NCBI RefSeq assembly: GCF_006546775.1
Contig: NZ_VICE01000111.1
Location: 25,820-89,819 of the forward strand
From: Marilutibacter aestuarii
Lineage (GTDB): Bacteria; Pseudomonadota; Gammaproteobacteria; Xanthomonadales; Xanthomonadaceae
Length of the DNA stretch: 64,000 nt
Reading direction: 5' to 3'
Numbering within the stretch: position 1 is the first letter of the stretch; every line of letters starts with the position of its first letter. This document shows positions 1-64,000 of the stretch, piece after piece. A model generated the notes under the pieces. It saw nothing but the letters and a program-made list of their open reading frames with translations. It was not told the DNA's origin and searched no databases. Made by a program: the position numbers and the translations under genes.

Positions 1-2
1 GA

Positions 3-734
3 TGCGTGGCGTACCGGGGCTACTTCACGCTGGAGAAGGCGCGCGATGAGGCGCGTCGCCTGCAGGCCCGCGGCCACCAGACGTGGATCGGCGGCACTTC
101 GGCCTATTCGACGCTGGGCTGGTTCGACGATCCGGTACTCAGCAGCATGATCGGCCCGGACCAGGACGATCCGGTCGGTACCGTCTTCCACGAACTCGAG
201 CACCAGCAGCTCTACGTGCGCGACGACACCGCCTTCAACGAATCGATCGCCAGTTTCGTCCAGCGCGAGGGCCTGCGCGAATGGCGTGCGTGGCGTGGCC
301 AGCCCGCGCCCGACGAGGGCCGCGAAGTCCGCGAACGGGCGTTCGTCGCCATGGCGCTCGCGCTGCGCGCGCGCTTGGCCGACATCTATTCGCGCGAGCT
401 GTCCCCCGAAGCGATGCGCGCGCAACGCGAGCACGCCATCGCCGGCTTCCGCGATGCCTACGCCGCGCGCCGACGCACCGAATGGGCGGGCGACGCGCGC
501 TTCGACCGCTGGGTCGAGGAGCCGATCACCAATGCCAAACTGGTACCGATGGGCCTGTACGACGGTTGGGTGCCCGCGTTCGCCGCGGTGTTCGATGCCT
601 GCGGCAGACAATGGGCCTGTTTCCATGCCCGCACCGCCGCGCTTGCCAGGGAACCGGCGGCGGTGCGCCAGGCCGGGCTGGATGCGCTCGTGCCCGGTGG
701 CATCGCCCCCGGCGCCGATGCCTCCTTGCGCTGA
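3..734 (+). CDS. Zinc metallo-aminopeptidase family protein, 5'-truncated
   Basis: This is the C-terminal 243 residues or so of a protein whose start lies left of the window: the frame is open to the first base, and the GTG at position 6 is inside the conserved 'AYRGYF' stretch, so it is probably not a start. A gluzincin-type HELEH motif lies about 62 residues in, and NESIASFV follows about 13 residues later, supplying the likely third zinc ligand (Glu). This arrangement matches the Pfam 'putative aminopeptidase' family of roughly 350-residue, often lipid-anchored, proteobacterial proteins. The substrate is not known. The stop is followed by 54 bp with no evident signal before the next gene. 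The family call is from memory of its motifs, not from a search. Confidence 0.75.
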   Translation, partial: CVAYRGYFTLEKARDEARRLQARGHQTWIGGTSAYSTLGWFDDPVLSSMIGPDQDDPVGTVFHELEHQQLYVRDDTAFNESIASFVQREGLREWRAWRGQPAPDEGREVRERAFVAMALALRARLADIYSRELSPEAMRAQREHAIAGFRDAYAARRRTEWAGDARFDRWVEEPITNAKLVPMGLYDGWVPAFAAVFDACGRQWACFHARTAALAREPAAVRQAGLDALVPGGIAPGADASLR

Positions 735-788
735 TCGCAGGGCCCCGTCGCCTTTGGCGCACGACGCACAAGCGCCTACCATGCGCGC

Positions 789-1598
789 ATGTGCCTGATC
801 GCCCTGGCCTGGAAGGCCCATCCCCGTTACGCCCTCGCGGTGATCGCCAATCGCGACGAGCGCCACGCACGCCCTGCCGCACCAGCGGGGTTCGACCCGG
901 AGCATCACGACGTCTATGGCGGTCGCGACCTGGTCGCAGGCGGCAGCTGGTTGCTGGCCTCGTCCCGGCGGCGCTTTTCGGCAGTGACCAATGTCCGCGC
1001 AGGGCGTCCGGACGCGGTATCGCCGCGCTCGCGCGGCGCCCTGGTGCACGATTTCGTCGCCGGCGACGACGACACCGCTTCGTGGTTGTCGGCGCTGGCT
1101 GCCGATGCCGGCGACTTCGGTCGTTTCAACCAGTTGGCCTGGGACGGCGAGCGCCTCGGGTTCGCCAGCAACCATCCGGGCTTCGTCGGCGGGGATGTGG
1201 CGCCCGGCCTGCATGCCATGTCCAACGGCGCGTTCGATGCCCCCTGGCCCAAGAGCGGACACGCAAGCCGCGCCTTGTCCCGGTGGCTGGACGATCCGGC
1301 ATCGACTGCACGCGGCGCCGACGATGTCCGGTCCCTGGCCCCTTTGCTGGACGCGCTCGCCGAGTCGACCCCGGCACCCGACGACGCCCTGCCCGACACG
1401 GGGGTGGGCCTGGCACTGGAACGCGCGCTCTCGCCGGCCTTCGTCAAGGATGCCACTTACGGCACGCGATGCAGCACGATCGTCCTGGTCGAGGCCGACG
1501 CGATCGGCTTCTACGAGCGCCGCTTCGATCCGGCCGGCCGCGTGGTCGGCGAGTCGATGCAGGTGCTCGCCACCCCACCGACGCCTGCGTCGCGCTAG
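789..1598 (+). CDS. NRDE family protein (TANGO2-like)
   Basis: The protein has 269 residues and begins MCLIALAW, with the family-defining NRDE motif at residues 20-23 and a Cys at position 2. Proteins of the NRDE/TANGO2 family are cytosolic. The eukaryotic member is linked to heme and lipid homeostasis, but the bacterial role is unsettled, so no reaction is assigned. The length agrees with the family (about 250-280). Upstream sequence shows no strong ribosome binding site; the ATG at 789 is chosen because the conserved N terminus starts there. The stop codon overlaps the stop of the convergent PhzF-type gene by 4 bp, leaving no space for a terminator between them. Confidence 0.85.
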   Translation: MCLIALAWKAHPRYALAVIANRDERHARPAAPAGFDPEHHDVYGGRDLVAGGSWLLASSRRRFSAVTNVRAGRPDAVSPRSRGALVHDFVAGDDDTASWLSALAADAGDFGRFNQLAWDGERLGFASNHPGFVGGDVAPGLHAMSNGAFDAPWPKSGHASRALSRWLDDPASTARGADDVRSLAPLLDALAESTPAPDDALPDTGVGLALERALSPAFVKDATYGTRCSTIVLVEADAIGFYERRFDPAGRVVGESMQVLATPPTPASR

Positions 1599-2407
1599 AC
1601 GCGGATGCGTCCCTGCAAGTAGACCACCGCCTGGCCGCGCAAGCGCACGCGTTGGCCGGCGAACTCGCATTCCAGCGACCCCTGCCTGCGCCCGCCCTGC
1701 CGCGCATTGAGACGGGACTTGCCGAGGCGGGCCGACCAATACGGCGCGAGGGCCGTGTGCGCCGAGCCGGTGACGGGGTCTTCGTCCACGCCCACGTTGG
1801 GCCCGAACCAGCGCGAGACGAAGTCGACGTCGCCGCCCGGCGCGGTCACCGCGACGCCCCGGTTCGGCAGGCCCGCCAGCGCGCGTATGTCGGGCGCCAG
1901 CGAGGCGACGAGCGCGGCATCATCGACGACGACGATGTAGTCGTCGGCCTCCAGTACCTGTACCGGGACGCCCGCCAGTCCCAGCGCAGCCAGCAGGGTC
2001 GGTGGAGGGTTGCAGGGTGCGGGCGGTCGCGCCGGGAAATCCATCACCAGCGCGTCCCCGTCGCGCGCCACGGTCAGCTCGCCGCTGCGCGTCGAGAAGC
2101 GCAGCAACGCCGGGGCGTCGTCCTGGCAATGCACGATCACCCAGGCCGTCGCCAGGGTCGCGTGGCCGCACAGGTCGACCTCGACGGCCGGGGTGAACCA
2201 GCGCAGCGCGAAGCCATCGCCCGCAGGGACGAAGAACGCGGTTTCCGAGAGATTGTTCTCCGCCGCGATCGCCTGCAGCGTGGCATCGGGCAACCACGCA
2301 TCGAGTGGGCAAACCGCCGCGGGATTGCCGCCGAAGACGCGGTCGGTGAAGGCGTCGACCTGGTAGAGCTCGAGGGTGGTATCGGGTGCGCAACGCGTCG
2401 CGACCAT
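1595..2407 (-). CDS. PhzF family isomerase/epimerase
   Basis: This 270-residue protein has the PhzF fold signature: FGGNPAAVC near the N terminus, ENNLSETAFF carrying the catalytic Glu, CGHATLA, and the C-terminal DEDPVTGSAH motif. PhzF itself isomerises a phenazine precursor, but most homologues, including this one with no phenazine genes nearby, have unknown substrates. The frame is open to 2485, yet the ATG at 2407 is preferred: an AAGGA sits 9 nt upstream, the PhzF homology begins directly after it, and the longer form would overlap the upstream gene. It is the last gene of a minus-strand series beginning at pssA. Confidence 0.85.
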   Translation of the reverse strand: MVATRCAPDTTLELYQVDAFTDRVFGGNPAAVCPLDAWLPDATLQAIAAENNLSETAFFVPAGDGFALRWFTPAVEVDLCGHATLATAWVIVHCQDDAPALLRFSTRSGELTVARDGDALVMDFPARPPAPCNPPPTLLAALGLAGVPVQVLEADDYIVVVDDAALVASLAPDIRALAGLPNRGVAVTAPGGDVDFVSRWFGPNVGVDEDPVTGSAHTALAPYWSARLGKSRLNARQGGRRQGSLECEFAGQRVRLRGQAVVYLQGRIRV

Positions 2408-2466
2408 GCCTGGCGTTCCTTGGGGCGGGGCCTGCATGCTAGCAACAGGCAAGGCCGTGTCGTGCG

Positions 2467-2898
2467 TCAGGTCCGCCAGGGCCACCAGCCCTCACCGGTC
2501 AACGCGTAACGGTCGGCCGCGCGCTCGAAACGGTTGCCGACGCTGACGCCGCCGCAGGCCAGGTACAGCGGCAGGAACAGCGGGCCCAGGACCATGTACT
2601 GCAGGACGTGCGCGCGTTCGTGGTCGCTCATGCGGATCGCCGGTTCCTCACAATGCCCCGCCCGGTGGGCGTAGGTCATGCACGCCACGTCGAGGTCATC
2701 GCCGGTATGGAGGATGACGTTGCCCAGGGTGATCGCCCCGCCCGGGCCCCAGGGCCAGCGCTGGAACACCAGGGCCATCTCACGGGCCCGCCACGACGCG
2801 CGCGCACCGAAAGGCATGCCGGCCATCCCGGCGAAGAGGCCGAGCAGGCTGTTGGGCGCGGCCCAGGCCAGGCCGGCCAGGAACGTCGCCGGGTGCAT
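2467..2898 (-). CDS. Small membrane-associated protein with HExxH motif
   Basis: The protein has 143 residues starting at MHPATFLAG; the frame extends to 3030, but that form would run through the upstream PspC gene. The N terminus is hydrophobic (LAGLAWAAPNSLLGLFAG). In the C-terminal half, HERAH fits HExxH and is followed by a hydrophobic stretch (GPLFLPLYLA) and NRFERAADRYA, where a Glu could be a third metal ligand. A zinc-dependent membrane peptidase-like fold is possible, but the protein is much smaller than known site-specific families, so the function is left open. It follows the PspC gene by 14 bp, suggesting cotranscription and perhaps an envelope role. Confidence 0.6.
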   Translation of the reverse strand: MHPATFLAGLAWAAPNSLLGLFAGMAGMPFGARASWRAREMALVFQRWPWGPGGAITLGNVILHTGDDLDVACMTYAHRAGHCEEPAIRMSDHERAHVLQYMVLGPLFLPLYLACGGVSVGNRFERAADRYALTGEGWWPWRT

Positions 2899-2912
2899 CC
2901 CTGCGGGCTGCC

Positions 2913-3116
2913 TCAGGCGCTTTCCTCGGGCATCAGGAGCCAGAGGATCAGGTAGACGATGATGCCGGGAAACGCGGCCGAGAGGATGGACACGAGCACG
3001 AAAACGACGCGAAGAATCGTGGAGCTCCATCCATAGCGCCGGGCGATGCCACCCATGACGCCGCCGATCATCTTGTCGTGCCGCGAGCGCGTGAAGGGAC
3101 GCGGGTTATGACTCAT
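2913..3116 (-). CDS. PspC domain-containing small inner-membrane protein
   Basis: This 67-residue protein has the basic N terminus (SRHDKMIGGVMGGIARRYG) and single transmembrane helix (LRVVFVLVSILSAAF..LILWLLM) that define PspC-domain proteins. PspC in enterobacteria senses envelope stress with PspB. Stand-alone short members such as this are common and mostly uncharacterised, and no pspA, pspB or pspF is visible in the window. The ATG at 3116 is chosen over 3140 because GGAG lies about 9 nt upstream and the family homology starts there. It is probably cotranscribed with the downstream HExxH protein. Confidence 0.8.
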   Translation of the reverse strand: MSHNPRPFTRSRHDKMIGGVMGGIARRYGWSSTILRVVFVLVSILSAAFPGIIVYLILWLLMPEESA

Positions 3117-3157
3117 GTGGGGGGACTCCGGGACTGCCATGCCGCCAGTTTAGACAG

Positions 3158-3544
3158 TCACCGTGATGGCGATGTGCGGGCACGCAGCGATTCGAGGGCC
3201 TCGTTCAGCCAGCGCGCGGAGGGCATCGCTTCGCGGCCCGGGCAACGCACCTGGTAGGCACGTCCGCTCATGCTGCTTTGGGTACCGGCACGTTCGATGA
3301 ACTGCTCGCTGGACGAGATCAGGTCGCGCTCCAGCAGCCATGCCTGCTTGCGACGCAGGTGCGTCGCCGCGCGCGCGCCGTCGTACCAGCGCCCGTTTCG
3401 CTCGAACTCGCAACCCGAGCCGCCCAGTGCGTCGATCAACTGCTCCATCTCGCGCAGGGTCTCCGGCGGCGGTTACGCGGACGCCGGGATCGCGATGCAC
3501 GCGAGAAGCAGCGGCCATGCGATCCGCGCCAGCCCTCTCCTCAC
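3158..3544 (-). pseudogene. DUF5329-type exported protein interrupted by TAA at the signal-peptide junction
   Basis: Reading from a GTG at 3544-3542, which overlaps the phaC stop as GTGA, the frame encodes a basic start and a hydrophobic core ending in IPASA, a textbook signal peptide. It then meets TAA at 3475-3473 and continues in the same frame with PPPETLREMEQLIDALGGSG to a stop at 3158-3160. The part after the stop (ATG at 3448, 96 residues) has the SGCEFERNGRWYD, AEQFIERAG-like and SSMSGRAYQVRC segments typical of DUF5329 periplasmic proteins. A single CAA or GAA to TAA change would explain the break. Alternatives are a sequencing error or translation restarting at 3448 without export; no good ribosome binding site precedes 3448. 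Confidence 0.75.
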
Positions 3545-4626
3545 GGCGAGCGCTGGTCCAGCCAGTCGTGGATGGCTTCGGGCACCTCTCGCTGCGCGCG
3601 TCCGGACACGTAGATGCCGATGTGGCCGCCACGGAAGGAATGCTCGGTGTAGTCATCCGTCGCCACCAGGCCGCCGAGCGCCTGCGAGGCCGCCGGCGGC
3701 ACCAGGTGGTCCTGCAGCGCGTAGATGTTCAGCACGGGCATCGTGATGCGCGAGAGGTCGACCTCGCGCTCGCCGATGCGGATCCCGCCCTTCAGGAAGC
3801 CATTGGCCTGGTAGAACATCTTGATGAACTGACGGAAGGCCTCGCCCGCGAGGTCGGGCGAATCGAAGATCCACTTCTCCATGCGCAGGAAGTCCTCGAC
3901 CGCCTGGCGGTTGTCGAGGATGTCGACCAGGCCCACGTACTTCTGCACGAACAGGCGCCACGGCTTGAGCGTCAGGTAGCACCAGTTCATCAGGTCGGCC
4001 GGGACGTTGCCCAGGGTGTCGACGAACTGGTCGACGTCGATGCCCTGGGTCCAGTGCGAGAGCATGTTGCCCTCGGTATGGAAATCCACCGGGGTCACCA
4101 TGGTGATGAGGTTGCGCACCTTGGCCGGGTTGAGCGCCGCGTAACACAGCGAGAAGGCGCCGCCCTGGCAGATGCCCAGCAGGTTGATCGCCTCCTGTCC
4201 GCTCCGGTGGCGCAGGTGGTCGACCGCGCCGCCGAGGAAGCGCTGGATGTAGTCCTCCAGCTCCAGGTAACGATCGGAACGGTCCGGATATCCCCAGTCG
4301 AGGATGTACACGTCTTCGCCGCGCTCGAGCAGGCCGCGCACGATCGACTTGTCGGCCTGCAGGTCGGTCATGTACGGACGGTTGACCAGCGCATAGGCGA
4401 TCAGCACCGGCACCGTCGCGGTGGGCTCGCGCTCGCCCCGGAAGCGGTACAGCACCACGCGGCCGTCGCGCCAGACTTCCTCCTTCGCGGTCGCCCCGTA
4501 GTCGACGTCATCGACCTGGCGCAGCGTGTCGAGACCGGCGCGCAGCTTGGCCTGGACGCCCATCGCCTCCTCGGCCAGCGACTCGGCGGTGAAGTGCAGG
4601 GGGGCATTGATGTCGACGCGGTCCAT
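3541..4626 (-). CDS. phaC: Class III poly(3-hydroxyalkanoate) synthase, catalytic subunit PhaC
   Basis: The protein has 361 residues, the length expected for class III synthases (about 355), not the 560-600 of classes I and II. It polymerises (R)-3-hydroxyacyl-CoA, mostly 3-hydroxybutyryl-CoA, on the granule surface together with PhaE. The nucleophile box GICQGG places the catalytic Cys at 153. The other triad members are Asp306 (YALQDHLVP) and His335 (RGGHIG). PhaE-type partner evidence is direct: the ATG overlaps the phaE stop (TGATG), so the two subunits are translationally coupled. The phaC stop in turn overlaps the start of the broken DUF5329 gene. Confidence 0.95.
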   Translation of the reverse strand: MDRVDINAPLHFTAESLAEEAMGVQAKLRAGLDTLRQVDDVDYGATAKEEVWRDGRVVLYRFRGEREPTATVPVLIAYALVNRPYMTDLQADKSIVRGLLERGEDVYILDWGYPDRSDRYLELEDYIQRFLGGAVDHLRHRSGQEAINLLGICQGGAFSLCYAALNPAKVRNLITMVTPVDFHTEGNMLSHWTQGIDVDQFVDTLGNVPADLMNWCYLTLKPWRLFVQKYVGLVDILDNRQAVEDFLRMEKWIFDSPDLAGEAFRQFIKMFYQANGFLKGGIRIGEREVDLSRITMPVLNIYALQDHLVPPAASQALGGLVATDDYTEHSFRGGHIGIYVSGRAQREVPEAIHDWLDQRSP

Positions 4627-5858
4627 CAGCGCGCCCCCTTGCGTGTTGCCTTCCCGTTCGCGGCCACGCGCTTGGTCGCACGGGCCGGCGTTGCGCGCGC
4701 GGGCGCCGCCTTGCCGCCGGGTTTGGCGCGTGCCGTGGAGGCGCGCGTGCGCGAGGCGGCGCTGGCCTTGGACTTGGCGGTGGCCGGCTTCTTCCGGGCA
4801 GCGGTGGAAGCCTGCGGCGCGGTCTTCTTGGCGCTACTGCTCCGGGTGCCTGGCCTTGCCTTGGCGCTCGCCCCTGCAGCGCCCTTGCCGCTCGAACCTC
4901 CGGGACCGGGCGCGGCCTGCGTGCTGCTCTTGCGCACCGTGGGGCGCTCGGCTGGCGTGTCCGCAGTGGCGCTCGCGTCCGCGCGTTCGCGCAGGTGGCG
5001 AAGCTCGCGCTCGAGCTGGACGATCTTGCGGTGCGCGGAGTCGATCTCGGTGCGCGAGGGCATCCCGAACAGCCCGGCGACGAGCTCCACCTCGTGCTGG
5101 AGGGCGGCCCGCAGGCGCATCTGCGCGTTGACCATCTCGCCGAAGTCGGCGCGGTATTGCGGGGACAGCGCGACCTCGGCGTAGGCGTCCTCCGCGGCGT
5201 CGATCCAGACGTCGAACAAGGCGCGCGCCGACGTCAGCTGCCGGCCGGGCTCGGCGTGCGCGGCAAGCTTCTCCTCGAAGCGGACGAAGGCCTTCTGGCC
5301 CGCCTCCATCATCAGTTGCTGGCAGGCCTGGTTGCGCTCCTGGTACTCGACCTGCAGGCGCGCGATGCGCTGCCAGCGCTCCTGGTGCTCGCGGGCGAAG
5401 CCGAAGGCCGGCATGCCCAGCCAACTGCGACCCTCGCCCTGGAGGGCGGAAATGAAGGGCGCGGCCTGCTCGAACCACTGGTCGAAACCTTGCTGGCCCT
5501 GCCCGCCCATCGAGGCGAGCACGTCGCCGAAGGGGTTCGCGCGGGCGCCGCCGAGCATCTGCTTCCAGGCATCGACCACGTCCGCGGCCGCCGGGTTGCG
5601 GCCGACGAAGCCCGCGGCCAGCTGCTGGATGCGGCCGAACCAGTCACCGGCCTGGCGTTCGAACCGCCCCACCGCGGCATTCGCCTCGGGCATGCCGCCC
5701 GATGCAAGCTTCGACCACCAGCCGATGGCATCGTCCCAGCCGGGCATCGTCGGCGCCGGGGGCGCCGCGGGCGCGGTGGCGGAGCGCATCATCTCGCCCC
5801 ACTGGTTCCAGTACTGGCGCGCCAGCGCGTCGAAGTCGCCGAAAGAACGGTCTGCCAT
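4626..5858 (-). CDS. phaE: Class III PHA synthase subunit PhaE with basic Ala/Lys-rich C-terminal tail
   Basis: The 410-residue protein resembles PhaE: an N-terminal FGDFDALARQYWNQW, several Trp-rich helices, and the PhaE/PhaC interaction segment with GMPSRTEIDSAHRKIVQLERELRHL at about 265-290. After that comes a tail of about 110 residues made almost only of A, K, R, S, T, P and G, similar in composition to the histone-H1-like tails of PhaF and AlgP. The usual PhaE ends soon after the interaction helix, so the tail is notable. The start at 5858 is preferred to 5870 because GGAGGG lies close upstream. An extended -10 (TGnTATGAT) lies 24-33 bp upstream of the ATG. Confidence 0.9.
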   Translation of the reverse strand: MADRSFGDFDALARQYWNQWGEMMRSATAPAAPPAPTMPGWDDAIGWWSKLASGGMPEANAAVGRFERQAGDWFGRIQQLAAGFVGRNPAAADVVDAWKQMLGGARANPFGDVLASMGGQGQQGFDQWFEQAAPFISALQGEGRSWLGMPAFGFAREHQERWQRIARLQVEYQERNQACQQLMMEAGQKAFVRFEEKLAAHAEPGRQLTSARALFDVWIDAAEDAYAEVALSPQYRADFGEMVNAQMRLRAALQHEVELVAGLFGMPSRTEIDSAHRKIVQLERELRHLRERADASATADTPAERPTVRKSSTQAAPGPGGSSGKGAAGASAKARPGTRSSSAKKTAPQASTAARKKPATAKSKASAASRTRASTARAKPGGKAAPARATPARATKRVAANGKATRKGAR

Positions 5859-5881
5859 GGTGCCCTCCAAAACGAGGTCCG

Positions 5882-5890
5882 ATCATAGCA
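5882..5890 (-). promoter_or_regulatory. Candidate extended -10 promoter for phaEC
   Basis: On the minus strand the sequence reads TGC followed by TATGAT (5887-5882), matching the TGnTATAAT extended -10 at five of six -10 positions. No good -35 box is seen. The predicted transcript would start near 5875 and leave a leader of about 17 nt that carries the phaE ribosome binding site. The 82-bp gap to pssA also has a short CCCGC/GCGGG stem at 5918-5931 without a T run. Confidence 0.45.
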
Positions 5891-5940
5891 ATGCCGTGTT
5901 TCAGATAGCGCGAAGGTCCCGCTGCTGCGGGCGCGCGGGC

Positions 5941-6555
5941 TCAGGGTTTGGGGATGCGCAGGGTCTTGCTGATCATCAGGGAGCCCGACAGGGCGAACAT
6001 CAGCACCAGCGGGTGCAGCTTCCAGGGGCCCAGCTGGACGGCCCCGAACCAGATCGCATCCCCGATCGCCCCCTGCCAGGCCGCCACCGCCAACACCACG
6101 ACCAGGGCCAGGCTGGTCGGAATGGGCGTGCCCTCGAAATGCGTCACCTTGCCCTCGTCGCCGGACAACTGCTCGGCGGTGACGTTGTAGCGCGCCAGCC
6201 GGCTCACCCCGCAGCCGACGAAGTAACTGAGCACCAGCCAGTCCCAACCGCCATGCAGGCCGCAGGCATAGGCGAGCGCCGCCGGCGCCACGCCGAAGGA
6301 GATGACGTCGGCGAGCGAGTCGAGCTCCCGGCCCAGGGTGCCGGCGGAGTTGCGCCAGCGCGCGATCCGCCCGTCGAGGGCGTCGAAGATGAAGGCCAGC
6401 GGGATCAGGCCCATGCCGACCATCAGGCTCCGCGCCTGCCCGAACTGAAGGTAGTGCATCGAGGCGAAGATGGCGCCCATCCCGCAGATGGCGTTGGCGA
6501 GGGTGAACCAGTCCGCCAGGTGGAACTCGCGAAGCATCGAGAAATGGCGGCTCAT
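5941..6555 (-). CDS. pssA: CDP-diacylglycerol-serine O-phosphatidyltransferase
   Basis: The 204-residue integral membrane protein makes phosphatidylserine from CDP-diacylglycerol and serine, the first step towards phosphatidylethanolamine. The CDP-alcohol phosphatidyltransferase signature is complete: D61-G62, A65-R66, G75, D79 and D83. Several hydrophobic segments follow. The start MSRHFSMLREFHLADWFTLAN is chosen because family homology begins there, although the frame runs open far upstream to 8817 opposite the DUF1800 gene. The PssA identity over other CDP-alcohol transferases rests on the N-terminal FHLADWFTLANAICG and the size, so the subtype is likely but not proven. It lies 82 bp upstream of phaE on the same strand. 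Confidence 0.85.
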   Translation of the reverse strand: MSRHFSMLREFHLADWFTLANAICGMGAIFASMHYLQFGQARSLMVGMGLIPLAFIFDALDGRIARWRNSAGTLGRELDSLADVISFGVAPAALAYACGLHGGWDWLVLSYFVGCGVSRLARYNVTAEQLSGDEGKVTHFEGTPIPTSLALVVVLAVAAWQGAIGDAIWFGAVQLGPWKLHPLVLMFALSGSLMISKTLRIPKP

Positions 6556-6665
6556 GGGATCGACCTGGCGACGGTCGCGGGGACCGGAAGTGGCCAGCCT
6601 GCCAAAGCCGCCCCCTGCCCTGCAAGCGCCCCGATCCGGGGTGGCGCAGCGGCAGCGGCGACGGA

Positions 6666-6718
6666 CTTCACAGCTTTGTGAAGCCTGCCACGGCAAAGCC
6701 CCGTGCGGGCGGTATAGT
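6666..6718 (+). promoter_or_regulatory. Palindrome and -10-like box upstream of the DUF1800 gene
   Basis: The 201-bp divergent gap between pssA and the DUF1800 gene contains a perfect inverted repeat, CTTCACA (6666-6672), 4-nt spacer, TGTGAAG (6677-6683). A TATAGT hexamer at 6713-6718 could be the -10 for the rightward gene. No convincing -35 is spaced to it, so an activator bound at the palindrome is plausible. The half-sites are CRP-like words but face the opposite way from a CRP site. Confidence 0.4.
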
Positions 6719-6756
6719 CCAGTGTGCAGGGGGCTGCACGCAGGGGAAAACGGGAC

Positions 6757-8607
6757 ATGTCGATCGCAGATGAGGTCATGCGCAGCATGCGCATGGCCGG
6801 TTCGTCGCAACCGCAGGCAAGGACATCGGCCGTGGCGCCGGCCTCGACAAGCGCCGGGGGCCGGGTCGACCGGAACTTCCTGGCCCGTCGGTACGGCAAC
6901 GGCGTGGCCATCGCCACGCAGGGCCACCTCGGGCACAACGCCGGGGGAGCGGCTTCGACCGCCTCGCCGCATGCCGGCCAGGCGCCGCGCGCAGAGCGGA
7001 GTTCGCCGCCGTCGCTGCTGACGCTCGCGCGTGCGCCCTTCGCGGTGCGCATGCTGTCCAACCTGAGCTACGGCATCACGCCGCAGTCGCTGTCGGAGTT
7101 CGATGCGCTGGGCAGCAGCGACATGGAGCGCCTGGCCAACTGGGTCGACTGGCAGCTTGACTGGGGCGCCATCGACGACAGCGCCGTCGACAACCGGCTG
7201 TCCGCGGCCGGCTACACGACCCTGGGCAAGTCGCTCGCGCAGCTGTGGAGCGGCCATGTGCTCGGCAATCCCGAGTACAACACCCGCATGCGACCGGCCT
7301 GGGAGGTGCAGCGAGCCGCGTTCGTGCGGGCCACCCACTCCCGGCGGCAGCTGCGCGAGGTCGTGGTCAACTTCTGGCACGACCATTTCAACGTCACCGC
7401 GGGCGATTTCTCGGCCGGACCGGTGTACGTGCATTACGACCGCGACGTCATCCGCAAACACGCGCTGGGCAACTTCCGCAGCATGCTGGAGGCGGTCGCC
7501 ACCAGCCCGGCGATGCTCTATTACCTGGACAATGTCTCCAACACCCGCGCGGGCCCCAACGAGAACTGGGCGCGCGAGCTGCTCGAGCTGCACACCTTCG
7601 GCGCGGCCAACTACCTGGGCTTCATGGATCCGTTCGCGGTGCCACCGGACCCGACCGACCGTGACTATCCGTCGGGCTATACCGACATCGACGTCTACGA
7701 GACCGCGTCCGCCTTCACCGGATGGACGATGAAGAACGGGCACTGGGAATTCCCCGACGACAACGACGGCAGTTTCGTCTACCGCCAGTCCTGGCACGAC
7801 GCGGGCCCGAAGTTCGTCCTCGGAAAACTGCTCAACCCCGAACAGCCGGCGATGAAGGACGGTCGCGACATCCTCGACCGGCTGGCAAGCCACCCCGCGG
7901 TTGCGCGATTCGTCTGCGGCAAGCTGATCCGGCGCTTCGTCAACGACACCCCGCCCGAGTCGCTGGTCAGCAGCGCGGCGACGGTCTTCCGCCAGAACTG
8001 GCAGCGCGCCGACCAGATCGAGCGCGTGCTGCGCCATGTCCTCACCTCGAGCGCGATGTACAACGCCTGGGGCCAGAAGACCCGGCGGCCGTTCGAGGCC
8101 ATCGTCGCCGCGATGCGCGCGACCGGCAGCGACTGGACCCTTCGCCTGGACAACGATGCGGCCAACAGCTTCATGTGGCGGCTGGGCTTCACCGGCCACG
8201 AACCCTATGCCTGGCCGGCACCCAATGGCTACCCGGACACCGAGCAGGCGTGGACCGGCGCCAACAGCCTGGCGATGGACTGGAAACTGCTGAACTGGCT
8301 GACCGAAGCCAGGGACGGGGAGGCGCCGTTGCTGCCGATCCTCGCCATCAGCCGGGCCCAGGTGTCGCAGTGGACGGCGACCCGGCTGGTCGACTACTGG
8401 TGCAACCGGATCCTGGGGCGCAGGCCGAGCAACGCGCGCCGCCAGCTCCTCATCGGCTTCATGGCCCAGAACGGCGACCCGGCGACGCATGTCATCACCG
8501 ACACCAACGCCTGGGCGGGCAACGACCTGAAGAACCATTACAACCAGGAACGACTGCGCAGCATGGTCTCGCTGATCCTGATGTCCCCCGAATTCCTGAG
8601 CCGTTGA
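6757..8607 (+). CDS. DUF1800 domain protein
   Basis: The 616-residue protein has the DUF1800 layout: a leading ARAPFAVRMLSNLSYGITPQ segment, a central VVNFWHDHFNV motif, NENWARELLELHTFG, and FTGWT followed by H-rich strands (WHDAGPKFVLG). DUF1800 proteins are almost always encoded directly before a DUF1501 protein, as here with a 10-bp gap. The pair is thought to be exported and periplasmic, but the biochemical role is unknown. The first 75 residues are low in conservation and have no clear signal peptide. The ATG at 6757 has AGGGGA upstream; the upstream GTG at 6724 is less likely. Confidence 0.85.
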   Translation: MSIADEVMRSMRMAGSSQPQARTSAVAPASTSAGGRVDRNFLARRYGNGVAIATQGHLGHNAGGAASTASPHAGQAPRAERSSPPSLLTLARAPFAVRMLSNLSYGITPQSLSEFDALGSSDMERLANWVDWQLDWGAIDDSAVDNRLSAAGYTTLGKSLAQLWSGHVLGNPEYNTRMRPAWEVQRAAFVRATHSRRQLREVVVNFWHDHFNVTAGDFSAGPVYVHYDRDVIRKHALGNFRSMLEAVATSPAMLYYLDNVSNTRAGPNENWARELLELHTFGAANYLGFMDPFAVPPDPTDRDYPSGYTDIDVYETASAFTGWTMKNGHWEFPDDNDGSFVYRQSWHDAGPKFVLGKLLNPEQPAMKDGRDILDRLASHPAVARFVCGKLIRRFVNDTPPESLVSSAATVFRQNWQRADQIERVLRHVLTSSAMYNAWGQKTRRPFEAIVAAMRATGSDWTLRLDNDAANSFMWRLGFTGHEPYAWPAPNGYPDTEQAWTGANSLAMDWKLLNWLTEARDGEAPLLPILAISRAQVSQWTATRLVDYWCNRILGRRPSNARRQLLIGFMAQNGDPATHVITDTNAWAGNDLKNHYNQERLRSMVSLILMSPEFLSR

Positions 8608-8617
8608 GGAGGCGATG

Positions 8618-10192
8618 ATGAAGACGATCGAACACAGTCGCCGCGACTTCCTCAAGGGCTGCGCGGCCGCCACGGCCATCGGCGCGGTCGGGCCCGGCCT
8701 GTTCTTCTCGGGCGCGGCGCAGGCCGCGAACAACCACGACACCGTCGTGTCGGTGTTCCTGCGTGGCGGCATGGACGGCCTGAACCTGGTCCTCCCGGTC
8801 AGCGGGCAGGACCGCATCCACTACGAGCAGGCACGCCCCGACCTCGCCATCGCCGCCAGCGGGACCTATGGCGCCTTGCCGCTGACCCTGGGCAACGGCA
8901 GCGCCACCGGGTTCGGCCTGCATCCCTCGGCCACCGGGCTGCGCGACCTGTGGAACGACGGCATGCTCGGGATCGTGCAGTGCTGTGGCCTGCTGACGTC
9001 GGTCACCCGCAGCCACTTCGATGCCCAGCTGTCGATCGACCTCGGCACCCCGGGCCGCCAGGGCACCGGCACTGGCTGGCTGGCGCGCGCGCTCGACACG
9101 CAACCCGGCGTGACGGCGTCGATGCCGCTCACCGGACTGGCGGTCAACAGCCGCCAACCGGCGAACTTCAACGGCAGCACCACGGCGTTGACGATGGGAA
9201 GCCCGGGCGATTTCGCGCTCAATGCGGGCGCCTGGTCCTGGCAGAAAGCACGCGAAAATTCCCCGGCCGGCCTGGTCGGCGTCAACGACGTCCTCGAGTC
9301 GATGTGGAGCCCGGGCAACACCGGCCTGGAGCGCAGCGGCGCGCGCGCCGAGGGCGCGCTGCGCGTGATCGCGCAACAGCCCTACCAGAACTTGCCCGCC
9401 GACTGGCCCACCAGCACCTTCGCCCGCCAGCTGTGGACGGTGGCGCAATCCATCCAGATGAACCTGGGACTGCGCTACGCCACCCTCGACCTGGGCGGCT
9501 GGGACACCCATGACGGCCAGGGCACGGCCGGCAGCGGTTACCACTATTACCAGAACAAGATCGCGGAACTGTCGGACGCCCTGTCTGCCTTCCACGCCAC
9601 GCTCGAGGCAAGCGGCCACCTGTCGCGTGTCACCACCGTGGTGCAATCGGAGTTCGGCCGGCGCGTGCGCGAGAACGCCAACCGGGGCACCGACCATGGC
9701 TATGGCAATCCGATGCTGGTGATGGGCGGCACTGTCAATGGGCGCAGGCTCTACGGCAACTGGCTGGGGCTGGACCCGCAGGTGCTGTCGCCCTACTACG
9801 GCGACGTGCCGGTCACGACCGACCATCGCCGCGTGCTCTCGGAGATCCTGATCCGCCGCATGCGCAATCCGAACCTGGGCGCGGTGTTCCCCGGCTACGG
9901 CGGCTATACCCCGATGGGGATCATGAAGGGCAGCGACCTCGCCCCGGTCGGCATGGCCGCGTCGGCCGCGTCACCGGCGGTCGCGGCATCAGCCATCGCG
10001 CCGTCACGCCGCCCCGTTGCCCCCCGGCCCTCCACGCCCACGCGGCCCTCCACGGTCGACCGGCCACGGCCGGCGCCCAAGCCCACCCCGACTCCATCCC
10101 AACCGGGGCCGGACTGGGTGCAACAGGTGCAGCGCGACGTCCGCCAGATCCACCGACGGGTCGAACGCTTCTTCCGCGACGTCCTTCCCTGA
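8618..10192 (+). CDS. DUF1501 domain protein with Tat signal
   Basis: The 524-residue protein begins with a twin-arginine signal (HSRRDFLKG, then a hydrophobic run ending near AAQA), so it is probably exported folded. The body carries DUF1501 hallmarks: VFLRGGMDGLNLV, LHPS, DLGGWDTH, and VVQSEFGRR followed by GTDHGYGN. The fold is related to alkaline-phosphatase/sulfatase-like metal enzymes, but the substrate is unknown. The GAGGAGG ribosome binding site favours the second of two adjacent ATGs (8618 over 8615). The last 75 residues are a Pro/Ala/Thr/Arg-rich linker ending in an amphipathic helix (WVQQVQRDVRQIHRRVERFF), which is unusual for the family. Confidence 0.87.
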   Translation: MKTIEHSRRDFLKGCAAATAIGAVGPGLFFSGAAQAANNHDTVVSVFLRGGMDGLNLVLPVSGQDRIHYEQARPDLAIAASGTYGALPLTLGNGSATGFGLHPSATGLRDLWNDGMLGIVQCCGLLTSVTRSHFDAQLSIDLGTPGRQGTGTGWLARALDTQPGVTASMPLTGLAVNSRQPANFNGSTTALTMGSPGDFALNAGAWSWQKARENSPAGLVGVNDVLESMWSPGNTGLERSGARAEGALRVIAQQPYQNLPADWPTSTFARQLWTVAQSIQMNLGLRYATLDLGGWDTHDGQGTAGSGYHYYQNKIAELSDALSAFHATLEASGHLSRVTTVVQSEFGRRVRENANRGTDHGYGNPMLVMGGTVNGRRLYGNWLGLDPQVLSPYYGDVPVTTDHRRVLSEILIRRMRNPNLGAVFPGYGGYTPMGIMKGSDLAPVGMAASAASPAVAASAIAPSRRPVAPRPSTPTRPSTVDRPRPAPKPTPTPSQPGPDWVQQVQRDVRQIHRRVERFFRDVLP

Positions 10193-10205
10193 CGTCCGCG
10201 GAAAA

Positions 10206-10242
10206 CCCATGATGGGTGTTGCTTCACGCAGCCCATCATGGG
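10206..10242. repeat. Perfect 11-bp inverted repeat downstream of the DUF1501 gene
   Basis: CCCATGATGGG (10206-10216) and CCCATCATGGG (10232-10242) are exact reverse complements around a 15-nt loop. Each arm is itself nearly palindromic. It lies 13 bp after the DUF1501 stop and may act as an mRNA 3' end, but no T run follows. Confidence 0.7.
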
Positions 10243-10417
10243 CCGTGGCGGTCGTCGACGGTGGCTATCGACTGCGGCTCGACCCATCCTGCGGGTAACG
10301 CCGGTGCGTGCGGGTGACGCTGGGTGCAATGCGCTTGGATTCTTGCACCCTGCGATTCTCGATCCCTCTTGCCGCGGCCCCGGGTGCGCGTCGCTTACCC
10401 GGGCTACGTGGCGTGTC

Positions 10418-10490
<73 letters not shown>

Positions 10491-10517
10491 GCGACTTTGA
10501 GGCCGCCGAGCACCGCA

Positions 10518-10584
10518 GGCCATGGCGGCCGGAGAGGCGCCCTTGTCCGGGCGCAGCGAGTTTGGGCGCCGTGCCGCCATGGCC
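10518..10584. repeat. Nested long palindrome
   Basis: A 12-bp arm GGCCATGGCGGC (10518-10529) pairs perfectly with 10573-10584, and inside it GGCGCCC (10536-10542) pairs with GGGCGCC (10564-10570). It is followed at 10646-10669 by an arm pair with one mismatch around ACCAAGAC and at 10673-10687 by CCGCCC/GGGCGG. Together this forms a compound hairpin unit of about 170 bp. Confidence 0.8.
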
Positions 10585-10728
10585 GAGGCGCACAGGGGAC
10601 CGGTGCGGCGAAGCCGGACCGACGGACGATGGAGCCCGCGGTTTTGGTTCCTTTTACCAAGACAAAAGGGACCCGCCCAAAGGGCGGAAGCCTTTGATCT
10701 TTCCGTGGGTTCCGATTGAGCACCGTAG

Positions 10729-10964
10729 GATGGGTTGCGCGAAGCAAAACCCATCGTGCGTCGTGGCCGGCAGCGGCGACGGCGGGTTTCGCCTTTGGCT
10801 CTACCCACCCTACGAAGGCGGCATGGCAAAGGCTGGATCCCAGCGTTCGCTGGGACCCGGCTCTTGGCTTTACCGGAGCGCCGGGTGCGCTTCGCTTACC
10901 CGGGCTACGGGTATCGCCGGGACGTGCCGATGACGTTTTGCTGCAATGCGCTTCGCTTGTTGCA
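10729..10964. repeat. Cluster of short stem-loop elements with a GCG-CTTCGC type loop
   Basis: Perfect stems are GATGGGTT/AACCCATC (10729-10736/10748-10755), TCCCAGCG/CGCTGGGA (10838-10845/10848-10855), CCGGGT/ACCCGG (10881-10886/10898-10903) and TGCAA/TTGCA (10942-10946/10960-10964). Two of them are second copies of elements further left: 10379-10403 matches 10881-10903, and 10322-10350 matches 10942-10964. Loops contain variants of GCGCTTCGCTT. Confidence 0.75.
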
Positions 10965-11080
10965 CCCTACGATCCTCGCCCCCTCATGAAGGGGCCCCGC
11001 ATGCGCTTGGCTTACCCGGCTGCGCGGGCCAAGAGGGATGTTGCCCCTGCGCCCGCGCCCAATCACCCTTTACCAATCAC

Positions 11081-12931
11081 CTACTCCGGCATCACGAGGT
11101 GCCCGGCCTCCAGCGCAGCGCCGCTGCCACGCGGCCGGGTCGCGATCACGGCGTTCGAAGGCAGCGGACCCGTGCCATCCAGATAGGCATCGACCCGATC
11201 GAGCGCGGTGTAGACGTAAGGCAGCAGCGGCAGATAGCGCGCCGCGTAATCGGGCAGTCCCAGGAAAGCATCGAAGTGCTGGACGTGGCCCACCTGCCAG
11301 TAGCGGACGTCGCGACCGGCTGCACGGGCCATTGCCACGTACGGACGGCTGCTGAACGCTGGCGGGATGAGGCCGTCGTCGGTGCCGTGGACGACGACCA
11401 CCGGCAGGCCCTCGCGCGGCGCCGAGGCGCGGATTTCGTCCACGCCCGCGTGGACGCGACGCGCATCGTCGCCCTCACCCGTCCACAGCGCGCGCAGGCA
11501 ACGCAGGCCATCGAAGCCCGGATCGGGCGCGGCGACCGGCGCCTGCACGAGGCCGATGCCGCCGCCGGGGGGAATGCCGCTGCCATCGGACCACCAGGCT
11601 GCGCGTTCGGCATGGGTCGAGGGGCGCGGCGCGCCGTTGGCGTCGAGCGCGGCAAAGCTGAAACCGCATGGGTGGGCGCCAGGGGCATAGCGCCCGTAGG
11701 CCGACGCATAGGTCACCGCCACCGCTCGCCACAGGTCGAAACCCGAGGACAGGACGCCGGCCCTGAGCGCTTCGTCGCTGAAACCGCTTGCATTGAGCCG
11801 GCGATGGGCGTCGACGGCCTGTGCCGCTGCGTCGGCACCATCCACCAGGCCCGCGGCCTTCAGTGCGCCGCAGCGCGCCAGGCCGACAGCACCGACCTGT
11901 GCCGCCAGCGGCGGCTGGGGCAGCGGTCCCAATGCGGGGTCGAGCAGCGCACAGGGCATCAGCAGCGCCGCCTCGGTGGCGTAGTCGTACAGGCTGCGGC
12001 CGCCTTCGACGTCGACGTTGGGCTCGCCGGCCACCACCGCGTCAAGCCAGTTCCCCTCCAGCTCGGCGGCACGCAGCACCGCGCCGCCGCCATTGGAGAT
12101 GCCGACCGCGATGACCCGCGTGTTGTCGGGCGTGAAAGGCGCCGACGCAGGGAAGGCCTGGTCGAGCGCGTGCAGCGCGAACCGGGCCGCCTGCTCGACG
12201 TGCCGGCCCCAGTCGGCTTCCGGGTTGTCGCCTGAATGCGCGTGCTTGACCGCGACGCCGCGCGTGCCCTCGCCCGCAAAGGTCGCGAGGCCGGGCTCGA
12301 ACGCCAGGTCCCCGCCAGTCGCGAGCCTGCCATCGGCGGCGACGCCCTGGCCGCTGTCCAAGTCGTAGTAGTCGGTACCCGCACCCTTGTCGGTGTAGGC
12401 GACGGCGCAGCCCCGCGGCAGGCCCCAAGCGCCGGCGACCGCGATCGACCCATAGACGCCGCGCGAGCCGGAAGCCGCGGTCACCACGACGCAGCGCTTG
12501 TCCGCGTCGAACCCATCCGGCACCTGGACCAGCACGCGGTGAGGCTGCCTGGCGCCCGCCACGCGGGCGAGCGCGCTGTACTCGCGTCCGGGCACGCTGG
12601 CCGTGCTGCCGTACACCTCGCCGAAGCCGCCACCGGGCGCCAGGTCGGCGATTCCGCGCCAGTTGCTCCAGATCGCCCGTCGACGCGTTTCGGCCGCGCT
12701 TGGATTCAGGGGGTCGGCGAACGCAGGACCGGCCATGTCACGCAGGCCGGCCAGGCCGAGGCCGGCGGTCAGCAGGTCATCGCCGGCGCGATGCTCGGTC
12801 ATGCGTTCGGCCGCGAACATCGGCTTCTCCTGGACGGGGGCGCGTGCCGCGGTGGTGGCGCAGGCGGCGGTGGCGAGGGCCAGGCCCAGGGCCAGGCAGC
12901 GCAGGGATGATGGCATCGGATGGGTGGTCAT
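11081..12931 (-). CDS. 3-hydroxybutyrate oligomer hydrolase
   Basis: The 616-residue protein matches the D-(-)-3-hydroxybutyrate oligomer hydrolase family, which cleaves short soluble PHB oligomers to monomers. The lipase box GISNG places the catalytic Ser at 279; VVVHGTDDGLIPP and GHVQHFDAF near the C terminus supply the likely Asp and His. The N terminus is a signal sequence with Cys24 after LATAA; this is a weak lipobox, so the protein may be a lipoprotein or simply exported. AGGCTGG precedes the ATG. The gene is divergent from the LuxR-type regulator and shares a 96-bp promoter region with it. With phaEC 5 kb away it fits PHB turnover. Confidence 0.85.
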   Translation of the reverse strand: MTTHPMPSSLRCLALGLALATAACATTAARAPVQEKPMFAAERMTEHRAGDDLLTAGLGLAGLRDMAGPAFADPLNPSAAETRRRAIWSNWRGIADLAPGGGFGEVYGSTASVPGREYSALARVAGARQPHRVLVQVPDGFDADKRCVVVTAASGSRGVYGSIAVAGAWGLPRGCAVAYTDKGAGTDYYDLDSGQGVAADGRLATGGDLAFEPGLATFAGEGTRGVAVKHAHSGDNPEADWGRHVEQAARFALHALDQAFPASAPFTPDNTRVIAVGISNGGGAVLRAAELEGNWLDAVVAGEPNVDVEGGRSLYDYATEAALLMPCALLDPALGPLPQPPLAAQVGAVGLARCGALKAAGLVDGADAAAQAVDAHRRLNASGFSDEALRAGVLSSGFDLWRAVAVTYASAYGRYAPGAHPCGFSFAALDANGAPRPSTHAERAAWWSDGSGIPPGGGIGLVQAPVAAPDPGFDGLRCLRALWTGEGDDARRVHAGVDEIRASAPREGLPVVVVHGTDDGLIPPAFSSRPYVAMARAAGRDVRYWQVGHVQHFDAFLGLPDYAARYLPLLPYVYTALDRVDAYLDGTGPLPSNAVIATRPRGSGAALEAGHLVMPE

Positions 12932-12965
12932 GCGGCCAGCCTACCAACACCGCCCCGCGCGCCCA

Positions 12966-12981
12966 TCGTACTTATGTACGA
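12966..12981. promoter_or_regulatory. Perfect palindrome in the hydrolase/regulator divergent promoter
   Basis: TCGTAC, TTAT, GTACGA forms a perfect 16-bp inverted repeat. It begins 35 bp from the hydrolase ATG and ends 46 bp from the regulator ATG, inside the only space that can hold both promoters. It is a candidate operator for the adjacent LuxR-type regulator. Confidence 0.55.
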
Positions 12982-13027
12982 GCGCGGCTCCCGCCCGCGC
13001 CCGCGCAATGGCTTGTAGGCTAGCCCC

Positions 13028-13705
13028 ATGTCCAGCCTGCTCATCGCCGACGACCACCCCCTGTTCCGCGCCGCGCTGCGCCAGGCCGCCACGGATGCGG
13101 TCCCCGGCGCCGTGGTCCGCGAGGCCGATACCCTGGACGCGGTGCTCGCGGCGCTGGATGCCGATCCCGGCATCGACCTGGTGCTGCTGGACCTGCACAT
13201 GCCCGGCAACCACGGCCTGGCCGGGCTCGCCGCGATCCGGGCGCAGTTCCCGGGCGTGGCGGTCGTGGTGGTCTCGGCGAACGACGATCCGCGCGTGGTC
13301 CGCCGGGCCCTCGACCACGGCGCCGCCGGCTACCTGCCCAAGAGCGCAGGGCTCGACGAGCTGCGCGACGCGATCCGCGCCGTCCTCGCCTGCGAACAAT
13401 GGCTGCCGCCGGCCCTTCGCGGGACCGTGGCCCGCACCGAGAGCTCGCGCGCGGACGCCGACCTCGCCGCCCGGCTCGCCAGCCTCTCCCCGCAACAGTT
13501 CCGGGTCCTGACCCTCGTCGCCCAGGGGCTGCTCAACAAGCAGATCGCCGACCGGCTCGACGTGCAGGAACGCACCGTCAAGGCCCACCTGTCGGCGATC
13601 TTCGAACGCCTGGGCGTGCGCAATCGCACCCAGGCCGGCGTCGTGCTGCGCGAACTCGAGCTCAGCGACCCCAGCCGGCAGATGCCCGACGGCACGCCGG
13701 GCTGA
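13028..13705 (+). CDS. NarL/LuxR-family response regulator (CrbR/ErdR type)
   Basis: The 225-residue protein has a receiver domain with the acidic pair D8-D9, phosphoacceptor Asp55 (LLDLHMPG) and the conserved Lys in GYLPKSAG. A C-terminal LuxR helix-turn-helix follows (SPQQFRVLTLVAQGLLNKQIADRLDVQERTVKAH at roughly 157-190). The short linker and this HTH sequence are like regulators paired with SSSF-domain hybrid kinases, known as CrbR or ErdR, which switch on acetyl-CoA synthetase in other gammaproteobacteria. A kinase of exactly that type lies 1 kb downstream on the opposite strand. The CrbR identity is inferred from this pairing and not from a binding test. Confidence 0.85.
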   Translation: MSSLLIADDHPLFRAALRQAATDAVPGAVVREADTLDAVLAALDADPGIDLVLLDLHMPGNHGLAGLAAIRAQFPGVAVVVVSANDDPRVVRRALDHGAAGYLPKSAGLDELRDAIRAVLACEQWLPPALRGTVARTESSRADADLAARLASLSPQQFRVLTLVAQGLLNKQIADRLDVQERTVKAHLSAIFERLGVRNRTQAGVVLRELELSDPSRQMPDGTPG

Positions 13706-13713
13706 GTGCGGTC

Positions 13714-14577
13714 TCAGGGTGCGTCGAGCCCGAACAGGCGGCGGGCATTGCCGAAGCGGATCGCCGCTTTCTCCTCGTCGCTGAGGTCCAGGCGTTCGAA
13801 GGCCTCCAGGGTCCTGGCGAGCGATATCTGCGGATGGTCGGAGCCCAGGATCACACGGTCGATGCCGATGTTGCGCAGGGTCCACAGGAACTCGTCCTCC
13901 AGCGGCGAGTCGGCCATGAGCAGGACCGTCGCGGAGATGTCGAAGTAGACATTGTCCATGTCGATGCCATCGGCCGTGCGCGCCAGCGGCAGGATGTTCC
14001 AGAAGCGGAAGTTGAGCCCGCCGACGTGCGCGAAGATGAAGGTGGTGTCCCGCGCGCGCAGCGCGAGGTTGAACAGGTTCTCGCTGTCCCCGGCGACGAT
14101 GTTCGCGTTGTCCATCAAGACCGCCACGTCCAGCTCGCCCGCCTTGCGCACCAGTGCCAGTACGCGCGGGTCGGCGACGTCGAATCGCTGGGTGTGCGCA
14201 TGCAGCTTGATCAGCTTGACACCCTGGGACGCGATGCGCTCGAGCTCGTCCAGCGCCGCCTGGCCGTCGTAGGGATGCACCGTGCCGATCGCAACGACCC
14301 GTGGATGCCGTTCCGCCAGTGCGATCACGCCATCGTTGCGGACGCGGATGTCCGCCGGGTTCCCCGCCAGCGCCTGGTGGGGCCCACCGAACCACATGGC
14401 GCCCAGTCCGGCGAGTTCGATGCCGGCGGACCGGGTGTCGGCCTCGAAGGCCCGCAGCGATGTTTCACCATCGCGCAGGTGCACGTGCACGTCGAATACC
14501 GGGGGTGACGCCACCTGCGCGGACGCGTTCGACACGGACAGCAGCAGCGACAGGCAAATCAACGGCAGGTAACGCAT
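13714..14577 (-). CDS. Exported amidohydrolase-fold metal-dependent hydrolase
   Basis: The 287-residue protein starts with a clear signal peptide (MRYLPLICLSLLLSVSNASAQ). The mature part has the amidohydrolase TIM-barrel metal sites: VHVHL (HxH) at the first strand, IKLHAHTQ, FAHVGG, and GSDHP near the end. This resembles the Amidohydro_2 family, which includes decarboxylases and lactonases; the substrate cannot be told from sequence. It is convergent with the regulator gene (8-bp gap) and lies 111 bp downstream of the kinase gene on the same strand, so it is placed between the two halves of a two-component pair. Confidence 0.8.
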   Translation of the reverse strand: MRYLPLICLSLLLSVSNASAQVASPPVFDVHVHLRDGETSLRAFEADTRSAGIELAGLGAMWFGGPHQALAGNPADIRVRNDGVIALAERHPRVVAIGTVHPYDGQAALDELERIASQGVKLIKLHAHTQRFDVADPRVLALVRKAGELDVAVLMDNANIVAGDSENLFNLALRARDTTFIFAHVGGLNFRFWNILPLARTADGIDMDNVYFDISATVLLMADSPLEDEFLWTLRNIGIDRVILGSDHPQISLARTLEAFERLDLSDEEKAAIRFGNARRLFGLDAP

Positions 14578-14688
14578 GGATCGGGGCCTCCTCGACCGTA
14601 CGGGGCGCCAGTCTAGCGGGACCCACCGCCTGTCGCAGCCTTGGCCCCCGCGGCCGCCCTTGCCTGCGCCGGCCCCGGGGCGAAGGGT

Positions 14689-17600
14689 TCAGCCGTCGAC
14701 CGCGCCGGATGCGGCGGAGCGCGAGGTCAACAGACGATCGAGCACCGACTTGAGCGCCAGTGGCTTGAGCGGCTTGGCGATCAGCGGCAGGCCGGCCTCG
14801 TGGACGGCGCGACGCACCGCCTCACCGGTGTCGGCGCTGAGGATCAGGGTCGGCCGGCTACCGAACGCCCCGGCCAGGCGCTCGGCGAGCGCGACGCCAG
14901 TGTCGCCATCGTCGAGGTGGTAGTCGAACAGCCACAACGCGGCAGGCATCGACGCCAGCGCCCGCTCCGCGACGGCGCCACCCTCGGCGGTGCGCACGCG
15001 GTATCCCCAGCCCCGCAGCACCGTCGCCAGGGCCGCCAATGCCTGGGGATCGTTGTCGACCACCAACACCTCGGAAGCGTCCGTCGCGCGCGAGGCCGCG
15101 GAGGTCGCCGCCGCGACCGCGCCGGCGCCGGCCAGGCGCGGCATCGCGACGTCGAACACGGTGCCCCGGCCCGGCTGGCTGCGCAGGCGGATCGGCACGC
15201 CGAGCAGTTGCGCGATGCGATCGGCGATCGACAGGCCCAGTCCGAGCCCTTGTCCCGGCGCGTCCTCGCCGCGGCGGAATTCGTCGAAGATGACGCGCTG
15301 CTGCTCCGGCGCGATGCCCGGTCCGGTGTCGTGCACTTCGATGCGCACCTGCCCGCCTTCGCGCCGCACGCCCAGCAATACATCGCCGTGCGGCGTGTAG
15401 CGCACCGCATTGGCAAGGAAGTTCTGCAGCACCCGTCGCAACAGTTGCGGATCGCTGTGCACCCAGGCGCGGCTGGGCACGTAATGGAAGGCCAGGCCGC
15501 GGGCCGCGGCGATGGCGCCGAATTCCGAGGCCAGCGGTTCGAGCACCTCCGCCAGCGGGAAGTCGCGCGACTGTGGCGCCAGACCGCCGGCCTGCAGCCG
15601 CGACATGTCGAGCAGGCCGGTCAGCAGGTCGCTGGTGGAGTCCAGCGCGCCGCTGATCTGCAGGACGGAGTCGCGCTGCGGACCCGCCACCTGTTGTTGG
15701 AGGGCGTCGGCGAACAATTGCGCGGCATGCAGCGGTTGCATCAGGTCGTGGCCGATCGCGGCGAGGAAGCGGCTCTTGGCCTCGTTGGCGCGTTCGGCCT
15801 CGCGCTTGGCCGCTTCCAGGTCGGTGGTGCGCTCGGCGACGCGCTGCTCCAGCGTCTCGTTGGCCTGGATGAGGCCGGCCTCGGCGCGACGGAACTCGGT
15901 GACGTCGGTGAAGGTCGCCACGAAGCCACCACCCGGCATGGGGTTGCCGCGGATCTCGACGATGCTGCCGTCGGGCAGCACGCGTTCGCTCAGATGCACG
16001 GTGCCGGCACGCATGTAGGCCAGCCGCCGCTCGAGCGCGCGCTCCATGTCGCCGTCCGGCGGCACCTGCCGCATCGCCCAGCGCGCGAGGTCGGCGATGG
16101 GACGCCCCACCTGCAGCAGGGACTCGGGGAAGCCGAAGAGCTCGACGTAGCGCCGGTTCCAGGCGACCAGTCGCAGGTCGGAATCGACCACGCTGATGCC
16201 CTGGCTCATGTTGTGCAGCGCGGCCTCGAGCACGCGCTGGTTGAAGCGCAGGTCGGCCGAGGCCTCACCGACGATCTGGGCGACCGTGTCCAGGCCGCTG
16301 CCGACCTCGCGACGGGCCGCATCGAGCAGCACGCGCGCCGACGCCGAGCCCAGCACCGCGGCCAGTTCGCGCTCGATCGCCGCTTCGGTCGCGGCCGGCA
16401 CCGGGCCATTGCCTTCCACGCCGTCCAGCCATTGCTGCACGCGCTCGCGCGGCAGGAAGCGCAGGCCGGCATCGCGCAATGTCTTCGCATCCAGCCCCCG
16501 CTGTGCGAACCGGGGGGCCTCACGGCGCAGCATGGCCGACAGCAGGGTCGCCGCCGTGCCCACGAAGAGGCTGGCCCCCACCGCGCGCCCCAGCCGGCTC
16601 CAGCCGGTCAGTCCGAACAGGCCGTCGGGCGAGAGCCAGGCCCAGCCCAGCGGGCCGTCGACCAGCCAGGCCGGCGACAGGCCGCGCGAGGCGAGGTACA
16701 TCGGCGTCAGCAGGACCCAGGCCCAGACCAGGAAGCCGGCGACCACGCCCACCACGGCGGCGCGGGGTGGCGTCTGCGGTCGCCAGACCGCGAAGCCGAG
16801 GGCGGGCGCGAGCGTGGCCAGCGCCGAGAACGATACCGCGCCCACGTCGGCCAGCGCATCGTTGCTCGCCACCAGCCGGCTGTAGCCCCATGCCAGCAGC
16901 ATGATGACCACGATGCCGCCGCGCCGGAGCGCGAGCACGCGACCGCGCAGGTCGCTGCCGTCGTTGCGCGACCAGGCGCCACGCAACAGTCCCGGGGCGA
17001 ACCAGTGGTTGCCGATCATCAGGCTGAGCGTCAGCGTGCTCACCACCACCATGCCCGTCGCCGCGCTGAGGCCGCCGAGGAAGGCGAGCAGGGCCAGCGC
17101 ATGCTGCCCCTGCGACAGCGGCAGGGCCAGCACATAGAGGTCGGAGGGAATGCCGGTGCCCCCGAGCAGCGCGCTGCCGGCCTTGGCCAGCGGCAGCACG
17201 GGCAGCGCGATCAGCAGCAGGTAGAGGGGGAACAGCCAGCGCGCCGTGCCGACGTCGCGCTCGTTGCGACATTCCACCACGCCGACATGGAACTGATGCG
17301 GGAGGATGAACATCGCCAGGCCGCCGAGCAGCACCAGCGGGATGAAGCCGCCGCTGGTGGGCGCGACCGGCAAGGCGACTGGCTGGGCCACGTGCGCCCC
17401 GGGCATGCCGGCCAGGCCGAACCAGACGAAGGCGCCGATGGCGAGCATCGCCACCAGCTTGAACACGGACTCGAAGGCCATCGCCAGCACCAGGCCGCGG
17501 TTGTGCTCGGCGGCGCTGGCGCGACGCGTGCCGAACAGCATCGCGAACAGGGCCATCGCCAGGGCCACGTACAGCGCGATGTCCTGCCAGGGCGGGACAC

Positions 17601-18060
17601 GATCGGGATCGGCCGCGCCCGCGGTGAGCATCGCGAAGCTCATCGCCACCGCCTTGAGCTGCAGGGCGATGTAGGGGACCAGTCCCAGCGCGGCGACCAG
17701 GGTCACCGTGGCCGCCAGCCAGGCGTCCTTGCCCAGGCGCGTGGCGATCAGGTCGGCCAGCGAGGTCGCGTTGGTTTCGCGCGCCAGTCGGACCAGGCGC
17801 ACCATGAAGCCCATCGCCAGTACGTAGAACAGGATCGCGCCCAGGAACGTGGGCGGCAGTGGCCAGCCGTAGCGCGCCGCCTGGGTGACGGTGCCGTAGA
17901 AGGTCCACGACGTGCAATGCACCGCCAGCGACAGCGCGTAGACGTGGCGCCAGTGGCGCGCCCATACCGTCGGGGTCCGCTCGGCATACAGGGCGGCGCC
18001 GAACATCAAGGCCAGCCAGGCCAGGCTGGCGATCGCGACGGTCGCGTAGCCGAGCGTCAT
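14689..18060 (-). CDS. Hybrid sensor kinase with sodium-symporter-like N terminus (CrbS/MxtR type)
   Basis: The 1123-residue protein has about twelve hydrophobic segments over residues 1-510 in a sodium/solute symporter (SSSF) arrangement. A linker and PAS domain follow (about 605-725, NMSQGISVVDSDLRLVAWN), then a coiled coil, a kinase core with His771 (AIGHDLMQPL), N box Asn880/Asn884, G boxes (DTGPGIA, GQGLGLGLSI), and a receiver with Asp1046 (LFDYHLDDG). This is the architecture of CrbS/MxtR, which responds to acetate-related signals and acts through a LuxR-type partner. The transporter part may sense rather than carry its ligand. A GACGGCGGGC hairpin separates it from the upstream TonB receptor gene. 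Confidence 0.9.
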   Translation of the reverse strand: MTLGYATVAIASLAWLALMFGAALYAERTPTVWARHWRHVYALSLAVHCTSWTFYGTVTQAARYGWPLPPTFLGAILFYVLAMGFMVRLVRLARETNATSLADLIATRLGKDAWLAATVTLVAALGLVPYIALQLKAVAMSFAMLTAGAADPDRVPPWQDIALYVALAMALFAMLFGTRRASAAEHNRGLVLAMAFESVFKLVAMLAIGAFVWFGLAGMPGAHVAQPVALPVAPTSGGFIPLVLLGGLAMFILPHQFHVGVVECRNERDVGTARWLFPLYLLLIALPVLPLAKAGSALLGGTGIPSDLYVLALPLSQGQHALALLAFLGGLSAATGMVVVSTLTLSLMIGNHWFAPGLLRGAWSRNDGSDLRGRVLALRRGGIVVIMLLAWGYSRLVASNDALADVGAVSFSALATLAPALGFAVWRPQTPPRAAVVGVVAGFLVWAWVLLTPMYLASRGLSPAWLVDGPLGWAWLSPDGLFGLTGWSRLGRAVGASLFVGTAATLLSAMLRREAPRFAQRGLDAKTLRDAGLRFLPRERVQQWLDGVEGNGPVPAATEAAIERELAAVLGSASARVLLDAARREVGSGLDTVAQIVGEASADLRFNQRVLEAALHNMSQGISVVDSDLRLVAWNRRYVELFGFPESLLQVGRPIADLARWAMRQVPPDGDMERALERRLAYMRAGTVHLSERVLPDGSIVEIRGNPMPGGGFVATFTDVTEFRRAEAGLIQANETLEQRVAERTTDLEAAKREAERANEAKSRFLAAIGHDLMQPLHAAQLFADALQQQVAGPQRDSVLQISGALDSTSDLLTGLLDMSRLQAGGLAPQSRDFPLAEVLEPLASEFGAIAAARGLAFHYVPSRAWVHSDPQLLRRVLQNFLANAVRYTPHGDVLLGVRREGGQVRIEVHDTGPGIAPEQQRVIFDEFRRGEDAPGQGLGLGLSIADRIAQLLGVPIRLRSQPGRGTVFDVAMPRLAGAGAVAAATSAASRATDASEVLVVDNDPQALAALATVLRGWGYRVRTAEGGAVAERALASMPAALWLFDYHLDDGDTGVALAERLAGAFGSRPTLILSADTGEAVRRAVHEAGLPLIAKPLKPLALKSVLDRLLTSRSAASGAVDG

Positions 18061-18151
18061 GCCGGCCGCCCCCCGCCGCTGTCACGCCGATCCATTTGCC
18101 GCCTCACCGTGTCCACCTGCCTGCGACGCCCCGTCGCGAGCATAACGCAGC

Positions 18152-18175
18152 GACGGCGGGCCGGAGCCCGCCGTC
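18152..18175 (-). terminator. Strong hairpin downstream of the TonB receptor gene
   Basis: GACGGCGGGC (18152-18161), CGGA, GCCCGCCGTC (18166-18175) is a perfect 10-bp GC stem 30 bp after the receptor stop and 92 bp before the kinase start. No T run follows on either strand, so it may work as a 3' stabiliser or a Rho-assisted end, not as a classical intrinsic terminator. Confidence 0.55.
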
Positions 18176-18205
18176 GATCCAGCGTATCGTCGGTGCGGGC
18201 CCGGG

Positions 18206-20395
18206 TCAGAAGTCGTACCGCGCGGTCAGGCTGACCTCGCGCGGGGGGCCGTAGAAGCCGGTCAGCACCCCGAGCACCGGGATGTTGTAGCCGGTGGTGC
18301 GATACTCTTCGTCGAGCAGGTTCTTGCCCTGCAACGACAGGCTCCAGGTGTCGTTGGCACGCCAGATCACGCCCGCGTTGAGCAGGCCGTAGCCGTCCTG
18401 CCTGATCGCCTCGGAGAGGTCGGTGGTCGGGTAGACCTCGCTCTGGTAGCTGTAGCCCACGCGGGTGGAGACATCGCCGCCATTGGCCAGCGGCAGGCGG
18501 TACTCCACGTTGATCGCCCCGGAGAACTCCGGCGCGTTGGTGAACTCCTGGCTGTCGGCGACGTTGACGCCGTTGGTGATGAACTCGTCGTACTCCGCGT
18601 CCAGCCAGGCCAGGTTGCCGGAGATCGCCCAGTGCTGCGAGGGCAGCCACTGGTACTCCACCTCTACGCCGTTGACCGTGCCTTCGCCGGCGTTGGTGAA
18701 GTCACCGAAGAAGGAGTCCTCCACGCCGTCGCCGTCGGCGTCGAAGGCGGTGAAGACCGACAGCTGGATGTCCTTGTAGCGATTGTGGAACGCGGCCAGG
18801 TTCAGGAACAGGGTCTGGTCGAGGAAGGCCATCTTGCTGCCGACCTCGTAGCTGTCGACCACCTCGTCGTCGAAGGGCTCGGCCGAGCGCGGCACCGCGG
18901 TCGCCTGGGCGCGGATGTTGTAGCCGCCCGACTTGAAGCCGCGCGAGGCGGCGCCGTAGACCATGATGTCCGGGGTCACCTGGTAGTCCAGCGAGACCTT
19001 CGGCGAGGTGTTCTTGAAGTTGATCGTCTTGTCGAAGTCGGCCGCGACCGAGATCGGCGTCGTGTAGGTGGCGTCGCTGTAGCCGCGGTTGAGGACGTCG
19101 GCGCGCTTGTCCTCGTCGGTGTAGCGGGCGCCGACGTCGAGCTGCAGGCGGTCGGTCAGGTCGAAGGTCCAGTCGGCGTACAGCGCGAAGCTCTCGGTGT
19201 ACACCGTGCCCTGGGTATCGCCGAACAGCAGGCCGAAGAAGTTGTTGAGCACCTGCCCGCCGGCCTCGCCGTCGAACCAGTACAGGCCCATCACGCCGCG
19301 CGCGCGACCACCGGCATCGTAGTTGACCTGCAGCTCGTTGCTGACCTGCTCGTCGCTGTAGAAGGCCTTCACGTCGGCGATCGTGTTGGGCAGCGTGTCG
19401 AAGTCGATGTTGGTCTCGGTGTCGGATTCGCGCTTGGCGATGACGTACTTCGCCGACCAGTCGTCGTTGACGCGCCAATTGGCGGTCGCCGAAAGGCCCT
19501 GCATGTCGGTGTCGTTGACGTTCGGCATGCCGTTGCGCACGTCGTAGCGGTCGTCGAGCGGCGCATAGCCGGGCGCGAACGGGTTGGGCGCGAGCATCTT
19601 CGCCCCGCGCACGCCGGACTGGTCGTCCATCCAGTCGTAGGCGAAGCGGATGTCGAAATCGTCGCTGACATAGGCGCCCAGTTCGGCACGCAGGGTCAGG
19701 ATTTCCTTGTCGCTCACGTCCTGCTTGGTGATCCGGTTCTCGCCGTAACCGTCGCGGTTGAGGCTGGCGACCGAGATCCGGCCGCGCAGGGCATCGTTGC
19801 CGCCGAACGAGCCGCCCAGCGCGGCCTTGACGTCGAGCTGCCCGTTGGTGCCCGCGGTGACCGAGGCGAAGCCGTCGGTGCTGGCCGGCAGGCCGCGCGA
19901 GATGTACTTGATCGCGCCGCCGATGGTGTTCTTGCCATAGAGCGTGCCCTGCGGGCCGCGCAGCACTTCGATGCGGTCGACGTCGAACACGTCCAGCAGC
20001 GCGCCCTGGGGCCGGGCGATGTAGACATCGTCGAGGTAGATGCCCACGCCCGGGTCGACGCCCCACAGCGGGTCGGACTGGCCGATGCCGCGGATGTAGG
20101 CGGTGACCGTGCTGCTGGAGCCGCGCGCGGCGTAGATGGTCAGGTTGGGCACCTGCGCGTCCAGGTCGGACAGGTCCTCGACGTCGAGCCTGTCGAGGGC
20201 GTCGGCGGTGAACGCGGTGACGGCGACCGGCACTTCCTGCAGGGTCTCCTCGCGCTTGCGGGCGGTGACCGTGACCGCGTCGAGGGTCGCCGCGGCGCGC
20301 TCGCCCTGCGCCGCGGTGGTGCCGGCGTCCTGCGCCCAGGCACTGGGTGCCAGCAATGCGCAGGTAATGGCGATGCTCAGGTGTTTGCGGTTCAT
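18206..20395 (-). CDS. TonB-dependent outer-membrane receptor
   Basis: The 729-residue protein has a signal peptide (MNRKHLSIAITCALLAPSAWAQ), a TonB-box-like LDAVTVTARKRE, the plug domain with IRGIG, DVYIARPQGALLDVFD and VLRGPQGTLYGKNTIGGAI, and a 22-strand-type barrel ending in LTARYDF with the usual terminal Phe. It belongs to the group of TonB receptors common in Caulobacter and xanthomonads that import non-iron substrates. The ligand is unknown. GAGAGGA precedes the ATG. It is divergent from the GntP-type permease (195-bp gap), which suggests a shared substrate, perhaps a hydroxybutyrate oligomer, but that link is inference. Confidence 0.9.
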   Translation of the reverse strand: MNRKHLSIAITCALLAPSAWAQDAGTTAAQGERAAATLDAVTVTARKREETLQEVPVAVTAFTADALDRLDVEDLSDLDAQVPNLTIYAARGSSSTVTAYIRGIGQSDPLWGVDPGVGIYLDDVYIARPQGALLDVFDVDRIEVLRGPQGTLYGKNTIGGAIKYISRGLPASTDGFASVTAGTNGQLDVKAALGGSFGGNDALRGRISVASLNRDGYGENRITKQDVSDKEILTLRAELGAYVSDDFDIRFAYDWMDDQSGVRGAKMLAPNPFAPGYAPLDDRYDVRNGMPNVNDTDMQGLSATANWRVNDDWSAKYVIAKRESDTETNIDFDTLPNTIADVKAFYSDEQVSNELQVNYDAGGRARGVMGLYWFDGEAGGQVLNNFFGLLFGDTQGTVYTESFALYADWTFDLTDRLQLDVGARYTDEDKRADVLNRGYSDATYTTPISVAADFDKTINFKNTSPKVSLDYQVTPDIMVYGAASRGFKSGGYNIRAQATAVPRSAEPFDDEVVDSYEVGSKMAFLDQTLFLNLAAFHNRYKDIQLSVFTAFDADGDGVEDSFFGDFTNAGEGTVNGVEVEYQWLPSQHWAISGNLAWLDAEYDEFITNGVNVADSQEFTNAPEFSGAINVEYRLPLANGGDVSTRVGYSYQSEVYPTTDLSEAIRQDGYGLLNAGVIWRANDTWSLSLQGKNLLDEEYRTTGYNIPVLGVLTGFYGPPREVSLTARYDF

Positions 20396-20450
20396 GCGTG
20401 TCCTCTCCCCAGGTGCCAACCGATATCGGAATGATGGTGTGCAGTACGAC

Positions 20451-20466
20451 GACGGGGGTCCCCGTC
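20451..20466. promoter_or_regulatory. Perfect short palindrome in the receptor/permease divergent region
   Basis: GACGGGG (20451-20457), GT, CCCCGTC (20460-20466). It lies 56 bp from the receptor start and 125 bp from the permease start. It may be an operator or a leader hairpin in the receptor mRNA. Confidence 0.35.
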
Positions 20467-20590
20467 CTGGAGCACAGACTAGGAGGGGGCGCCCGGCGCG
20501 ACTGCTGTACCTTCGGACAATGCCCACGCGCCGCCGCGTTGCAGAGACTCCGGACTGTCGAGGGCCCGCCGGGGCGCCGGGGAGCAAGGA

Positions 20591-21994
20591 ATGGAGTTTC
20601 TGATCGTACTGGGGGCGCTGTGCTTCCTGATGTTCGTCGCTTATCGCGGCTACAGCGTGATCCTGTTCGCGCCCATCGCCGCACTGGGCGCCGTGCTGCT
20701 GACCGACCCCGGCCTGGTCGCGCCCATGTTCACCGGCCTGTTCATGGACAAGATGGTCGGCTTCATCAAGCTCTATTTCCCGGTGTTCCTGCTGGGGGCC
20801 ATCTTCGGCAAGCTGATCGAGCTGTCGGGGTTCTCGAAGTCGATCGTCGCCGCGACGATCAGGCTGCTCGGGGCCCAGCGCGCGATGCTGTCGATCGTCG
20901 TGGTCTGCGCCCTGCTCACCTACGGCGGCGTCTCGCTGTTCGTGGTGGTGTTCGCCGTCTATCCGTTCGCGGCCGAGCTGTTCCGCCAGAGCGACATCCC
21001 CAAGCGCCTGATCCCGGGCACGATCGCGCTGGGTGCCTTCACCTTCACCATGGATGCGCTGCCCGGGACGCCGCAGATCCAGAACATCATCCCCACCGCA
21101 TTCTTCGGGACCAACTCCTGGGCCGCGCCGGTCCTGGGCACGCTGGGCGGCATCTTCATCCTCGTCCTCGGCATGGCCTACCTGGAATCGCGCCGTCGCA
21201 AGGCCGCCCGTGCCGGCGAGGGCTACGGCGACCCGGCGAGCCTGGTCAACGAACCCGCGCCCTTCACCGACGACCGCCTCGCCAACCCCTGGCTGGCGAT
21301 CCTGCCACTGGTGCTGGTGGGCGTGTCCAACAAGCTGTTCACGCTCTGGATCCCGCGCGTGTATGGCCAGACCCACAGTTTCGACCCGGCGGTGGTCGGC
21401 GACGCCGCGCCCGTGGTGCAGGAGGTCTCGAAGATCGCCGCGATCTGGGCGGTCGAGGCGGCGCTCCTCGTTGGCATCCTTTCGGTCATCGCGCTCGCCT
21501 GGAAGCCGGTCACCGCGCGCTTCGCCGAGGGCAGCAAGAGCGCCGTCGGCGGTGCCCTGCTCGCCTCCATGAACACCGCGTCGGAATACGGCTTCGGTGC
21601 GGTGATCGCCGCCCTGCCCGGCTTCCTCATCGTGGCCAACGCCCTGGGCTCGATCCCCAACCCGCTGGTCAACGAAGCGGTGACGGTCACCGCGCTCGCC
21701 GGCATCACCGGCTCGGCCTCGGGCGGCATGAGCATCGCCCTGGCGGCGATGGCCGATACCTTCATCGCCAACGCCAATGCCGCCGGCATCCCCATGGAGG
21801 TGTTGCACCGGGTCGCGGCGATGGCGTCGGGCGGCATGGACACCCTGCCCCACAACGGCGCGGTGATCACCCTGCTGGCGGTCACCGGCCTCACCCACCG
21901 GCAGGCCTACAAGGATGTCTTCGCGATCACGATCATCAAGACGCTGGCGGTGTTCTTCATCATCGGGGTGTTCTACGCGACCGGCCTGGTCTGA
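20591..21994 (+). CDS. GntP-family permease, possible D-3-hydroxybutyrate transporter
   Basis: The 467-residue inner-membrane protein has about twelve hydrophobic segments and the GntP-type signatures LTYGGVSLFVVVFAVYP and TMDALPGTPQIQNIIPT. These are closest to the YxjC-like branch, often annotated as hydroxybutyrate permeases, rather than to gluconate transporters. The substrate is inferred from that branch and from the neighbouring 3-hydroxybutyrate oligomer hydrolase and PHA synthase genes; citrate or another hydroxy acid is possible. GGGGAG is placed 6 nt before the ATG. No clear terminator is seen after the stop. Confidence 0.75.
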   Translation: MEFLIVLGALCFLMFVAYRGYSVILFAPIAALGAVLLTDPGLVAPMFTGLFMDKMVGFIKLYFPVFLLGAIFGKLIELSGFSKSIVAATIRLLGAQRAMLSIVVVCALLTYGGVSLFVVVFAVYPFAAELFRQSDIPKRLIPGTIALGAFTFTMDALPGTPQIQNIIPTAFFGTNSWAAPVLGTLGGIFILVLGMAYLESRRRKAARAGEGYGDPASLVNEPAPFTDDRLANPWLAILPLVLVGVSNKLFTLWIPRVYGQTHSFDPAVVGDAAPVVQEVSKIAAIWAVEAALLVGILSVIALAWKPVTARFAEGSKSAVGGALLASMNTASEYGFGAVIAALPGFLIVANALGSIPNPLVNEAVTVTALAGITGSASGGMSIALAAMADTFIANANAAGIPMEVLHRVAAMASGGMDTLPHNGAVITLLAVTGLTHRQAYKDVFAITIIKTLAVFFIIGVFYATGLV

Positions 21995-22103
21995 GGCCGC
22001 GGGCTTCACGGGACGGTAGGGCCGACGTTGGAACTGGGGTAGCCGCATCGCGGGTCGCGCCGCACGGCTTCACTCACCCCTTCCCGACCATCGAGGTATC
22101 CCC

Positions 22104-22457
22104 ATGGCCTACGTGCCTCCGCAGCAGCGCAGGATCGGCGCCGCCACCGCCCTGCTGGGCAATCCGCCGCCCCATGACCCCAACCCGATCTTCGCCCAGG
22201 TCCCGCAGGATGCCTGGGCTCAGCGCGGCTACCAGTACACCCTGACGATGCAGTGGGCGAACGTGCCCGTCCCGCAGCTCCCTCCGATCACGGTCCGCGC
22301 CCACGTCCACTACGCCTGGAACGCCAACCTGGCGCGCTGGGACCGGTTTGCCGGCAACGCCTGGATCGAGGACGTGGTCAACTGGAGCACGCCGACCACG
22401 CCCCCGGTCGTGGCGATGGCCCCGGCCCAACCCCCCGACCCGGACTACCACCCCTGA
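22104..22457 (+). CDS. Hypothetical 117-residue protein
   Basis: The protein is Pro-, Ala- and Trp-rich and shows no signal peptide or membrane segment. The N terminus is MAYVPPQQRR and the C terminus a Pro-rich tail ending DPDYHP. A strand-rich middle part (YTLTMQWANV, ITVRAHVHYAWN, ARWDRFAGNAWIEDVVNW) could form a small beta fold. GAGG lies before the ATG and codon use matches the neighbours, so it looks translated. I do not recognise the family. It lies between the permease and dinB on the same strand. Confidence 0.6.
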   Translation: MAYVPPQQRRIGAATALLGNPPPHDPNPIFAQVPQDAWAQRGYQYTLTMQWANVPVPQLPPITVRAHVHYAWNANLARWDRFAGNAWIEDVVNWSTPTTPPVVAMAPAQPPDPDYHP

Positions 22458-22498
22458 GTCCGCCTTCGCGGGCGCCCCGGGCAGGCGCGCCCGCACAC

Positions 22499-22523
22499 CC
22501 TGCTGACGCCCGCTGTCAGCAGG
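22499..22523. promoter_or_regulatory. 9-bp inverted repeat upstream of dinB
   Basis: CCTGCTGAC (22499-22507) and GTCAGCAGG (22515-22523) are exact reverse complements with a 7-nt spacer, ending 26 bp before the dinB ATG. It is not either of the LexA boxes known from Xanthomonas. It could be an operator or an mRNA leader stem. Confidence 0.45.
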
Positions 22524-22549
22524 ACGCGGTATCGTTCCACCGAATCCCG

Positions 22550-23674
22550 ATGCCGTCGCCCGTGTCCGCTGCCCCGCTCCGCAAGATCGTCCATGTCGAC
22601 ATGGATGCGTTCTACGCATCGGTGGAACAGCGCGATGCGCCCGAACTGAAGGGGCAACCGGTCGTGGTGGCCTGGCGCGGCGCGCGCTCGGTGGTGTGCG
22701 CCGCCAGCTACGAGGCGCGACGCTTCGGCGTGCGCTCGGCGATGCCCGCGGTGCGGGCGGAGCGGCTGTGTCCACATGCGGTGTTCGTGCCGCCCGACTT
22801 CCCGCGCTACAAGGCCGTTTCGCGGCAGATCCGGGCGATCTTCGCCCGCCATACCGACCTCATCGAGCCCCTGTCCCTGGACGAGGCGTATCTCGACGTC
22901 ACCGAGACCAAGACCGGGATGCCCTCGGCGACGGCCACCGCCGAGGCCATCCGCGCCGCGATCCGCGAGGAGACCGGCCTGACCGCCTCGGCGGGCATCG
23001 CGCCGAACAAGTTCCTGGCGAAGATCGCCTCGGACTGGCGCAAGCCCGACGGCCAGCTCGTGCTGCGCCCGCGCGACGTCGATGCCTTCCTGCAGCCCTT
23101 GCCGGTCGGGCGGCTCCCCGGCGTCGGCCAGGTCACCGAGCGCCGCCTGGCGCGCCTGGGCATCGCCACGGTGGGCGACCTGCGCGGACTCGGCCAGGCC
23201 GAGCTGGAACGGACGTTCGGCCGCTGGGGTGCGCGCCTGCACCGCCTGTCGATGGGCGTGGACGACAACCCCGTGCAACCCGAACGCCCGACCATGCAGG
23301 TGTCCTCGGAGGACACCTTCCCCGAGGACCTGCCGCTGTCGTCGCTGGCGCCCCATATCCAGCGCCTGGCCGAGAAGACCTGGGCCGGCTACCAGCGCGA
23401 ACGCGCGCGCGATCCGCAGCGCCTGGCCCGCACCGTGGTGCTGAAGCTCAAGACCGCCGACTTCCGCATCCTCACCCGCAGCCTGACGCTGCCGGCGTTG
23501 CCCGCGGACGCGCAGGGACTGGCCGAGGTCGCCTGCGAGCTGCGGCAGCGCGTGGACCTGCCCCGGGAGACGCTTTACCGCCTGGTCGGGGTCGGCCTCT
23601 CGGGCTTCGTCGACGGTGAGGGCGAAACCGCCCAGATCGATCTGTTCGAGGCACGCGACCCGGGCGACGCGTGA
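22550..23674 (+). CDS. dinB: DNA polymerase IV
   Basis: The 374-residue Y-family polymerase has the catalytic motifs HVDMDAFYASVE and EPLSLDEAYLDVT, the helix-hairpin-helix region (LPGVGQVTERRLARLG), and the little-finger domain. Length matches E. coli DinB (351) with a short C-terminal extension. It copies damaged templates with low fidelity. The C terminus ends in a QIDLFEA motif that fits a beta-clamp binding peptide (QxxLF). The start at 22550 has no strong ribosome binding site; a GTG at 22562 is an alternative. It is convergent with the serine hydrolase gene, 9 bp away. Confidence 0.95.
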   Translation: MPSPVSAAPLRKIVHVDMDAFYASVEQRDAPELKGQPVVVAWRGARSVVCAASYEARRFGVRSAMPAVRAERLCPHAVFVPPDFPRYKAVSRQIRAIFARHTDLIEPLSLDEAYLDVTETKTGMPSATATAEAIRAAIREETGLTASAGIAPNKFLAKIASDWRKPDGQLVLRPRDVDAFLQPLPVGRLPGVGQVTERRLARLGIATVGDLRGLGQAELERTFGRWGARLHRLSMGVDDNPVQPERPTMQVSSEDTFPEDLPLSSLAPHIQRLAEKTWAGYQRERARDPQRLARTVVLKLKTADFRILTRSLTLPALPADAQGLAEVACELRQRVDLPRETLYRLVGVGLSGFVDGEGETAQIDLFEARDPGDA

Positions 23675-23683
23675 CGCCGGGCC

Positions 23684-25285
23684 CTATTCGCAGTCGGCGA
23701 TGCGCCGGAAGTCCAGGTCCTCGTAGTCCGAGCTGAAGTCGCCGTCGGGATCGAGCTTGGCCATCGTCATGCGCGTGCCCGCGCCATCGTCGTGGAAATC
23801 CATCCATGCTTCCAGGTCGACGGTGTCGTCGTCCCAGTCCACCAGGGCGCGCTCACCCACCCGCATCACCCGTCCCGACAGCAGTGGCGACATCACCGAT
23901 TGGAAGCGTACGCCGTCCTCCATGGCACAGACCGACACCTCGCCGAACCAGGGGTCGCGGTACCGCCCCAGCCGCACGCCCGGGAAGGTGGCCTCGATCG
24001 GCCGGCGCGAAGTGGTATCCGGCACCCGGGACGCCGAAGGCGCGGTGCGCTCGCTTTCCAGGCGCGCGGCGAAGGCGTTCACGTCCGCGTCCGACCCTGG
24101 ACGGGTGAAGTACTTGAGCAGCGCGGCGGTCAGCACCGTCCGCGCGGCGCTGCCCTCGCCGTTGATCATCACCACGAAGCCGGACTTCCGGTCCGGCAAC
24201 AGCATCAGCACCGAGTACATGCCCGACAAGGTGCCGGTATGCGACACGGTCCATTCGCCGTCGACGTCAGCCAGGCGCCAGCCATAACCGTAGGCACGGA
24301 CATGCGTGTCGTCCCATTCGCGGTTGCGCGCCGACACCGGCAGCGGCGTGTGCGCGGCCCACATCTCGCCCCGTTGCCGCTCCGACAACCACTCGCGCTG
24401 CGCGGGCGTCGGGGCGAGCCAGTTCAGGGCCCATGCCAACATGTCGTCCAGGCTGCAGCGGATGCCACCGGCGGCGGCCGAGGTGATGGCCGGCACCGTG
24501 TCGCCGTCGGTGCGGATGGCGATGTTGCCCGTGTCGGTCCGCATGTGCGGCTGGGCGACGCTGCCCGCCGCGGCACGACTCCATTCGCCGACGCGGCATG
24601 AATCCAGGCCGAGCGGCTCGAAGACCTCCCGCCGCAGCAGCACCTCGTAGGCCTCGCCGCCGACCGCGGCGGCGACTTCCCCGGCCACCACGTACATCAG
24701 GTTGTCGTAGGCGTAGCCCGACCGGAAGCTGCGTTCGGGCTTCAGGTGGGCCAGGCCGGCGATGATGTCCTCGCGGCCGAAACGGTTGGGTTCGGGCCAC
24801 AGCATCAGGTCGCCGGCGCCCTCCGGCAGGCCGGAGTTGTGCACCAGCAGGTCGCGCACCTGCATTTCCCGCGTGACCCACGGGTCATGCATACGGAACG
24901 ACGGCAGGTGGCGGACGACTGGATCGTCCCAGGCCAGCAGGCCGGCATCGACCTGGCGCGCCAGCAGCGAGGCGGTCATGGCCTTGCTGTTGGAGGCGAT
25001 CTTGAAGAGCGTGGCGGGCAGCACCGGCTCGCCCGAGCCGGCGACGGTCTCGCCGCCCGTGCGCACCCAGGCGACCTCGCCGTCCTCGATCACGCCCATT
25101 GCCATGCCCGGCAGCGCGTAGCGCGCCATGGCCTGCTCGAAGATCCGGTCGAGGGCAGCCGGGTCGCGGGCCCCCGCGGGCGACTGCGCGAGCACCACTG
25201 CAGGCGCGCACGCGACCGCCACCGACAGGACGAAACCTGGCAGCCGGCGCGAGGGTCGGGGACCGGCAATGCCGCCCCCCTTCAC
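23684..25285 (-). CDS. Exported serine hydrolase, class C beta-lactamase/DD-peptidase fold
   Basis: The 533-residue protein carries the three active-site motifs of the beta-lactamase/penicillin-binding fold: SNSK (Ser98, Lys101), the Tyr motif YDN, and HTG in place of KTG. A C-terminal domain of about 150 residues follows. The start is taken as GTG at 25285 (GGGAAG upstream, then a compact signal peptide ending near AVVLAQ), because ATG at 25345 would give an over-long N region and overlap the upstream receptor stop. Such proteins act as esterases or D-amino-acid peptidases. Being third in a putative murein-peptide operon, a D,D- or D-aminopeptidase role is plausible but unproven. Confidence 0.82.
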   Translation of the reverse strand: MKGGGIAGPRPSRRLPGFVLSVAVACAPAVVLAQSPAGARDPAALDRIFEQAMARYALPGMAMGVIEDGEVAWVRTGGETVAGSGEPVLPATLFKIASNSKAMTASLLARQVDAGLLAWDDPVVRHLPSFRMHDPWVTREMQVRDLLVHNSGLPEGAGDLMLWPEPNRFGREDIIAGLAHLKPERSFRSGYAYDNLMYVVAGEVAAAVGGEAYEVLLRREVFEPLGLDSCRVGEWSRAAAGSVAQPHMRTDTGNIAIRTDGDTVPAITSAAAGGIRCSLDDMLAWALNWLAPTPAQREWLSERQRGEMWAAHTPLPVSARNREWDDTHVRAYGYGWRLADVDGEWTVSHTGTLSGMYSVLMLLPDRKSGFVVMINGEGSAARTVLTAALLKYFTRPGSDADVNAFAARLESERTAPSASRVPDTTSRRPIEATFPGVRLGRYRDPWFGEVSVCAMEDGVRFQSVMSPLLSGRVMRVGERALVDWDDDTVDLEAWMDFHDDGAGTRMTMAKLDPDGDFSSDYEDLDFRRIADCE

Positions 25286-25332
25286 CCTCGCTTCCCGCGC
25301 CCGCGCCAGCGGCGCGCGCGCGTCCGGCTGGC

Positions 25333-28300
25333 TCAGTAGCGCCATGCGAGCGTCAGCTGGCCATAGCGCGGCGATTGCAGGAAGCGCTCCTTGCCGAAGT
25401 ACTCGTCGCGGTCGCCCACGCCCGGCTCGAGGTCCTGGTAGACCCACACAGGCTCCTGCCGGTTGAACAGGTTGTAGACCGAAAGCCGTGCTTCGAAGGT
25501 GCCGAACGAGAACGCCCGCTCGTAGCCCAGGCTCATTCCCACGTCGATGATCCAGGGCATGTTGCCCTCGCCGCCACGCGGGGAGTGCTCGAACACGCGG
25601 TCGGCCGTGCTCCAGGTATCACCCTCCTGGGCGCCCTCCGGTGGCGTGCAGTTTTCTACGCAGATGAAGTAGCTGTGGTAGCTCTTCCAGTTGTAGGGAT
25701 TGCCCACGCCGAAGGCCGTGATCGGCCCGCCCGAACGCGCGTCCAGCGTGGCGCCCACGCTCCAGTTGTCGTTGAACGCATAGCTGCCGCGGAGCTTGAT
25801 CTGGTGGCGGTGGTCGTTCGCCAGCGGTCCGTCGCCCCGGTAGTTGACGAAGGGATCGTCGAAGTTCTCGGTGCGCCCGGTGTCGCCGAAGTTGGTGTCG
25901 GTATTGACCGGGCCCTCGGCGTTGCCCTCGTTCCAGGACAGGGTGTACGCAGCGTTGAAGGCCCACTTGCCATCCCATGCGCGGTCGACCTGGAACTCCA
26001 GCGCCTTGTACGTGCGCCGGGGCTTGACCCAGCCGCGCTGCCCGGTCGGGGTCGAGTCCACGTATTCCCATTCGCCGTTGACGAACGCGTAGTTGTCGGA
26101 CTCGGTCCAATAGCCCATCTTCGAGGTATCGACGGTCAGGTAGCCGTCGTCGACGCCGTCGCAGTCGGTGTCGCCCCAGACCGTCACGTCCTCGCCCGGG
26201 TTGGCCATCACCCAGCGGCTGGCGATGCGCCCGCAATGGGTGGCGGTCAGGTTGATGTCGTCGATGGCGTTGTGGAGCTTGCGGTAGGTGCCGCGCACGC
26301 CCCAGGACCACGTCGAGTTGATCTGCTGCTGGAAGCCCAGGATCAGTTCGTCCTGGTAGACGGGATCCATGTCCGCGTCGACCTCGGCACGCAGGTCACC
26401 GACCGTGCCGTCGCCCTGGCTGTTGTCGAAGCCGAACTGGGTGCCGAGGATCGGAACCGCGTACTGCACGCCGTCCCGCTCCTGGATGTCCCAGCCGTCG
26501 AAGCCGTAGTACGTGCGCTCATCGAGCAGTGCCCCACCCTGCTTGATGTTGATGACGTTGGCGACGGGCAGGAAGTAGCGGCCCACGTTGCCGAACAGCT
26601 TGGTGGTGCCATCGCCCTTCATGTCCCAGGCGAAGCCGGCGCGCGGGGCCCACATGTCGTCCATCTCGATGTAGGTACGTCCCTCCGCGTCGCGGTTGTC
26701 GAAGGTCTCGTTGCGGATGCCGAGGTTCAGGACCACGTTGTCGGTGACCGACCAGTTGTCCTCGAGGTAGAAGGCTTCGTTGCGGCTCTCGAACTCGCCG
26801 AAGATGGAATAGCGGCGCGCGCGGACGTACGCGAAGTAGCCCGGCGGCACGATGCCGGCGCCGGAGATCTGTGCGCCGGGGGTGGTCGAGTACACGTTGT
26901 ACTGGATGCCACCGGGACCGGCATAGTCCTGGCTGAGGTCGGAGGTGTTGGTCTCGCGGTCCAGCCCGAAGCGCAGCAGATGGTCGCCCAGCGCCCACTC
27001 GAAGTCCGCGCGGGTCTGCTCGCGCTGGTCGTTGCGGTCGTAGATGGTGGCGTTGTTTGTACAGCCCAGCGGCACGCCCGGATCGACCACGCCGGCACCG
27101 GCGGTCACGTAGTTGCAGTCGCCGTCGTTGGGCGAGGCGGCCACGCTGTTGCGCTCGTTGCGGCCGTGCATGAGCTTCATCGACAGGGTGTCGGTGAAAT
27201 GCGACGTCCAGGTCAGCGCCCAGTTGTCGCCGCCGGATTCGGAATAGGCCTCGCTGAGCTTGTCGCCGCGCGCGCCTGCATCGAAGTCGTAGGCGTAGGT
27301 GGTGTTGTCGACACGGTTGTCGTTCGAGAACGCCATCAGGCTGAGCAGGTTGTTGTCGGTGAGCTGCCAGTCCAGCGTCGTCGCCCAGAAACCGTTGTCC
27401 GAGTCGCCGCGGGTGAAGCTGGTGCCGGCGTTGCTGGTGCTCTCGGGCTTGACGTCGCGCGCTTCGTACATGGCGAAGAAGAACAGGCGGTCCTTCATGA
27501 TCGGGCCCGACGCCCAGGCATTGAGGGTGGCCAGGTCCGAACTGTCCTTGCTGCGCGTGAGGTAGCGGTCGCCATCGAGGTAGCTGTCGCGCGCCGAGGA
27601 CTGCCAGTCGCGCGGTTCCAGGACCAGCTTGGCGCCATAGTGGAAGTCGTTGCTGCCCGACTTGGCGATCGCGTTCACGACGCCGCCAGTGGTGCGCCCG
27701 TACTCGACGGAGTAGCCGCCGGTCTTGACCTGGAACTCCTGGTAGAAGTCGAACGGCGCCTGCGAGAAGCCGACGCGGTTGTAGAAGTCGGTGACGTTGA
27801 GGCCATTGATGTAGAAGGCGTTCTCGGCGACGGAGGAGCCGCCGAAGGAGATGCCGCCGAAGCCCGCGCTGCCTCCCGCCACGCCCGGTGCCAGCAGGGC
27901 CACCGACGCGACGTCGCGCTCCACCGGCAGGCGTTCGATCTCCTCGGCAGTGATGTTGGTGGCCGATTCGGTCGAGGTGACGTCGACTGGCGAGATCACT
28001 CGGGAACCGATGACCTGGACCGCCGAAAGGCTGACCACGCCGTCGCTGCCGAGGTTGATGGTGGTCGCGTTGCCCAGCGACACGCCGACTTCGACCGGTT
28101 CGCCCAGGGGCTGGCCGTCGCGGCTGACCTGCAGCGAGTAGCTGCCCACCGGCAGCTGCGACAGCCGGTAGCTGCCGTCGGCGCCGGCGGCGACCGAGCG
28201 CGAGAGCCCCGTCTCGGTATTGGTGACGGTGATCCGGTCCCCGGCGTTCGCGCGGCCTGCGATGGCGCCGTTCACGTTCTGGGCGTGGACGATCCCCGGC

Positions 28301-28368
28301 GCCATCGACGCCAGGCCGATCCCCATCGCCACGAATAACGCACTCTTCCGCAATGCCGTGCCGTACAT
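25333..28368 (-). CDS. TonB-dependent receptor with N-terminal carboxypeptidase-regulatory domain (Oar-like)
   Basis: The 1011-residue protein has a signal peptide (ending near GIVHAQ), then a CarboxypepD_reg-like beta domain of about 70 residues (VTNTETGLSRSVAAGADGSYRLSQLPVGSYSLQV). A plug follows (AVQVIGSRV, YINGLNV, VKTGGYSVEYGRTTGGVVNAI), then a barrel ending LTLAWRY. Oar-like receptors of xanthomonads take up peptides or large ligands; the substrate here is inferred from neighbours to be a peptide or muropeptide. GGGGGA precedes the ATG. It is 48 bp downstream of the transglutaminase-like gene and 47 bp upstream of the serine hydrolase, so the three form an operon. Confidence 0.9.
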   Translation of the reverse strand: MYGTALRKSALFVAMGIGLASMAPGIVHAQNVNGAIAGRANAGDRITVTNTETGLSRSVAAGADGSYRLSQLPVGSYSLQVSRDGQPLGEPVEVGVSLGNATTINLGSDGVVSLSAVQVIGSRVISPVDVTSTESATNITAEEIERLPVERDVASVALLAPGVAGGSAGFGGISFGGSSVAENAFYINGLNVTDFYNRVGFSQAPFDFYQEFQVKTGGYSVEYGRTTGGVVNAIAKSGSNDFHYGAKLVLEPRDWQSSARDSYLDGDRYLTRSKDSSDLATLNAWASGPIMKDRLFFFAMYEARDVKPESTSNAGTSFTRGDSDNGFWATTLDWQLTDNNLLSLMAFSNDNRVDNTTYAYDFDAGARGDKLSEAYSESGGDNWALTWTSHFTDTLSMKLMHGRNERNSVAASPNDGDCNYVTAGAGVVDPGVPLGCTNNATIYDRNDQREQTRADFEWALGDHLLRFGLDRETNTSDLSQDYAGPGGIQYNVYSTTPGAQISGAGIVPPGYFAYVRARRYSIFGEFESRNEAFYLEDNWSVTDNVVLNLGIRNETFDNRDAEGRTYIEMDDMWAPRAGFAWDMKGDGTTKLFGNVGRYFLPVANVINIKQGGALLDERTYYGFDGWDIQERDGVQYAVPILGTQFGFDNSQGDGTVGDLRAEVDADMDPVYQDELILGFQQQINSTWSWGVRGTYRKLHNAIDDINLTATHCGRIASRWVMANPGEDVTVWGDTDCDGVDDGYLTVDTSKMGYWTESDNYAFVNGEWEYVDSTPTGQRGWVKPRRTYKALEFQVDRAWDGKWAFNAAYTLSWNEGNAEGPVNTDTNFGDTGRTENFDDPFVNYRGDGPLANDHRHQIKLRGSYAFNDNWSVGATLDARSGGPITAFGVGNPYNWKSYHSYFICVENCTPPEGAQEGDTWSTADRVFEHSPRGGEGNMPWIIDVGMSLGYERAFSFGTFEARLSVYNLFNRQEPVWVYQDLEPGVGDRDEYFGKERFLQSPRYGQLTLAWRY

Positions 28369-28416
28369 GTGTATCCCCCGAACTGGTTGCTGTGGTTGAG
28401 GTAGGTAACGTCCCTG

Positions 28417-29919
28417 TTAGTGCGCGGTGGCGTTGCCCGACAGGACCCGCGCCGAGAAGCGGTAGTCCCACTGGTCGAAGTAGAGGTTGCCCCCCGGCCA
28501 CTCCACTTCGCCGCGCTGCGAATCCACGGTCTCCGACCGGAAATGCTCCTTGGGCGGGAAGAACTCCCGCGAATATTCGTCGTTGAAGGCGATGCGATAG
28601 GCGTCCAAACCGCCGAGGTAGAAATCGCGCAGGCCCTCGTCCGGGCTGTCGAGCAGGCCGGTGGTCACGTCCATCGGCACCCAGCCGTAGGGCGCCAGGT
28701 AGAGCCAGCCCCAGTCGTGCAGGTTGTCGTAGTCGCCGTCGGAATAGACCATGCCCGACTGCCATCGGGTGGGGATGCCGTTGAGGCGAAGCAGGGCCAT
28801 CAGCAGCAGGGTCTGTTGCCCGCAGTCGGCGTGGCCGGTGCGCAGCGCGTGCTCGCTTATGTTGGAGATCGTCGAATATTCCCGCGCCGAGGCCCAGGGG
28901 ATCCTGTCGACCGCGGCGAACAGCCTGCGCGCGATGCGCGCCGGATTCTCCTCGTCGCCCACGACCTGCTTCGAGAAGCGCCGCAGGGCGTCGGTGAACA
29001 CGATGTGCGGCGGGCGCTCGGCGGTGAACTCAAGCAGCTCCGGCGGTAGCGTCACGCGGCTGACGCGCGCGGGATCGATGGCGTGGTACTGGCCGCGCAC
29101 GGTCAGTTCGTAGCTCACCGAGAATTCGGTCGGCACGCCGGCCACGGCCTGCTTTTCCAGGTACACCGTGCGCTGCAGCGCCGACTCCGGCGCCACGACC
29201 GGGCGGCCGGGCTCGCTGCCGAGCAGGCGGATGTCGTCCTGCTGGCCCGGGATCGCGCGCGGATAGGGAATCCAGGCCCTGAGCGTCTCTCCGGCCGGCA
29301 CCGCGTCGGCCTCCACGACCAGGGACTGCTCCACCCGGATGCGTCGCGGCGCCACGCCGGGCCGGCCCATCGCCAGCGCGGCGTCGCGCACCTCGACGTG
29401 GTGCGGGCCCAGCGTTTCCATCGGCCCCATCCGCGGCGCGGGTGTTTCCCGTCGACGCATCGCGGCTTCCGCGTTCACCCGGAACAGGTTGGGAACGGCG
29501 CGCGCGAAGTAGCGGGGCCGGCCATCGATGTCGAGGTGCTCCAGGGCGCCGGAGGCCGACCAGGCGGCGAACTCGCCGCTCGACAGGTCCGGGATCTCCT
29601 TGCGCAGACGCTCGAGCGTGGCCGGCTCGTCGAGCGGGAAATCCAGCAGGATGCGTCGCATGCGCTCGCGCTCGAACGCCAGCGCACGGCGAGCCTCGGC
29701 CGGGGTGGCGTCATCGGCCAGGGCCTCGGCGATGCGGCGCTCGGCGTCCGCAAAGCGCCCTGCGTCGACCCGGGCGACGACTTCACGTACGGTATCGGGA
29801 GGACCCGGGCGGGCGGGCACCATCAGGCTCCAGCCCAGCAGCGCCACGCACCCCAGCCGCCGGGCCTGCATGCGCAGGCCGGCCAGGGTCTCGACAGGTG
29901 TGCTTGGGTCGTTCGCCAT
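28417..29919 (-). CDS. Transglutaminase-like domain protein
   Basis: The 500-residue protein has a C-terminal transglutaminase-like core with the triad Cys366 (GHADCGQQTLLL), His401 (NLHDWGW) and Asp417 (VPMDVTT). Bacterial members of this superfamily are usually cysteine peptidases. Upstream is a long N-terminal region with a beta-sandwich-like part (IRVEQSLVVEADAVPAGETLRAWIPYP) as in other bacterial members. The start at 29919 is taken as the first plausible ATG; an internal ATG at 29871 precedes a basic and hydrophobic segment (MQARRLGCVALLGWSLMVPA) that could be a signal peptide, so the true start may be there. It opens the leftward operon. Confidence 0.8.
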   Translation of the reverse strand: MANDPSTPVETLAGLRMQARRLGCVALLGWSLMVPARPGPPDTVREVVARVDAGRFADAERRIAEALADDATPAEARRALAFERERMRRILLDFPLDEPATLERLRKEIPDLSSGEFAAWSASGALEHLDIDGRPRYFARAVPNLFRVNAEAAMRRRETPAPRMGPMETLGPHHVEVRDAALAMGRPGVAPRRIRVEQSLVVEADAVPAGETLRAWIPYPRAIPGQQDDIRLLGSEPGRPVVAPESALQRTVYLEKQAVAGVPTEFSVSYELTVRGQYHAIDPARVSRVTLPPELLEFTAERPPHIVFTDALRRFSKQVVGDEENPARIARRLFAAVDRIPWASAREYSTISNISEHALRTGHADCGQQTLLLMALLRLNGIPTRWQSGMVYSDGDYDNLHDWGWLYLAPYGWVPMDVTTGLLDSPDEGLRDFYLGGLDAYRIAFNDEYSREFFPPKEHFRSETVDSQRGEVEWPGGNLYFDQWDYRFSARVLSGNATAH

Positions 29920-29952
29920 GACGCGGCCCCCGGCCGGCTGGAGATGACATCG

Positions 29953-30023
29953 ATGTAACACGCAGACGGGATGGTGGTCAATAATTTATTCCGAATTGAT
30001 ACTTTCATCGAAATAAGTATTCT
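29953..30023. promoter_or_regulatory. Divergent promoters with an operator-like palindrome
   Basis: This AT-rich patch stands out from its GC-rich surroundings. Rightward, TTGATA (29996-30001), 16 bp, TATTCT (30018-30023) is a good sigma-70 promoter. ATACTT (29999-30004), 10 bp, AAGTAT (30015-30020) is a perfect inverted repeat lying between and partly over these boxes, where a repressor would block polymerase. Leftward, TTGACC (29981-29976), 17 bp, TTACAT (29958-29953) is a weaker candidate. A second small palindrome AATAATTTATT is at 29980-29990. The RpiR-type regulator of the rightward operon is the natural candidate to bind. Confidence 0.6.
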
Positions 30024-30117
30024 CAAGGCCCGAGACCCCGGTGCGAAGCCGGGATTGCGGGCGCTGCCGAACCAGCGGTCGGACGGGCGCTGGACCGATC
30101 AAACGGGGATGCCGAAG

Positions 30118-31557
30118 ATGCGTGTTGCCATGCCGATGCTCCTGTCCCGCACGCCCCGCCGCGCCCACGCCGGCCTGGGCGTCCTGCTCGCCCTCCTGGC
30201 TGGATTCGGCCTGCTGGCGACGACCGCCGCGGCGGCGCGGCCGCCCGCGACCCCGGGGACGGGCGTGCCCGGCGTCCAGGACGCCCAGCTCTCACCGGAC
30301 TTCTGGACCTCGCGCCTGGACGCACCCGACGGCGTGGTGCTCGACGCGAACGCCATCGACCGCCTCAATGCGCGCCTGTTCGCCGAAGACGGCTCGATGC
30401 ACGACCTCGAGCGCTTCCCCGTGTCGATGCCGCGCGCGGACGTCGAAGCACTTGTGAAGGGCCTGTCCTCGCCCCCCACGCGTTCCCTGTTCGTTGCCGG
30501 CGGCTTGCCGTTCCAGGACGTGGATGCGCTCGAACCCGGCCTCGGCCTGGACCGCCTGCCCGACACGGTCGGTACCCGCTGGGGCCTGGTGGTGCATCGC
30601 GCCGACATGCGCACCTTCCCCACCGACGTCCGGGTATTCAGCGCCCCGGGCGACACCGACATCGACCGCTTCCAGGAAACCGCCCTGTTCCCCGGCACGC
30701 CCCTGGCGATCCTGCACGAGAGCCGGGACGGGGAATGGTGGTTCGCGGTGAGTCCCCGCTACGCCGCCTGGATCCGCAAGTCCGCGGTCGCCAGCGGCAC
30801 GCGCGGGGACGTGCTCGGCTACGGCCGCAGGACGCCCTACGTCGTGGTCACGGGCGCCACCGCACGCACCGTGCATACGCCGGAAGCGCCCCGGGTGTCC
30901 GACCTGCAACTGGACATGGGCGTGCGCGTGCCGCTGCTGGCGGACTGGCCGCCGGCCACGCCGGTCAATGGCCAGGCGGCGTACACCGGCCACGTGGTCG
31001 AACTGCCCGTCCGCGACGACGACGGCGCGCTGCGCTTCGCGCCCGCGCTGCTGCCGCGAAGCCAGGACGTCGCCACCGCCTACCTGCCGCTGACGCCGGC
31101 GGGCGTCATCGAACAGGGCTTCAAGTTCCTCGGCGAACGCTACGGTTGGGGCCATGCCTACGATGCCCGGGACTGCAGCGGCTTCGTATCCGAGGTCTAC
31201 CGCGCCTTCGGCATCCAGCTGCCACGCAACACCAGCGCGCAGGGCGTGAGCCCGGTCTTCAACACGGTCCGTTTCGACGAGGGCGACGACCGCGCCTCGC
31301 GGCTCGCGGTCCTGCGCCAGCTGCAGGTCGGCGACCTGGTCTATGTCCCGGGCCACGTGATGATGGTGATCGGCCAGTACGAAGGCGCGCCGTACGTGAT
31401 CCACGACGTGACCGGGATCAGTGTCCGCGACGACGACGGCGGACTGCGACGGATCGTGCTCAACGGTGTCTCGGTGACGCCGCTCGAGCCCCTGCAGTCG
31501 GGCGAGGACGCCAGCCTCGTCGACCGCATCTACAGCATCCAGAAGATCCGCCCATGA
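30118..31557 (+). CDS. SH3 / NlpC-P60 gamma-D-glutamyl endopeptidase (YkfC type)
   Basis: The 479-residue exported protein has a signal peptide (ALLAGFGLLATTAAAA), an SH3-like domain pair (about 155-300, with RADMRTFPTDVRVFS and SRDGEWWFAVSPRYAAWIRKSAV), and a C-terminal NlpC/P60 domain. Its catalytic Cys353 is in YDARDCSGFVSEVYRAFG, with His413 in VPGHVMMVIG and a third polar residue His429. YkfC-type enzymes cleave the L-Ala-gamma-D-Glu peptide to release dipeptides. The epimerase that acts on that dipeptide is the next gene. The start at 30118 (second of two close ATGs) is chosen so that the signal peptide starts MRVAMPMLL; 30109 is possible. Confidence 0.87.
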   Translation: MRVAMPMLLSRTPRRAHAGLGVLLALLAGFGLLATTAAAARPPATPGTGVPGVQDAQLSPDFWTSRLDAPDGVVLDANAIDRLNARLFAEDGSMHDLERFPVSMPRADVEALVKGLSSPPTRSLFVAGGLPFQDVDALEPGLGLDRLPDTVGTRWGLVVHRADMRTFPTDVRVFSAPGDTDIDRFQETALFPGTPLAILHESRDGEWWFAVSPRYAAWIRKSAVASGTRGDVLGYGRRTPYVVVTGATARTVHTPEAPRVSDLQLDMGVRVPLLADWPPATPVNGQAAYTGHVVELPVRDDDGALRFAPALLPRSQDVATAYLPLTPAGVIEQGFKFLGERYGWGHAYDARDCSGFVSEVYRAFGIQLPRNTSAQGVSPVFNTVRFDEGDDRASRLAVLRQLQVGDLVYVPGHVMMVIGQYEGAPYVIHDVTGISVRDDDGGLRRIVLNGVSVTPLEPLQSGEDASLVDRIYSIQKIRP

Positions 31558-31645
31558 GGCCCGGACAGGCGGATACCGCACCCTTCGCGCACCGGTCCGG
31601 CCGCCGCGACCCCGCTGCCCCGGATGGCCGCCACGAGGAAGCCCG

Positions 31646-32743
31646 ATGAAGATCACCGACATCCAGGTCGGCCTGCTGCGCGTCCCGCTGAAGACGCCGT
31701 TCAAGACCGCCCTGCGCACCGTCGACACCGTCGAGGACATCATCGTCCTGGTGCGCACCGACACCGGCCATGTCGGCCATGGCGAGGCCGCCGCGACCGC
31801 GGTCATCACCGGCGATACGCACGGCTCGATCGTCGAGGCCATCCGGCGCTACATCCGTCCGCGCCTGCTGGGCGCGGATATCGCCGACCTCAACCGCAAC
31901 ACGCGCCTGGTGCAGACCGCGCTGGAACGGAACTTCAGCGCCAAGGCCGCGGTGGAAATCGCGCTCTACGACCTGTTCGGGCAGCTCTACGATGCGCCGC
32001 TCTACCGCCTGCTCGGCGGTGGCGATCCGGTCATCACCACCGACATCACCATCAGCGTCGACTACATCGACAAGATGGTCGCCGACTCGGTGGCCGCGGT
32101 CGATCGCGGCTTCGAGTCGCTGAAGATCAAGGTCGGCAAGGACATCGGCCTGGACATCGAGCGGGTCAAGGCCGTCCATGCCGCGGTCGAGGGCCGCGCC
32201 CTGCTCCGACTGGACGCCAACCAGGGCTGGACCGCAAAGCAGGCGGTGTTCGCGATGCAGGCGCTCGAGGACGCCGGCGTGGCGCTGGAACTGCTGGAGC
32301 AGCCGGTCAAGGCGCATGACATCCGCGGCCTGAAGTACGTGACCGACCGCGTCCACACGCCGGTGATGGCCGACGAAAGCGTGTTCGGCCCGACCGAGGT
32401 GATCGACCTGATCAAGATGCACGCCGCCGACATCATCAACATCAAGCTGATGAAGACCGGCGGCCTGTCGAATGCCATCCGCATCGCCGACATCGCCTCG
32501 CTGTACGGCGTGGAGTGCATGATCGGCTGCATGATCGAGACCAGCATCAGTGTCGCCGCCGCGGTCCACCTGGCGGTGGCCAAGGCCGACGCGATCACCA
32601 AGGTCGATCTCGACGGTCCTTCGCTTTGCCGCCATGACCCGGTCGACGGCGGCGTACAGTTCAACGAGTCGGAAATATCGATCGTGGATGCACCCGGCCT
32701 GGGGATCCGCGAGGTCCGCGGGCTGGAGATGCTGCCCGAATGA
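31646..32743 (+). CDS. L-Ala-D/L-Glu epimerase (dipeptide epimerase)
   Basis: The 365-residue enolase-superfamily enzyme interconverts L-Ala-D-Glu and L-Ala-L-Glu, making murein dipeptides usable by ordinary peptidases. Visible sites are the KIK bases (Lys160, Lys162), metal ligands Asp190, Glu218 and Asp243, the opposing Lys267, and the DxD motif Asp321/Asp323 that binds the dipeptide amino group in characterised epimerases. Length equals that of B. subtilis YkfB and E. coli YcjG. GAGGAAG precedes the ATG. The specific dipeptide may vary within the family, but the DxD and the NlpC/P60 neighbour favour Ala-Glu. Confidence 0.9.
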   Translation: MKITDIQVGLLRVPLKTPFKTALRTVDTVEDIIVLVRTDTGHVGHGEAAATAVITGDTHGSIVEAIRRYIRPRLLGADIADLNRNTRLVQTALERNFSAKAAVEIALYDLFGQLYDAPLYRLLGGGDPVITTDITISVDYIDKMVADSVAAVDRGFESLKIKVGKDIGLDIERVKAVHAAVEGRALLRLDANQGWTAKQAVFAMQALEDAGVALELLEQPVKAHDIRGLKYVTDRVHTPVMADESVFGPTEVIDLIKMHAADIINIKLMKTGGLSNAIRIADIASLYGVECMIGCMIETSISVAAAVHLAVAKADAITKVDLDGPSLCRHDPVDGGVQFNESEISIVDAPGLGIREVRGLEMLPE

Positions 32744-33654
32744 CGCGTGGCGGCCCGCCCCCGCAGGACCCAGCCCCCACCGAGGCGGGCGCCGCCGGCG
32801 CGGAGGCTTCGCCGCTGCTCAGGGTACGGGCCGAGCGCGACCGCATGTCCGCGATCGAACGGCGGATCGCCGACTTCCTGCTCGACAACGCCCACCTGTT
32901 GCGCGACTACTCCTCGCAGCAACTGGCCAGTGCGCTGGGGATCAGCCAGTCCAGCGTGGTCAAGTTCAGCCAGAAGCTGGGGTTCAAGGGCTACCCCGAC
33001 CTGAAGTTCTGCATCGGCGAAGCGCTCGCGCGCGAGACCGCCGGCATCGCCGCGCGCCCCACGTCGACGCGCGACCTCGCGCCTCACGTGGCACTCGCCG
33101 AATCGCTGTGGCGCGGCAAGGCCCGCGCCGAACAGGAGACCCGCCTGCTCAACCCGCTCGAACAGATCGACCGGATCGTGCAGGCCATCGTCGGCGCCGA
33201 CCGCGTCTTCATCTGCGGGCTCGGCCAGGACGGCATCCACGCGCGCGGCCTGGGCCTGCGCCTGTCGCTGATCGGCATCGCCACGGTCGAACACGCCGAT
33301 CCGGTGCTGATGGCCGCCAGCGTCAGCACGGCGGGCCCCGGCGACGTGCTGGTCGTGTTCTCAGAACATGGCCGCCAACCCGAGCTGTGCCATATCAGCC
33401 GGCAGTTCCGCGCGCGCCGCGGCAAGACCGTCTCGGTCACCCGGCACGGCGCCAACCCGTTGCGCGCGCATGCCGACGCGGCGCTGCTGGTGTCCGCGCA
33501 CGACGACGACGCCCACGTCGAACCCCTGCTCTACCAGGCCGCGCTGCAGCACATGCTCGACCTGGTGATCGTGCTGGTGTGCCAACATTCGGACGACTAC
33601 CTCGACCACTACAGGAGCAGCGCGGAGCATGTCCAGAAGATGCTCGATCCCTGA
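32740..33654 (+). CDS. RpiR/MurR-family transcriptional regulator
   Basis: The 304-residue protein has an N-terminal HTH_6 domain (IERRIADFLLDNAHLLRDYSSQQLASALGISQSSVVKFSQKLGFKGYPDLK) and a C-terminal SIS sugar-isomerase-like domain (VFICGLGQDGIHARGLGLRL, VVFSEHGRQPE). The family includes MurR, which senses N-acetylmuramic acid 6-phosphate in E. coli; the ligand here is unknown and may be a muropeptide or sugar fragment. The first 30 residues are Pro/Ala-rich and poorly conserved, so an internal start is possible. The ATG overlaps the epimerase stop by 4 bp. It probably controls the two divergent operons from the site near 30.0 kb. Confidence 0.88.
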   Translation: MTRGGPPPQDPAPTEAGAAGAEASPLLRVRAERDRMSAIERRIADFLLDNAHLLRDYSSQQLASALGISQSSVVKFSQKLGFKGYPDLKFCIGEALARETAGIAARPTSTRDLAPHVALAESLWRGKARAEQETRLLNPLEQIDRIVQAIVGADRVFICGLGQDGIHARGLGLRLSLIGIATVEHADPVLMAASVSTAGPGDVLVVFSEHGRQPELCHISRQFRARRGKTVSVTRHGANPLRAHADAALLVSAHDDDAHVEPLLYQAALQHMLDLVIVLVCQHSDDYLDHYRSSAEHVQKMLDP

Positions 33655-34444
33655 GAGGCCCGCCGCCCTCGTCGCCACTGCCCTGCTCGTGGCGGCCATG
33701 GGCACGGCCCACGCCGCCACGCCCTGGACGCAGGCCCGGCAGATGGTGGTCGTCACCACCCCCGACTGGGACGCCGATGGCGGGCGCATGCAGCGCTTCG
33801 AGAAGCACGGCGCGGGCTGGCGCCCCGTCGCCGCGTCCGAGCCGGTGCGCATCGGTCGCGCCGGCAGCGCATGGGGCCTGGGCCTGCACCCGGACCAGCC
33901 CGGAACGCGCAAGCGTGAAGGCGACGGGCGCAGCCCCGCCGGCATCTTCGGCATCGGCGACGCGTTCGGTTATGCCGCCGATGCGCGTACCGCGCTGCCC
34001 TACCGGTCCATGCAGGCGGGCGACTACTGCATCGACGTGCCCGGCTCGCCGCTCTACAACCGCATCGTCAACACCGAAGAAGTCGGCGCGGCGGCGGTCA
34101 AGGGCTCGACCGAACCGATGCGCCGGGACCTGCACGCCGATGGCGACCAACGCTACGCGCAGGGTTTCGTGATCGACCACAATCCGGGCAACCGCAGCCC
34201 GGCGGGCAGTTGCATCTTCGCGCACGTGTGGAAGGCGGCGGACGTCGCCACCGCAGGCTGCACCGCGATGCCGCCCGAACGCGTGGCCGCCCTGCTCGAC
34301 TGGCTGGACCCGGCGGCGCAGCCGGTGTTTGTGCTGCTGCCCGAAGCTGCTTACGCTCGGCTGCAGGCGCCCTGGCACCTGCCCGTGCTGCCACCCGTCC
34401 CGACGTCCAACCCGCCTGCCGCCAAGGACCCCCCGAATGACTGA
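33629..34444 (+). CDS. Exported L,D-transpeptidase-fold protein
   Basis: The 271-residue protein has a signal peptide (ALLVAAMGTAHA) and a YkuD/ErfK-type domain with His199 (FAHVWK) and the nucleophile Cys211 in TAGCTAM. The canonical motif is HGCxN-like, so the G-C-T-A variant is a divergent version close to the 'L,D-transpeptidase catalytic domain' proteins that act as L,D-carboxypeptidases or hydrolases. There is a Pro-rich C-terminal tail. It overlaps the regulator gene by 26 bp and the permease gene by 8 bp, so it is firmly in the operon. Cleaving or trimming murein tetrapeptides would fit the cluster, but this is inferred. Confidence 0.8.
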   Translation: MSRRCSIPERPAALVATALLVAAMGTAHAATPWTQARQMVVVTTPDWDADGGRMQRFEKHGAGWRPVAASEPVRIGRAGSAWGLGLHPDQPGTRKREGDGRSPAGIFGIGDAFGYAADARTALPYRSMQAGDYCIDVPGSPLYNRIVNTEEVGAAAVKGSTEPMRRDLHADGDQRYAQGFVIDHNPGNRSPAGSCIFAHVWKAADVATAGCTAMPPERVAALLDWLDPAAQPVFVLLPEAAYARLQAPWHLPVLPPVPTSNPPAAKDPPND

Positions 34445-35813
34445 GCCCCTTCGCCCGACCGTCGACCACCCGGCTGCGGGCGAACCCCCTGCCGGCATCG
34501 ACCACGACACCGGCATGGTGCGGGCGGTCAGCCGCTGGCAGATCGTGGGCCTGTCCATCAACGACGTCATCGGCAGCGGCATCTACCTGCTGCCCGCCAG
34601 CACCGCGCTGTTGCTGGGGCCGGCGAGCCTGTGGGCGGTGTTGCTGGCAGGCGTCGCCGTCGGCCTGCTCGTGCTGTGCTATGCCCAGGCCGGCAGCTAC
34701 TACGACGATGCCGGCGGCAGCTATCTCTACGCCCGCGATGCGTTCGGCGACTTCATCGGTTTCGAGGTCGGCTGGATGACCTGGCTGACCCGCGTGGCAT
34801 CCGCCGCGGCCCTGGGCAGCGGCCTGGCGCTGGCGGTGTCCAAGTTCTGGGCGCCCGCGGGCGAAGGCTTGGGCTGGACCGCGGTGGTGGTCGGCTCGCT
34901 CGCGTTCCTGACTTTCATCAACGTGGTGGGCGTGCGCACCGCCGCGCGCACCGGCGTCGTCCTCGTGCTGGCCAAGCTGGTACCCCTGCTGTTCTTCATC
35001 GCCGTGGGGGCGTTCTTCGTCGACTGGTCGCAGGCCGTGGCCATGGGCGCACCGCCGACCGACAAGCTGGGCGAAGGCGCCTTGCTGCTGCTCTACGCCT
35101 ACGCCGGCTTCGAGAACACCCCGGCGGCGGCAGGCGAATTCCGCAATCCACGCCGCGACGTGCCGTTCGCCCTGATCACGATGATCGTGGTGGTGACCCT
35201 GATCTACGTGGCCGTGCAGGTCGTCGCCCAGGGCACGGTGCCCGATCTCGCCTCGTCCAGGTCCCCGCTGGCGGATGCCGCCGAGACCTTTGCCGGCCCC
35301 GCCGGCGCGCTGTTGCTGACATTGGGCGCGGCGGTCTCGATCCTGGGCAGCAACAGCAACACCATGCTGTTCGGCCCGCGCTACCTCTACGCGCTTTCAG
35401 CCGACGGCTATGGCCCGGCCGCGCTGTCGCGCGTGCATCCGCGCTACCGCACCCCGACCATCGCGATCATCGTCACCGGCGTGCTATCGACCCTGCTGGT
35501 GCTGGGCCAGCAGTTCGGCGGCAGCGGCGTTTCGCAGGCCTTCGCCAACCTCGCGCTGCTCTCGGTGGTCGCGCGGCTGTGCAGCTACATCGGCACCGCG
35601 GCTTCGTTGCTGGTGCTGCAGAAGCGCTACCGGGATCGCCCCAATGCCCTGAGCCTGCCGGGCGGCCCCCTGATCCCCGTCCTCGCCCTGCTGGTGTCGC
35701 TGGCCCTGGTCGCGAGCGCGGGGGTGGGCAACCTGGTCGCAGCCGCGGTGGCGATCGCGGTGGGCGCCGTGATCTACCTGATGAGACGCCGCCCGGCGGC
35801 GTCCCACCGCTGA
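34437..35813 (+). CDS. APC superfamily amino acid permease
   Basis: The 458-residue protein has twelve predicted transmembrane segments and the APC-type helix-1 motif NDVIGSGIYLLP plus AYAGFENTPAAAGEFRNPRRDVPFAL. It would import an amino acid or perhaps a dipeptide. Its position as the last gene of the operon suggests import of the Ala/Glu or dipeptide products. AAGGA lies 8 nt before the ATG at 34437, which overlaps the stop of the upstream gene. The frame is open upstream to 34329, but homology starts after the chosen ATG. Confidence 0.88.
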   Translation: MTEPLRPTVDHPAAGEPPAGIDHDTGMVRAVSRWQIVGLSINDVIGSGIYLLPASTALLLGPASLWAVLLAGVAVGLLVLCYAQAGSYYDDAGGSYLYARDAFGDFIGFEVGWMTWLTRVASAAALGSGLALAVSKFWAPAGEGLGWTAVVVGSLAFLTFINVVGVRTAARTGVVLVLAKLVPLLFFIAVGAFFVDWSQAVAMGAPPTDKLGEGALLLLYAYAGFENTPAAAGEFRNPRRDVPFALITMIVVVTLIYVAVQVVAQGTVPDLASSRSPLADAAETFAGPAGALLLTLGAAVSILGSNSNTMLFGPRYLYALSADGYGPAALSRVHPRYRTPTIAIIVTGVLSTLLVLGQQFGGSGVSQAFANLALLSVVARLCSYIGTAASLLVLQKRYRDRPNALSLPGGPLIPVLALLVSLALVASAGVGNLVAAAVAIAVGAVIYLMRRRPAASHR

Positions 35814-35969
35814 CGACGACGTCATCCGGGCTGGACGCTTCCAGCCGCCCTCGCGGCGGCGACGCGTCCATGCCCATCCGTTGCGCGCCCCGTTTGATCT
35901 TCGATTGACGCGGAGGCACGAGGCTATCTCCACGCCATTCCGGCGAGACGCAGAGATGGAGATGCACGC

Positions 35970-37022
35970 ATGTGGAGAATGATTCGGATCGCCTCGTTGG
36001 CGGCGGTGGGCCTGTGCCTGGTACTCGCGCTTGGCGGCTGGGCGTACGTGGCAAGCCTCGATCTCGAATCCGAGCCGCGGGCGGACCGGAACGCGGATGC
36101 GGCCGACCTGCCCTTCCTGCGCGCACGGACATCCGGGCAGCGAGGACGGATCCTGGCCGTCGTCACCAGCACCCCCCTCATCGGCGACAGCGGCAGGAAG
36201 GCCGGCTACGAGCTGACCGAGCTGTCGCGGGCCTACTGGACGTTCCTGGCCAACGGCTACGAGGTCGACATCGCCAGTCCCCTTGGCGGCGAGCCCCCGA
36301 TGAGGCTGGACCAGGACGACACCGGCGATGCCGACTACGCATTCCTCAACGATGCACGTGCGCGACACAAGCTGGCCAATTCCCTCCCGCTCTCCGGGGT
36401 GGACCCGACGCTGTACCAGGCCGTCTACTTCGTCGGCGGAAAGGGCGCCATGTTCGACTTCCCCGGCAACCCCGCCATCGCACGCATCGTGGCGGAAATC
36501 GCCCCTCGCGGCGTGGTCGGTGCCGTCTGCCACGGGCCTGCGGCGCTGATCGGGCTCCGCGATGCCTCCGGCCGTCCCTGGCTGCAGGGGCGGTGGGTCA
36601 CCGGCTTCACCAACGCAGAGGAACTGTTCCTGATCGAAAATGCCCGCGAGCTGTTCCCGTACCTGTTGCAGGACGAACTGTCGCGACAGGGGGCGCGCTT
36701 CGTCGAAGGCCCCGTGTACCTGGACAACACCGTGGTCGACGAGCGCCTGGTGACCGGCCAGAACCCGTGGTCCACATGGTCCGTCGCGGAGCACATGGTG
36801 CGTGCGCTGGGCCATGAGCCGGTGCCTCGGGCGCGAAGCGCCGAGGAAATCAGCGTGCAATTGCTGGCGACCTACCACGAGGCCGGCATCGAGGCCGCCC
36901 TGGCGATGAAGGCGGGTGCTGCACGCAGCGATCGGCGACTCCTGCTCATGCACGCCGTGGTGGCGGCCATGCAATGGCGGCTGCGTGAGGCCTACCAACT
37001 GCAACGGCTTGCAAGGAACTAA
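35970..37022 (+). CDS. Membrane-anchored DJ-1/PfpI family protein
   Basis: The 350-residue protein has one N-terminal transmembrane helix (IASLAAVGLCLVLALGGWAYV) and then a DJ-1/PfpI domain with the nucleophile elbow GAVCHGP (Cys187, His188) and Glu84 in GYELTELS, as in Hsp31-like members (glyoxalase/deglycase or chaperone). A C-terminal extension of about 90 residues follows the core. The active-site domain would face the periplasm if the helix is an uncleaved signal anchor. It lies 90 bp upstream of an OmpR-type two-component pair on the same strand, and may belong to its regulon. The catalytic role is not established. Confidence 0.83.
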   Translation: MWRMIRIASLAAVGLCLVLALGGWAYVASLDLESEPRADRNADAADLPFLRARTSGQRGRILAVVTSTPLIGDSGRKAGYELTELSRAYWTFLANGYEVDIASPLGGEPPMRLDQDDTGDADYAFLNDARARHKLANSLPLSGVDPTLYQAVYFVGGKGAMFDFPGNPAIARIVAEIAPRGVVGAVCHGPAALIGLRDASGRPWLQGRWVTGFTNAEELFLIENARELFPYLLQDELSRQGARFVEGPVYLDNTVVDERLVTGQNPWSTWSVAEHMVRALGHEPVPRARSAEEISVQLLATYHEAGIEAALAMKAGAARSDRRLLLMHAVVAAMQWRLREAYQLQRLARN

Positions 37023-37112
37023 CCAGCGGCCGATGCTTGCGACCGGACCCCGGCATCGGCCGGGAGGCCCGGCCGCCGACCATTCACCGCGTGCGAACAC
37101 GAGGGCAGGCGC

Positions 37113-37820
37113 TTGGACAGGCTCGAGGACGAAAAAGGCGCGAAGCTGGCGGTACTGCTGGTCGAGGACGACCTTGACGTCGCCGCCGGCATCGGCGACT
37201 ACCTGGAGGCGCACGGGCTGGCGGTCGACTTCGCCTACGATGCGTCCCAGGCGCGGGCCCGTCTCCTGGAGTCGACGTTCGACCTGCTCGTGCTGGACGT
37301 GAACCTGCCGGGCGAGGATGGGATGAGCCTGTGCCGTGAGCTGAAGCAGGTACAGGGCCTGCGCCAACCCGCGATCTTCCTGACCGCCCGCGGCGGGCTG
37401 GCCGACAAGCTTCGCGGCTTCGAGGCCGGCGCCCTGGACTACATGGTCAAGCCGTTCGAGCCGGCCGAACTGCTGGCACGCATCCGCGCCATGGGCACCC
37501 ACGCCAGGGCCGCGGATGGCGGCCTGATCCTGGCCGATGGATACCGCCTGGACCCACAGCGGGGATTGTTGTCACGGGACGAACTCAGCCTGTCCCTCCA
37601 TGCCACGGGCCTGGGCATCCTGGCGCGGCTGATGCGGGCGTTCCCCGGCACGGTCTCGCGCCAGGCGCTGTGCGAGGGGCTCTGGGGCGACGAAGCGCCC
37701 GGCAGCGATCCGTTGCGTACCCACGTCTACCAGCTGCGGCGCGCCATGCAGGAGCGGTTCGGCGAGTCGCCCATCACGACCGTGCGCGGGCTGGGTTACC
37801 GCTTCGGAGGCCTTCGATGA
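37113..37820 (+). CDS. OmpR-family response regulator with TTG start
   Basis: The 235-residue protein has a receiver (LLVEDDLDVA, phosphoacceptor Asp62 in LLVLDVNLPG, and Lys in DYMVKPFEP) and a winged-helix DNA-binding domain (SRQALCEGLWGDEAPGSDPLRTHVYQLRRAM, TVRGLGYRF). No ATG or GTG fits before the receiver, so the start is TTG at 37113, with GAGGG about 8 nt upstream. The stop overlaps the kinase ATG (ATGA), so the pair is translationally coupled. The signal is unknown; the upstream DJ-1-like gene may be a target. Confidence 0.87.
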   Translation: MDRLEDEKGAKLAVLLVEDDLDVAAGIGDYLEAHGLAVDFAYDASQARARLLESTFDLLVLDVNLPGEDGMSLCRELKQVQGLRQPAIFLTARGGLADKLRGFEAGALDYMVKPFEPAELLARIRAMGTHARAADGGLILADGYRLDPQRGLLSRDELSLSLHATGLGILARLMRAFPGTVSRQALCEGLWGDEAPGSDPLRTHVYQLRRAMQERFGESPITTVRGLGYRFGGLR

Positions 37821-39100
37821 GAGGCAAGCGCCGCCTGCACGATGTACTGGCCCGGCAATGGATCGTCTTCGCCCTGGTGCTGCTGGCCGGATTCGCCGCG
37901 ATGACGGTCCTGACCGCCTACATGCTCGAGGACCGGCTGATCGACGATCGCCTGCGCGATGTCGGCCGACAGCAGGGCCTGCATTCGCCGGGACCGCTAC
38001 CGCCAGGCTTCATGCTGGTGGCCCGCAGGCAAGCCGACGACGCGCTGCGCGAGCGCACCGCGGGCCAGCCGCTGGACGCCATCCGCGAGTTCCGGCTGCC
38101 GGACGGACGCTACCTGCACGTGCTGGCCATGCGCGACGGACGGGGTGCGGAGTCCCTCCTGGTCCACGATGCGACCGCGCACCTGGCGGTCAATCCGGCC
38201 CTGGTGCGCGCCTGGCCCTGGCTGCTGTTGATCGCCACCGCGCTGGCGCTGGTTGCGTGGGCGCTCGCGCACCGGTTCGTGGCGCGGGTGTCGGGACAGG
38301 CCCGGGAACTGGTGGCCCGTTTCAGCGAGGCTGAGGGCCCCCATGACCTGCATGCGCTGGCGGATGCCCAGGGGATCTTCGAGTTCAGCGAACTCGCCCG
38401 CCTCAATGCGAAGGTCTGGGAGTCGCGCCGCGCGGTGCTCGATCGCGAGCGCGAGACGCTGGCGTTCCTCGCGCACGAACTCCGGACACCCCTGCAGTCC
38501 GCCCGGACCAGCCTGGCCCTGCTCGATGCCCTGCCCGAGCGCGTGGAGCACGCCGCGTGGCAGCGCCTGCATCGGGCCGTGGGCCGCCTCGCCAGGGCCA
38601 GTCACGCCCTGCTCTGGCTGGGTGACGGCCAGGCGGCGCCGCCCCGGCCGTGCAAGCCCTTGCGGCTGCTGGGCACGCTCGTCGAGGAACTCGCGCCATT
38701 GGCAGCGGCCAAGGGACAGACCCTGCGCATGCCGTCGGGTCCGGACATCGACTGGCCCATGCCCGGGGAAGTCGCCGAGACCATCCTGAACAACCTGCTG
38801 CTCAACGCGATCCAGCACGGAGACCGGGGCGAGATCCGCATCCAGGTGCATGGCACGACGCTGGGCATCGACAATCCGCTCCCGGACCGGCCCGCGCCTT
38901 CCGGCTTCGGCGTGGGGCGACAGCTCGCGGAGCGACTGGTCGAACGCTTCGGCGGGACCCTCCGGCAACGCGCCCTGCCCGGCCACCGGCTGCGCGTCGA
39001 GGTGGATGTCGGCCCAGGCGGCACGGTGCCCGCGCAGCCGGAACGTAACGCAGCGGGCGATGGGCTCGCTTCGAGCCGGCCAGGCGGCGTCCGGAACTGA
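37817..39100 (+). CDS. Two-component sensor histidine kinase
   Basis: The 427-residue protein has two transmembrane helices (about 15-36 and 132-153) bracketing a periplasmic sensor of roughly 95 residues, then a HAMP-like linker, HisKA with His220 (AFLAHELRTPLQ), and an ATPase domain (NNLLLNAIQHGDRGEI, then GFGVGRQLAERLVERFGG). The DxGxG motif of the G1 box is weak here (LGIDNPL), as seen in a subset of QseC-like kinases. It is coupled to the OmpR-type regulator by a 4-bp overlap. It ends 92 bp before a strong terminator shared with pnp. Confidence 0.88.
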   Translation: MRGKRRLHDVLARQWIVFALVLLAGFAAMTVLTAYMLEDRLIDDRLRDVGRQQGLHSPGPLPPGFMLVARRQADDALRERTAGQPLDAIREFRLPDGRYLHVLAMRDGRGAESLLVHDATAHLAVNPALVRAWPWLLLIATALALVAWALAHRFVARVSGQARELVARFSEAEGPHDLHALADAQGIFEFSELARLNAKVWESRRAVLDRERETLAFLAHELRTPLQSARTSLALLDALPERVEHAAWQRLHRAVGRLARASHALLWLGDGQAAPPRPCKPLRLLGTLVEELAPLAAAKGQTLRMPSGPDIDWPMPGEVAETILNNLLLNAIQHGDRGEIRIQVHGTTLGIDNPLPDRPAPSGFGVGRQLAERLVERFGGTLRQRALPGHRLRVEVDVGPGGTVPAQPERNAAGDGLASSRPGGVRN

Positions 39101-39192
39101 GCACCCCGCCTGCGCTCGCGGGACTCCAACGCCATCCCCACCCGCGTCCGGAGCGGACGACGCGCCCCATCCACGCCGGGAGACGCCCACGA

Positions 39193-39216
39193 AAAAGCGG
39201 GCCGAAGCCCGCTTTT
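39193..39216. terminator. Bidirectional intrinsic terminator between the kinase gene and pnp
   Basis: AAAAGCGGGC (39193-39202), CGAA, GCCCGCTTTT (39207-39216). Read on the minus strand the loop is TTCG closed by C-G, the very stable UUCG tetraloop, followed by a T5 run. It ends the pnp transcript and, with its TTTTCC on the plus strand, the kinase transcript. Confidence 0.92.
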
Positions 39217-39241
39217 CCGTGCGTCTGCGATGTCGCCCGGC

Positions 39242-41350
39242 TTACTCGGCCGAAGCGCCCTCGCCTTCCTCGACGGCCTTCATCGACAGGCGGATGCGGC
39301 CCTGCTTGTCGACTTCCAGCACCTTGACCTTGACCACGTCGCCTTCCTTCAGCTTGTCGCTGACCTTCTCGACGCGCTCGCTGGAGATCTGCGAGACGTG
39401 CACCAGGCCGTCCTTGCCCGGGAGGATGGTCACGAACGCACCGAAGTCCATGATCTTGGCGACCTTGCCTTCGTAGATGCGGCCCGGCTCGACGTCCGAG
39501 GTGATCTGCTCGATGCGCTCCTTGGCGGCGTTCGCGGCAGCGGCGTTGACCGAGGCGATGACGATGGTGCCGTCGTCCTGGATGTCGATCTGGGTGCCGG
39601 TTTCCTTGGTGATCGCCTGGATGGTCGAACCGCCCTTGCCGATCACTTCGCGGATCTTGTCCGGGTGGATCTTCAGGGTCAGCAGGCGCGGCGCGAACTC
39701 GCTGAGCTCGCCACGCGGGCTGGTCAGGGCGTGCGCCATCTCGCCGAGGATGTGCAGGCGACCGGCCTTGGCCTGGTCGAGTGCGACCTGCATGATCTCC
39801 TTGGTGATGCCCTGGATCTTGATGTCCATCTGCAGGGCGGTCACGCCGTTCTCGGTGCCGGCCACCTTGAAGTCCATGTCGCCGAGGTGGTCCTCGTCGC
39901 CCAGGATGTCGGACAGGACGACGAAGTCATCGCCCTCCTTGACCAGGCCCATCGCGATGCCCGCGACCGGGGCCTTGATCGGCACGCCGGCGTCCATCAG
40001 GGCCAGCGAGGAACCGCAGACCGAGGCCATCGACGAAGAGCCGTTCGACTCGGTGATCTCCGACACGATGCGGATGGTGTACGGGAACTCCTCCATCGTC
40101 GGCATCACGGCGAGCACGCCGCGCTTGGCCAGGCGGCCGTGGCCGATCTCGCGGCGCTTCGGGCCCATCATGCGGCCAGCTTCGCCTACCGAATAGGGAG
40201 GGAAGTTGTAATGGAACAGGAAGTGTTCCTTGTACTCGCCCGAGACGGCGTCGATGATCTGGCCATCGCGCGCGGTGCCCAGGGTGGCGACCACGATCGC
40301 CTGCGTCTCGCCGCGGGTGAACAGCGAGGAGCCGTGCGTACGCGGCAGCACGCCGACCTTGGAGCTGATCGGGCGGACGGTGTCGAGCGCACGGCCGTCG
40401 ATGCGCACCTTCGTGCTCAGCACGGCGCCACGCATGGTCTCGTATTCCAGCTCGCCGAATTCCTTCGACAGCTCGGCGCTGCTCCACTCGTTCGCTTCGG
40501 CCTGGCCGGCCAGCGACGCCAGGACGTCCTTCTTCAGCGCGGAGATGGCCTCCTTGCGCTCGCCCTTGTCGCGGATCTGGAAAGCGGCGCCCAAACGGTC
40601 GCCGATCGCGCCCTTGAGGGCGGCGACGATGGCGTCGTTACGGGCCGGGGCGGCCCAGTCCCACTTCGGCTTGCCGGCTTCGGCGACCAGCTCGTTGATC
40701 GCTTTGATGGCGACCTGCATCTGCTCGTGGCCGAACACCACGGCGCCCAGCATCACTTCCTCCGACAGCACGTCGGCTTCCGACTCGACCATCAGCACGG
40801 CACCGGCGGTACCGGCGACCACCAGCTCCAGCTTGGAGCCTTCCAGGTCGCTCTTGGTCGGGTTCAGCAGGTACTCGCCGTCCTTGTAGCCGACCTTGGC
40901 GGCGCCGATCGGGCCGTCGAAGGGGGCGCCCGACAGGGCCAGGGCGGCGGAGGCGCCGAGCAGCGCCGGGATGTCACCGTCGATCTCCGGGTTCATCGAC
41001 ATCACCGTGGCGATGATCTGGACTTCGTTGCGGAAGCCTTCCGGGAACAGCGGGCGGATCGGGCGGTCGATCAGTCGGGAGATCAGGGTCTCCTTCTCGG
41101 TCGCGCGGCCTTCGCGCTTGAAGAAGCCACCCGGGATGCGGCCGCCGGCGTAGAACTTCTCCTGGTAATCGACGGTCAGGGGAAAGAAGTCCTGGCCTTC
41201 GCGTGCGGTCTTGTTGGCGACCGCGCTGACCAGCAGCACGGTGTCTTCAACCTTGACGATGACGGCACCGCCGGCCTGGCGGGCGATCTCGCCGGTTTCC
41301 AGGGTGACCTGGTGCTTGCCGTACTGGAAGGTCTTGGTGATTTTTGACAC
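39242..41350 (-). CDS. pnp: Polyribonucleotide nucleotidyltransferase
   Basis: The 702-residue protein is PNPase, a phosphorolytic 3'-5' exoribonuclease of the RNA degradosome. Two RNase PH domains flank an alpha-helical domain, followed by KH ([13 protein letters not shown]-like: [20 protein letters not shown]) and S1 ([34 protein letters not shown]) domains. The C terminus is short and acidic. Length is normal (E. coli 711). It follows rpsO with an intrinsic terminator in the 149-bp gap, the classical rpsO-pnp arrangement. Confidence 0.98.
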
Positions 41351-41454
41351 GTTGGAGTCCTGTCGTTTCGATTCGTTGCGATCCGCCGGCGCCCCTGCGC
41401 CGGTCGGTCGGCTGCAGGATGGCAGCCTGGGAAGCCGCGGTGGAACGACTCCCG

Positions 41455-41487
41455 AAAAACGAACCGCGGCGCATCACTGCGCCGCGG
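41455..41487 (-). terminator. Intrinsic terminator after rpsO
   Basis: On the minus strand CCGCGGCGCA, GTGA loop, TGCGCCGCGG is a perfect 10-bp stem (41487-41464) followed by TTCGTTTTT. It lies 12 bp after the rpsO stop and would limit readthrough into pnp. Confidence 0.9.
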
Positions 41488-41499
41488 TAGGTGTTCTGC

Positions 41500-41760
41500 T
41501 TAGCGGCGCAGACCGAGCTTCTCGATCAGGGCCTTGTAGCGCACGTTGTCCTTGCGCTTGAGATAGTCCAGCAGGCTGCGACGGCGGTTCACCATCATCA
41601 ACAGGCCACGACGGCTGTGGTGGTCCTGCTTGTGCTCCTTGAAGTGGCCGGTCAGGAGCTCGATGCGTGCGGTCAGCAGGGCGACCTGGACTTCCGGGGA
41701 GCCGGTGTCGTTGGTGCCGCGACCGTGTTCCTGGATGATCTTGCTGGTATCGATGGACAT
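41500..41760 (-). CDS. rpsO: 30S ribosomal protein S15
   Basis: The 86-residue protein has the S15 signature ([71 protein letters not shown]). It binds the central domain of 16S rRNA. The 212-bp gap to truB is long enough for its own promoter (TACAAT-like box at 41899-41894) and for a leader that S15 could bind to repress its own translation, as in E. coli. Confidence 0.98.
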
Positions 41761-41893
41761 TGCTTTGTTTACCTTTCAGACGCGTGGCCTGCAGAAACGA
41801 CGGCATGCGATGACGACATCGCGCCGGCGTACCGCGGGGCTCGCCGTTGTTGGAAATGAACGAATGGGTGCTTGCTTGGATGAAAGCGGCGGA

Positions 41894-41899
41894 ATTGTA
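41894..41899 (-). promoter_or_regulatory. Candidate -10 box for rpsO-pnp
   Basis: On the minus strand TACAAT matches the -10 consensus at five of six positions. The -35 region is poor. The leader to the rpsO ATG would be about 125 nt, which fits an autoregulated S15 leader. Confidence 0.35.
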
Positions 41900-41972
41900 A
41901 CAGTTTCCCGGCACGGAATGCGACCCGCCCAGGGGCTGCGCGGTCGGCGCCGCGGGCACCGGGGGGCCCTGT

Positions 41973-42923
41973 TCAGCTCCGCGGGGGTGCCGCTTGTCCA
42001 GTGGCGACCGCCCAACGGAACATGCGCTGTGGCGCGACCTCCCCGCCTGCCTGGCGGCCAATGCCCAGGCAGCGCCCGCCCGGCCCCATGATCGCGACCA
42101 CCTCGCCCTCGCCCTCGGTCGCGACGAGCGCCGGCTGGCCGTGGGCCAGCCGATCCGCGCCGGCCGCGTCGACCTGCACGGCGGTGAAGCCGGCCAGGCC
42201 CGCCTCGATCGGCAGCAGGCAGGCCTCGAGCGACGCCTCGCCGGTCGCGGCAAGCGCCTGCAGTGATTCCAGGCTGTGCATCGCCGGCGTCGTGAAGGGT
42301 TCCACCCAGAGGCGTCGCAGCGCGGTCACGTGGGCGCCGCATCCCAGGGCCTCGCCCAGGTCGCGGACCAGGCTGCGGATGTAGGTGCCCGAGCCGCACT
42401 CCACGTGCAGGACCAGTCGGGCCCCCTCGTGGGCGACGACCTCGATTCGATCGATGACCACCTCGCGTTCGGGGGCCTCGATCGCCTCGCCGCGGCGCGC
42501 CTTGGCGTAGAGCGGTTCGCCGCCCTGCTTGAGGGCGGAATAGATCGGCGCCCGCTGCAGGATGGTCCCGCGCAGGGCCGCCAGGCCCTGTTCCAGGCGC
42601 GCGGCATCGATGGCCGGCACCGGCCGCTCCATCAGCACCTCGCCCTCGGCGTCGTCGGTGTCGGTGGTCCGGCCCAGCTCGGCTTCGCAGGCATAGGCCT
42701 TGCGCGCCCCGAGCAGCAGGCCCGCGATCTTGGTCGCTTCGCCGAAGCAGATCGGCAGCAGGCCGGTGGCCAGTGGATCGAGGCTGCCGGTGTGGCCCCC
42801 CTTCGCGGCCCGGAACAGGTGCCTCACCCGCTGCAGCGCCTGGTTGGAGCTCAGTCCGCCCGGCTTGTCCAGCAGCAGGATGCCGTCGAGCGGCCTGAAT
42901 ACGGTGCGCGGTCTCTTGCTCAT
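41973..42923 (-). CDS. truB: tRNA pseudouridine(55) synthase
   Basis: The 316-residue protein modifies U55 in the T loop of tRNAs. Catalytic Asp49 lies in [33 protein letters not shown] and [13 protein letters not shown] are further family motifs, and a C-terminal PUA-like domain follows. The start at MSKRPRTVF is chosen because the 28 extra residues of the longer frame would run into rbfA. It is 52 bp downstream of rbfA. Confidence 0.96.
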
Positions 42924-42975
42924 TTCGGGAAACAGGGGCTCGGCCGGCCGGGATCGATGCCGCGACCGGGCGTGC

Positions 42976-43368
42976 TCAGCTGGACGAAGCCTCGTCGTCG
43001 CCCGCACCGGCGCCGGGCGCCTGCAGGTCGGGCAGGTCGCGCAGCAGGTTGTCGATGCGCTCGCCCCGGTCGACCGAGTCGTCGTAATGGAAGTGGAGCT
43101 CGGGCACGTGGCGCAGCTTCACCGCCTGGCCCAGCTTGTAGCGCAGTTCGCGCGACAGGCCCTTGAGCGCCTTCACCGCTTCGGCCGAGCGCTCCTCCTG
43201 GAGCGCCGTCACGAAGACCTTGGCGTGCGCCAGGTCGCGGCTGATCTCGACGTCGGACACGCTGACGGAAGGCAACGCGTGCTCGCGCACCGCGTCATGG
43301 ACGATCGTGCCCAGTTCGCGGCGGAGCTGGGCGGAAACGCGATCGGTGCGATGGAATGACTTTTTCAT
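42976..43368 (-). CDS. rbfA: Ribosome-binding factor A
   Basis: The 130-residue protein is a 30S maturation factor with a KH-like fold: [19 protein letters not shown] at the start, [22 protein letters not shown], and [22 protein letters not shown] near the end. The C-terminal tail is acidic and Ala/Gly/Ser-rich. It is separated from infB by 138 bp without a visible terminator or promoter. Confidence 0.97.
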
Positions 43369-43506
43369 CGGTAATGCATGCTCGGGAATGGAGGGAAACC
43401 GGCGTCGGGACGGATGCCGGTGCGGAGCGAGCCGGGGACAGGCACGGCGGGCGCGTGGACCGCCCCCGCCATGCCGCTTGCCCGGTTCCCCATTCGCGGC
43501 GGCCCC

Positions 43507-46080
43507 TTAGAGGGTCCGCTGGACCTCGATGCGCTCGAAGCACTCGATCTGGTCGCCCGGCTTGACGTCGTTGTACTCCTTGACGCCGATGCCGCACTCG
43601 GTGCCGTTGCGCACCTCGTCGACGTTCTCCTTGAAGCGGCGCAGGGATTCGAGCTCGCCTTCGAAGACCACGGTGTTGTCGCGGAGCACGCGGATCGGCT
43701 TGCTGCGCTTGACCGAGCCCTCGACCACCATGCAGCCGGCGACGGCGCCGAACTTGGAGCTGCGGAACACGTCGCGGACCTCGGCGATGCCGATGATCTC
43801 CTCGCGGATCTCCACGCCCAGCAGGCCGGACGCCACCTGCTTCACCTGGTCGATCACGTCGTAGATGATCGAGAAGTAGCGCAGGTCGACGCCGTGGGTC
43901 TCGATGACCTTGCGCGCCGAGGCGTCGGCACGCACGTTGAAGCCGATGATCGTCGCCTTCGACGTCGCCGCGAGCGTCGCGTCGGACTCGGTGATGCCGC
44001 CGACGCCACCGCCGATGACGTTGATGCGGATGTCGTCGGTCGACAGCGCGGTCAGCGCGTCGCGAAGCGCCTGCACCGAACCCTGCACGTCGGCCTTGAC
44101 GACCAGGTTGAGGGTCTGCTGGCCTTCGCCGCTGCCCATCTGGGCGAGGATGTCCTCCATGCGGTTGCCCGCCTGGGCGACCAGGCGCGACTCGCGGCGC
44201 TTGGCGTCGCGCTGCTGCGCGACCTCCTTGGCCAGGCGCTCGTCGTCGACGACCACGAAGTCGTCGCCCGCGTCCGGCACGCCGGACAGGCCCAGGACCT
44301 GCACCGGGATCGACGGCGTCGCCGCCTCGACCTGCGAGCCGGTCTCGTCGAACAGGGCACGGACGCGGCCGTACTGCACGCCGCAGACCAGGTAGTCGCC
44401 CTTGGACAGGGTGCCCTGCTGGACCAGCACGGTCGCGACCGGGCCGCGGCCCTTGTCGAGCGAGGACTCGATGACCACGCCGCTGGCGCGGCCTTCGCTG
44501 ACCGCCGAGAGTTCGAGCACTTCGGCCTGCAGCGAGATCGCGTCGAGCAGCGCGTCGATGTTCTCGCCGGTCTTGGCCGAGAGTTCTATGAACTGGGTGT
44601 CGCCGCCGAATTCCTCGGACACGACTTCCTGGCCCATCAGCTCGGTCTTGACGCGCGAGGGGTCGGCGCCGGACTTGTCGATCTTGTTGATCGCCACCAC
44701 CAGCGGCACTTCCGCCGCCTTGGCGTGCTGGATGGCCTCGATGGTCTGCGGCTTGACGCCGTCGTCGGCGGCCACGACCAGCACCACGATGTCGGTCAGC
44801 TTCGCGCCACGGGCGCGCATCGACGAGAACGCCGCGTGGCCCGGGGTATCGAGGAAGCTGATGACGCCGCGATCGGTCTCGACGTGGTAGGCACCGATGT
44901 GCTGGGTGATGCCACCGGCCTCGCCCGTGGCGACCTTGGTCCGGCGGATGTAGTCGAGCAGCGAGGTCTTGCCGTGGTCGACGTGGCCCATGATGGTGAC
45001 CACCGGCGGACGCGCGACCTTCTCGCCGGTCACGTCCTCGACGTGGGCCAGCAGTTCGTTCTCGGCATCCTCGGCGTCGGCGCGCATGGCCTTGTGCCCG
45101 AGTTCCTCGGTGACGAGGACCGCGGTGTCGTGGTCGATGCTCTGGGTGATGGTCGCCATCACGCCCATCTTGAACAGCGCCTTGACCACCTCGCCGCCCT
45201 TCAGCGCGAGCTTCTGCGCCAGGTCGGCGACGGTGATGGTCTCGCCAATGGCGACCTCGCGCACCACCGGTGCGGTCGGCTTGGAGAACCCGTGCGGACC
45301 GGCACCGGTGCGGGACTGGTCGCCCTGGCGGCGCGACTTCGGCTTGCCCCGGGCGCTCGTGCGCCGCGCGCGGTCGGATGCGCTCAGGTGCATCTGCCCG
45401 GCGAAGCGGTTGCCGCCGTCCTCGGAACCCTTGCCACGCGCCTTGCCGCGCGGCGGCGCTTCGCGCCCCTCGGTGCGGGCAGGCGGCGCCTTCGGGTGGC
45501 CGTGGCCGCCCGCCTTGTGGGCGACCGGTGCGTCGGCATCGATCTCGGGCTCGGCGGCAGCCAGTGCTTCCTGTTCGGCGCGCAGGCGCTCGGCCTCCCT
45601 GGCGGCCTCGGCTTCGCGGACCGCCCGCTCGGCCTCTTCGGCGCGCTGGCGATCGGCCTCGGCGAGGCGCTGCTGCTCCTCGAGGTTGCGCTGGCGCGAC
45701 TCCTCGAGCTTGCGCAGGATCTCGGCGCGCTCGTCGCCGCCACCGCCCTCGCCCGCGCCTTCGGCCGGCCGGCTCAGGGTGACCTTCTTGCGCACGACCA
45801 CGTCGACCGTGGAGCGGGTCTTGCCGCCACCGACGGTCAGTTCCTGCTTGCGGCTGCGGCTGAGGGTGATCTTCTTCGGCGATGCCGCGGCGTCGGCGGA
45901 CTTCTCGTCCTTGCCGTGCGTCCGACGCAGGAAGCCGAGCAGTTTGACCTTCTCGGTACTGGTCACGACCTGGTCCGGGTCGCTGAACTTCATGCCGGCT
46001 TCGGCCAGCTGTTCCAGCAACTTCTCGACCGGCGTGTTCACCAGTGCGGCCAATTTGCGAATGGTGGTTTGTTGCGACAT
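43507..46080 (-). CDS. infB: Translation initiation factor IF-2
   Basis: The 857-residue GTPase brings initiator tRNA to the 30S subunit. The N-terminal IF2_N motif ([25 protein letters not shown]), a long charged region with E/A/R-rich coiled coil, and the basic linker are followed by the G domain with [18 protein letters not shown] and NKIDK, then beta-barrel domains II, III and IV. The chosen start removes 18 residues from the longest frame and begins at the conserved N terminus. It follows nusA by 216 bp. Confidence 0.98.
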
Positions 46081-46296
46081 TCGGTTTCCGTGTCTTGGTG
46101 GCGCGGATAGGGTTCCCGCGCGGAGTGTCGCCATTCTAGTCCCGCCCGCGCGTCTCTTGAATCGACGCGGCGTGACGGCCCCTGAATGGCCCGTCCACAG
46201 CCCGGAGCCCTCCCCGGCCTGCGAAAGCCGGCCCGGAAACCGGACCGGAGTGCCCGGGAAGCCTCTTTCGAGGCTCCTGGGCGGGTGTGCTGCCTG
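46081..46296 (-). other. nusA-infB intergenic region with a short stem-loop
   Basis: The 216-bp gap is unusually long for this operon. AGCCTC (46260-46265), TTTC, GAGGCT (46270-46275) forms a 6-bp stem 22 bp after the nusA stop. No T run follows, so it is more likely a processing or pausing site than a terminator. Other GC-rich palindromic words (CCGGC/GCCGG at about 46217-46233) are present. No gene is seen. Confidence 0.5.
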
Positions 46297-47784
46297 TTAC
46301 TCGAACCAGTGCTTGCGCGCTTCCATGATCAGCGCCGCCGCACGCTCCTCGTCGATGCCTTCCACGTCGGTGATCTCGTCGGTGGCGGCCTCGGCGAGGT
46401 CCTCGCGGGTGACCACGCCCTTCGCGGCGAGCGCGTAGGCGGTGGCCTCGTCCATGCCCTCGAGCGAGAGCAGGTCCTCGGCCGGCTGGTGCTCGTCGAG
46501 CTCTTCCTCGGCGGCAAGCGCGTCGTTGAGCAGGGCGTCGCGGGCGCGGGCGCGCAGTTCCTCGACGATGTCCTCGTCGAAGCCCTCCACCGCCAACAGC
46601 TCGCCGACCGGCACGTAGGCGATCTCCTCGACCGTGGTGAAGCCCTCGGCCACCAGGATGCCGGCGATCTCCTCGTCGACCTCCAGCTTCTCCTGGAACA
46701 GATCGCGCGCGGCGTTCTGCTCGGCCTCGGACTTCGCGGTGACCTGGTCCTGGGTCATCACGTTGAGCTGCCAGCCGGTCAGGCGGCTGGCCAGGCGGAC
46801 GTTCTGGCCGCCCTTGCCGATGGCCTGCGCCAGGCGGTCTTCGGCGACGGCCAGGTCCATGGAGTGCTTCTCTTCGTCGACGATGATCGACTGCACCTCG
46901 GCGGGCGCCATCGCGTTGATGACGAACTGCGCCGGGTTGTCCGACCACAGCACGATGTCGACGCGCTCGCCGTTGAGCTCGTTGCTCACCGCCTGCACGC
47001 GCGAGCCGCGCATGCCGATGCACGCGCCGATCGGGTCGGTGCGGTTGTCGTGCGCCTCGACGGCGATCTTGGCGCGGTCGCCCGGGTCGCGCGCACAGGC
47101 CTTGATCGAGACCAGGCCCTGGCCAACTTCCGGCACCTCCAGCTTGAACAGCTCCATCATGAATTCCGGCGCGGCGCGGCTGATGAACAGCTGCGGGCCG
47201 CGCGGCTCGGTGCGCACGTCGAACAGGTAGCCGCGGACGCGGTCGCCGGTGCGCAGGATGTCGCGCGGGATACCCTTGTCCTTCTGGATGATCGCCTCGG
47301 CGTTGCCGCCCAGGTCGACGAAGATGTTGCCGCGCTCGACACGCTTGACGATGCCGGTGACCAGCTCGCCGACGCGATCCTTCCACGCATCGACCACCTG
47401 GGCGCGCTCGGCCTCGCGCACGCGCTGCACGATCACCTGCTTGGCGGCCTGCGCGGCGATGCGGCCGAAGTCCGGGTTCTCGATCTGCTCTTCGATGAAG
47501 TCGCCGATCTCCACGCCCTCGGCCTCCTCGACCGCATCCATCATGCGGGTCTGGCGGTCGGGGGATTCCATGACGACGTCGTCGGCCACGACCTCCCAGC
47601 GGCGGAAGGTCTCGTAGCTGCCGTCCTTGTGGTCGATCGCGACGCGCACCAGCACGTCCTGATCGTGGTAACGCTTCTTGGCGGCCGAGGCCAGCGCGGC
47701 TTCGATCGCCTCGAAGATCACTTCGCGCGGCACGCCCTTCTCGTTGGCGACCGCATCAACGACCAGCAACAGATCCTTGCTCAT
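46297..47784 (-). CDS. nusA: Transcription elongation/termination factor NusA
   Basis: The 495-residue protein has the N-terminal RNAP-binding domain, an S1 domain (ELVTGIVKRVERGNIFVDLGG), KH1 and KH2 (IGACIGMRGSRVQAVSNELNGERVDIV; LAQAIGKGGQNVRLASRLTGW), and two acidic C-terminal repeats that contact the alpha subunit CTD. Length equals E. coli NusA. It begins 4 bp after rimP, so the two are cotranscribed. Through the rimP leader hairpins NusA may regulate its own operon. Confidence 0.98.
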   Translation of the reverse strand: MSKDLLLVVDAVANEKGVPREVIFEAIEAALASAAKKRYHDQDVLVRVAIDHKDGSYETFRRWEVVADDVVMESPDRQTRMMDAVEEAEGVEIGDFIEEQIENPDFGRIAAQAAKQVIVQRVREAERAQVVDAWKDRVGELVTGIVKRVERGNIFVDLGGNAEAIIQKDKGIPRDILRTGDRVRGYLFDVRTEPRGPQLFISRAAPEFMMELFKLEVPEVGQGLVSIKACARDPGDRAKIAVEAHDNRTDPIGACIGMRGSRVQAVSNELNGERVDIVLWSDNPAQFVINAMAPAEVQSIIVDEEKHSMDLAVAEDRLAQAIGKGGQNVRLASRLTGWQLNVMTQDQVTAKSEAEQNAARDLFQEKLEVDEEIAGILVAEGFTTVEEIAYVPVGELLAVEGFDEDIVEELRARARDALLNDALAAEEELDEHQPAEDLLSLEGMDEATAYALAAKGVVTREDLAEAATDEITDVEGIDEERAAALIMEARKHWFE

Positions 47785-47788
47785 TACT

Positions 47789-48397
47789 TCACTCCGCCGT
47801 GTTCGACCCGTCGGTCGCCGGCTTCTTGGTTGGTTTGTCGGTGTTCTTGCCGGCGGCGCGGGTCTCGCGCCGTGGCGGGTTCTTGCCGGGCTTGACCGGC
47901 GCCATGCCCAGGGCCGCCCAGTCGGGCACCAGGCGGGCCTTCTCGATGTTGTCGACGGAAACGACGAACTCGCTGCCGTCCAGCTCGAAGGTGACCGCGT
48001 CGCCGGCGACCTTGGCGATCCGTCCCTGCAGGCGACGGCGGCCGTCCTGCGGCAGCTTCAGCACCACCTTCGCGGACTCGCCCGCGAAGCGCTGGAACTG
48101 CGCGGCGTTGAACAGCGGGCGGTCCAGCCCCGGCGACGAGACTTCGAGCGTGTAGTTCCCCGAGATCGGGTCCTCGACGTCGAGCTGCGCGGACACCTCG
48201 CGGCTGACCGCCTCGCAGTCCTCGATGCCGACCGCGCGCGGCGGCTCGCCGCCCTCGCCTGCTGCCGGGAGGTCGATGTAGAGCCTGAGCACCGCACCGC
48301 CGGGCGACGGGAGATACTCCACGCCAAGCAGCTCGAGGCCCAGCGACGTCACCGTCGGGGCCAGCAGTGCCGAGATTTGGGATGCCTTGTCCGTCAC
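47789..48397 (-). CDS. rimP: Ribosome maturation factor RimP
   Basis: The 202-residue protein acts in 30S maturation. Motifs include [54 protein letters not shown] and the C-terminal [12 protein letters not shown], followed by a basic tail rich in K and P. The start is GTG at 48397 (VTDKASQIS), where homology begins; AGGAG is 11 nt upstream, a little far. The longer frame to 48526 would read through the leader hairpin. Confidence 0.95.
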
Positions 48398-48473
48398 GCG
48401 GTCGTAGTCTCCTGCGATTGCGCCTTGCCTTCCAGATTCCAGGCGGGCCGCACGAAGCGACCCGGGGAAACAA

Positions 48474-48496
48474 CAAAGGGCCCATTGGGCCCCTTG
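48474..48496 (-). terminator. Hairpin in the rimP leader (attenuator-like)
   Basis: On the minus strand CAAGGGGCCC, AAT, GGGCCCTTTG is a 10-bp stem with one G-U pair, followed by TTGTTTCC. It lies 77 bp upstream of the rimP GTG, downstream of the tRNA-fMet terminator, and could reduce or regulate entry into the nusA operon. Confidence 0.6.
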
Positions 48497-48565
48497 TCCG
48501 GCACTGCTGGATTTCGGCGTGACCACGCGAGCAGAACGCGATCACTCAAGCCCAAGCCCTGATCC

Positions 48566-48592
48566 AAAAATTAAAGCCTCCTAACGAGGCTT
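48566..48592 (-). terminator. Intrinsic terminator after tRNA-fMet
   Basis: On the minus strand AAGCCTC (48592-48586), GTTAG, GAGGCTT (48580-48574), then TAATTTTTGG. It lies 42 bp after the tRNA 3' end. On the plus strand only TTTT follows, so it is mainly directed leftward. Confidence 0.8.
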
Positions 48593-48634
48593 CATTTTAG
48601 GATTGCCTGACACCTGCAATCCTTGGATCGAAGC

Positions 48635-48711
48635 TGGTAGCGGGGGCAGGATTTGAACCTGCGACCTTCGGGTTATGAGCCCGACGAGCTGCCAGACTGC
48701 TCCACCCCGCA
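48635..48711 (-). tRNA. Initiator tRNA-Met (CAT)
   Basis: The 77-nt tRNA folds fully: 7-bp acceptor stem except pair 1-72, D arm, anticodon stem GGG/CCC around CAT, the 5-bp T arm GCAGG/CCTGC, A73 and an encoded CCA. The three G-C pairs of the anticodon stem and the unpaired 1-72 position mark it as initiator rather than elongator. Base 1 is U and base 72 is U, a mismatch different from the C1-A72 of E. coli. Its position before rimP-nusA-infB equals metY of E. coli. Confidence 0.95.
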
Positions 48712-48722
48712 TCAGGCCGCCT

Positions 48723-48750
48723 ATTATAGCAGTGAAGCGTTGCTTGGCAA
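48723..48750 (-). promoter_or_regulatory. Sigma-70 promoter of tRNA-fMet
   Basis: On the minus strand TTGCCA (48750-48745), 16 bp, TATAAT (48728-48723). The -10 is the full consensus and the -35 matches five of six. The -10 ends 11 bp before the tRNA 5' end, giving a very short leader. It lies in the 84-bp gap after nuoN. Confidence 0.8.
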
Positions 48751-48795
48751 CCCTTCATTTGCATCGACAGGCGACGGAACGCTTTCGCGCATCGT

Positions 48796-50241
48796 TCAGG
48801 CCGCAAACGCCTTGATGCACCACGCCATGATCGGGTTCCAGGCCAGGCCCAGCACCAGCAGCGACAGGGCGTTGACGCCGAACACGATGCCCATCGGCCG
48901 GCCGACGGTGGGCGTGGGCATCGTGCCGTCGGGCACGTCGAAGTACATCGCCTTGATCACGCGCAGGTAATAGAAGGCGCCGATCACCGCGAACACCACG
49001 CCGACCAGGGCCAGCCACATCATGTCGCCATCGAGCGCGGCGCCCAGGACGGCAAGCTTGGCCCAGAAGCCGAGGAACGGCGGCACGCCGGCCAGCGAAG
49101 CCATCACGCACAGCACCAGCCCCGCCATCCACGGGTTGCGAGCATTGAGGCCCTTGAAGTCGTCGATCCGGTCGGCCTCGAAGCCACGGCTCGAGAGCAT
49201 GATGATCGCGCCGAAGCCGGCGGCCGACATCAGCGCGTAGCTGATCGCGTAGAACATCGCCGCCGAGAAGCCCTGCGCACCGCCTCCGGCCAGGCCGACG
49301 AACAGGAAGCCCACGTGCGAGATGGTGGAATACGCCAGCAGGCGCTTGAAGTTGGTCTGCACCAGCGCGCCGAGGTTGCCGAAGGCGAGCGACAGCACGG
49401 CCAGGCCGGCCAGCATCATCCGCCAGTGGTCGTCGAGCGGGCCGACAGCGACCTCGAGCAGGCGGTAGGCCATGCCGAAGGCGGCCAGCTTGGGCGCGGA
49501 GCCGATGAACAGCGTGATGGGAGTCGGGGCCCCCTGGTAGACGTCGGGCAGCCACATGTGGAACGGCGCCGCGCCGAACTTGAACGCCACGCCGGCGACG
49601 ACGAAGGCGACGCCGGTGATGAGCATCGTCGAGGACTGGGCCTGCGCCGCCGCCGCGGCGATCCCGTGCAGGTCCAGCGTGCCGGTCGCGCCGTAGACGA
49701 GCGAAAGGCCGTAGAGCAGCAGGCCGGACGCCAGCGCACCGAGGACGAAGTACTTGATGCCCGCCTCCGAGGCCAGCGGGCTGTCGCGATCGCAGACCAC
49801 GAGCGCGTAGGAGCACAGCGCGAGCATCTCCAGGCCAACGTAGACCATGACCAGCGAGTTGGCCGAGACCATCAACATCATGCCGAGCACCGCGAACAGC
49901 ATCAGCACGGTGATCTCGCCCTTGTAGAGCCCACGGGCACGCAGGAACGGCCAGGCGTAGACCATCGCCAGCGCGGACACCGCGCAGATCACCGTCTTGA
50001 GCACGTTGGCGGCGGTGTCGCGCACGAACATGCCGCTCAGGATCTCGCCGTCGCCGCCCACGCCGGTGGCGACCATCACGGCCACGACCAGCAGCAGCGC
50101 CACGCCCAGCGCGTGTGTGAGCACGCGGCGGCTTTCGCCGATGAAGAGGTCCAGCATCAGCAGCGCGAAGGCACCCGAGACCACCACCAGTTCAGGCAGC
50201 AGGGGCAGCAGGTCCGCGGCGGTGCGTACAGGCATGATCAT
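48796..50241 (-). CDS. nuoN: NADH-quinone oxidoreductase subunit N
   Basis: The 481-residue antiporter-like membrane subunit has about fourteen hydrophobic helices, the proton-pumping Glu in VGLEMLALCSYALV, a discontinuous-helix Lys motif (FKFGAAPFHMWLPDVYQGAP), and Lys in NFKRLLAYSTISHVGF. It is the last gene of the nuo operon, 11 bp after nuoM. No intrinsic terminator is evident before the tRNA-fMet promoter. Confidence 0.97.
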   Translation of the reverse strand: MIMPVRTAADLLPLLPELVVVSGAFALLMLDLFIGESRRVLTHALGVALLLVVAVMVATGVGGDGEILSGMFVRDTAANVLKTVICAVSALAMVYAWPFLRARGLYKGEITVLMLFAVLGMMLMVSANSLVMVYVGLEMLALCSYALVVCDRDSPLASEAGIKYFVLGALASGLLLYGLSLVYGATGTLDLHGIAAAAAQAQSSTMLITGVAFVVAGVAFKFGAAPFHMWLPDVYQGAPTPITLFIGSAPKLAAFGMAYRLLEVAVGPLDDHWRMMLAGLAVLSLAFGNLGALVQTNFKRLLAYSTISHVGFLFVGLAGGGAQGFSAAMFYAISYALMSAAGFGAIIMLSSRGFEADRIDDFKGLNARNPWMAGLVLCVMASLAGVPPFLGFWAKLAVLGAALDGDMMWLALVGVVFAVIGAFYYLRVIKAMYFDVPDGTMPTPTVGRPMGIVFGVNALSLLVLGLAWNPIMAWCIKAFAA

Positions 50242-50252
50242 GCGCTACAACC

Positions 50253-51797
50253 TCAAAGCTTCGACGTGGCGATGTGGGTCGCCAGATTCGCGATGGAGGG
50301 CTCCATCAGGTCGGTGAGCGGCTTGGGCCAGATGCCCAGCACCAGCACGCCGATGGCAAACACGCCCAGGACGAAACCTTCGCGTGCATTGATGTCCTTC
50401 AGCTCCGCCACGTGGGCGTTGCCCACCTCGCCCCAGATGGTCCGCTTGACCAGCCACAGCGTGTAGGCGGCACCGATGACCAGGGTGGTCGCCGCGCCGA
50501 ACGCGATCAGCGGATGCTTCTGGAAGGCGGCCAGGATCACCATGAACTCGCCGACGAAGCCCGAGGTGCCCGGCAGGCCCGCATTGGCCATCGCGAACAG
50601 GACCACGAACGCGGCGAACCACGGCATCACGTTGGCGACGCCGCCGTAGTCCTTGATCATGCGGCTGTGCATGCGGTCGTACAGCACGCCGACGCAACTG
50701 AACATCGCGCCGGACACGAAGCCGTGGCTGATCATCTGCACCATCGCGCCCTGCAGGGCCAGGCGCGCGGCGTCCAGGTTGCCGAAGTCGCGGACCAGGC
50801 CGAACACGATGAAGGTGCCCAGGGTGACGAAGCCCATGTGCGCGACCGACGAGTAGGCGATCAGCTTCTTCATGTCGTCCTGGACCAGGGCGACCAGGCC
50901 GACGTAGATCACCGCCACCAGGCTCAGGGCGATGACCAGCCATGCCCACTCGTGGCCGGCGTCGGGCACGATCGGCAGGGTGAAGCGCAGGAAGCCGTAG
51001 CCACCGATCTTCAGCATGATCGCGGCCAGGATGACCGAACCGGCAGTCGGCGCCTCCACGTGGGCGTCCGGCAACCAGGTATGCACCGGGAACATCGGCA
51101 CCTTCACCGCGAACGCGGCCAGGAAGGCGAAGAACAGCCACATCTGCTCGGTGGCGTCGAGCTGCAGCTGGTACATGTCCGCGAGCTGCCAGCTGCCGCC
51201 CTTCAGGTACAGGTAGATCAGGCCGATGAGCATGAACACCGAACCCAGGAAGGTATAGAGGAAGAACTTCACCGAGGCGTACACCCGGCGCGGTCCGCCC
51301 CACACGCCGATGATGATGAACATCGGGATCAGCATGCCTTCGAAGAACACGTAGAACAGCATCGCGTCGAGCGCGCTGAACACGCCGATCATCAGGCCCT
51401 CGAGGACCAGGAACGCCGCGTAGTACTGGTTGACGCGCTTGTCGACCGACCCCCAGGCACCGATCAGCACCAGCACCGAGGTCAGCGTGGTCAACGCGAT
51501 CAGCGCGACCGAAATGCCGTCCGCGCCCAGGCTGTAGCGGATGTCGTAGGCCGGGATCCAGGCATGGCTCTCGGCGAACTGCATCGCCGGGCTCGCCATG
51601 TCGAAGCCGGTGAGCAGCAACACGCTCAGCGCGAGGGTGACGACCGCCACGCCGGTGGCGAACCAGCGGGCAGCGTTGGCGCGGGCATCGCCGAACGCCA
51701 GGGTCGCGAAGCCGCCGAGGATCGGCAGCCAGACGAGCAGGCTCAGCAGGGGGAAAGAACTCTGGGAAATCATGCCATTCAAGGGCTCGGGGTTCAC
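50253..51797 (-). CDS. nuoM: NADH-quinone oxidoreductase subunit M
   Basis: The 514-residue antiporter-like subunit shows EGMLIPMFIIIGVWGG with the pumping Glu, VKVPMFPVHTWLPDAHVEAPTAGSV, and KKLIAYSSVAHMGF. The start is GTG at 51797 (AAGGA 7 nt upstream), which is better than the ATG at 51773 that has no ribosome binding site. It is 13 bp after nuoL. Confidence 0.96.
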   Translation of the reverse strand: MNPEPLNGMISQSSFPLLSLLVWLPILGGFATLAFGDARANAARWFATGVAVVTLALSVLLLTGFDMASPAMQFAESHAWIPAYDIRYSLGADGISVALIALTTLTSVLVLIGAWGSVDKRVNQYYAAFLVLEGLMIGVFSALDAMLFYVFFEGMLIPMFIIIGVWGGPRRVYASVKFFLYTFLGSVFMLIGLIYLYLKGGSWQLADMYQLQLDATEQMWLFFAFLAAFAVKVPMFPVHTWLPDAHVEAPTAGSVILAAIMLKIGGYGFLRFTLPIVPDAGHEWAWLVIALSLVAVIYVGLVALVQDDMKKLIAYSSVAHMGFVTLGTFIVFGLVRDFGNLDAARLALQGAMVQMISHGFVSGAMFSCVGVLYDRMHSRMIKDYGGVANVMPWFAAFVVLFAMANAGLPGTSGFVGEFMVILAAFQKHPLIAFGAATTLVIGAAYTLWLVKRTIWGEVGNAHVAELKDINAREGFVLGVFAIGVLVLGIWPKPLTDLMEPSIANLATHIATSKL

Positions 51798-51810
51798 GTC
51801 GCGGTCCTTG

Positions 51811-53889
51811 TCAGGTCAGGGTCCGGATGAGGGTGGCCAGGAGCACGATCAGGCCGACGATCATCACGAATGCGTAGTGGTAGAGGTAACCGGACTGGCC
51901 GCGCCGGCCCAGCTGGGCGACGAGTTCCACGACCCGGGCGCTGCCATTGACGATGACGCCGTCGATGAGCTTGCTGTCGATGGCGCGCGAGGCACGTCCG
52001 ACGAGCACGCCGCCCGCGGCGAAGCCGTCGATCCAGAGGTTGTCGAAGCCGTACTTGTTCTCGAGCACGCGCACCGGCCAGGCCAGCGCATGGCGCGCCT
52101 TGGCAGGCAGTTCCGGCTTGAACAGGTACATCAGCGTGGCCAGCGCGAAACCAGAGAATGCGAGCCAGAACGCGGGCGCCTTGAAGCCATGCTGGGCGAA
52201 AGCGACCGGTCCGTGCCAGACCTCCTCCGCCACGGCCATCACCGTGTCGCGCGCCACCGACAGGTCGATCGCGCCGAGGAAGAACGGCAGCCGCTCGTGG
52301 TGGCCGCTCCAGTCGGTGCCGAACAGCATGGGGCCGACGGTGAAGAAGCCGACCAGGACCGACGGGATCGCCAGCAGCACCAGCGGCACCGTCACCACCC
52401 AGGGCGACTCGTGCGGCTCGACCGGCCCATGGTGGCCGTGGTCGTCGTGCGCGTGCGCATCGTGGCCATGGGCCGCGACCTCGCGGAAGCGCTCCTTGCC
52501 GTGGAAGGTCATGTAGAGCAGGCGGAAGCTGTAGAACGCCGTCACGAACGCACCCAGCAGCACCGCCCAGTAGGCGTACTGCGACACCCAGGTCGCGTGC
52601 TCGCCGGTGGCCGCGTGGTGGGCCGCCTCGATGATGGTGTCCTTGGAGTAGAAGCCGCTGAAGAACGGCGTGCCGACCAGGGCCAGGGTACCGATCAGGC
52701 TGGTCCAGTAGGTGATCGGCATGTACTTGCGCAGGCCGCCCATCCTGCGCATGTCCTGCTCGTGGTGCATGCCGATGATCACCGAGCCGGCCGCCAGGAA
52801 CAGCAGCGCCTTGAAGAAGGCGTGGGTCATCAGGTGGAACACCGCGGCGCTGTAGGCCGACACGCCCAGCGCGACGGTCATGTAGCCCAGCTGCGACAGC
52901 GTGGAGTACGCGACCACGCGCTTGATGTCGTTCTGCACGATGCCGATCAGGCCGGTGAAGAACGCCGTCGTCGCGCCGATGAACAGCACGAACTCCAGCG
53001 CGGTCTGGCTCATCTCGAACAGCGGCGACATGCGCGCCACCATGAAGATGCCGGCGGTGACCATCGTCGCGGCATGGATCAGCGCCGAGATCGGGGTCGG
53101 GCCTTCCATCGAGTCGGGCAGCCACACGTGCAGCGGCACCTGGGCCGACTTGCCCATCGCACCGATGAACAGGCAGATGCAGATGACCGTGGCGACCGAC
53201 CATTCATGGCCGGCGAGGATCGAGATCGTCGACCCTTCCAGCAGGCTGGGCGCATTGGCGAACACGACGCCGTAGTCCAGCGAGCCGAACATCAGCAGGA
53301 TGCCGGCGATACCGAGCAGGAAGCCGAAGTCGCCGACGCGGTTGACCAGGAAGGCCTTCATGTTGGCGAACACCGCGGTCGGCTTCTTGAACCAGAAGCC
53401 GATCAGCAGGTAGGACACCAGGCCCACCGCTTCCCAACCGAAGAACAGCTGGAGGAAGTTGTTGCTCATCACCAGCATGAGCATCGAGAAGGTGAACAGC
53501 GAGATGTAGCTGAAGAAACGCTGGTAACCCGGATCCTCGTGCATGTAGCCGATGGTGTAGACGTGCACGAGCAGCGAAACGAAGGTCACCACGACCATCA
53601 TCATCGCGGTCAGCTTGTCGACCATGAAGCCGACGTGGGCTTCGTAGCCGCCCACCTGGAACCAGGTGTAGAGGTTCTCGTTGAACGGCGCCGCGCCCTG
53701 CCCCGCCAGCTGCCACAGGACGTAGGCGGACATCGCGCAGCTCGCGGCGACGCCGAGGATGGTCACCGAGTGCGCGCCGGCGCGGCCGACCTGGCGGCCG
53801 AACAGGCCGGCGATGATCGAACCCAGCAGCGGTGCCAGCACGATGGCCAGCAGCATGGACCTGGAGATGGCGTGTTCCATACCCGTCAT
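51811..53889 (-). CDS. nuoL: NADH-quinone oxidoreductase subunit L
   Basis: The 692-residue protein is the distal proton-pumping subunit with the long lateral helix at the C terminus. Key motifs are GWEAVGLVSYLLIGFW, KSAQVPLHVWLPDSMEGPTPISALIHAATMV and KRVVAYSTLSQLGYM. It is longer than E. coli NuoL (613), partly because of a His/Asp-rich loop at about 473-488 (52430-52472) between two membrane helices. Start 53889 leaves 4 bp to nuoK; the ATG three codons later is also possible. Confidence 0.97.
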   Translation of the reverse strand: MTGMEHAISRSMLLAIVLAPLLGSIIAGLFGRQVGRAGAHSVTILGVAASCAMSAYVLWQLAGQGAAPFNENLYTWFQVGGYEAHVGFMVDKLTAMMMVVVTFVSLLVHVYTIGYMHEDPGYQRFFSYISLFTFSMLMLVMSNNFLQLFFGWEAVGLVSYLLIGFWFKKPTAVFANMKAFLVNRVGDFGFLLGIAGILLMFGSLDYGVVFANAPSLLEGSTISILAGHEWSVATVICICLFIGAMGKSAQVPLHVWLPDSMEGPTPISALIHAATMVTAGIFMVARMSPLFEMSQTALEFVLFIGATTAFFTGLIGIVQNDIKRVVAYSTLSQLGYMTVALGVSAYSAAVFHLMTHAFFKALLFLAAGSVIIGMHHEQDMRRMGGLRKYMPITYWTSLIGTLALVGTPFFSGFYSKDTIIEAAHHAATGEHATWVSQYAYWAVLLGAFVTAFYSFRLLYMTFHGKERFREVAAHGHDAHAHDDHGHHGPVEPHESPWVVTVPLVLLAIPSVLVGFFTVGPMLFGTDWSGHHERLPFFLGAIDLSVARDTVMAVAEEVWHGPVAFAQHGFKAPAFWLAFSGFALATLMYLFKPELPAKARHALAWPVRVLENKYGFDNLWIDGFAAGGVLVGRASRAIDSKLIDGVIVNGSARVVELVAQLGRRGQSGYLYHYAFVMIVGLIVLLATLIRTLT

Positions 53890-53893
53890 CGGA

Positions 53894-54211
53894 TCAGCCC
53901 TTCATCGAATCGATTTCGGCGACGTTGATCGTGCGCCGGTTGCGGAACAGGGTGACCAGGATCGCCAGGCCGATGGCGGCCTCGGCCGCGGCCACGGTCA
54001 GGATGAAGAAGACGAAGACCTGGCCGGCGGGATCGCCCAGCTGGCGCGAGAAGGCGATGAAGTTGATGTTGACCGAGAGCAGCATCAGCTCGATGCACAT
54101 CAACAGGACGATCACGTTCTTGCGGTTGACGAAGATGCCGGCGACGCTGATGCAGAACAGCGCGGCGCCGAGCGCCAGGAAATGGCCGGTGGTCAGGCTT
54201 TCGAGCATCAT
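53894..54211 (-). CDS. nuoK: NADH-quinone oxidoreductase subunit K
   Basis: The 105-residue protein has three transmembrane helices and the conserved membrane Glu residues ([14 protein letters not shown] and [13 protein letters not shown]). The first of two adjacent ATGs (54211) is preferred: GGAGG lies 8 nt upstream, and the ATG overlaps the nuoJ stop. Confidence 0.97.
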
Positions 54212-54867
54212 GGCTGGGCCTCCCCGGCCTCGTCGGCGGCATCGCCCGGGGCGACGCGCGGTCGCTCGGCATCCATCTTCACCATGCGCACGCGGTCGAC
54301 GGCACGCACGCGCGTCTGGGCGGCGGGATCCTGGTGCTTGGTGCCCCCGCGGCGGCGCAGGGTCAGCATGACCGCGGCGATCACCGCCACGGTGAGGATC
54401 ACGGCGGCGACTTCGAACGGCAACAGGAACTTCGTGAACAGCGCGCTGGCGAGCCAGGCGGTGTTCGACAGGCCCTCGGCCTCGGCCGCGTCGACAGCCA
54501 GCGGCACGCTCATCTGCGCCTTGACGCCGATCAGCACCAGGATCTCGACGAGCATGACGACCGCGACCACGAGGCCCACCGGAAGGAACCGGACGAAGCC
54601 CTCGCGCAGCGGCGCGACGTCGATGTCGAGCATCATCACCACGAACAGGAACAGCACCATCACCGCGCCGACGTAGACCAGGATCAACGCGACCCCGAGG
54701 AACTCGGCGCCGCCGATGATCCACACGCAGGCCACGGAGAAGAAGGTCAGCACCAGCGAGAGCACGGCGTGGACCGGGTTCTTCATCGTGATGACCGCCA
54801 GCGCCGACAGCACGGCGGCGGAGGCGAACAGGTAGAAGGCGATAGTTACGAGATCCATGCCATGCAC
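54208..54867 (-). CDS. nuoJ: NADH-quinone oxidoreductase subunit J
   Basis: The 219-residue protein has five transmembrane helices, including the pi-bulge helix 3 region ([27 protein letters not shown]). A hydrophilic C-terminal tail of about 45 residues is rich in R, A and D. It starts next to the nuoI stop; the ATG three codons in (54858) is an alternative. Confidence 0.96.
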
Positions 54868-55356
54868 TCAGCGGAAGGGCGCGTCGGCAGCGCGGCGCTC
54901 GGCGATCTCGGCCTCGAGCCGGTCGCCGATCGCCAGCAGCTGCGGCTTGGTGACGATGTTCTGTCCGCGCTGGTCGAAGTGGTATTCGTGGATGTGCGTC
55001 TCGACGATCGAGTCCACCGGGCAGGATTCCTCGCAGAACCCGCAGAAGATGCACTTGAACAGGTCGATATCGTAGCGCGTGGTGCGGCGTGTGCCGTCCT
55101 CGCGCTTCTCCGAGTCGATGGTGATCGCCAGCGCGGGGCAGACCGCCTCGCACAGCTTGCACGCGATGCAGCGCTCCTCGCCGTTCGGATAGCGACGCAG
55201 GGCGTGGATGCCGCGGAAGCGCGGCGACTGCGGCGTCTTCTCCATCGGGTACATCAACGTGTACTTCGGCCGGAACAGGTACTTGAACGTCAGTCCAAGC
55301 CCTTGCAGCAGCTCGAGGAGCAGGAGGCTCTTGAAGTAGGAAACGATTCGATTCAT
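54868..55356 (-). CDS. nuoI: NADH-quinone oxidoreductase subunit I
   Basis: The 162-residue peripheral-arm subunit carries clusters N6a and N6b in two 4Fe-4S motifs: Cys63, 66, 69, 73 ([12 protein letters not shown]) and Cys102, 105, 108, 112 ([12 protein letters not shown]). It passes electrons towards NuoB. The N terminus has an amphipathic, Leu-rich helix that contacts the membrane arm. It is 9 bp after nuoH. Confidence 0.98.
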
Positions 55357-55365
55357 GCCTCTGCC

Positions 55366-56427
55366 TTATTGCCCCGGCTCGAACACGCCAAAGTACGCCA
55401 TCAGTGCGGTCACGCAGATCCAGGCGATCGTGATCGGAATGAACACCTTCCAGCCCAGCCGCATGATCTGGTCGTAGCGGTAGCGCGGGAAGGACGCCCG
55501 GAACCAGATGAAGCAGCTGGCGAAGAAGAACACCTTGGCCAGCAGCCACCACCAGCCGTCGACCGACAGGAACGGGATGCCCAGGCCCTGGAACGGGCTC
55601 AGCCAGCCGCCGAGGAAGAAGATCGCGGTCAGGAAGCTGATCAGGATCATGTTGGCGTATTCGGCCAGGAAGAACAGCGCGAACGCCGAGCCCGAATACT
55701 CGACCATGTGGCCGGCCACGATCTCCGACTCGCCTTCCACCACGTCGAACGGCGCGCGGTTGGTCTCGGCGACGCCGGAGATGAAGTAGACGACGAACAG
55801 CGGCAGCAGCGGCAGCCAGAACCACTCGAACAGGCCGGCGTTGCCCGACTGCGCCATCACGATCTGGCTGAGGTTGAGGCTGCCGGCCGACACCATGACG
55901 CCGACCATCGCGAAGCCCATGGCGATCTCATAGGAGACCACCTGCGCGGCGGCGCGCATGGCGCCGAGGAAGGCGTACTTGGAGTTGGACGCCCAGCCCG
56001 CCAGGATGATGCCGTAGACGCCCAGCGAGGTCATCGCCAGCAGGTAGAGCAGGCCGGCGTTGGCATTGGAAAGCACGAGCTTCGCGTCGAAGGGCACCAC
56101 CGCCCAGGCGGCGAAGGCCGGTGCGAGCGTCAGCAGCGGCGCGAACTTGTACAGGAAGGGCTCGGCCCGGGTGGGCTGGATGACCTCCTTGAACAGCAGC
56201 TTGAACACGTCGGCGAAGGCCTGGAAGATGCCCATGCCCACGTACATCGGCCCATGGCGGACATGCATCCAGCCAATGAGCTTGCGCTCCCACACCACGT
56301 AGAAGGCCACGGTGATGATCACCGGCATGGCGATCAGCAGGATCTTGAGCACGATCCAGGCGAGCATACCGAAGGTGCCCAGGGACGCGAACCATGCATG
56401 GATCGGGTCGACGTAGCTTGCCAGCAT
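55366..56427 (-). CDS. nuoH: NADH-quinone oxidoreductase subunit H
   Basis: The 353-residue membrane subunit forms part of the quinone chamber. Motifs include [40 protein letters not shown] and [30 protein letters not shown], followed by [18 protein letters not shown]. It starts 2 bp after the nuoG stop. Confidence 0.98.
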
Positions 56428-56429
56428 GA

Positions 56430-58673
56430 TCAGGCCCTCCCCGCGTTGACGCGGCCATGTCCGAGCGGCGCGGTCGCACCGTGCCCGGCTTCGATCAGCA
56501 CCGTGCCGGGGGTGACGCGCGCGTCGACCGACACCGGCAGGGTGGCGGTGCCGGCGGTGGCGGTGAACTTGCCCATCGCTCCGTCGTCGAGGCCCAGCGC
56601 CGAGGCATCGGCCGGGTTGAGCCGCGCCGACGGACCGCCATTGAGCGGATGGGCCTGCAGCGCGGGCGCGCGACGCACGACCGCATCGCTGCGGTAGATG
56701 CCGGTGGACGCCACCACTTCCAGCCCTTCGTTGGACAGGTAGGGCGCCAGCCCGGCCACCGGCGCGACATTGCGCGCGACCATGCCCGAGCGCAGGCCGG
56801 CCAGGTCGGTGAACTCGAAGCCCGGTGCCTGCAGCGCGCCACCCAGGGCGCGCAGCACGCGCCAGCCGGCGCGCGCTTCACCCGGCAGCTTGCCGCCGGC
56901 CTGGGTCACCTGCCGGCGACCCTCCAGGTTGGTCAGGGTGGCGTCGATCTCGGGCAACGCCCCGATCGGCAGGATCACGTCGGCCACGGCCAGCGTGGAC
57001 TGGCAGGCGAACTGGCTGAACGCGACCACCTGGGCGGCGGACAGGGCCTTCATCGCATTGCCGGCCGAAGCGAAGTCCAGGCCCGGCTCGATGCCGTAGA
57101 TGACATAGGCCGCACGCGGCTCGGCGAGCATGGACTTGGCGTCGCGCGAGCTCGGCAGCACGCCCGCATCGGCAAGCCCGAGCGCGTTGGCGCCCTGGGG
57201 GATGCGGCACAGTCGGGCGCCGCTGTTCGCGGCCAGGCCGGCCGCCGCCTTGCGGATCGCGGCGGCATGCAGGCTGTTCTCGGCCAGCGCACCGACGATG
57301 ATCGCGGCGTGCTTCGCCTCGCCCAGCGCCTGGGCCAGTCCGGCGTCGTCCAGCGCAGCGGCGATCGCCGAGGGCGGCACGATGCGCTTGTCGGCGATGT
57401 CGAAGGCGAAGTCGAAGTCGACCGGGTTGACGACCACCACGCGTGCGCCCTTGCGCCATGCCTTGCGCACGCGCTGGTGCACCAGCGGCAGCTCGTGGCG
57501 CAGGTGGCTGCCGACGATGACGACGAGGTCGGCCTCCTCCAGCGCGGCGACCGGCATCGCGAAGGCTTCGGCCACCGCGGCGTCGGTCAGGTCGGACTGG
57601 CTGATGCGATGGTCGAGGTTGCCGGTGCCCAGCGCTTCGGCCAGGCGGGCCAGCAGCTCGCCCTCCTCGTTCGAGGTGGCCGGGTGGACCAGCATGCCCA
57701 GGTTGTCGGCGCCGTTTTCACGCAGGATCGCGACCGCGCGCGCCAGGGCCTCGTCCCAGCCGGCCTCGCGCCACTGGCCGTCGACCTTGAGCATCGGGGC
57801 CGTCGCGCGATCGGCGGCGTACAGGCCCTGGTGCGAGTACCGGTCGCGGTCCGAGAGCCAGCACTCGTTGACGTCGTCGTTGTCGCGCGGCACCGCGCGC
57901 AGCACGTCGCCGCGGCGCACGTGCAGGTACAGGTTGCTGCCCAGGGCGTCGTGGTAACCCAGCGACTCGCGCGCGGTCAGCTCCCAGGGACGGGCCTTGA
58001 ACTGGAACACCTTGTTGGTCAGCGCGCCGACGGGGCACACGTCGATCACGTTGCCCGACAGCTCGGTGGTCAGCGGCTTGCCGTCGTAGGTGCCGATCTG
58101 CAGGTTCTCGCCACGGCTCATGCCGCCCAGCTCGTAGGTGCCGGCGATCTCCGCGGTGAAGCGCACGCAGCGGGTGCACTGGATGCAGCGGGTCATCTCG
58201 GTGGCGACCAGCGGCCCCATGTCCTCGTCCGGCACCACGCGCTTGCGCTCGACGAAACGGCTCACCGAGCGGCCGTAGCCCATCGACAGGTCCTGGAGCT
58301 CGCACTCGCCGCCCTGGTCGCAGATCGGGCAGTCCAGCGGGTGGTTGACCAGCAGGAACTCCATGACGTTGCGCTGCGACTTGAGTGCCTTCTCGTTGCG
58401 GGTGAAGACCTTCATGCCGTCGGCGACGGGCGTCGCGCAGGCCGGCAGCGGCTTCGGCGACGGGCGACCGCCCATCTCCGCGTCGACCAGGCACATGCGG
58501 CAGTTCGCCGCGATCGACAGCTTGTCGTGGTAGCAGAAACGCGGGATCGGGATGCCGGCCTTGTCGGCGGCCTGGATGACCATCGAACCCTTCGGCGCGA
58601 ACATCTCGACGCCGTCGATCTCGATGGTGACGTGGTCGGGCGGGACGTTGGGGTTGGCGGGCTGCGCGCTCAT
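56430..58673 (-). CDS. nuoG: NADH-quinone oxidoreductase subunit G
   Basis: The 747-residue protein holds three iron-sulfur clusters: 2Fe-2S N1b (Cys47, 58, 61, 79), N5 with His111, Cys115, 118, 124, and N4 with Cys163, 166, 169, 213. The extra N7 cysteines of E. coli are not seen. A molybdopterin-oxidoreductase-like domain without cofactor residues follows. The start at 58673 is the first Met before the 2Fe-2S domain and overlaps the nuoF stop by 4 bp. Confidence 0.97.
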
Positions 58674-60025
58674 GCGGCCTTCTCCACGGTGCCCGTGGCC
58701 TGGTCGTCGACCAGGAAACGCTTGTTCACGATGGCGTACTCGAACTCGTTCCAGTAGTGGCGCAGGAAGCCCTGCACCGGCCAGGCGGCGGCCTCGCCGA
58801 AGGCACAGATGGTGTGGCCCTCGATCTGGCCCGCGGCCGAGCGCAACATCTCCAGGTCCTCGAGCGTCGCCTGCTTCTCGACGATGCGCGTCAGCATGCG
58901 GTACATCCAGCCGGTGCCTTCGCGGCACGGCGTGCACTGCCCGCAGCTTTCCTTGAAGTAGAAGCGCGCGATGCGCTGGCAGGCGCGCACCATGCAGGCG
59001 CTGTCGTCCATCACCACGACCGCGCCCGAACCCAGGCCGGAGCCCGCTTTCTGGATCGAGTCGTAGTCCATGGTCAGCCCCATCATCACCTCGCCCGGCA
59101 GTACCGGCATCGAGGAGCCACCGGGGATCACCGCCTTCAGCGTCCGGCCCGGGCGCATGCCGCCGGCCATCTCGAGCAGGTCGGCGAACGAGGTGCCCAG
59201 GCGGATCTCGTAGTTGCCCGGGCGGGCGACGTGGCCCGAGACCGAGAACACCTTGGCGCCCCCGTTGTTGGGCTTGCCCAGGTTGAGGAACCACTCCGGC
59301 CCGTTGCGCACGATCGCGGGCACCGAGGCATAGGTCTCGGTGTTGTTGATCGTCGTCGGCTTGCCGAAGAGTCCGAAGTTGGCCGGGAACGGCGGCTTGT
59401 AGCGCGGCTGGCCCTTCTTGCCTTCCAGCGATTCCATCAGGGCGGTTTCCTCGCCGCAGATGTACGCGCCGGCGCCCAGCGCACCGTAAATGTCGATGTC
59501 CACGCCGCTGCCGAGCACGTCCTTGCCGAGCCAGCCGTGCTCGTAGGCTTCCTTCAACGCCTGCTCGAAGTGCTCGAAGGGTTCGTGGTGGAACTCGCCG
59601 CGCAGGTAGTTGTACGCCACCGTCGAGCCGGTCGCGTAGCAGGCGATCGCCATGCCCTCGACCACCGCGTGCGGGTTGTAGCGCAGGATGTCGCGATCCT
59701 TGGCGGTGCCCGGCTCGGACTCGTCCGAGTTGCACAGGATGTATTTCTGGGTTTCGCTGCCCTTGGGCATGAAGCTCCACTTCAGGCCGGTCGGGAAGCC
59801 CGCGCCGCCGCGGCCACGCAGGCCGGACTGCTTGACCATCTCGATGACGTCGGCCTGCGGGATCTTCTCGGTGAGGATCTTGCGCAGCGCGGCGTAACCA
59901 CCGGTCTTGAGGTAGTTCTCGTAGGACCAGGGCGTGTCGTAGTGCAGCGTCGTGTAGACGACGCTGTGCTCCTGCGGGGCAGGACCGACCGGGCCGTAAC
60001 CTTTGGAATAGTCGTGATGCGCCAT
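58670..60025 (-). CDS. nuoF: NADH-quinone oxidoreductase subunit F
   Basis: The 451-residue protein binds NADH and FMN (GLRGRGGAGFPTGLKW, CNSDESEPGTAKDR, GAGAYICGEETAL) and cluster N3 with Cys361, 364, 367 and 407. It is the electron entry point. AAGG precedes the ATG at 60025. The frame continues upstream to 60100 within nuoE, so the MAHHDYSK start was chosen. It is 10 bp after nuoE. Confidence 0.98.
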   Translation of the reverse strand: MAHHDYSKGYGPVGPAPQEHSVVYTTLHYDTPWSYENYLKTGGYAALRKILTEKIPQADVIEMVKQSGLRGRGGAGFPTGLKWSFMPKGSETQKYILCNSDESEPGTAKDRDILRYNPHAVVEGMAIACYATGSTVAYNYLRGEFHHEPFEHFEQALKEAYEHGWLGKDVLGSGVDIDIYGALGAGAYICGEETALMESLEGKKGQPRYKPPFPANFGLFGKPTTINNTETYASVPAIVRNGPEWFLNLGKPNNGGAKVFSVSGHVARPGNYEIRLGTSFADLLEMAGGMRPGRTLKAVIPGGSSMPVLPGEVMMGLTMDYDSIQKAGSGLGSGAVVVMDDSACMVRACQRIARFYFKESCGQCTPCREGTGWMYRMLTRIVEKQATLEDLEMLRSAAGQIEGHTICAFGEAAAWPVQGFLRHYWNEFEYAIVNKRFLVDDQATGTVEKAA

Positions 60026-60035
60026 TGCCTCCGCC

Positions 60036-60563
60036 TTACTCCAGTCCGTCCAGGAGCTCGTCGACCTTGGCCGGATCGAGCTTCTCGTGGTAATGGCCAT
60101 TGATCACGACCACCGGTGCGCCGCAGCACGCCGCCAGGCACTCTTCCTCGCGCTTGAGGAACACGCGCCCGTCGGCGGTCGATTCGCCGAGCTTGCAGCC
60201 GAGCTTCTTCTCGGCGTGCCGGACCAGGTCCTCGGCGCCGTTGAGCCAGCAGCTGATGTTGGTGCAGAAGGCGACGTTGTTGCGGCCGACCTTCTCGGTC
60301 TCGAACATCGAGTAGAAGCTCGCGACCTCGTAGGCCCACACGGGGGGCAGGCCCAGGTACTTGGCCACCGCCGCGATCAGCTCGTCCGACAGCCAGCCTT
60401 CGTTCTGCTCCTGCGCCGCATGCAGGCCCTGCAGCACGGCCGAGCGCTTGCGATCCGGCGGGAACTTGGCCAGCCAGTGGTCGATGTGTGCACGGGTCTT
60501 GTCCGACAGCGCGACCATCGGGTCGACGTGCTGGCAAGCCTCGAAATTTCCGGTCGCTTTCAT
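60036..60563 (-). CDS. nuoE: NADH-quinone oxidoreductase subunit E
   Basis: The 175-residue thioredoxin-fold subunit binds the 2Fe-2S cluster N1a through Cys100, 105, 142 and 146 (FCTNISCW and CLAACCGAP). It works with NuoF in the NADH module. Unlike other nuo junctions, it is separated from nuoD by 127 bp that contain a repeat. Confidence 0.97.
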   Translation of the reverse strand: MKATGNFEACQHVDPMVALSDKTRAHIDHWLAKFPPDRKRSAVLQGLHAAQEQNEGWLSDELIAAVAKYLGLPPVWAYEVASFYSMFETEKVGRNNVAFCTNISCWLNGAEDLVRHAEKKLGCKLGESTADGRVFLKREEECLAACCGAPVVVINGHYHEKLDPAKVDELLDGLE

Positions 60564-60584
60564 GGGAGCTGCAATTCGCTGTTC

Positions 60585-60684
60585 GTGATTCGTGATTGGA
60601 AGAAGCCGGCGACGGGACAGGAAGCGACGGCGGACACGAGCGTGCGCCGCCTTCGCGAATCACCCATCACCAATCCCCAATCAC
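60585..60684. repeat. Imperfect inverted repeat between nuoD and nuoE
   Basis: The left arm 60585-60599 (GTGATT..GATTGG) and the right arm 60670-60684 (CCAATC..AATCAC) pair over 15 bp with two mismatches. They enclose a 70-bp GC-rich loop. The same CCAATCAC-type words flank the hydrolase stop at 11058-11080, so it looks like a dispersed family. Confidence 0.65.
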
Positions 60685-60690
60685 GGCCTT

Positions 60691-61989
60691 TCATCGATCG
60701 ATCTCGCCGAACACGATGTCGTAGGTGCCGATCATCGCCACCACGTCGGCCAGCATGTGGCCCTTGACCACCTCGTCCATCGACGACAGGTGGGCGAACC
60801 CCGGCGCGCGCAGCTTCACGCGGAACGGCTTGTTGGCGCCATCGGACACCAGGTAGCAGCCGAACTCGCCCTTGGGCGCCTCGACCGCGGCGTAGGTCTC
60901 GCCCGCCGGCACGCAATAGCCTTCCGAGAACAGCTTGAAGTGGTGGATCAGCGCTTCCATGTCGTCCTTCATGCCTTCGCGCTTGGGCGGCGCGACCTTG
61001 AAGTTGTCGACGATCACCGGCCCCGGGTTGGCCTTCAGCCACGCCACGCACTGCTTGATGATGCGGGTGGATTCGCGCATCTCGGCCACGCGGACGAGGT
61101 AGCGGTCGTAGCAGTCGCCGTTGACGCCGACCGGGATGTCGAAGTCGACCTCGGCGTACTTGGCGTACGGCTGCTTCTTGCGCAGGTCCCAGGCGATGCC
61201 CGAACCGCGGATCATCGGGCCGGTCATGCCCCAGGCCAGCGCCTGCTCGGGCGGGATCACGCCCACGCCCACGGTGCGCTGCTTCCAGATGCGGTTGTTG
61301 GTGAGCAGGGTCTCGTACTCGTCCACGCGCGACGGGAAATCGTCGGCGAACGCGTCCAGGTAATCGAGCATGGAGCCTTCGCGCCAGGCGTTGAAGCGCG
61401 CCAACTTCGCGCCCTTGCGCCACGGCGACTCCTTGTAGCGCGGCATCTGCGAAGGCAGGTCGCGGTACACGCCGCCGGGTCGGTAGTAGGCGGCGTGCAT
61501 GCGCGCGCCGGACACCGCCTCGTAGCAGTCCATCAGTTCCTCGCGCTCGCGGAACGCGTACAGGAACACGGCCATCGCGCCCAGGTCCAGGGCGTTGGAG
61601 CCGATCCACATCAGGTGGTTGAGGATGCGGGTGATCTCGTCGAACAGGGTGCGGATGTACTGCGCGCGTTCGGGCGCCTCGATCCCCAGCAGGGTCTCGA
61701 TGGCACGCACGTAGGCGTGCTCGTTGCACATCATCGACACGTAATCCAGGCGGTCCATGTAGCCGATCGACTGGTTGAACGGCTTGGACTCCGCCAGCTT
61801 CTCGGTGCCGCGGTGCAGCAGGCCGATGTGCGGATCGGCACGTTGCACGACCTCGCCGTCCATCTCCAGGATCAGGCGCAACACGCCGTGCGCGGCCGGG
61901 TGCTGCGGGCCGAAGTTGAAGGTGTAGTTGCGGATCTCGGCGTTGTTCAGGCCCGAGGTGTTTGCGTTGGGCACGGTCACGGCGCTCAT
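60691..61989 (-). CDS. nuoD: NADH-quinone oxidoreductase subunit D
   Basis: The 432-residue 49-kDa-type subunit, related to [NiFe] hydrogenase large subunits, lines the quinone site with NuoB. Motifs: [39 protein letters not shown] and the C-terminal DIVFGEIDR. It is separate from nuoC, not fused as in E. coli, and its ATG overlaps the nuoC stop by 4 bp. Confidence 0.98.
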
Positions 61990-62714
61990 TTCTTCACCTC
62001 CGCGCGCTGGGCGGCTTCGCCGACGGCGGTCTGGTAGCGGGCATCGTCGCGGATCACGCGCGGCACGCCGACGCGCGGTTCGATCGAGACCGGCTCGTAG
62101 ACCACGCGCTTGCGCTCGGCGTCGTAACGCACTTCGACGTTGCCGATCAGCGGGAAGTCCTTGCGGAACGGATGGCCGACGAAACCGTAGTCGGTGAGGA
62201 TCCGGCGCAGGTCGGGGTGCCCCTCGAAGAGGATGCCGTAGAGGTCGAAGGCTTCGCGCTCGAACCAGTTGGCACCCGGCCACACGGGGGTCAGCGAGGC
62301 GACCACCGGCAGGTCGTCGTTCTCGGCGAAGGTGCGCAGGCGCACGCGCAGGTTGTGCGCCACCGACAGCAGGTGGGCGACGGCCGCGAAGCGGTGCTCG
62401 GGGAGCGCCGCGGCGCCGTTGGGCGACTCGCCCCAGGCGAAACGCCCGGCGCTCTTGCCTTCCACGCCGCGCGAGAACCCTTCCGAAGACACGTCCGTGT
62501 CCCACTCGTCGCTGCCGTAGCTGAGGTAGTCCACGCCGCTGACGTCGACGAGCTGCTCGAAACCGAACTCGTCGCGCAGGGCCACGGCGGTCTGGAACCA
62601 GTCCGCGGCGGCGACGTCGACGGTCACCTCGCCGCGGGGCTCGGCGACGGATACCGCCGCTTCGGCGAAACGCGCCCGCAGGCGCTCGACGAAATCGGTC
62701 ACCCTCTCGCCCAT
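61986..62714 (-). CDS. nuoC: NADH-quinone oxidoreductase subunit C
   Basis: The 242-residue 30-kDa-type subunit has the signature [38 protein letters not shown] (in this protein EREAFDLYG). A His/Tyr/Val-poor N terminus precedes it. It lies 1 bp from the nuoB stop. Confidence 0.97.
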
Positions 62715-62715
62715 G

Positions 62716-63278
<563 letters not shown>

Positions 63279-63288
<10 letters not shown>

Positions 63289-63635
63289 TCCAGGGCTCCC
63301 TTCTTCCAGACGTAGACGAAGCCGAGCAGCAGCATGCCGGCGAACAGGCCCATCTCGACCAGCCCGACCATGCCCAGGTCGCGGAAGACCGTCGCCCAGG
63401 GCACGATGAAGATGATCTCGAGATCGAAAATGATGAACTGGATGGCGATGAGGTAGTAGCGCACGTCGAACTGCATGCGCGCGTCCTCGAACGCCTCGAA
63501 GCCGCACTCGTAGGGTGCCAGCTTCTCCGCGGACGGGCGCTTGGGCCCGAGCACGTTGCCCACGATGAGCAGGGCGACGCCGATACCGCCGGCGACGATC
63601 AGGAACAGCAGGGTCGGCAGGTATTCGGCCAGCAC
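63279..63635 (-). CDS. nuoA: NADH-quinone oxidoreductase subunit A
   Basis: The 118-residue membrane protein has three helices and the conserved loop [32 protein letters not shown]. It is the first nuo gene. The 112-bp gap to the upstream tRNA-Leu has no clear promoter, so transcription probably comes from upstream of the tRNA. Confidence 0.97.
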
Positions 63636-63747
63636 GTGTGTTCTCTCGGCTATGGCCGCGCAAGCGCGGCTTGGCTCGGCGCGGCTGCGCCACCGGGAGC
63701 TCCCGCAGGGTCCCGCGAGGCGGGTGTTGCCGGAGATCCCGAATGAA

Positions 63748-63832
63748 TGGTGCCCAAGGGGGGACTCGAACCCCCACGACCTAAGTCGCTACCACCTCAA
63801 GGTAGTGCGTCTACCAATTCCGCCACCTGGGC
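63748..63832 (-). tRNA. tRNA-Leu (GAG)
   Basis: The 85-nt tRNA has the type II form expected of leucine: acceptor GCCCAGG/CTTGGGC, D arm, anticodon stem CTACC/GGTAG around TTGAGGT (anticodon GAG), a long variable arm, T arm GGGGG/CCCCC with TTCGAGT, and an encoded CCA. It lies between secG and nuoA, the usual order in xanthomonads. Confidence 0.96.
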
Positions 63833-63885
63833 ATTGACTGTCTTCCGTGACCCGGGATCCGTACGACCGACCGTACCCCATCGCG

Positions 63886-63891
63886 ATTATG
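63886..63891 (-). promoter_or_regulatory. Weak -10-like box upstream of tRNA-Leu and nuo
   Basis: CATAAT on the minus strand, 54 bp before the tRNA 5' end, matches five of six -10 positions. No -35 box is spaced correctly. GTACG, 6 bp, CGTAC (63861-63876) lies just downstream. Confidence 0.25.
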
Positions 63892-63959
63892 ACTGATCGC
63901 CGTCCGTCTTCCCTGCCGAACGCTTCAAACTTTTTCGTACCGGGGCCGTTTGGCCCGCC

Positions 63960-64000
63960 TCAACCACCCTCGGCCGGGGCCTCGGCTTCGGCCGCCGGCT
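63960..64000 (-). CDS. secG: C-terminal end of a protein, probably SecG
   Basis: Only the last 12-13 codons are in the window. In the frame ending at TGA (63962-63960) they read PAAEAEAPAEGG, an Ala/Glu/Pro tail typical of SecG in xanthomonads. The identification depends on the conserved order secG - tRNA-Leu - nuoA and on this tail composition, not on a domain that can be seen. The 127-bp gap to the tRNA contains a GGGCC/GGCCC-type stem without a T run. Confidence 0.5.
   Translation of the reverse strand, partial: PAAEAEAPAEGG

Follow-up and report, generated by a model that had tools for sequence, protein, structure and literature searches.

The DNA window analysed here is a stretch of 64,000 nucleotides from Marilutibacter aestuarii, in which a first-pass annotation had marked eight divergent genes as a locus for the use of murein peptides. 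All eight open reading frames (ORFs) at 23684-35813 are present and match named families in a Pfam search, three reading leftward and five rightward, and their starts were corrected by reading the sequence. The genes and the candidate regulatory elements between the two arms are as follows.

23684..25345, minus strand: serine hydrolase, secreted, PF00144; the ORF extends to a GTG at 25447, with the probable start at about 25345
25333..28368, minus strand: TonB-dependent outer-membrane transporter, Oar-like, from a group bound to this locus (Pfam and genome counts)
28417..29919, minus strand: exported transglutaminase-like cysteine enzyme (Transglut_core); the ORF extends to a GTG at 29961
29953..29981, minus strand: possible leftward promoter picked out by eye, with TTGACC (-35, overlapping operator 1) and TTACAT (-10) separated by 17 bp
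29977..29991, plus strand: operator 1, GTCAATAATTTATTC, predicted RpiR site, from cross-locus comparison
29996..30023, plus strand: predicted rightward promoter, TTGATA-N16-TATTCT, from a promoter scan
30010..30023, plus strand: operator 2, GAAATAAGTATTCT, matching GGAATAnnTATTCC with 2 mismatches
30109..31557, plus strand: SH3-NlpC/P60 enzyme (SH3_6 and NLPC_P60 in Pfam, residue alignment)
31646..32743, plus strand: L-Ala-D/L-Glu (dipeptide) epimerase, cytoplasmic, predicted from MR_MLE (Pfam) and residues
32740..33654, plus strand: RpiR/MurR-family regulator (HTH_6 and SIS in Pfam)
33629..34444, plus strand: exported enzyme of the YkuD fold, Ala at Cys+2, predicted to be an L,D-carboxypeptidase
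34437..35813, plus strand: APC-family amino-acid permease (AA_permease_2 in Pfam), start at about 34437

The transglutaminase-like gene probably starts at 29919, not 29961, and the NlpC/P60 gene probably at 30109 rather than at the ATG at 29971, since both the conserved operator and the predicted promoter lie downstream of that ATG. The locus is flanked on the left by a DinB-like polymerase-IV gene (22253-23674, named from its translation by reading) and on the right by a DJ-1/PfpI-family gene (Pfam). Both neighbours were found in only one of 40 orthologous stretches, that of the nearest relative (L032); the left one would lie at the edge of many stretches or outside them, which makes the right-hand gene the more reliable control. 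In a terminator scan, the 4 candidates found did not exceed the 4.5 expected from shuffles.

The gene arrangement is kept far above chance expectation. The core six genes lie within 10 kb in 75 of 80 named loci, a set selected through the transglutaminase gene and made up of related loci, so that counts within it are not independent. Among 149 genomes of the family, 69 carry the transglutaminase gene (E <= 1e-20), all 69 also carry the epimerase, and in 67 of them the two genes are at most 12 kb apart; likewise, of the 70 locus-type Oar receptors, 66 are within 12 kb of the epimerase. The epimerase itself was found in 90 of the 149 genomes (E <= 1e-60) and NlpC in 98 (E <= 1e-40), at least 8 of the latter lacking the epimerase at these thresholds, and 7 of 38 loci retain NlpC and epimerase but lack both the regulator and the transglutaminase gene. 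Transglutaminase and Oar genes are adjacent in every locus showing both (78 of 80), and in three loci without Oar (L039, L040, L070) a TonB receptor of another type adjoins NlpC. The serine hydrolase count of 77/80 includes L133, matched there by a 27% paralogue alone, and L073, L081, L082 and L093 are shortened by contig ends. The 40 stretches and the 80 named loci share genomes (e.g. L032/L072, L034/L074), so the 118 loci used for the residue counts below are not 118 separate species.

These data show that the two arms remain linked in Xanthomonadales and Steroidobacter-type genomes, and the coherent gene set proposed in the first-pass annotation is borne out. The fit to a bacteriolytic genus that it remarked on is not what defines the distribution, since Stenotrophomonas, Pseudoxanthomonas, Dyella, Rhodanobacter and Steroidobacter carry the locus as well. 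At class level, the transglutaminase gene was found in 4 of 369 genomes (E <= 1e-30), all from the window's family, in a draw that undersamples because Steroidobacter-type and Rhodanobacter loci turned up separately.

Alignments revealed that orthologues keep the catalytic residues of the locus enzymes. Among solved enzymes, the epimerase most resembles the L-Ala-D/L-Glu epimerase of B. subtilis (E 1.2e-98; aligned to 1jpm/1tkk), and R24, K160, D190, E218, D243, K267, D321 and D323 are identical in all 117-118 covering loci; they presumably serve as the enolase-superfamily catalytic K/D/E residues, Arg24 and the C-terminal DxD. By these residues the protein is predicted to be an epimerase of the L-Ala-D/L-Glu (YkfB/BsAEE) type, in agreement with the earlier naming of an Ala-Glu epimerase with a DxD motif. 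It scores below the NCBIfam equivalog cut-offs (NF041118, 248.6 vs 500 bits; NF011708, 118.9 vs 343), and we read these two models as covering other lineages.

The available part of PMC2954226 describes the YkfC signature as a catalytic Cys with two His and an S1 site of Tyr, Trp, Asp and Ser, and Asp256 as the acidic residue for a free N-terminal L-Ala. In the NlpC/P60 enzyme, Y391, W393, D401, C402, S403 and H462 are present in 117 of 117 loci and H478 in 116, whereas at the position of Asp256 all but one of 117 loci have Asn (116, with Asp in the other), which rules out a strict YkfC assignment. The enzyme scores higher with 3m1u than with 3h41, whose alignment does not extend to the SH3b domain with its Tyr118; SH3b itself was matched in Pfam. 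An SH3-NlpC/P60 enzyme is thus supported by its domains and its catalytic and S1 residues, whereas the free-peptide signature of YkfC is missing.

The next enzyme had been described as having an L,D-transpeptidase fold. Its YkuD domain (PF03734) scores 25.4 bits against a cut-off of 23.4, and C211 and H199 are invariant in 29 sequences, as is Ala213 at Cys+2, where most transpeptidases carry Arg. According to the part of PMC8938487 available, Arg at this position is found in most L,D-transpeptidases and Ala in Csd6/Pgp2. The best matches of the predicted structure (built on an alignment using 28 of 63 listed sequences) were Pgp2 (Z 12.4, rmsd 2.6, 137 aligned) and Csd6 (12.2), followed by YkuD (11.2) and Bd1075 (10.9); fold alone does not decide here, because YkuD itself reaches Z 11.2. 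With the L,D-carboxypeptidases Csd6, Pgp2 and Bd1075 the protein shares the YkuD fold, and with Csd6/Pgp2 the Ala; it differs from them in that Pfam matched YkuD only, with no NTF2 domain, and in an identity of about 15%, and the Ala is also found in YafK-like enzymes. A PDB relative was not found by sequence (best E 0.26), and many orthologues look lipoprotein-like by eye. Taken together, the domain with its Cys/His pair stands, while the Ala at Cys+2 and the best folds make an L,D-carboxypeptidase more likely than a transpeptidase.

On the left arm, the serine hydrolase matches PF00144 (E 2.9e-63) and carries SxxK, YxN and HTG motifs of the MEROPS S12 type, from which we predict a DD-carboxypeptidase/endopeptidase or D-aminopeptidase; an AmpH model reached 73 bits, below its cut-off of 266. 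The receptor is a TonB-dependent transporter by its plug and barrel domains (PF07715, PF00593 and PF25183 above cut-offs, also PF13620), with no PDB relative by sequence and no NCBIfam match, hence no SusC call. It shares the TonB-dependent type with Myxococcus xanthus Oar, which acts in PopC secretion; 'Oar-like' is the name given in the first-pass annotation. In the accessible text of PMC6434023, Myxococcus Oar is needed for the export of a protease; family membership therefore does not establish import. The receptor here, by contrast, is tied to a peptide-catabolism locus. The transglutaminase-like enzyme (Transglut_core, E 7.4e-15; C380/H415/D431 in ORF numbering) had no sequence match in the PDB at E 0.1, and classing it by solved relatives was therefore dropped. 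Its predicted structure, from an alignment using 31 of 72 listed sequences, best matched 3isr, titled a putative cysteine protease (Z 19.5, rmsd 3.3, 259 aligned).

Accessory enzymes were found in most orthologous loci: at least one in 74 of 80, comprising an M15 VanX-like dipeptidase (65/80), an extra diaminopimelate (DAP) decarboxylase, LysA (31/80), an M19 dipeptidase (17/80) and an AmpD-like amidase (15/80; all by tblastn, E <= 1e-10). One LysA representative passes TIGR01048 (459.6 bits, cut-off 297.9), and among 15 chosen genomes a second LysA-like gene lies elsewhere in 10 of 10 with a locus copy, while 5 of 5 without a locus copy have one LysA-like gene. One VanX-like representative falls below NF033115 (196 vs 320 bits) and reaches 139 vs 27 for Pfam Peptidase_M15; the AmpD-like representative is below its NCBIfam cut-off (109 vs 143). 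In the window's own locus no accessory enzymes were found, its genome gave no M15 match, and its sole LysA-like gene is located away from the locus. The VanX-like dipeptidase, the extra DAP decarboxylase and the AmpD-like amidase point to peptidoglycan peptides as the probable substrate.

At the permease position most other loci have an SDF-family symporter, and DUF819 is found in 30 of 80 loci (counting L122 at 30%). APC and SDF permeases would suit amino acids better than dipeptides. Such an amino-acid-type permease is at odds with the epimerase, which needs its dipeptide in the cytoplasm, and this counts against our best explanation.

The regulator has the HTH_6 and SIS domains of the RpiR superfamily and scores below the MurR equivalog cut-off (NF012026, 90.9 bits vs 408). 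Operator 1 was found in 31 of 31 loci with RpiR and in 0 of 7 without (no tblastn match at E 1e-8), among 38 of the 40 stretches, L062 and L069 being omitted for having no NlpC gene in the stretch. With up to 2 mismatches allowed, the genome has no further copy of it, and a wider regulon through this site was dropped. Operator 2 is notable by position and conservation only: in the whole window, at up to 3 mismatches, its matches were not significant (4 found vs 3.17 expected), and the consensus for its shuffle test was drawn from the same sequences. GAATA-N2-TATTC gives a less biased count: 20 of the 80 regions contain it, and across 5 shuffles no gapped word of this form was seen in more than 6. 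The rightward promoter is the sole promoter-like match in 12.7 kb, not significant alone (0.6 expected in shuffles), and the leftward candidate was missed by the scan. The operator in the shared divergent region would predict co-regulation of both arms.

We rate the locus as a variant of known murein-peptide catabolism of the B. subtilis ykfABCD type. That operon encodes the LdcA-type YkfA, the epimerase YkfB, the NlpC/P60 enzyme YkfC and the ABC component YkfD. Shared with it are an epimerase and an SH3b-NlpC/P60 enzyme in one operon; the locus here differs in having a YkuD-fold enzyme in place of an S66 carboxypeptidase, an NlpC without the YkfC Asp, an RpiR regulator and no ABC transporter among the eight genes, and in the additional arm of outer-membrane receptor, transglutaminase and serine hydrolase. 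The AmpG-Mpl-LdcA recycling of E. coli and Pseudomonas would handle the same stem peptides, and that pathway is not known to involve an outer-membrane receptor. AmpG and Mpl, both above cut-off, are encoded on other contigs (C125 and C114; the locus is on C71), and for S66 LdcA no PF02016 match was found in the genome at E <= 0.001, while the controls E. coli and B. subtilis match. Because AmpG and Mpl lie elsewhere, the locus looks like an added catabolic route, and an ordinary recycling operon is less likely. Bacteroidota polysaccharide utilisation loci (SusCD) combine an outer-membrane receptor, exported hydrolases, a regulator and an inner-membrane transporter; the locus logic is similar, with no SusD among the eight genes here and peptides instead of glycans.

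Considering these data, we think it likely that the locus serves regulated catabolism of peptidoglycan stem peptides, with one RpiR-family regulator governing its two divergent operons. Powered by TonB, the Oar-type transporter would carry peptidoglycan peptides or small fragments through the outer membrane; once in the periplasm, these would, judging by family, motifs and fold, lose terminal D-Ala to the S12 hydrolase and the YkuD-fold carboxypeptidase, the NlpC/P60 enzyme would cleave gamma-D-Glu-mDAP, and the transglutaminase-fold hydrolase might perhaps cleave a further amide or cross-link. The permease would take up the products, and the epimerase, given its conserved specificity residues, would convert L-Ala-D-Glu to L-Ala-L-Glu for ordinary dipeptidases. 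By way of the two AT-rich palindromic sites, the regulator may hold both promoters repressed as long as no ligand derived from peptidoglycan is present, and the role of the locus would be an added feeding route, not recycling. We give about even chances to the fuller proposal of a TonB-energised murein counterpart of polysaccharide utilisation loci in Xanthomonadales and Steroidobacter-type bacteria, in which the transporter imports stem peptides of other bacteria, the periplasmic enzymes take them apart and the cell feeds on DAP, D-Ala and Glu, all under one regulator. The murein-peptide utilisation locus of the first-pass annotation is thus partly supported, by the coherent set, the linked arms, the shared operator region, the epimerase residues and the accessory enzymes of orthologous loci, and gives way on the transpeptidase and the fit to a bacteriolytic genus.

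The Oar-like protein might instead export the transglutaminase-like and NlpC/P60 enzymes against the peptidoglycan of neighbours, with the epimerase operon using what diffuses back. The adjacency of the transglutaminase and Oar genes, the NlpC without the recycling-type Asp and its better score with 3m1u would fit this, but the union of regulator, epimerase, extra DAP decarboxylase and amino-acid-type symporters in one unit in many loci fits feeding, and three Oar-less loci have another type of TonB receptor beside NlpC; we consider export unlikely. A little less probable again is that the periplasmic enzymes trim the cell's own wall for re-use, the receptor recovering lost peptides: the set has enzymes in common with recycling, peptides of the cell's own wall are bound to be a substrate and S66 LdcA was not found by PF02016, yet AmpG and Mpl are present elsewhere, the locus has a dedicated regulator and a patchy distribution (as the epimerase counts show), and epimerase and DAP decarboxylase are catabolic steps. 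Dipeptide epimerases vary in specificity, S12 hydrolases and transglutaminase folds are broad, and the epimerase falls below curated cut-offs, all compatible with a general use of other D- or gamma-linked peptides to which the resemblance to murein enzymes would be incidental. Since the L-Ala-D/L-Glu specificity residues are conserved and the partners include the M15 VanX-like dipeptidase, DAP decarboxylase and amidase, we regard this as very improbable.

In Gram-negative bacteria, peptidoglycan peptides are usually seen as recycled via AmpG or Opp-type inner-membrane systems. Among the literature matches listed, which mostly exclude subscription journals, no description of such a locus was found; 'dipeptide epimerase' and 'TonB-dependent receptor' occur together in a single match (PMC6090828), in a gene table and a reference, and a term search did not find 'muropeptide' in the available text of a 2024 review of TonB transporters (PMC11658791). 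The locus offers testable roles for a transglutaminase-like family without a PDB sequence relative, for DUF819 and for an RpiR regulator with a candidate operator. If the proposal of feeding on stem peptides is true, a dedicated energised outer-membrane receptor for peptidoglycan peptides would add a new class of transporter substrates, and bacterial cell walls would be a specific food niche.

The eight genes within 23684-35813 are arranged in two divergent strings on contig C71, of which the window covers 64 kb, in a host genome of 3.49 Mb:

23684-35813, minus strand, leftward string: transglutaminase-like enzyme, Oar-like TonB receptor (Oar), S12 serine hydrolase
23684-35813, plus strand, rightward string: SH3b-NlpC/P60 enzyme, dipeptide epimerase, RpiR regulator, YkuD-fold enzyme, APC permease

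Within either string, neighbouring genes overlap or are separated by no more than about 90 bp. Export signals were recognised by eye in the transglutaminase-like, serine hydrolase, NlpC/P60 and YkuD proteins, and by the same inspection the epimerase carries none. The nearest named relative among the matches listed is Lysobacter spongiae (L072; transglutaminase identity 91%). A second, different TonB receptor ORF lies at 18206-22048 (minus strand); its long 5' extension is probably spurious and is crossed on the opposite strand by a GntP-like permease ORF (20591-21994, by eye). The host genome also contains a second, distant epimerase-family gene (G000:C114:55381-56277), 34% identical to that of the locus.

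The genes of the locus are linked. Their order is mostly preserved in 40 orthologous stretches of the window's family, among which the DinB-like and PfpI-like flanking genes recur only in the nearest relative, L032, the left flank being poorly covered. A transglutaminase-alignment scan of named genomes yielded 267 relatives, the best 80 of which, our named loci, span Lysobacter, Luteimonas, Pseudoxanthomonas, Stenotrophomonas, Xanthomonas and others, including Dyella, Rhodanobacter, Luteibacter, Dokdonella and Steroidobacter; since the locus is present in so many other genera, the earlier suggestion that it is apt for a bacteriolytic genus is weakened. Within 10 kb either side, these best 80 of 267 contain NlpC/P60 (79/80), Oar (78/80), epimerase (78/80), serine hydrolase (77/80), RpiR (77/80) and YkuD (66/80) genes. 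The complete six-gene core is found in 75 of the 80; among the five loci without it, contig ends truncate four. Of 149 genomes of the family, 90 have the epimerase (E <= 1e-60), 69 the transglutaminase (E <= 1e-20) and 98 NlpC (E <= 1e-40). All 69 transglutaminase-bearing genomes possess the epimerase, at most 12 kb away in 67; in the other two (G141 and G007) the genes are on separate contigs. Likewise, 70 family genomes encode a receptor copy of at least 48% identity, located within 12 kb of the epimerase in 66, and the remaining listed paralogues have 41% identity or less. The hypergeometric value for linkage is 5e-24, which overstates the evidence because the genomes are related. The six-gene core and the 69/69 co-occurrence bear out the first-pass annotation in its view of a coherent gene set. 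Two partial overlapping matches represent the epimerase at G081:C7:105558-106639 and the transglutaminase at G133:C1:1396801-1398203, each a possible frame break or sequencing error.

Peptidoglycan peptides are well supported as the substrate class. The solved structures nearest to the epimerase, 1jpm/1tkk (E 1.2e-98), are those of the L-Ala-D/L-Glu epimerase of B. subtilis, and the catalytic residues, Arg24 and the DxD motif are kept in all 117-118 loci covering them; the predicted Ala-Glu epimerase with its DxD motif is thus upheld at the sequence level. Two curated NCBIfam epimerase models score it below their cut-offs. The strongest pointer to the substrate comes from accessory genes of orthologous loci: among the best 80 of 267, 65 add an M15 (VanX-like) dipeptidase, 31 a diaminopimelate decarboxylase, 17 an M19 dipeptidase and 15 an AmpD-like amidase, and 74 carry at least one of these. 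One representative decarboxylase, at 459.6 bits, passed the TIGR01048 cut-off (297.9); single VanX-like and AmpD-like representatives fell under their NCBIfam cut-offs (196 vs 320 and 109 vs 143, respectively). In 15 genomes chosen for counting diaminopimelate decarboxylase (LysA) copies, a second LysA-like gene was present elsewhere in 10/10 with the locus decarboxylase, and a single one in 5/5 without it; the locus decarboxylase is therefore an added, locus-bound enzyme. The copy at L051:387-1652 (minus strand) shares 57-76% identity with locus-bound copies in nine other genomes and 35-40% with LysA copies outside the locus. Together, the decarboxylase, the Glu epimerase and the VanX-like dipeptidase name a peptidoglycan stem peptide better than single families do. 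The window's own locus is without the M15, decarboxylase, M19 and AmpD-like extras, and M15 had no match anywhere in its genome.

The NlpC/P60 enzyme shares the catalytic Cys and His and the gamma-D-Glu-binding residues of B. cereus YkfC, but has Asn, in 116/117 loci, for YkfC Asp256, which the YkfC study ties to a free N-terminal L-Ala (PMC2954226). Its best solved relative, 3m1u (E 1.2e-28), also has Asn at this position in the printed alignment. The 3m1u enzyme was reportedly called a cell-wall lysin in a 2015 mBio paper. Considering both the Asn and this likeness, the locus enzyme may act on intact wall, beyond free peptides.

The first-pass annotation's L,D-transpeptidase-fold protein indeed has the YkuD fold, with Cys and His kept, whereas a transpeptidase role is disfavoured: Cys+2 is Ala, invariant in 29 sequences, and the nearest folds, by a small margin, are Pgp2 (Z 12.4) and Csd6 (12.2), followed by YkuD (11.2) and DpaA (9.5). 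According to PMC8938487, most L,D-transpeptidases have Arg at Cys+2, and Csd6, Pgp2 and YafK-like enzymes have Ala. Since, in addition, S66 LdcA had no match in the window's genome, our best guess is an L,D-carboxypeptidase. The transglutaminase model (mean pLDDT 81) matches 3isr across 259 residues (Z 19.5); the title of that structure names a putative cysteine protease. In the serine hydrolase, the SxxK, YxN and HTG motifs, which we take to be those of DD-peptidase-type S12 enzymes, are invariant, and AmpH is the best NCBIfam model, with a score under cut-off.

Between the arms lie two conserved AT-rich sites, predicted as RpiR operators:

29977-29991, site 1, GTCAATAATTTATTC: overlaps the -35 of a possible leftward promoter (by eye)
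30010-30023, site 2, GGAATAnnTATTCC: overlaps the -10 of a predicted promoter, 29996-30023, the one promoter-like match in the locus

Among 80 regions, one from the window and 79 from named loci, site 2 was found with at most two mismatches in 48 and at most three in 72; shuffled sequences gave at most two mismatches in 3/1600. Site 1, which occurs once in the window's genome, was present (at most two mismatches) 5' of NlpC or DUF819 in 31/31 RpiR loci and in 0/7 loci without an RpiR gene, where 6 to 8 mismatches were counted (Fisher 8e-8, an overstatement of the evidence as the loci are related). Since L038 and L040 have RpiR and site 1 but neither transglutaminase nor Oar, site 1 tracks the regulator, not the receptor. 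A predicted operator in a shared promoter region, together with this 31/31 vs 0/7 distribution, agrees with the proposed co-expression of the arms, and we predict that both would answer to one regulator. The seven RpiR-less loci (L039, L042, L045, L049, L050, L065 and L070) carry NlpC and epimerase, with site 1, transglutaminase (7/7) and a close Oar all absent (L050 has only a 28% match), which suggests a simpler locus form.

In the genus g7, the loci of three genomes (L039, L040 and L070) have no Oar; instead, another type of TonB receptor adjoins NlpC, suggesting that an outer-membrane receptor matters to the locus. Some further loci have neither receptor type. Myxococcus Oar exports a protease (PMC6434023). 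The inner-membrane transporter varies among the best 80 of 267: an SDF-type symporter is found in 56, APC in 13 and both in L136. These two families usually carry amino acids, so dipeptide entry for the epimerase is not accounted for by them. DUF819, a membrane family found in 30 of the best 80 of 267 and in 25 of these together with SDF or APC, is, where present, a candidate importer of peptidoglycan-peptide products. In most DUF819 loci it lies between the transglutaminase and NlpC genes, as exemplified by L057:11559-12704 (minus strand; PF05684).

Pairing of such an epimerase with NlpC/P60 is already known from B. subtilis, and the recycling genes AmpG and Mpl lie elsewhere in the window's genome, outside the locus. 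The literature matches listed, from a search beyond which most subscription journals lay, describe no TonB-linked murein-peptide locus. Each enzyme type of the locus is known; its novel element is the receptor, through which, we infer, peptides would be taken up.
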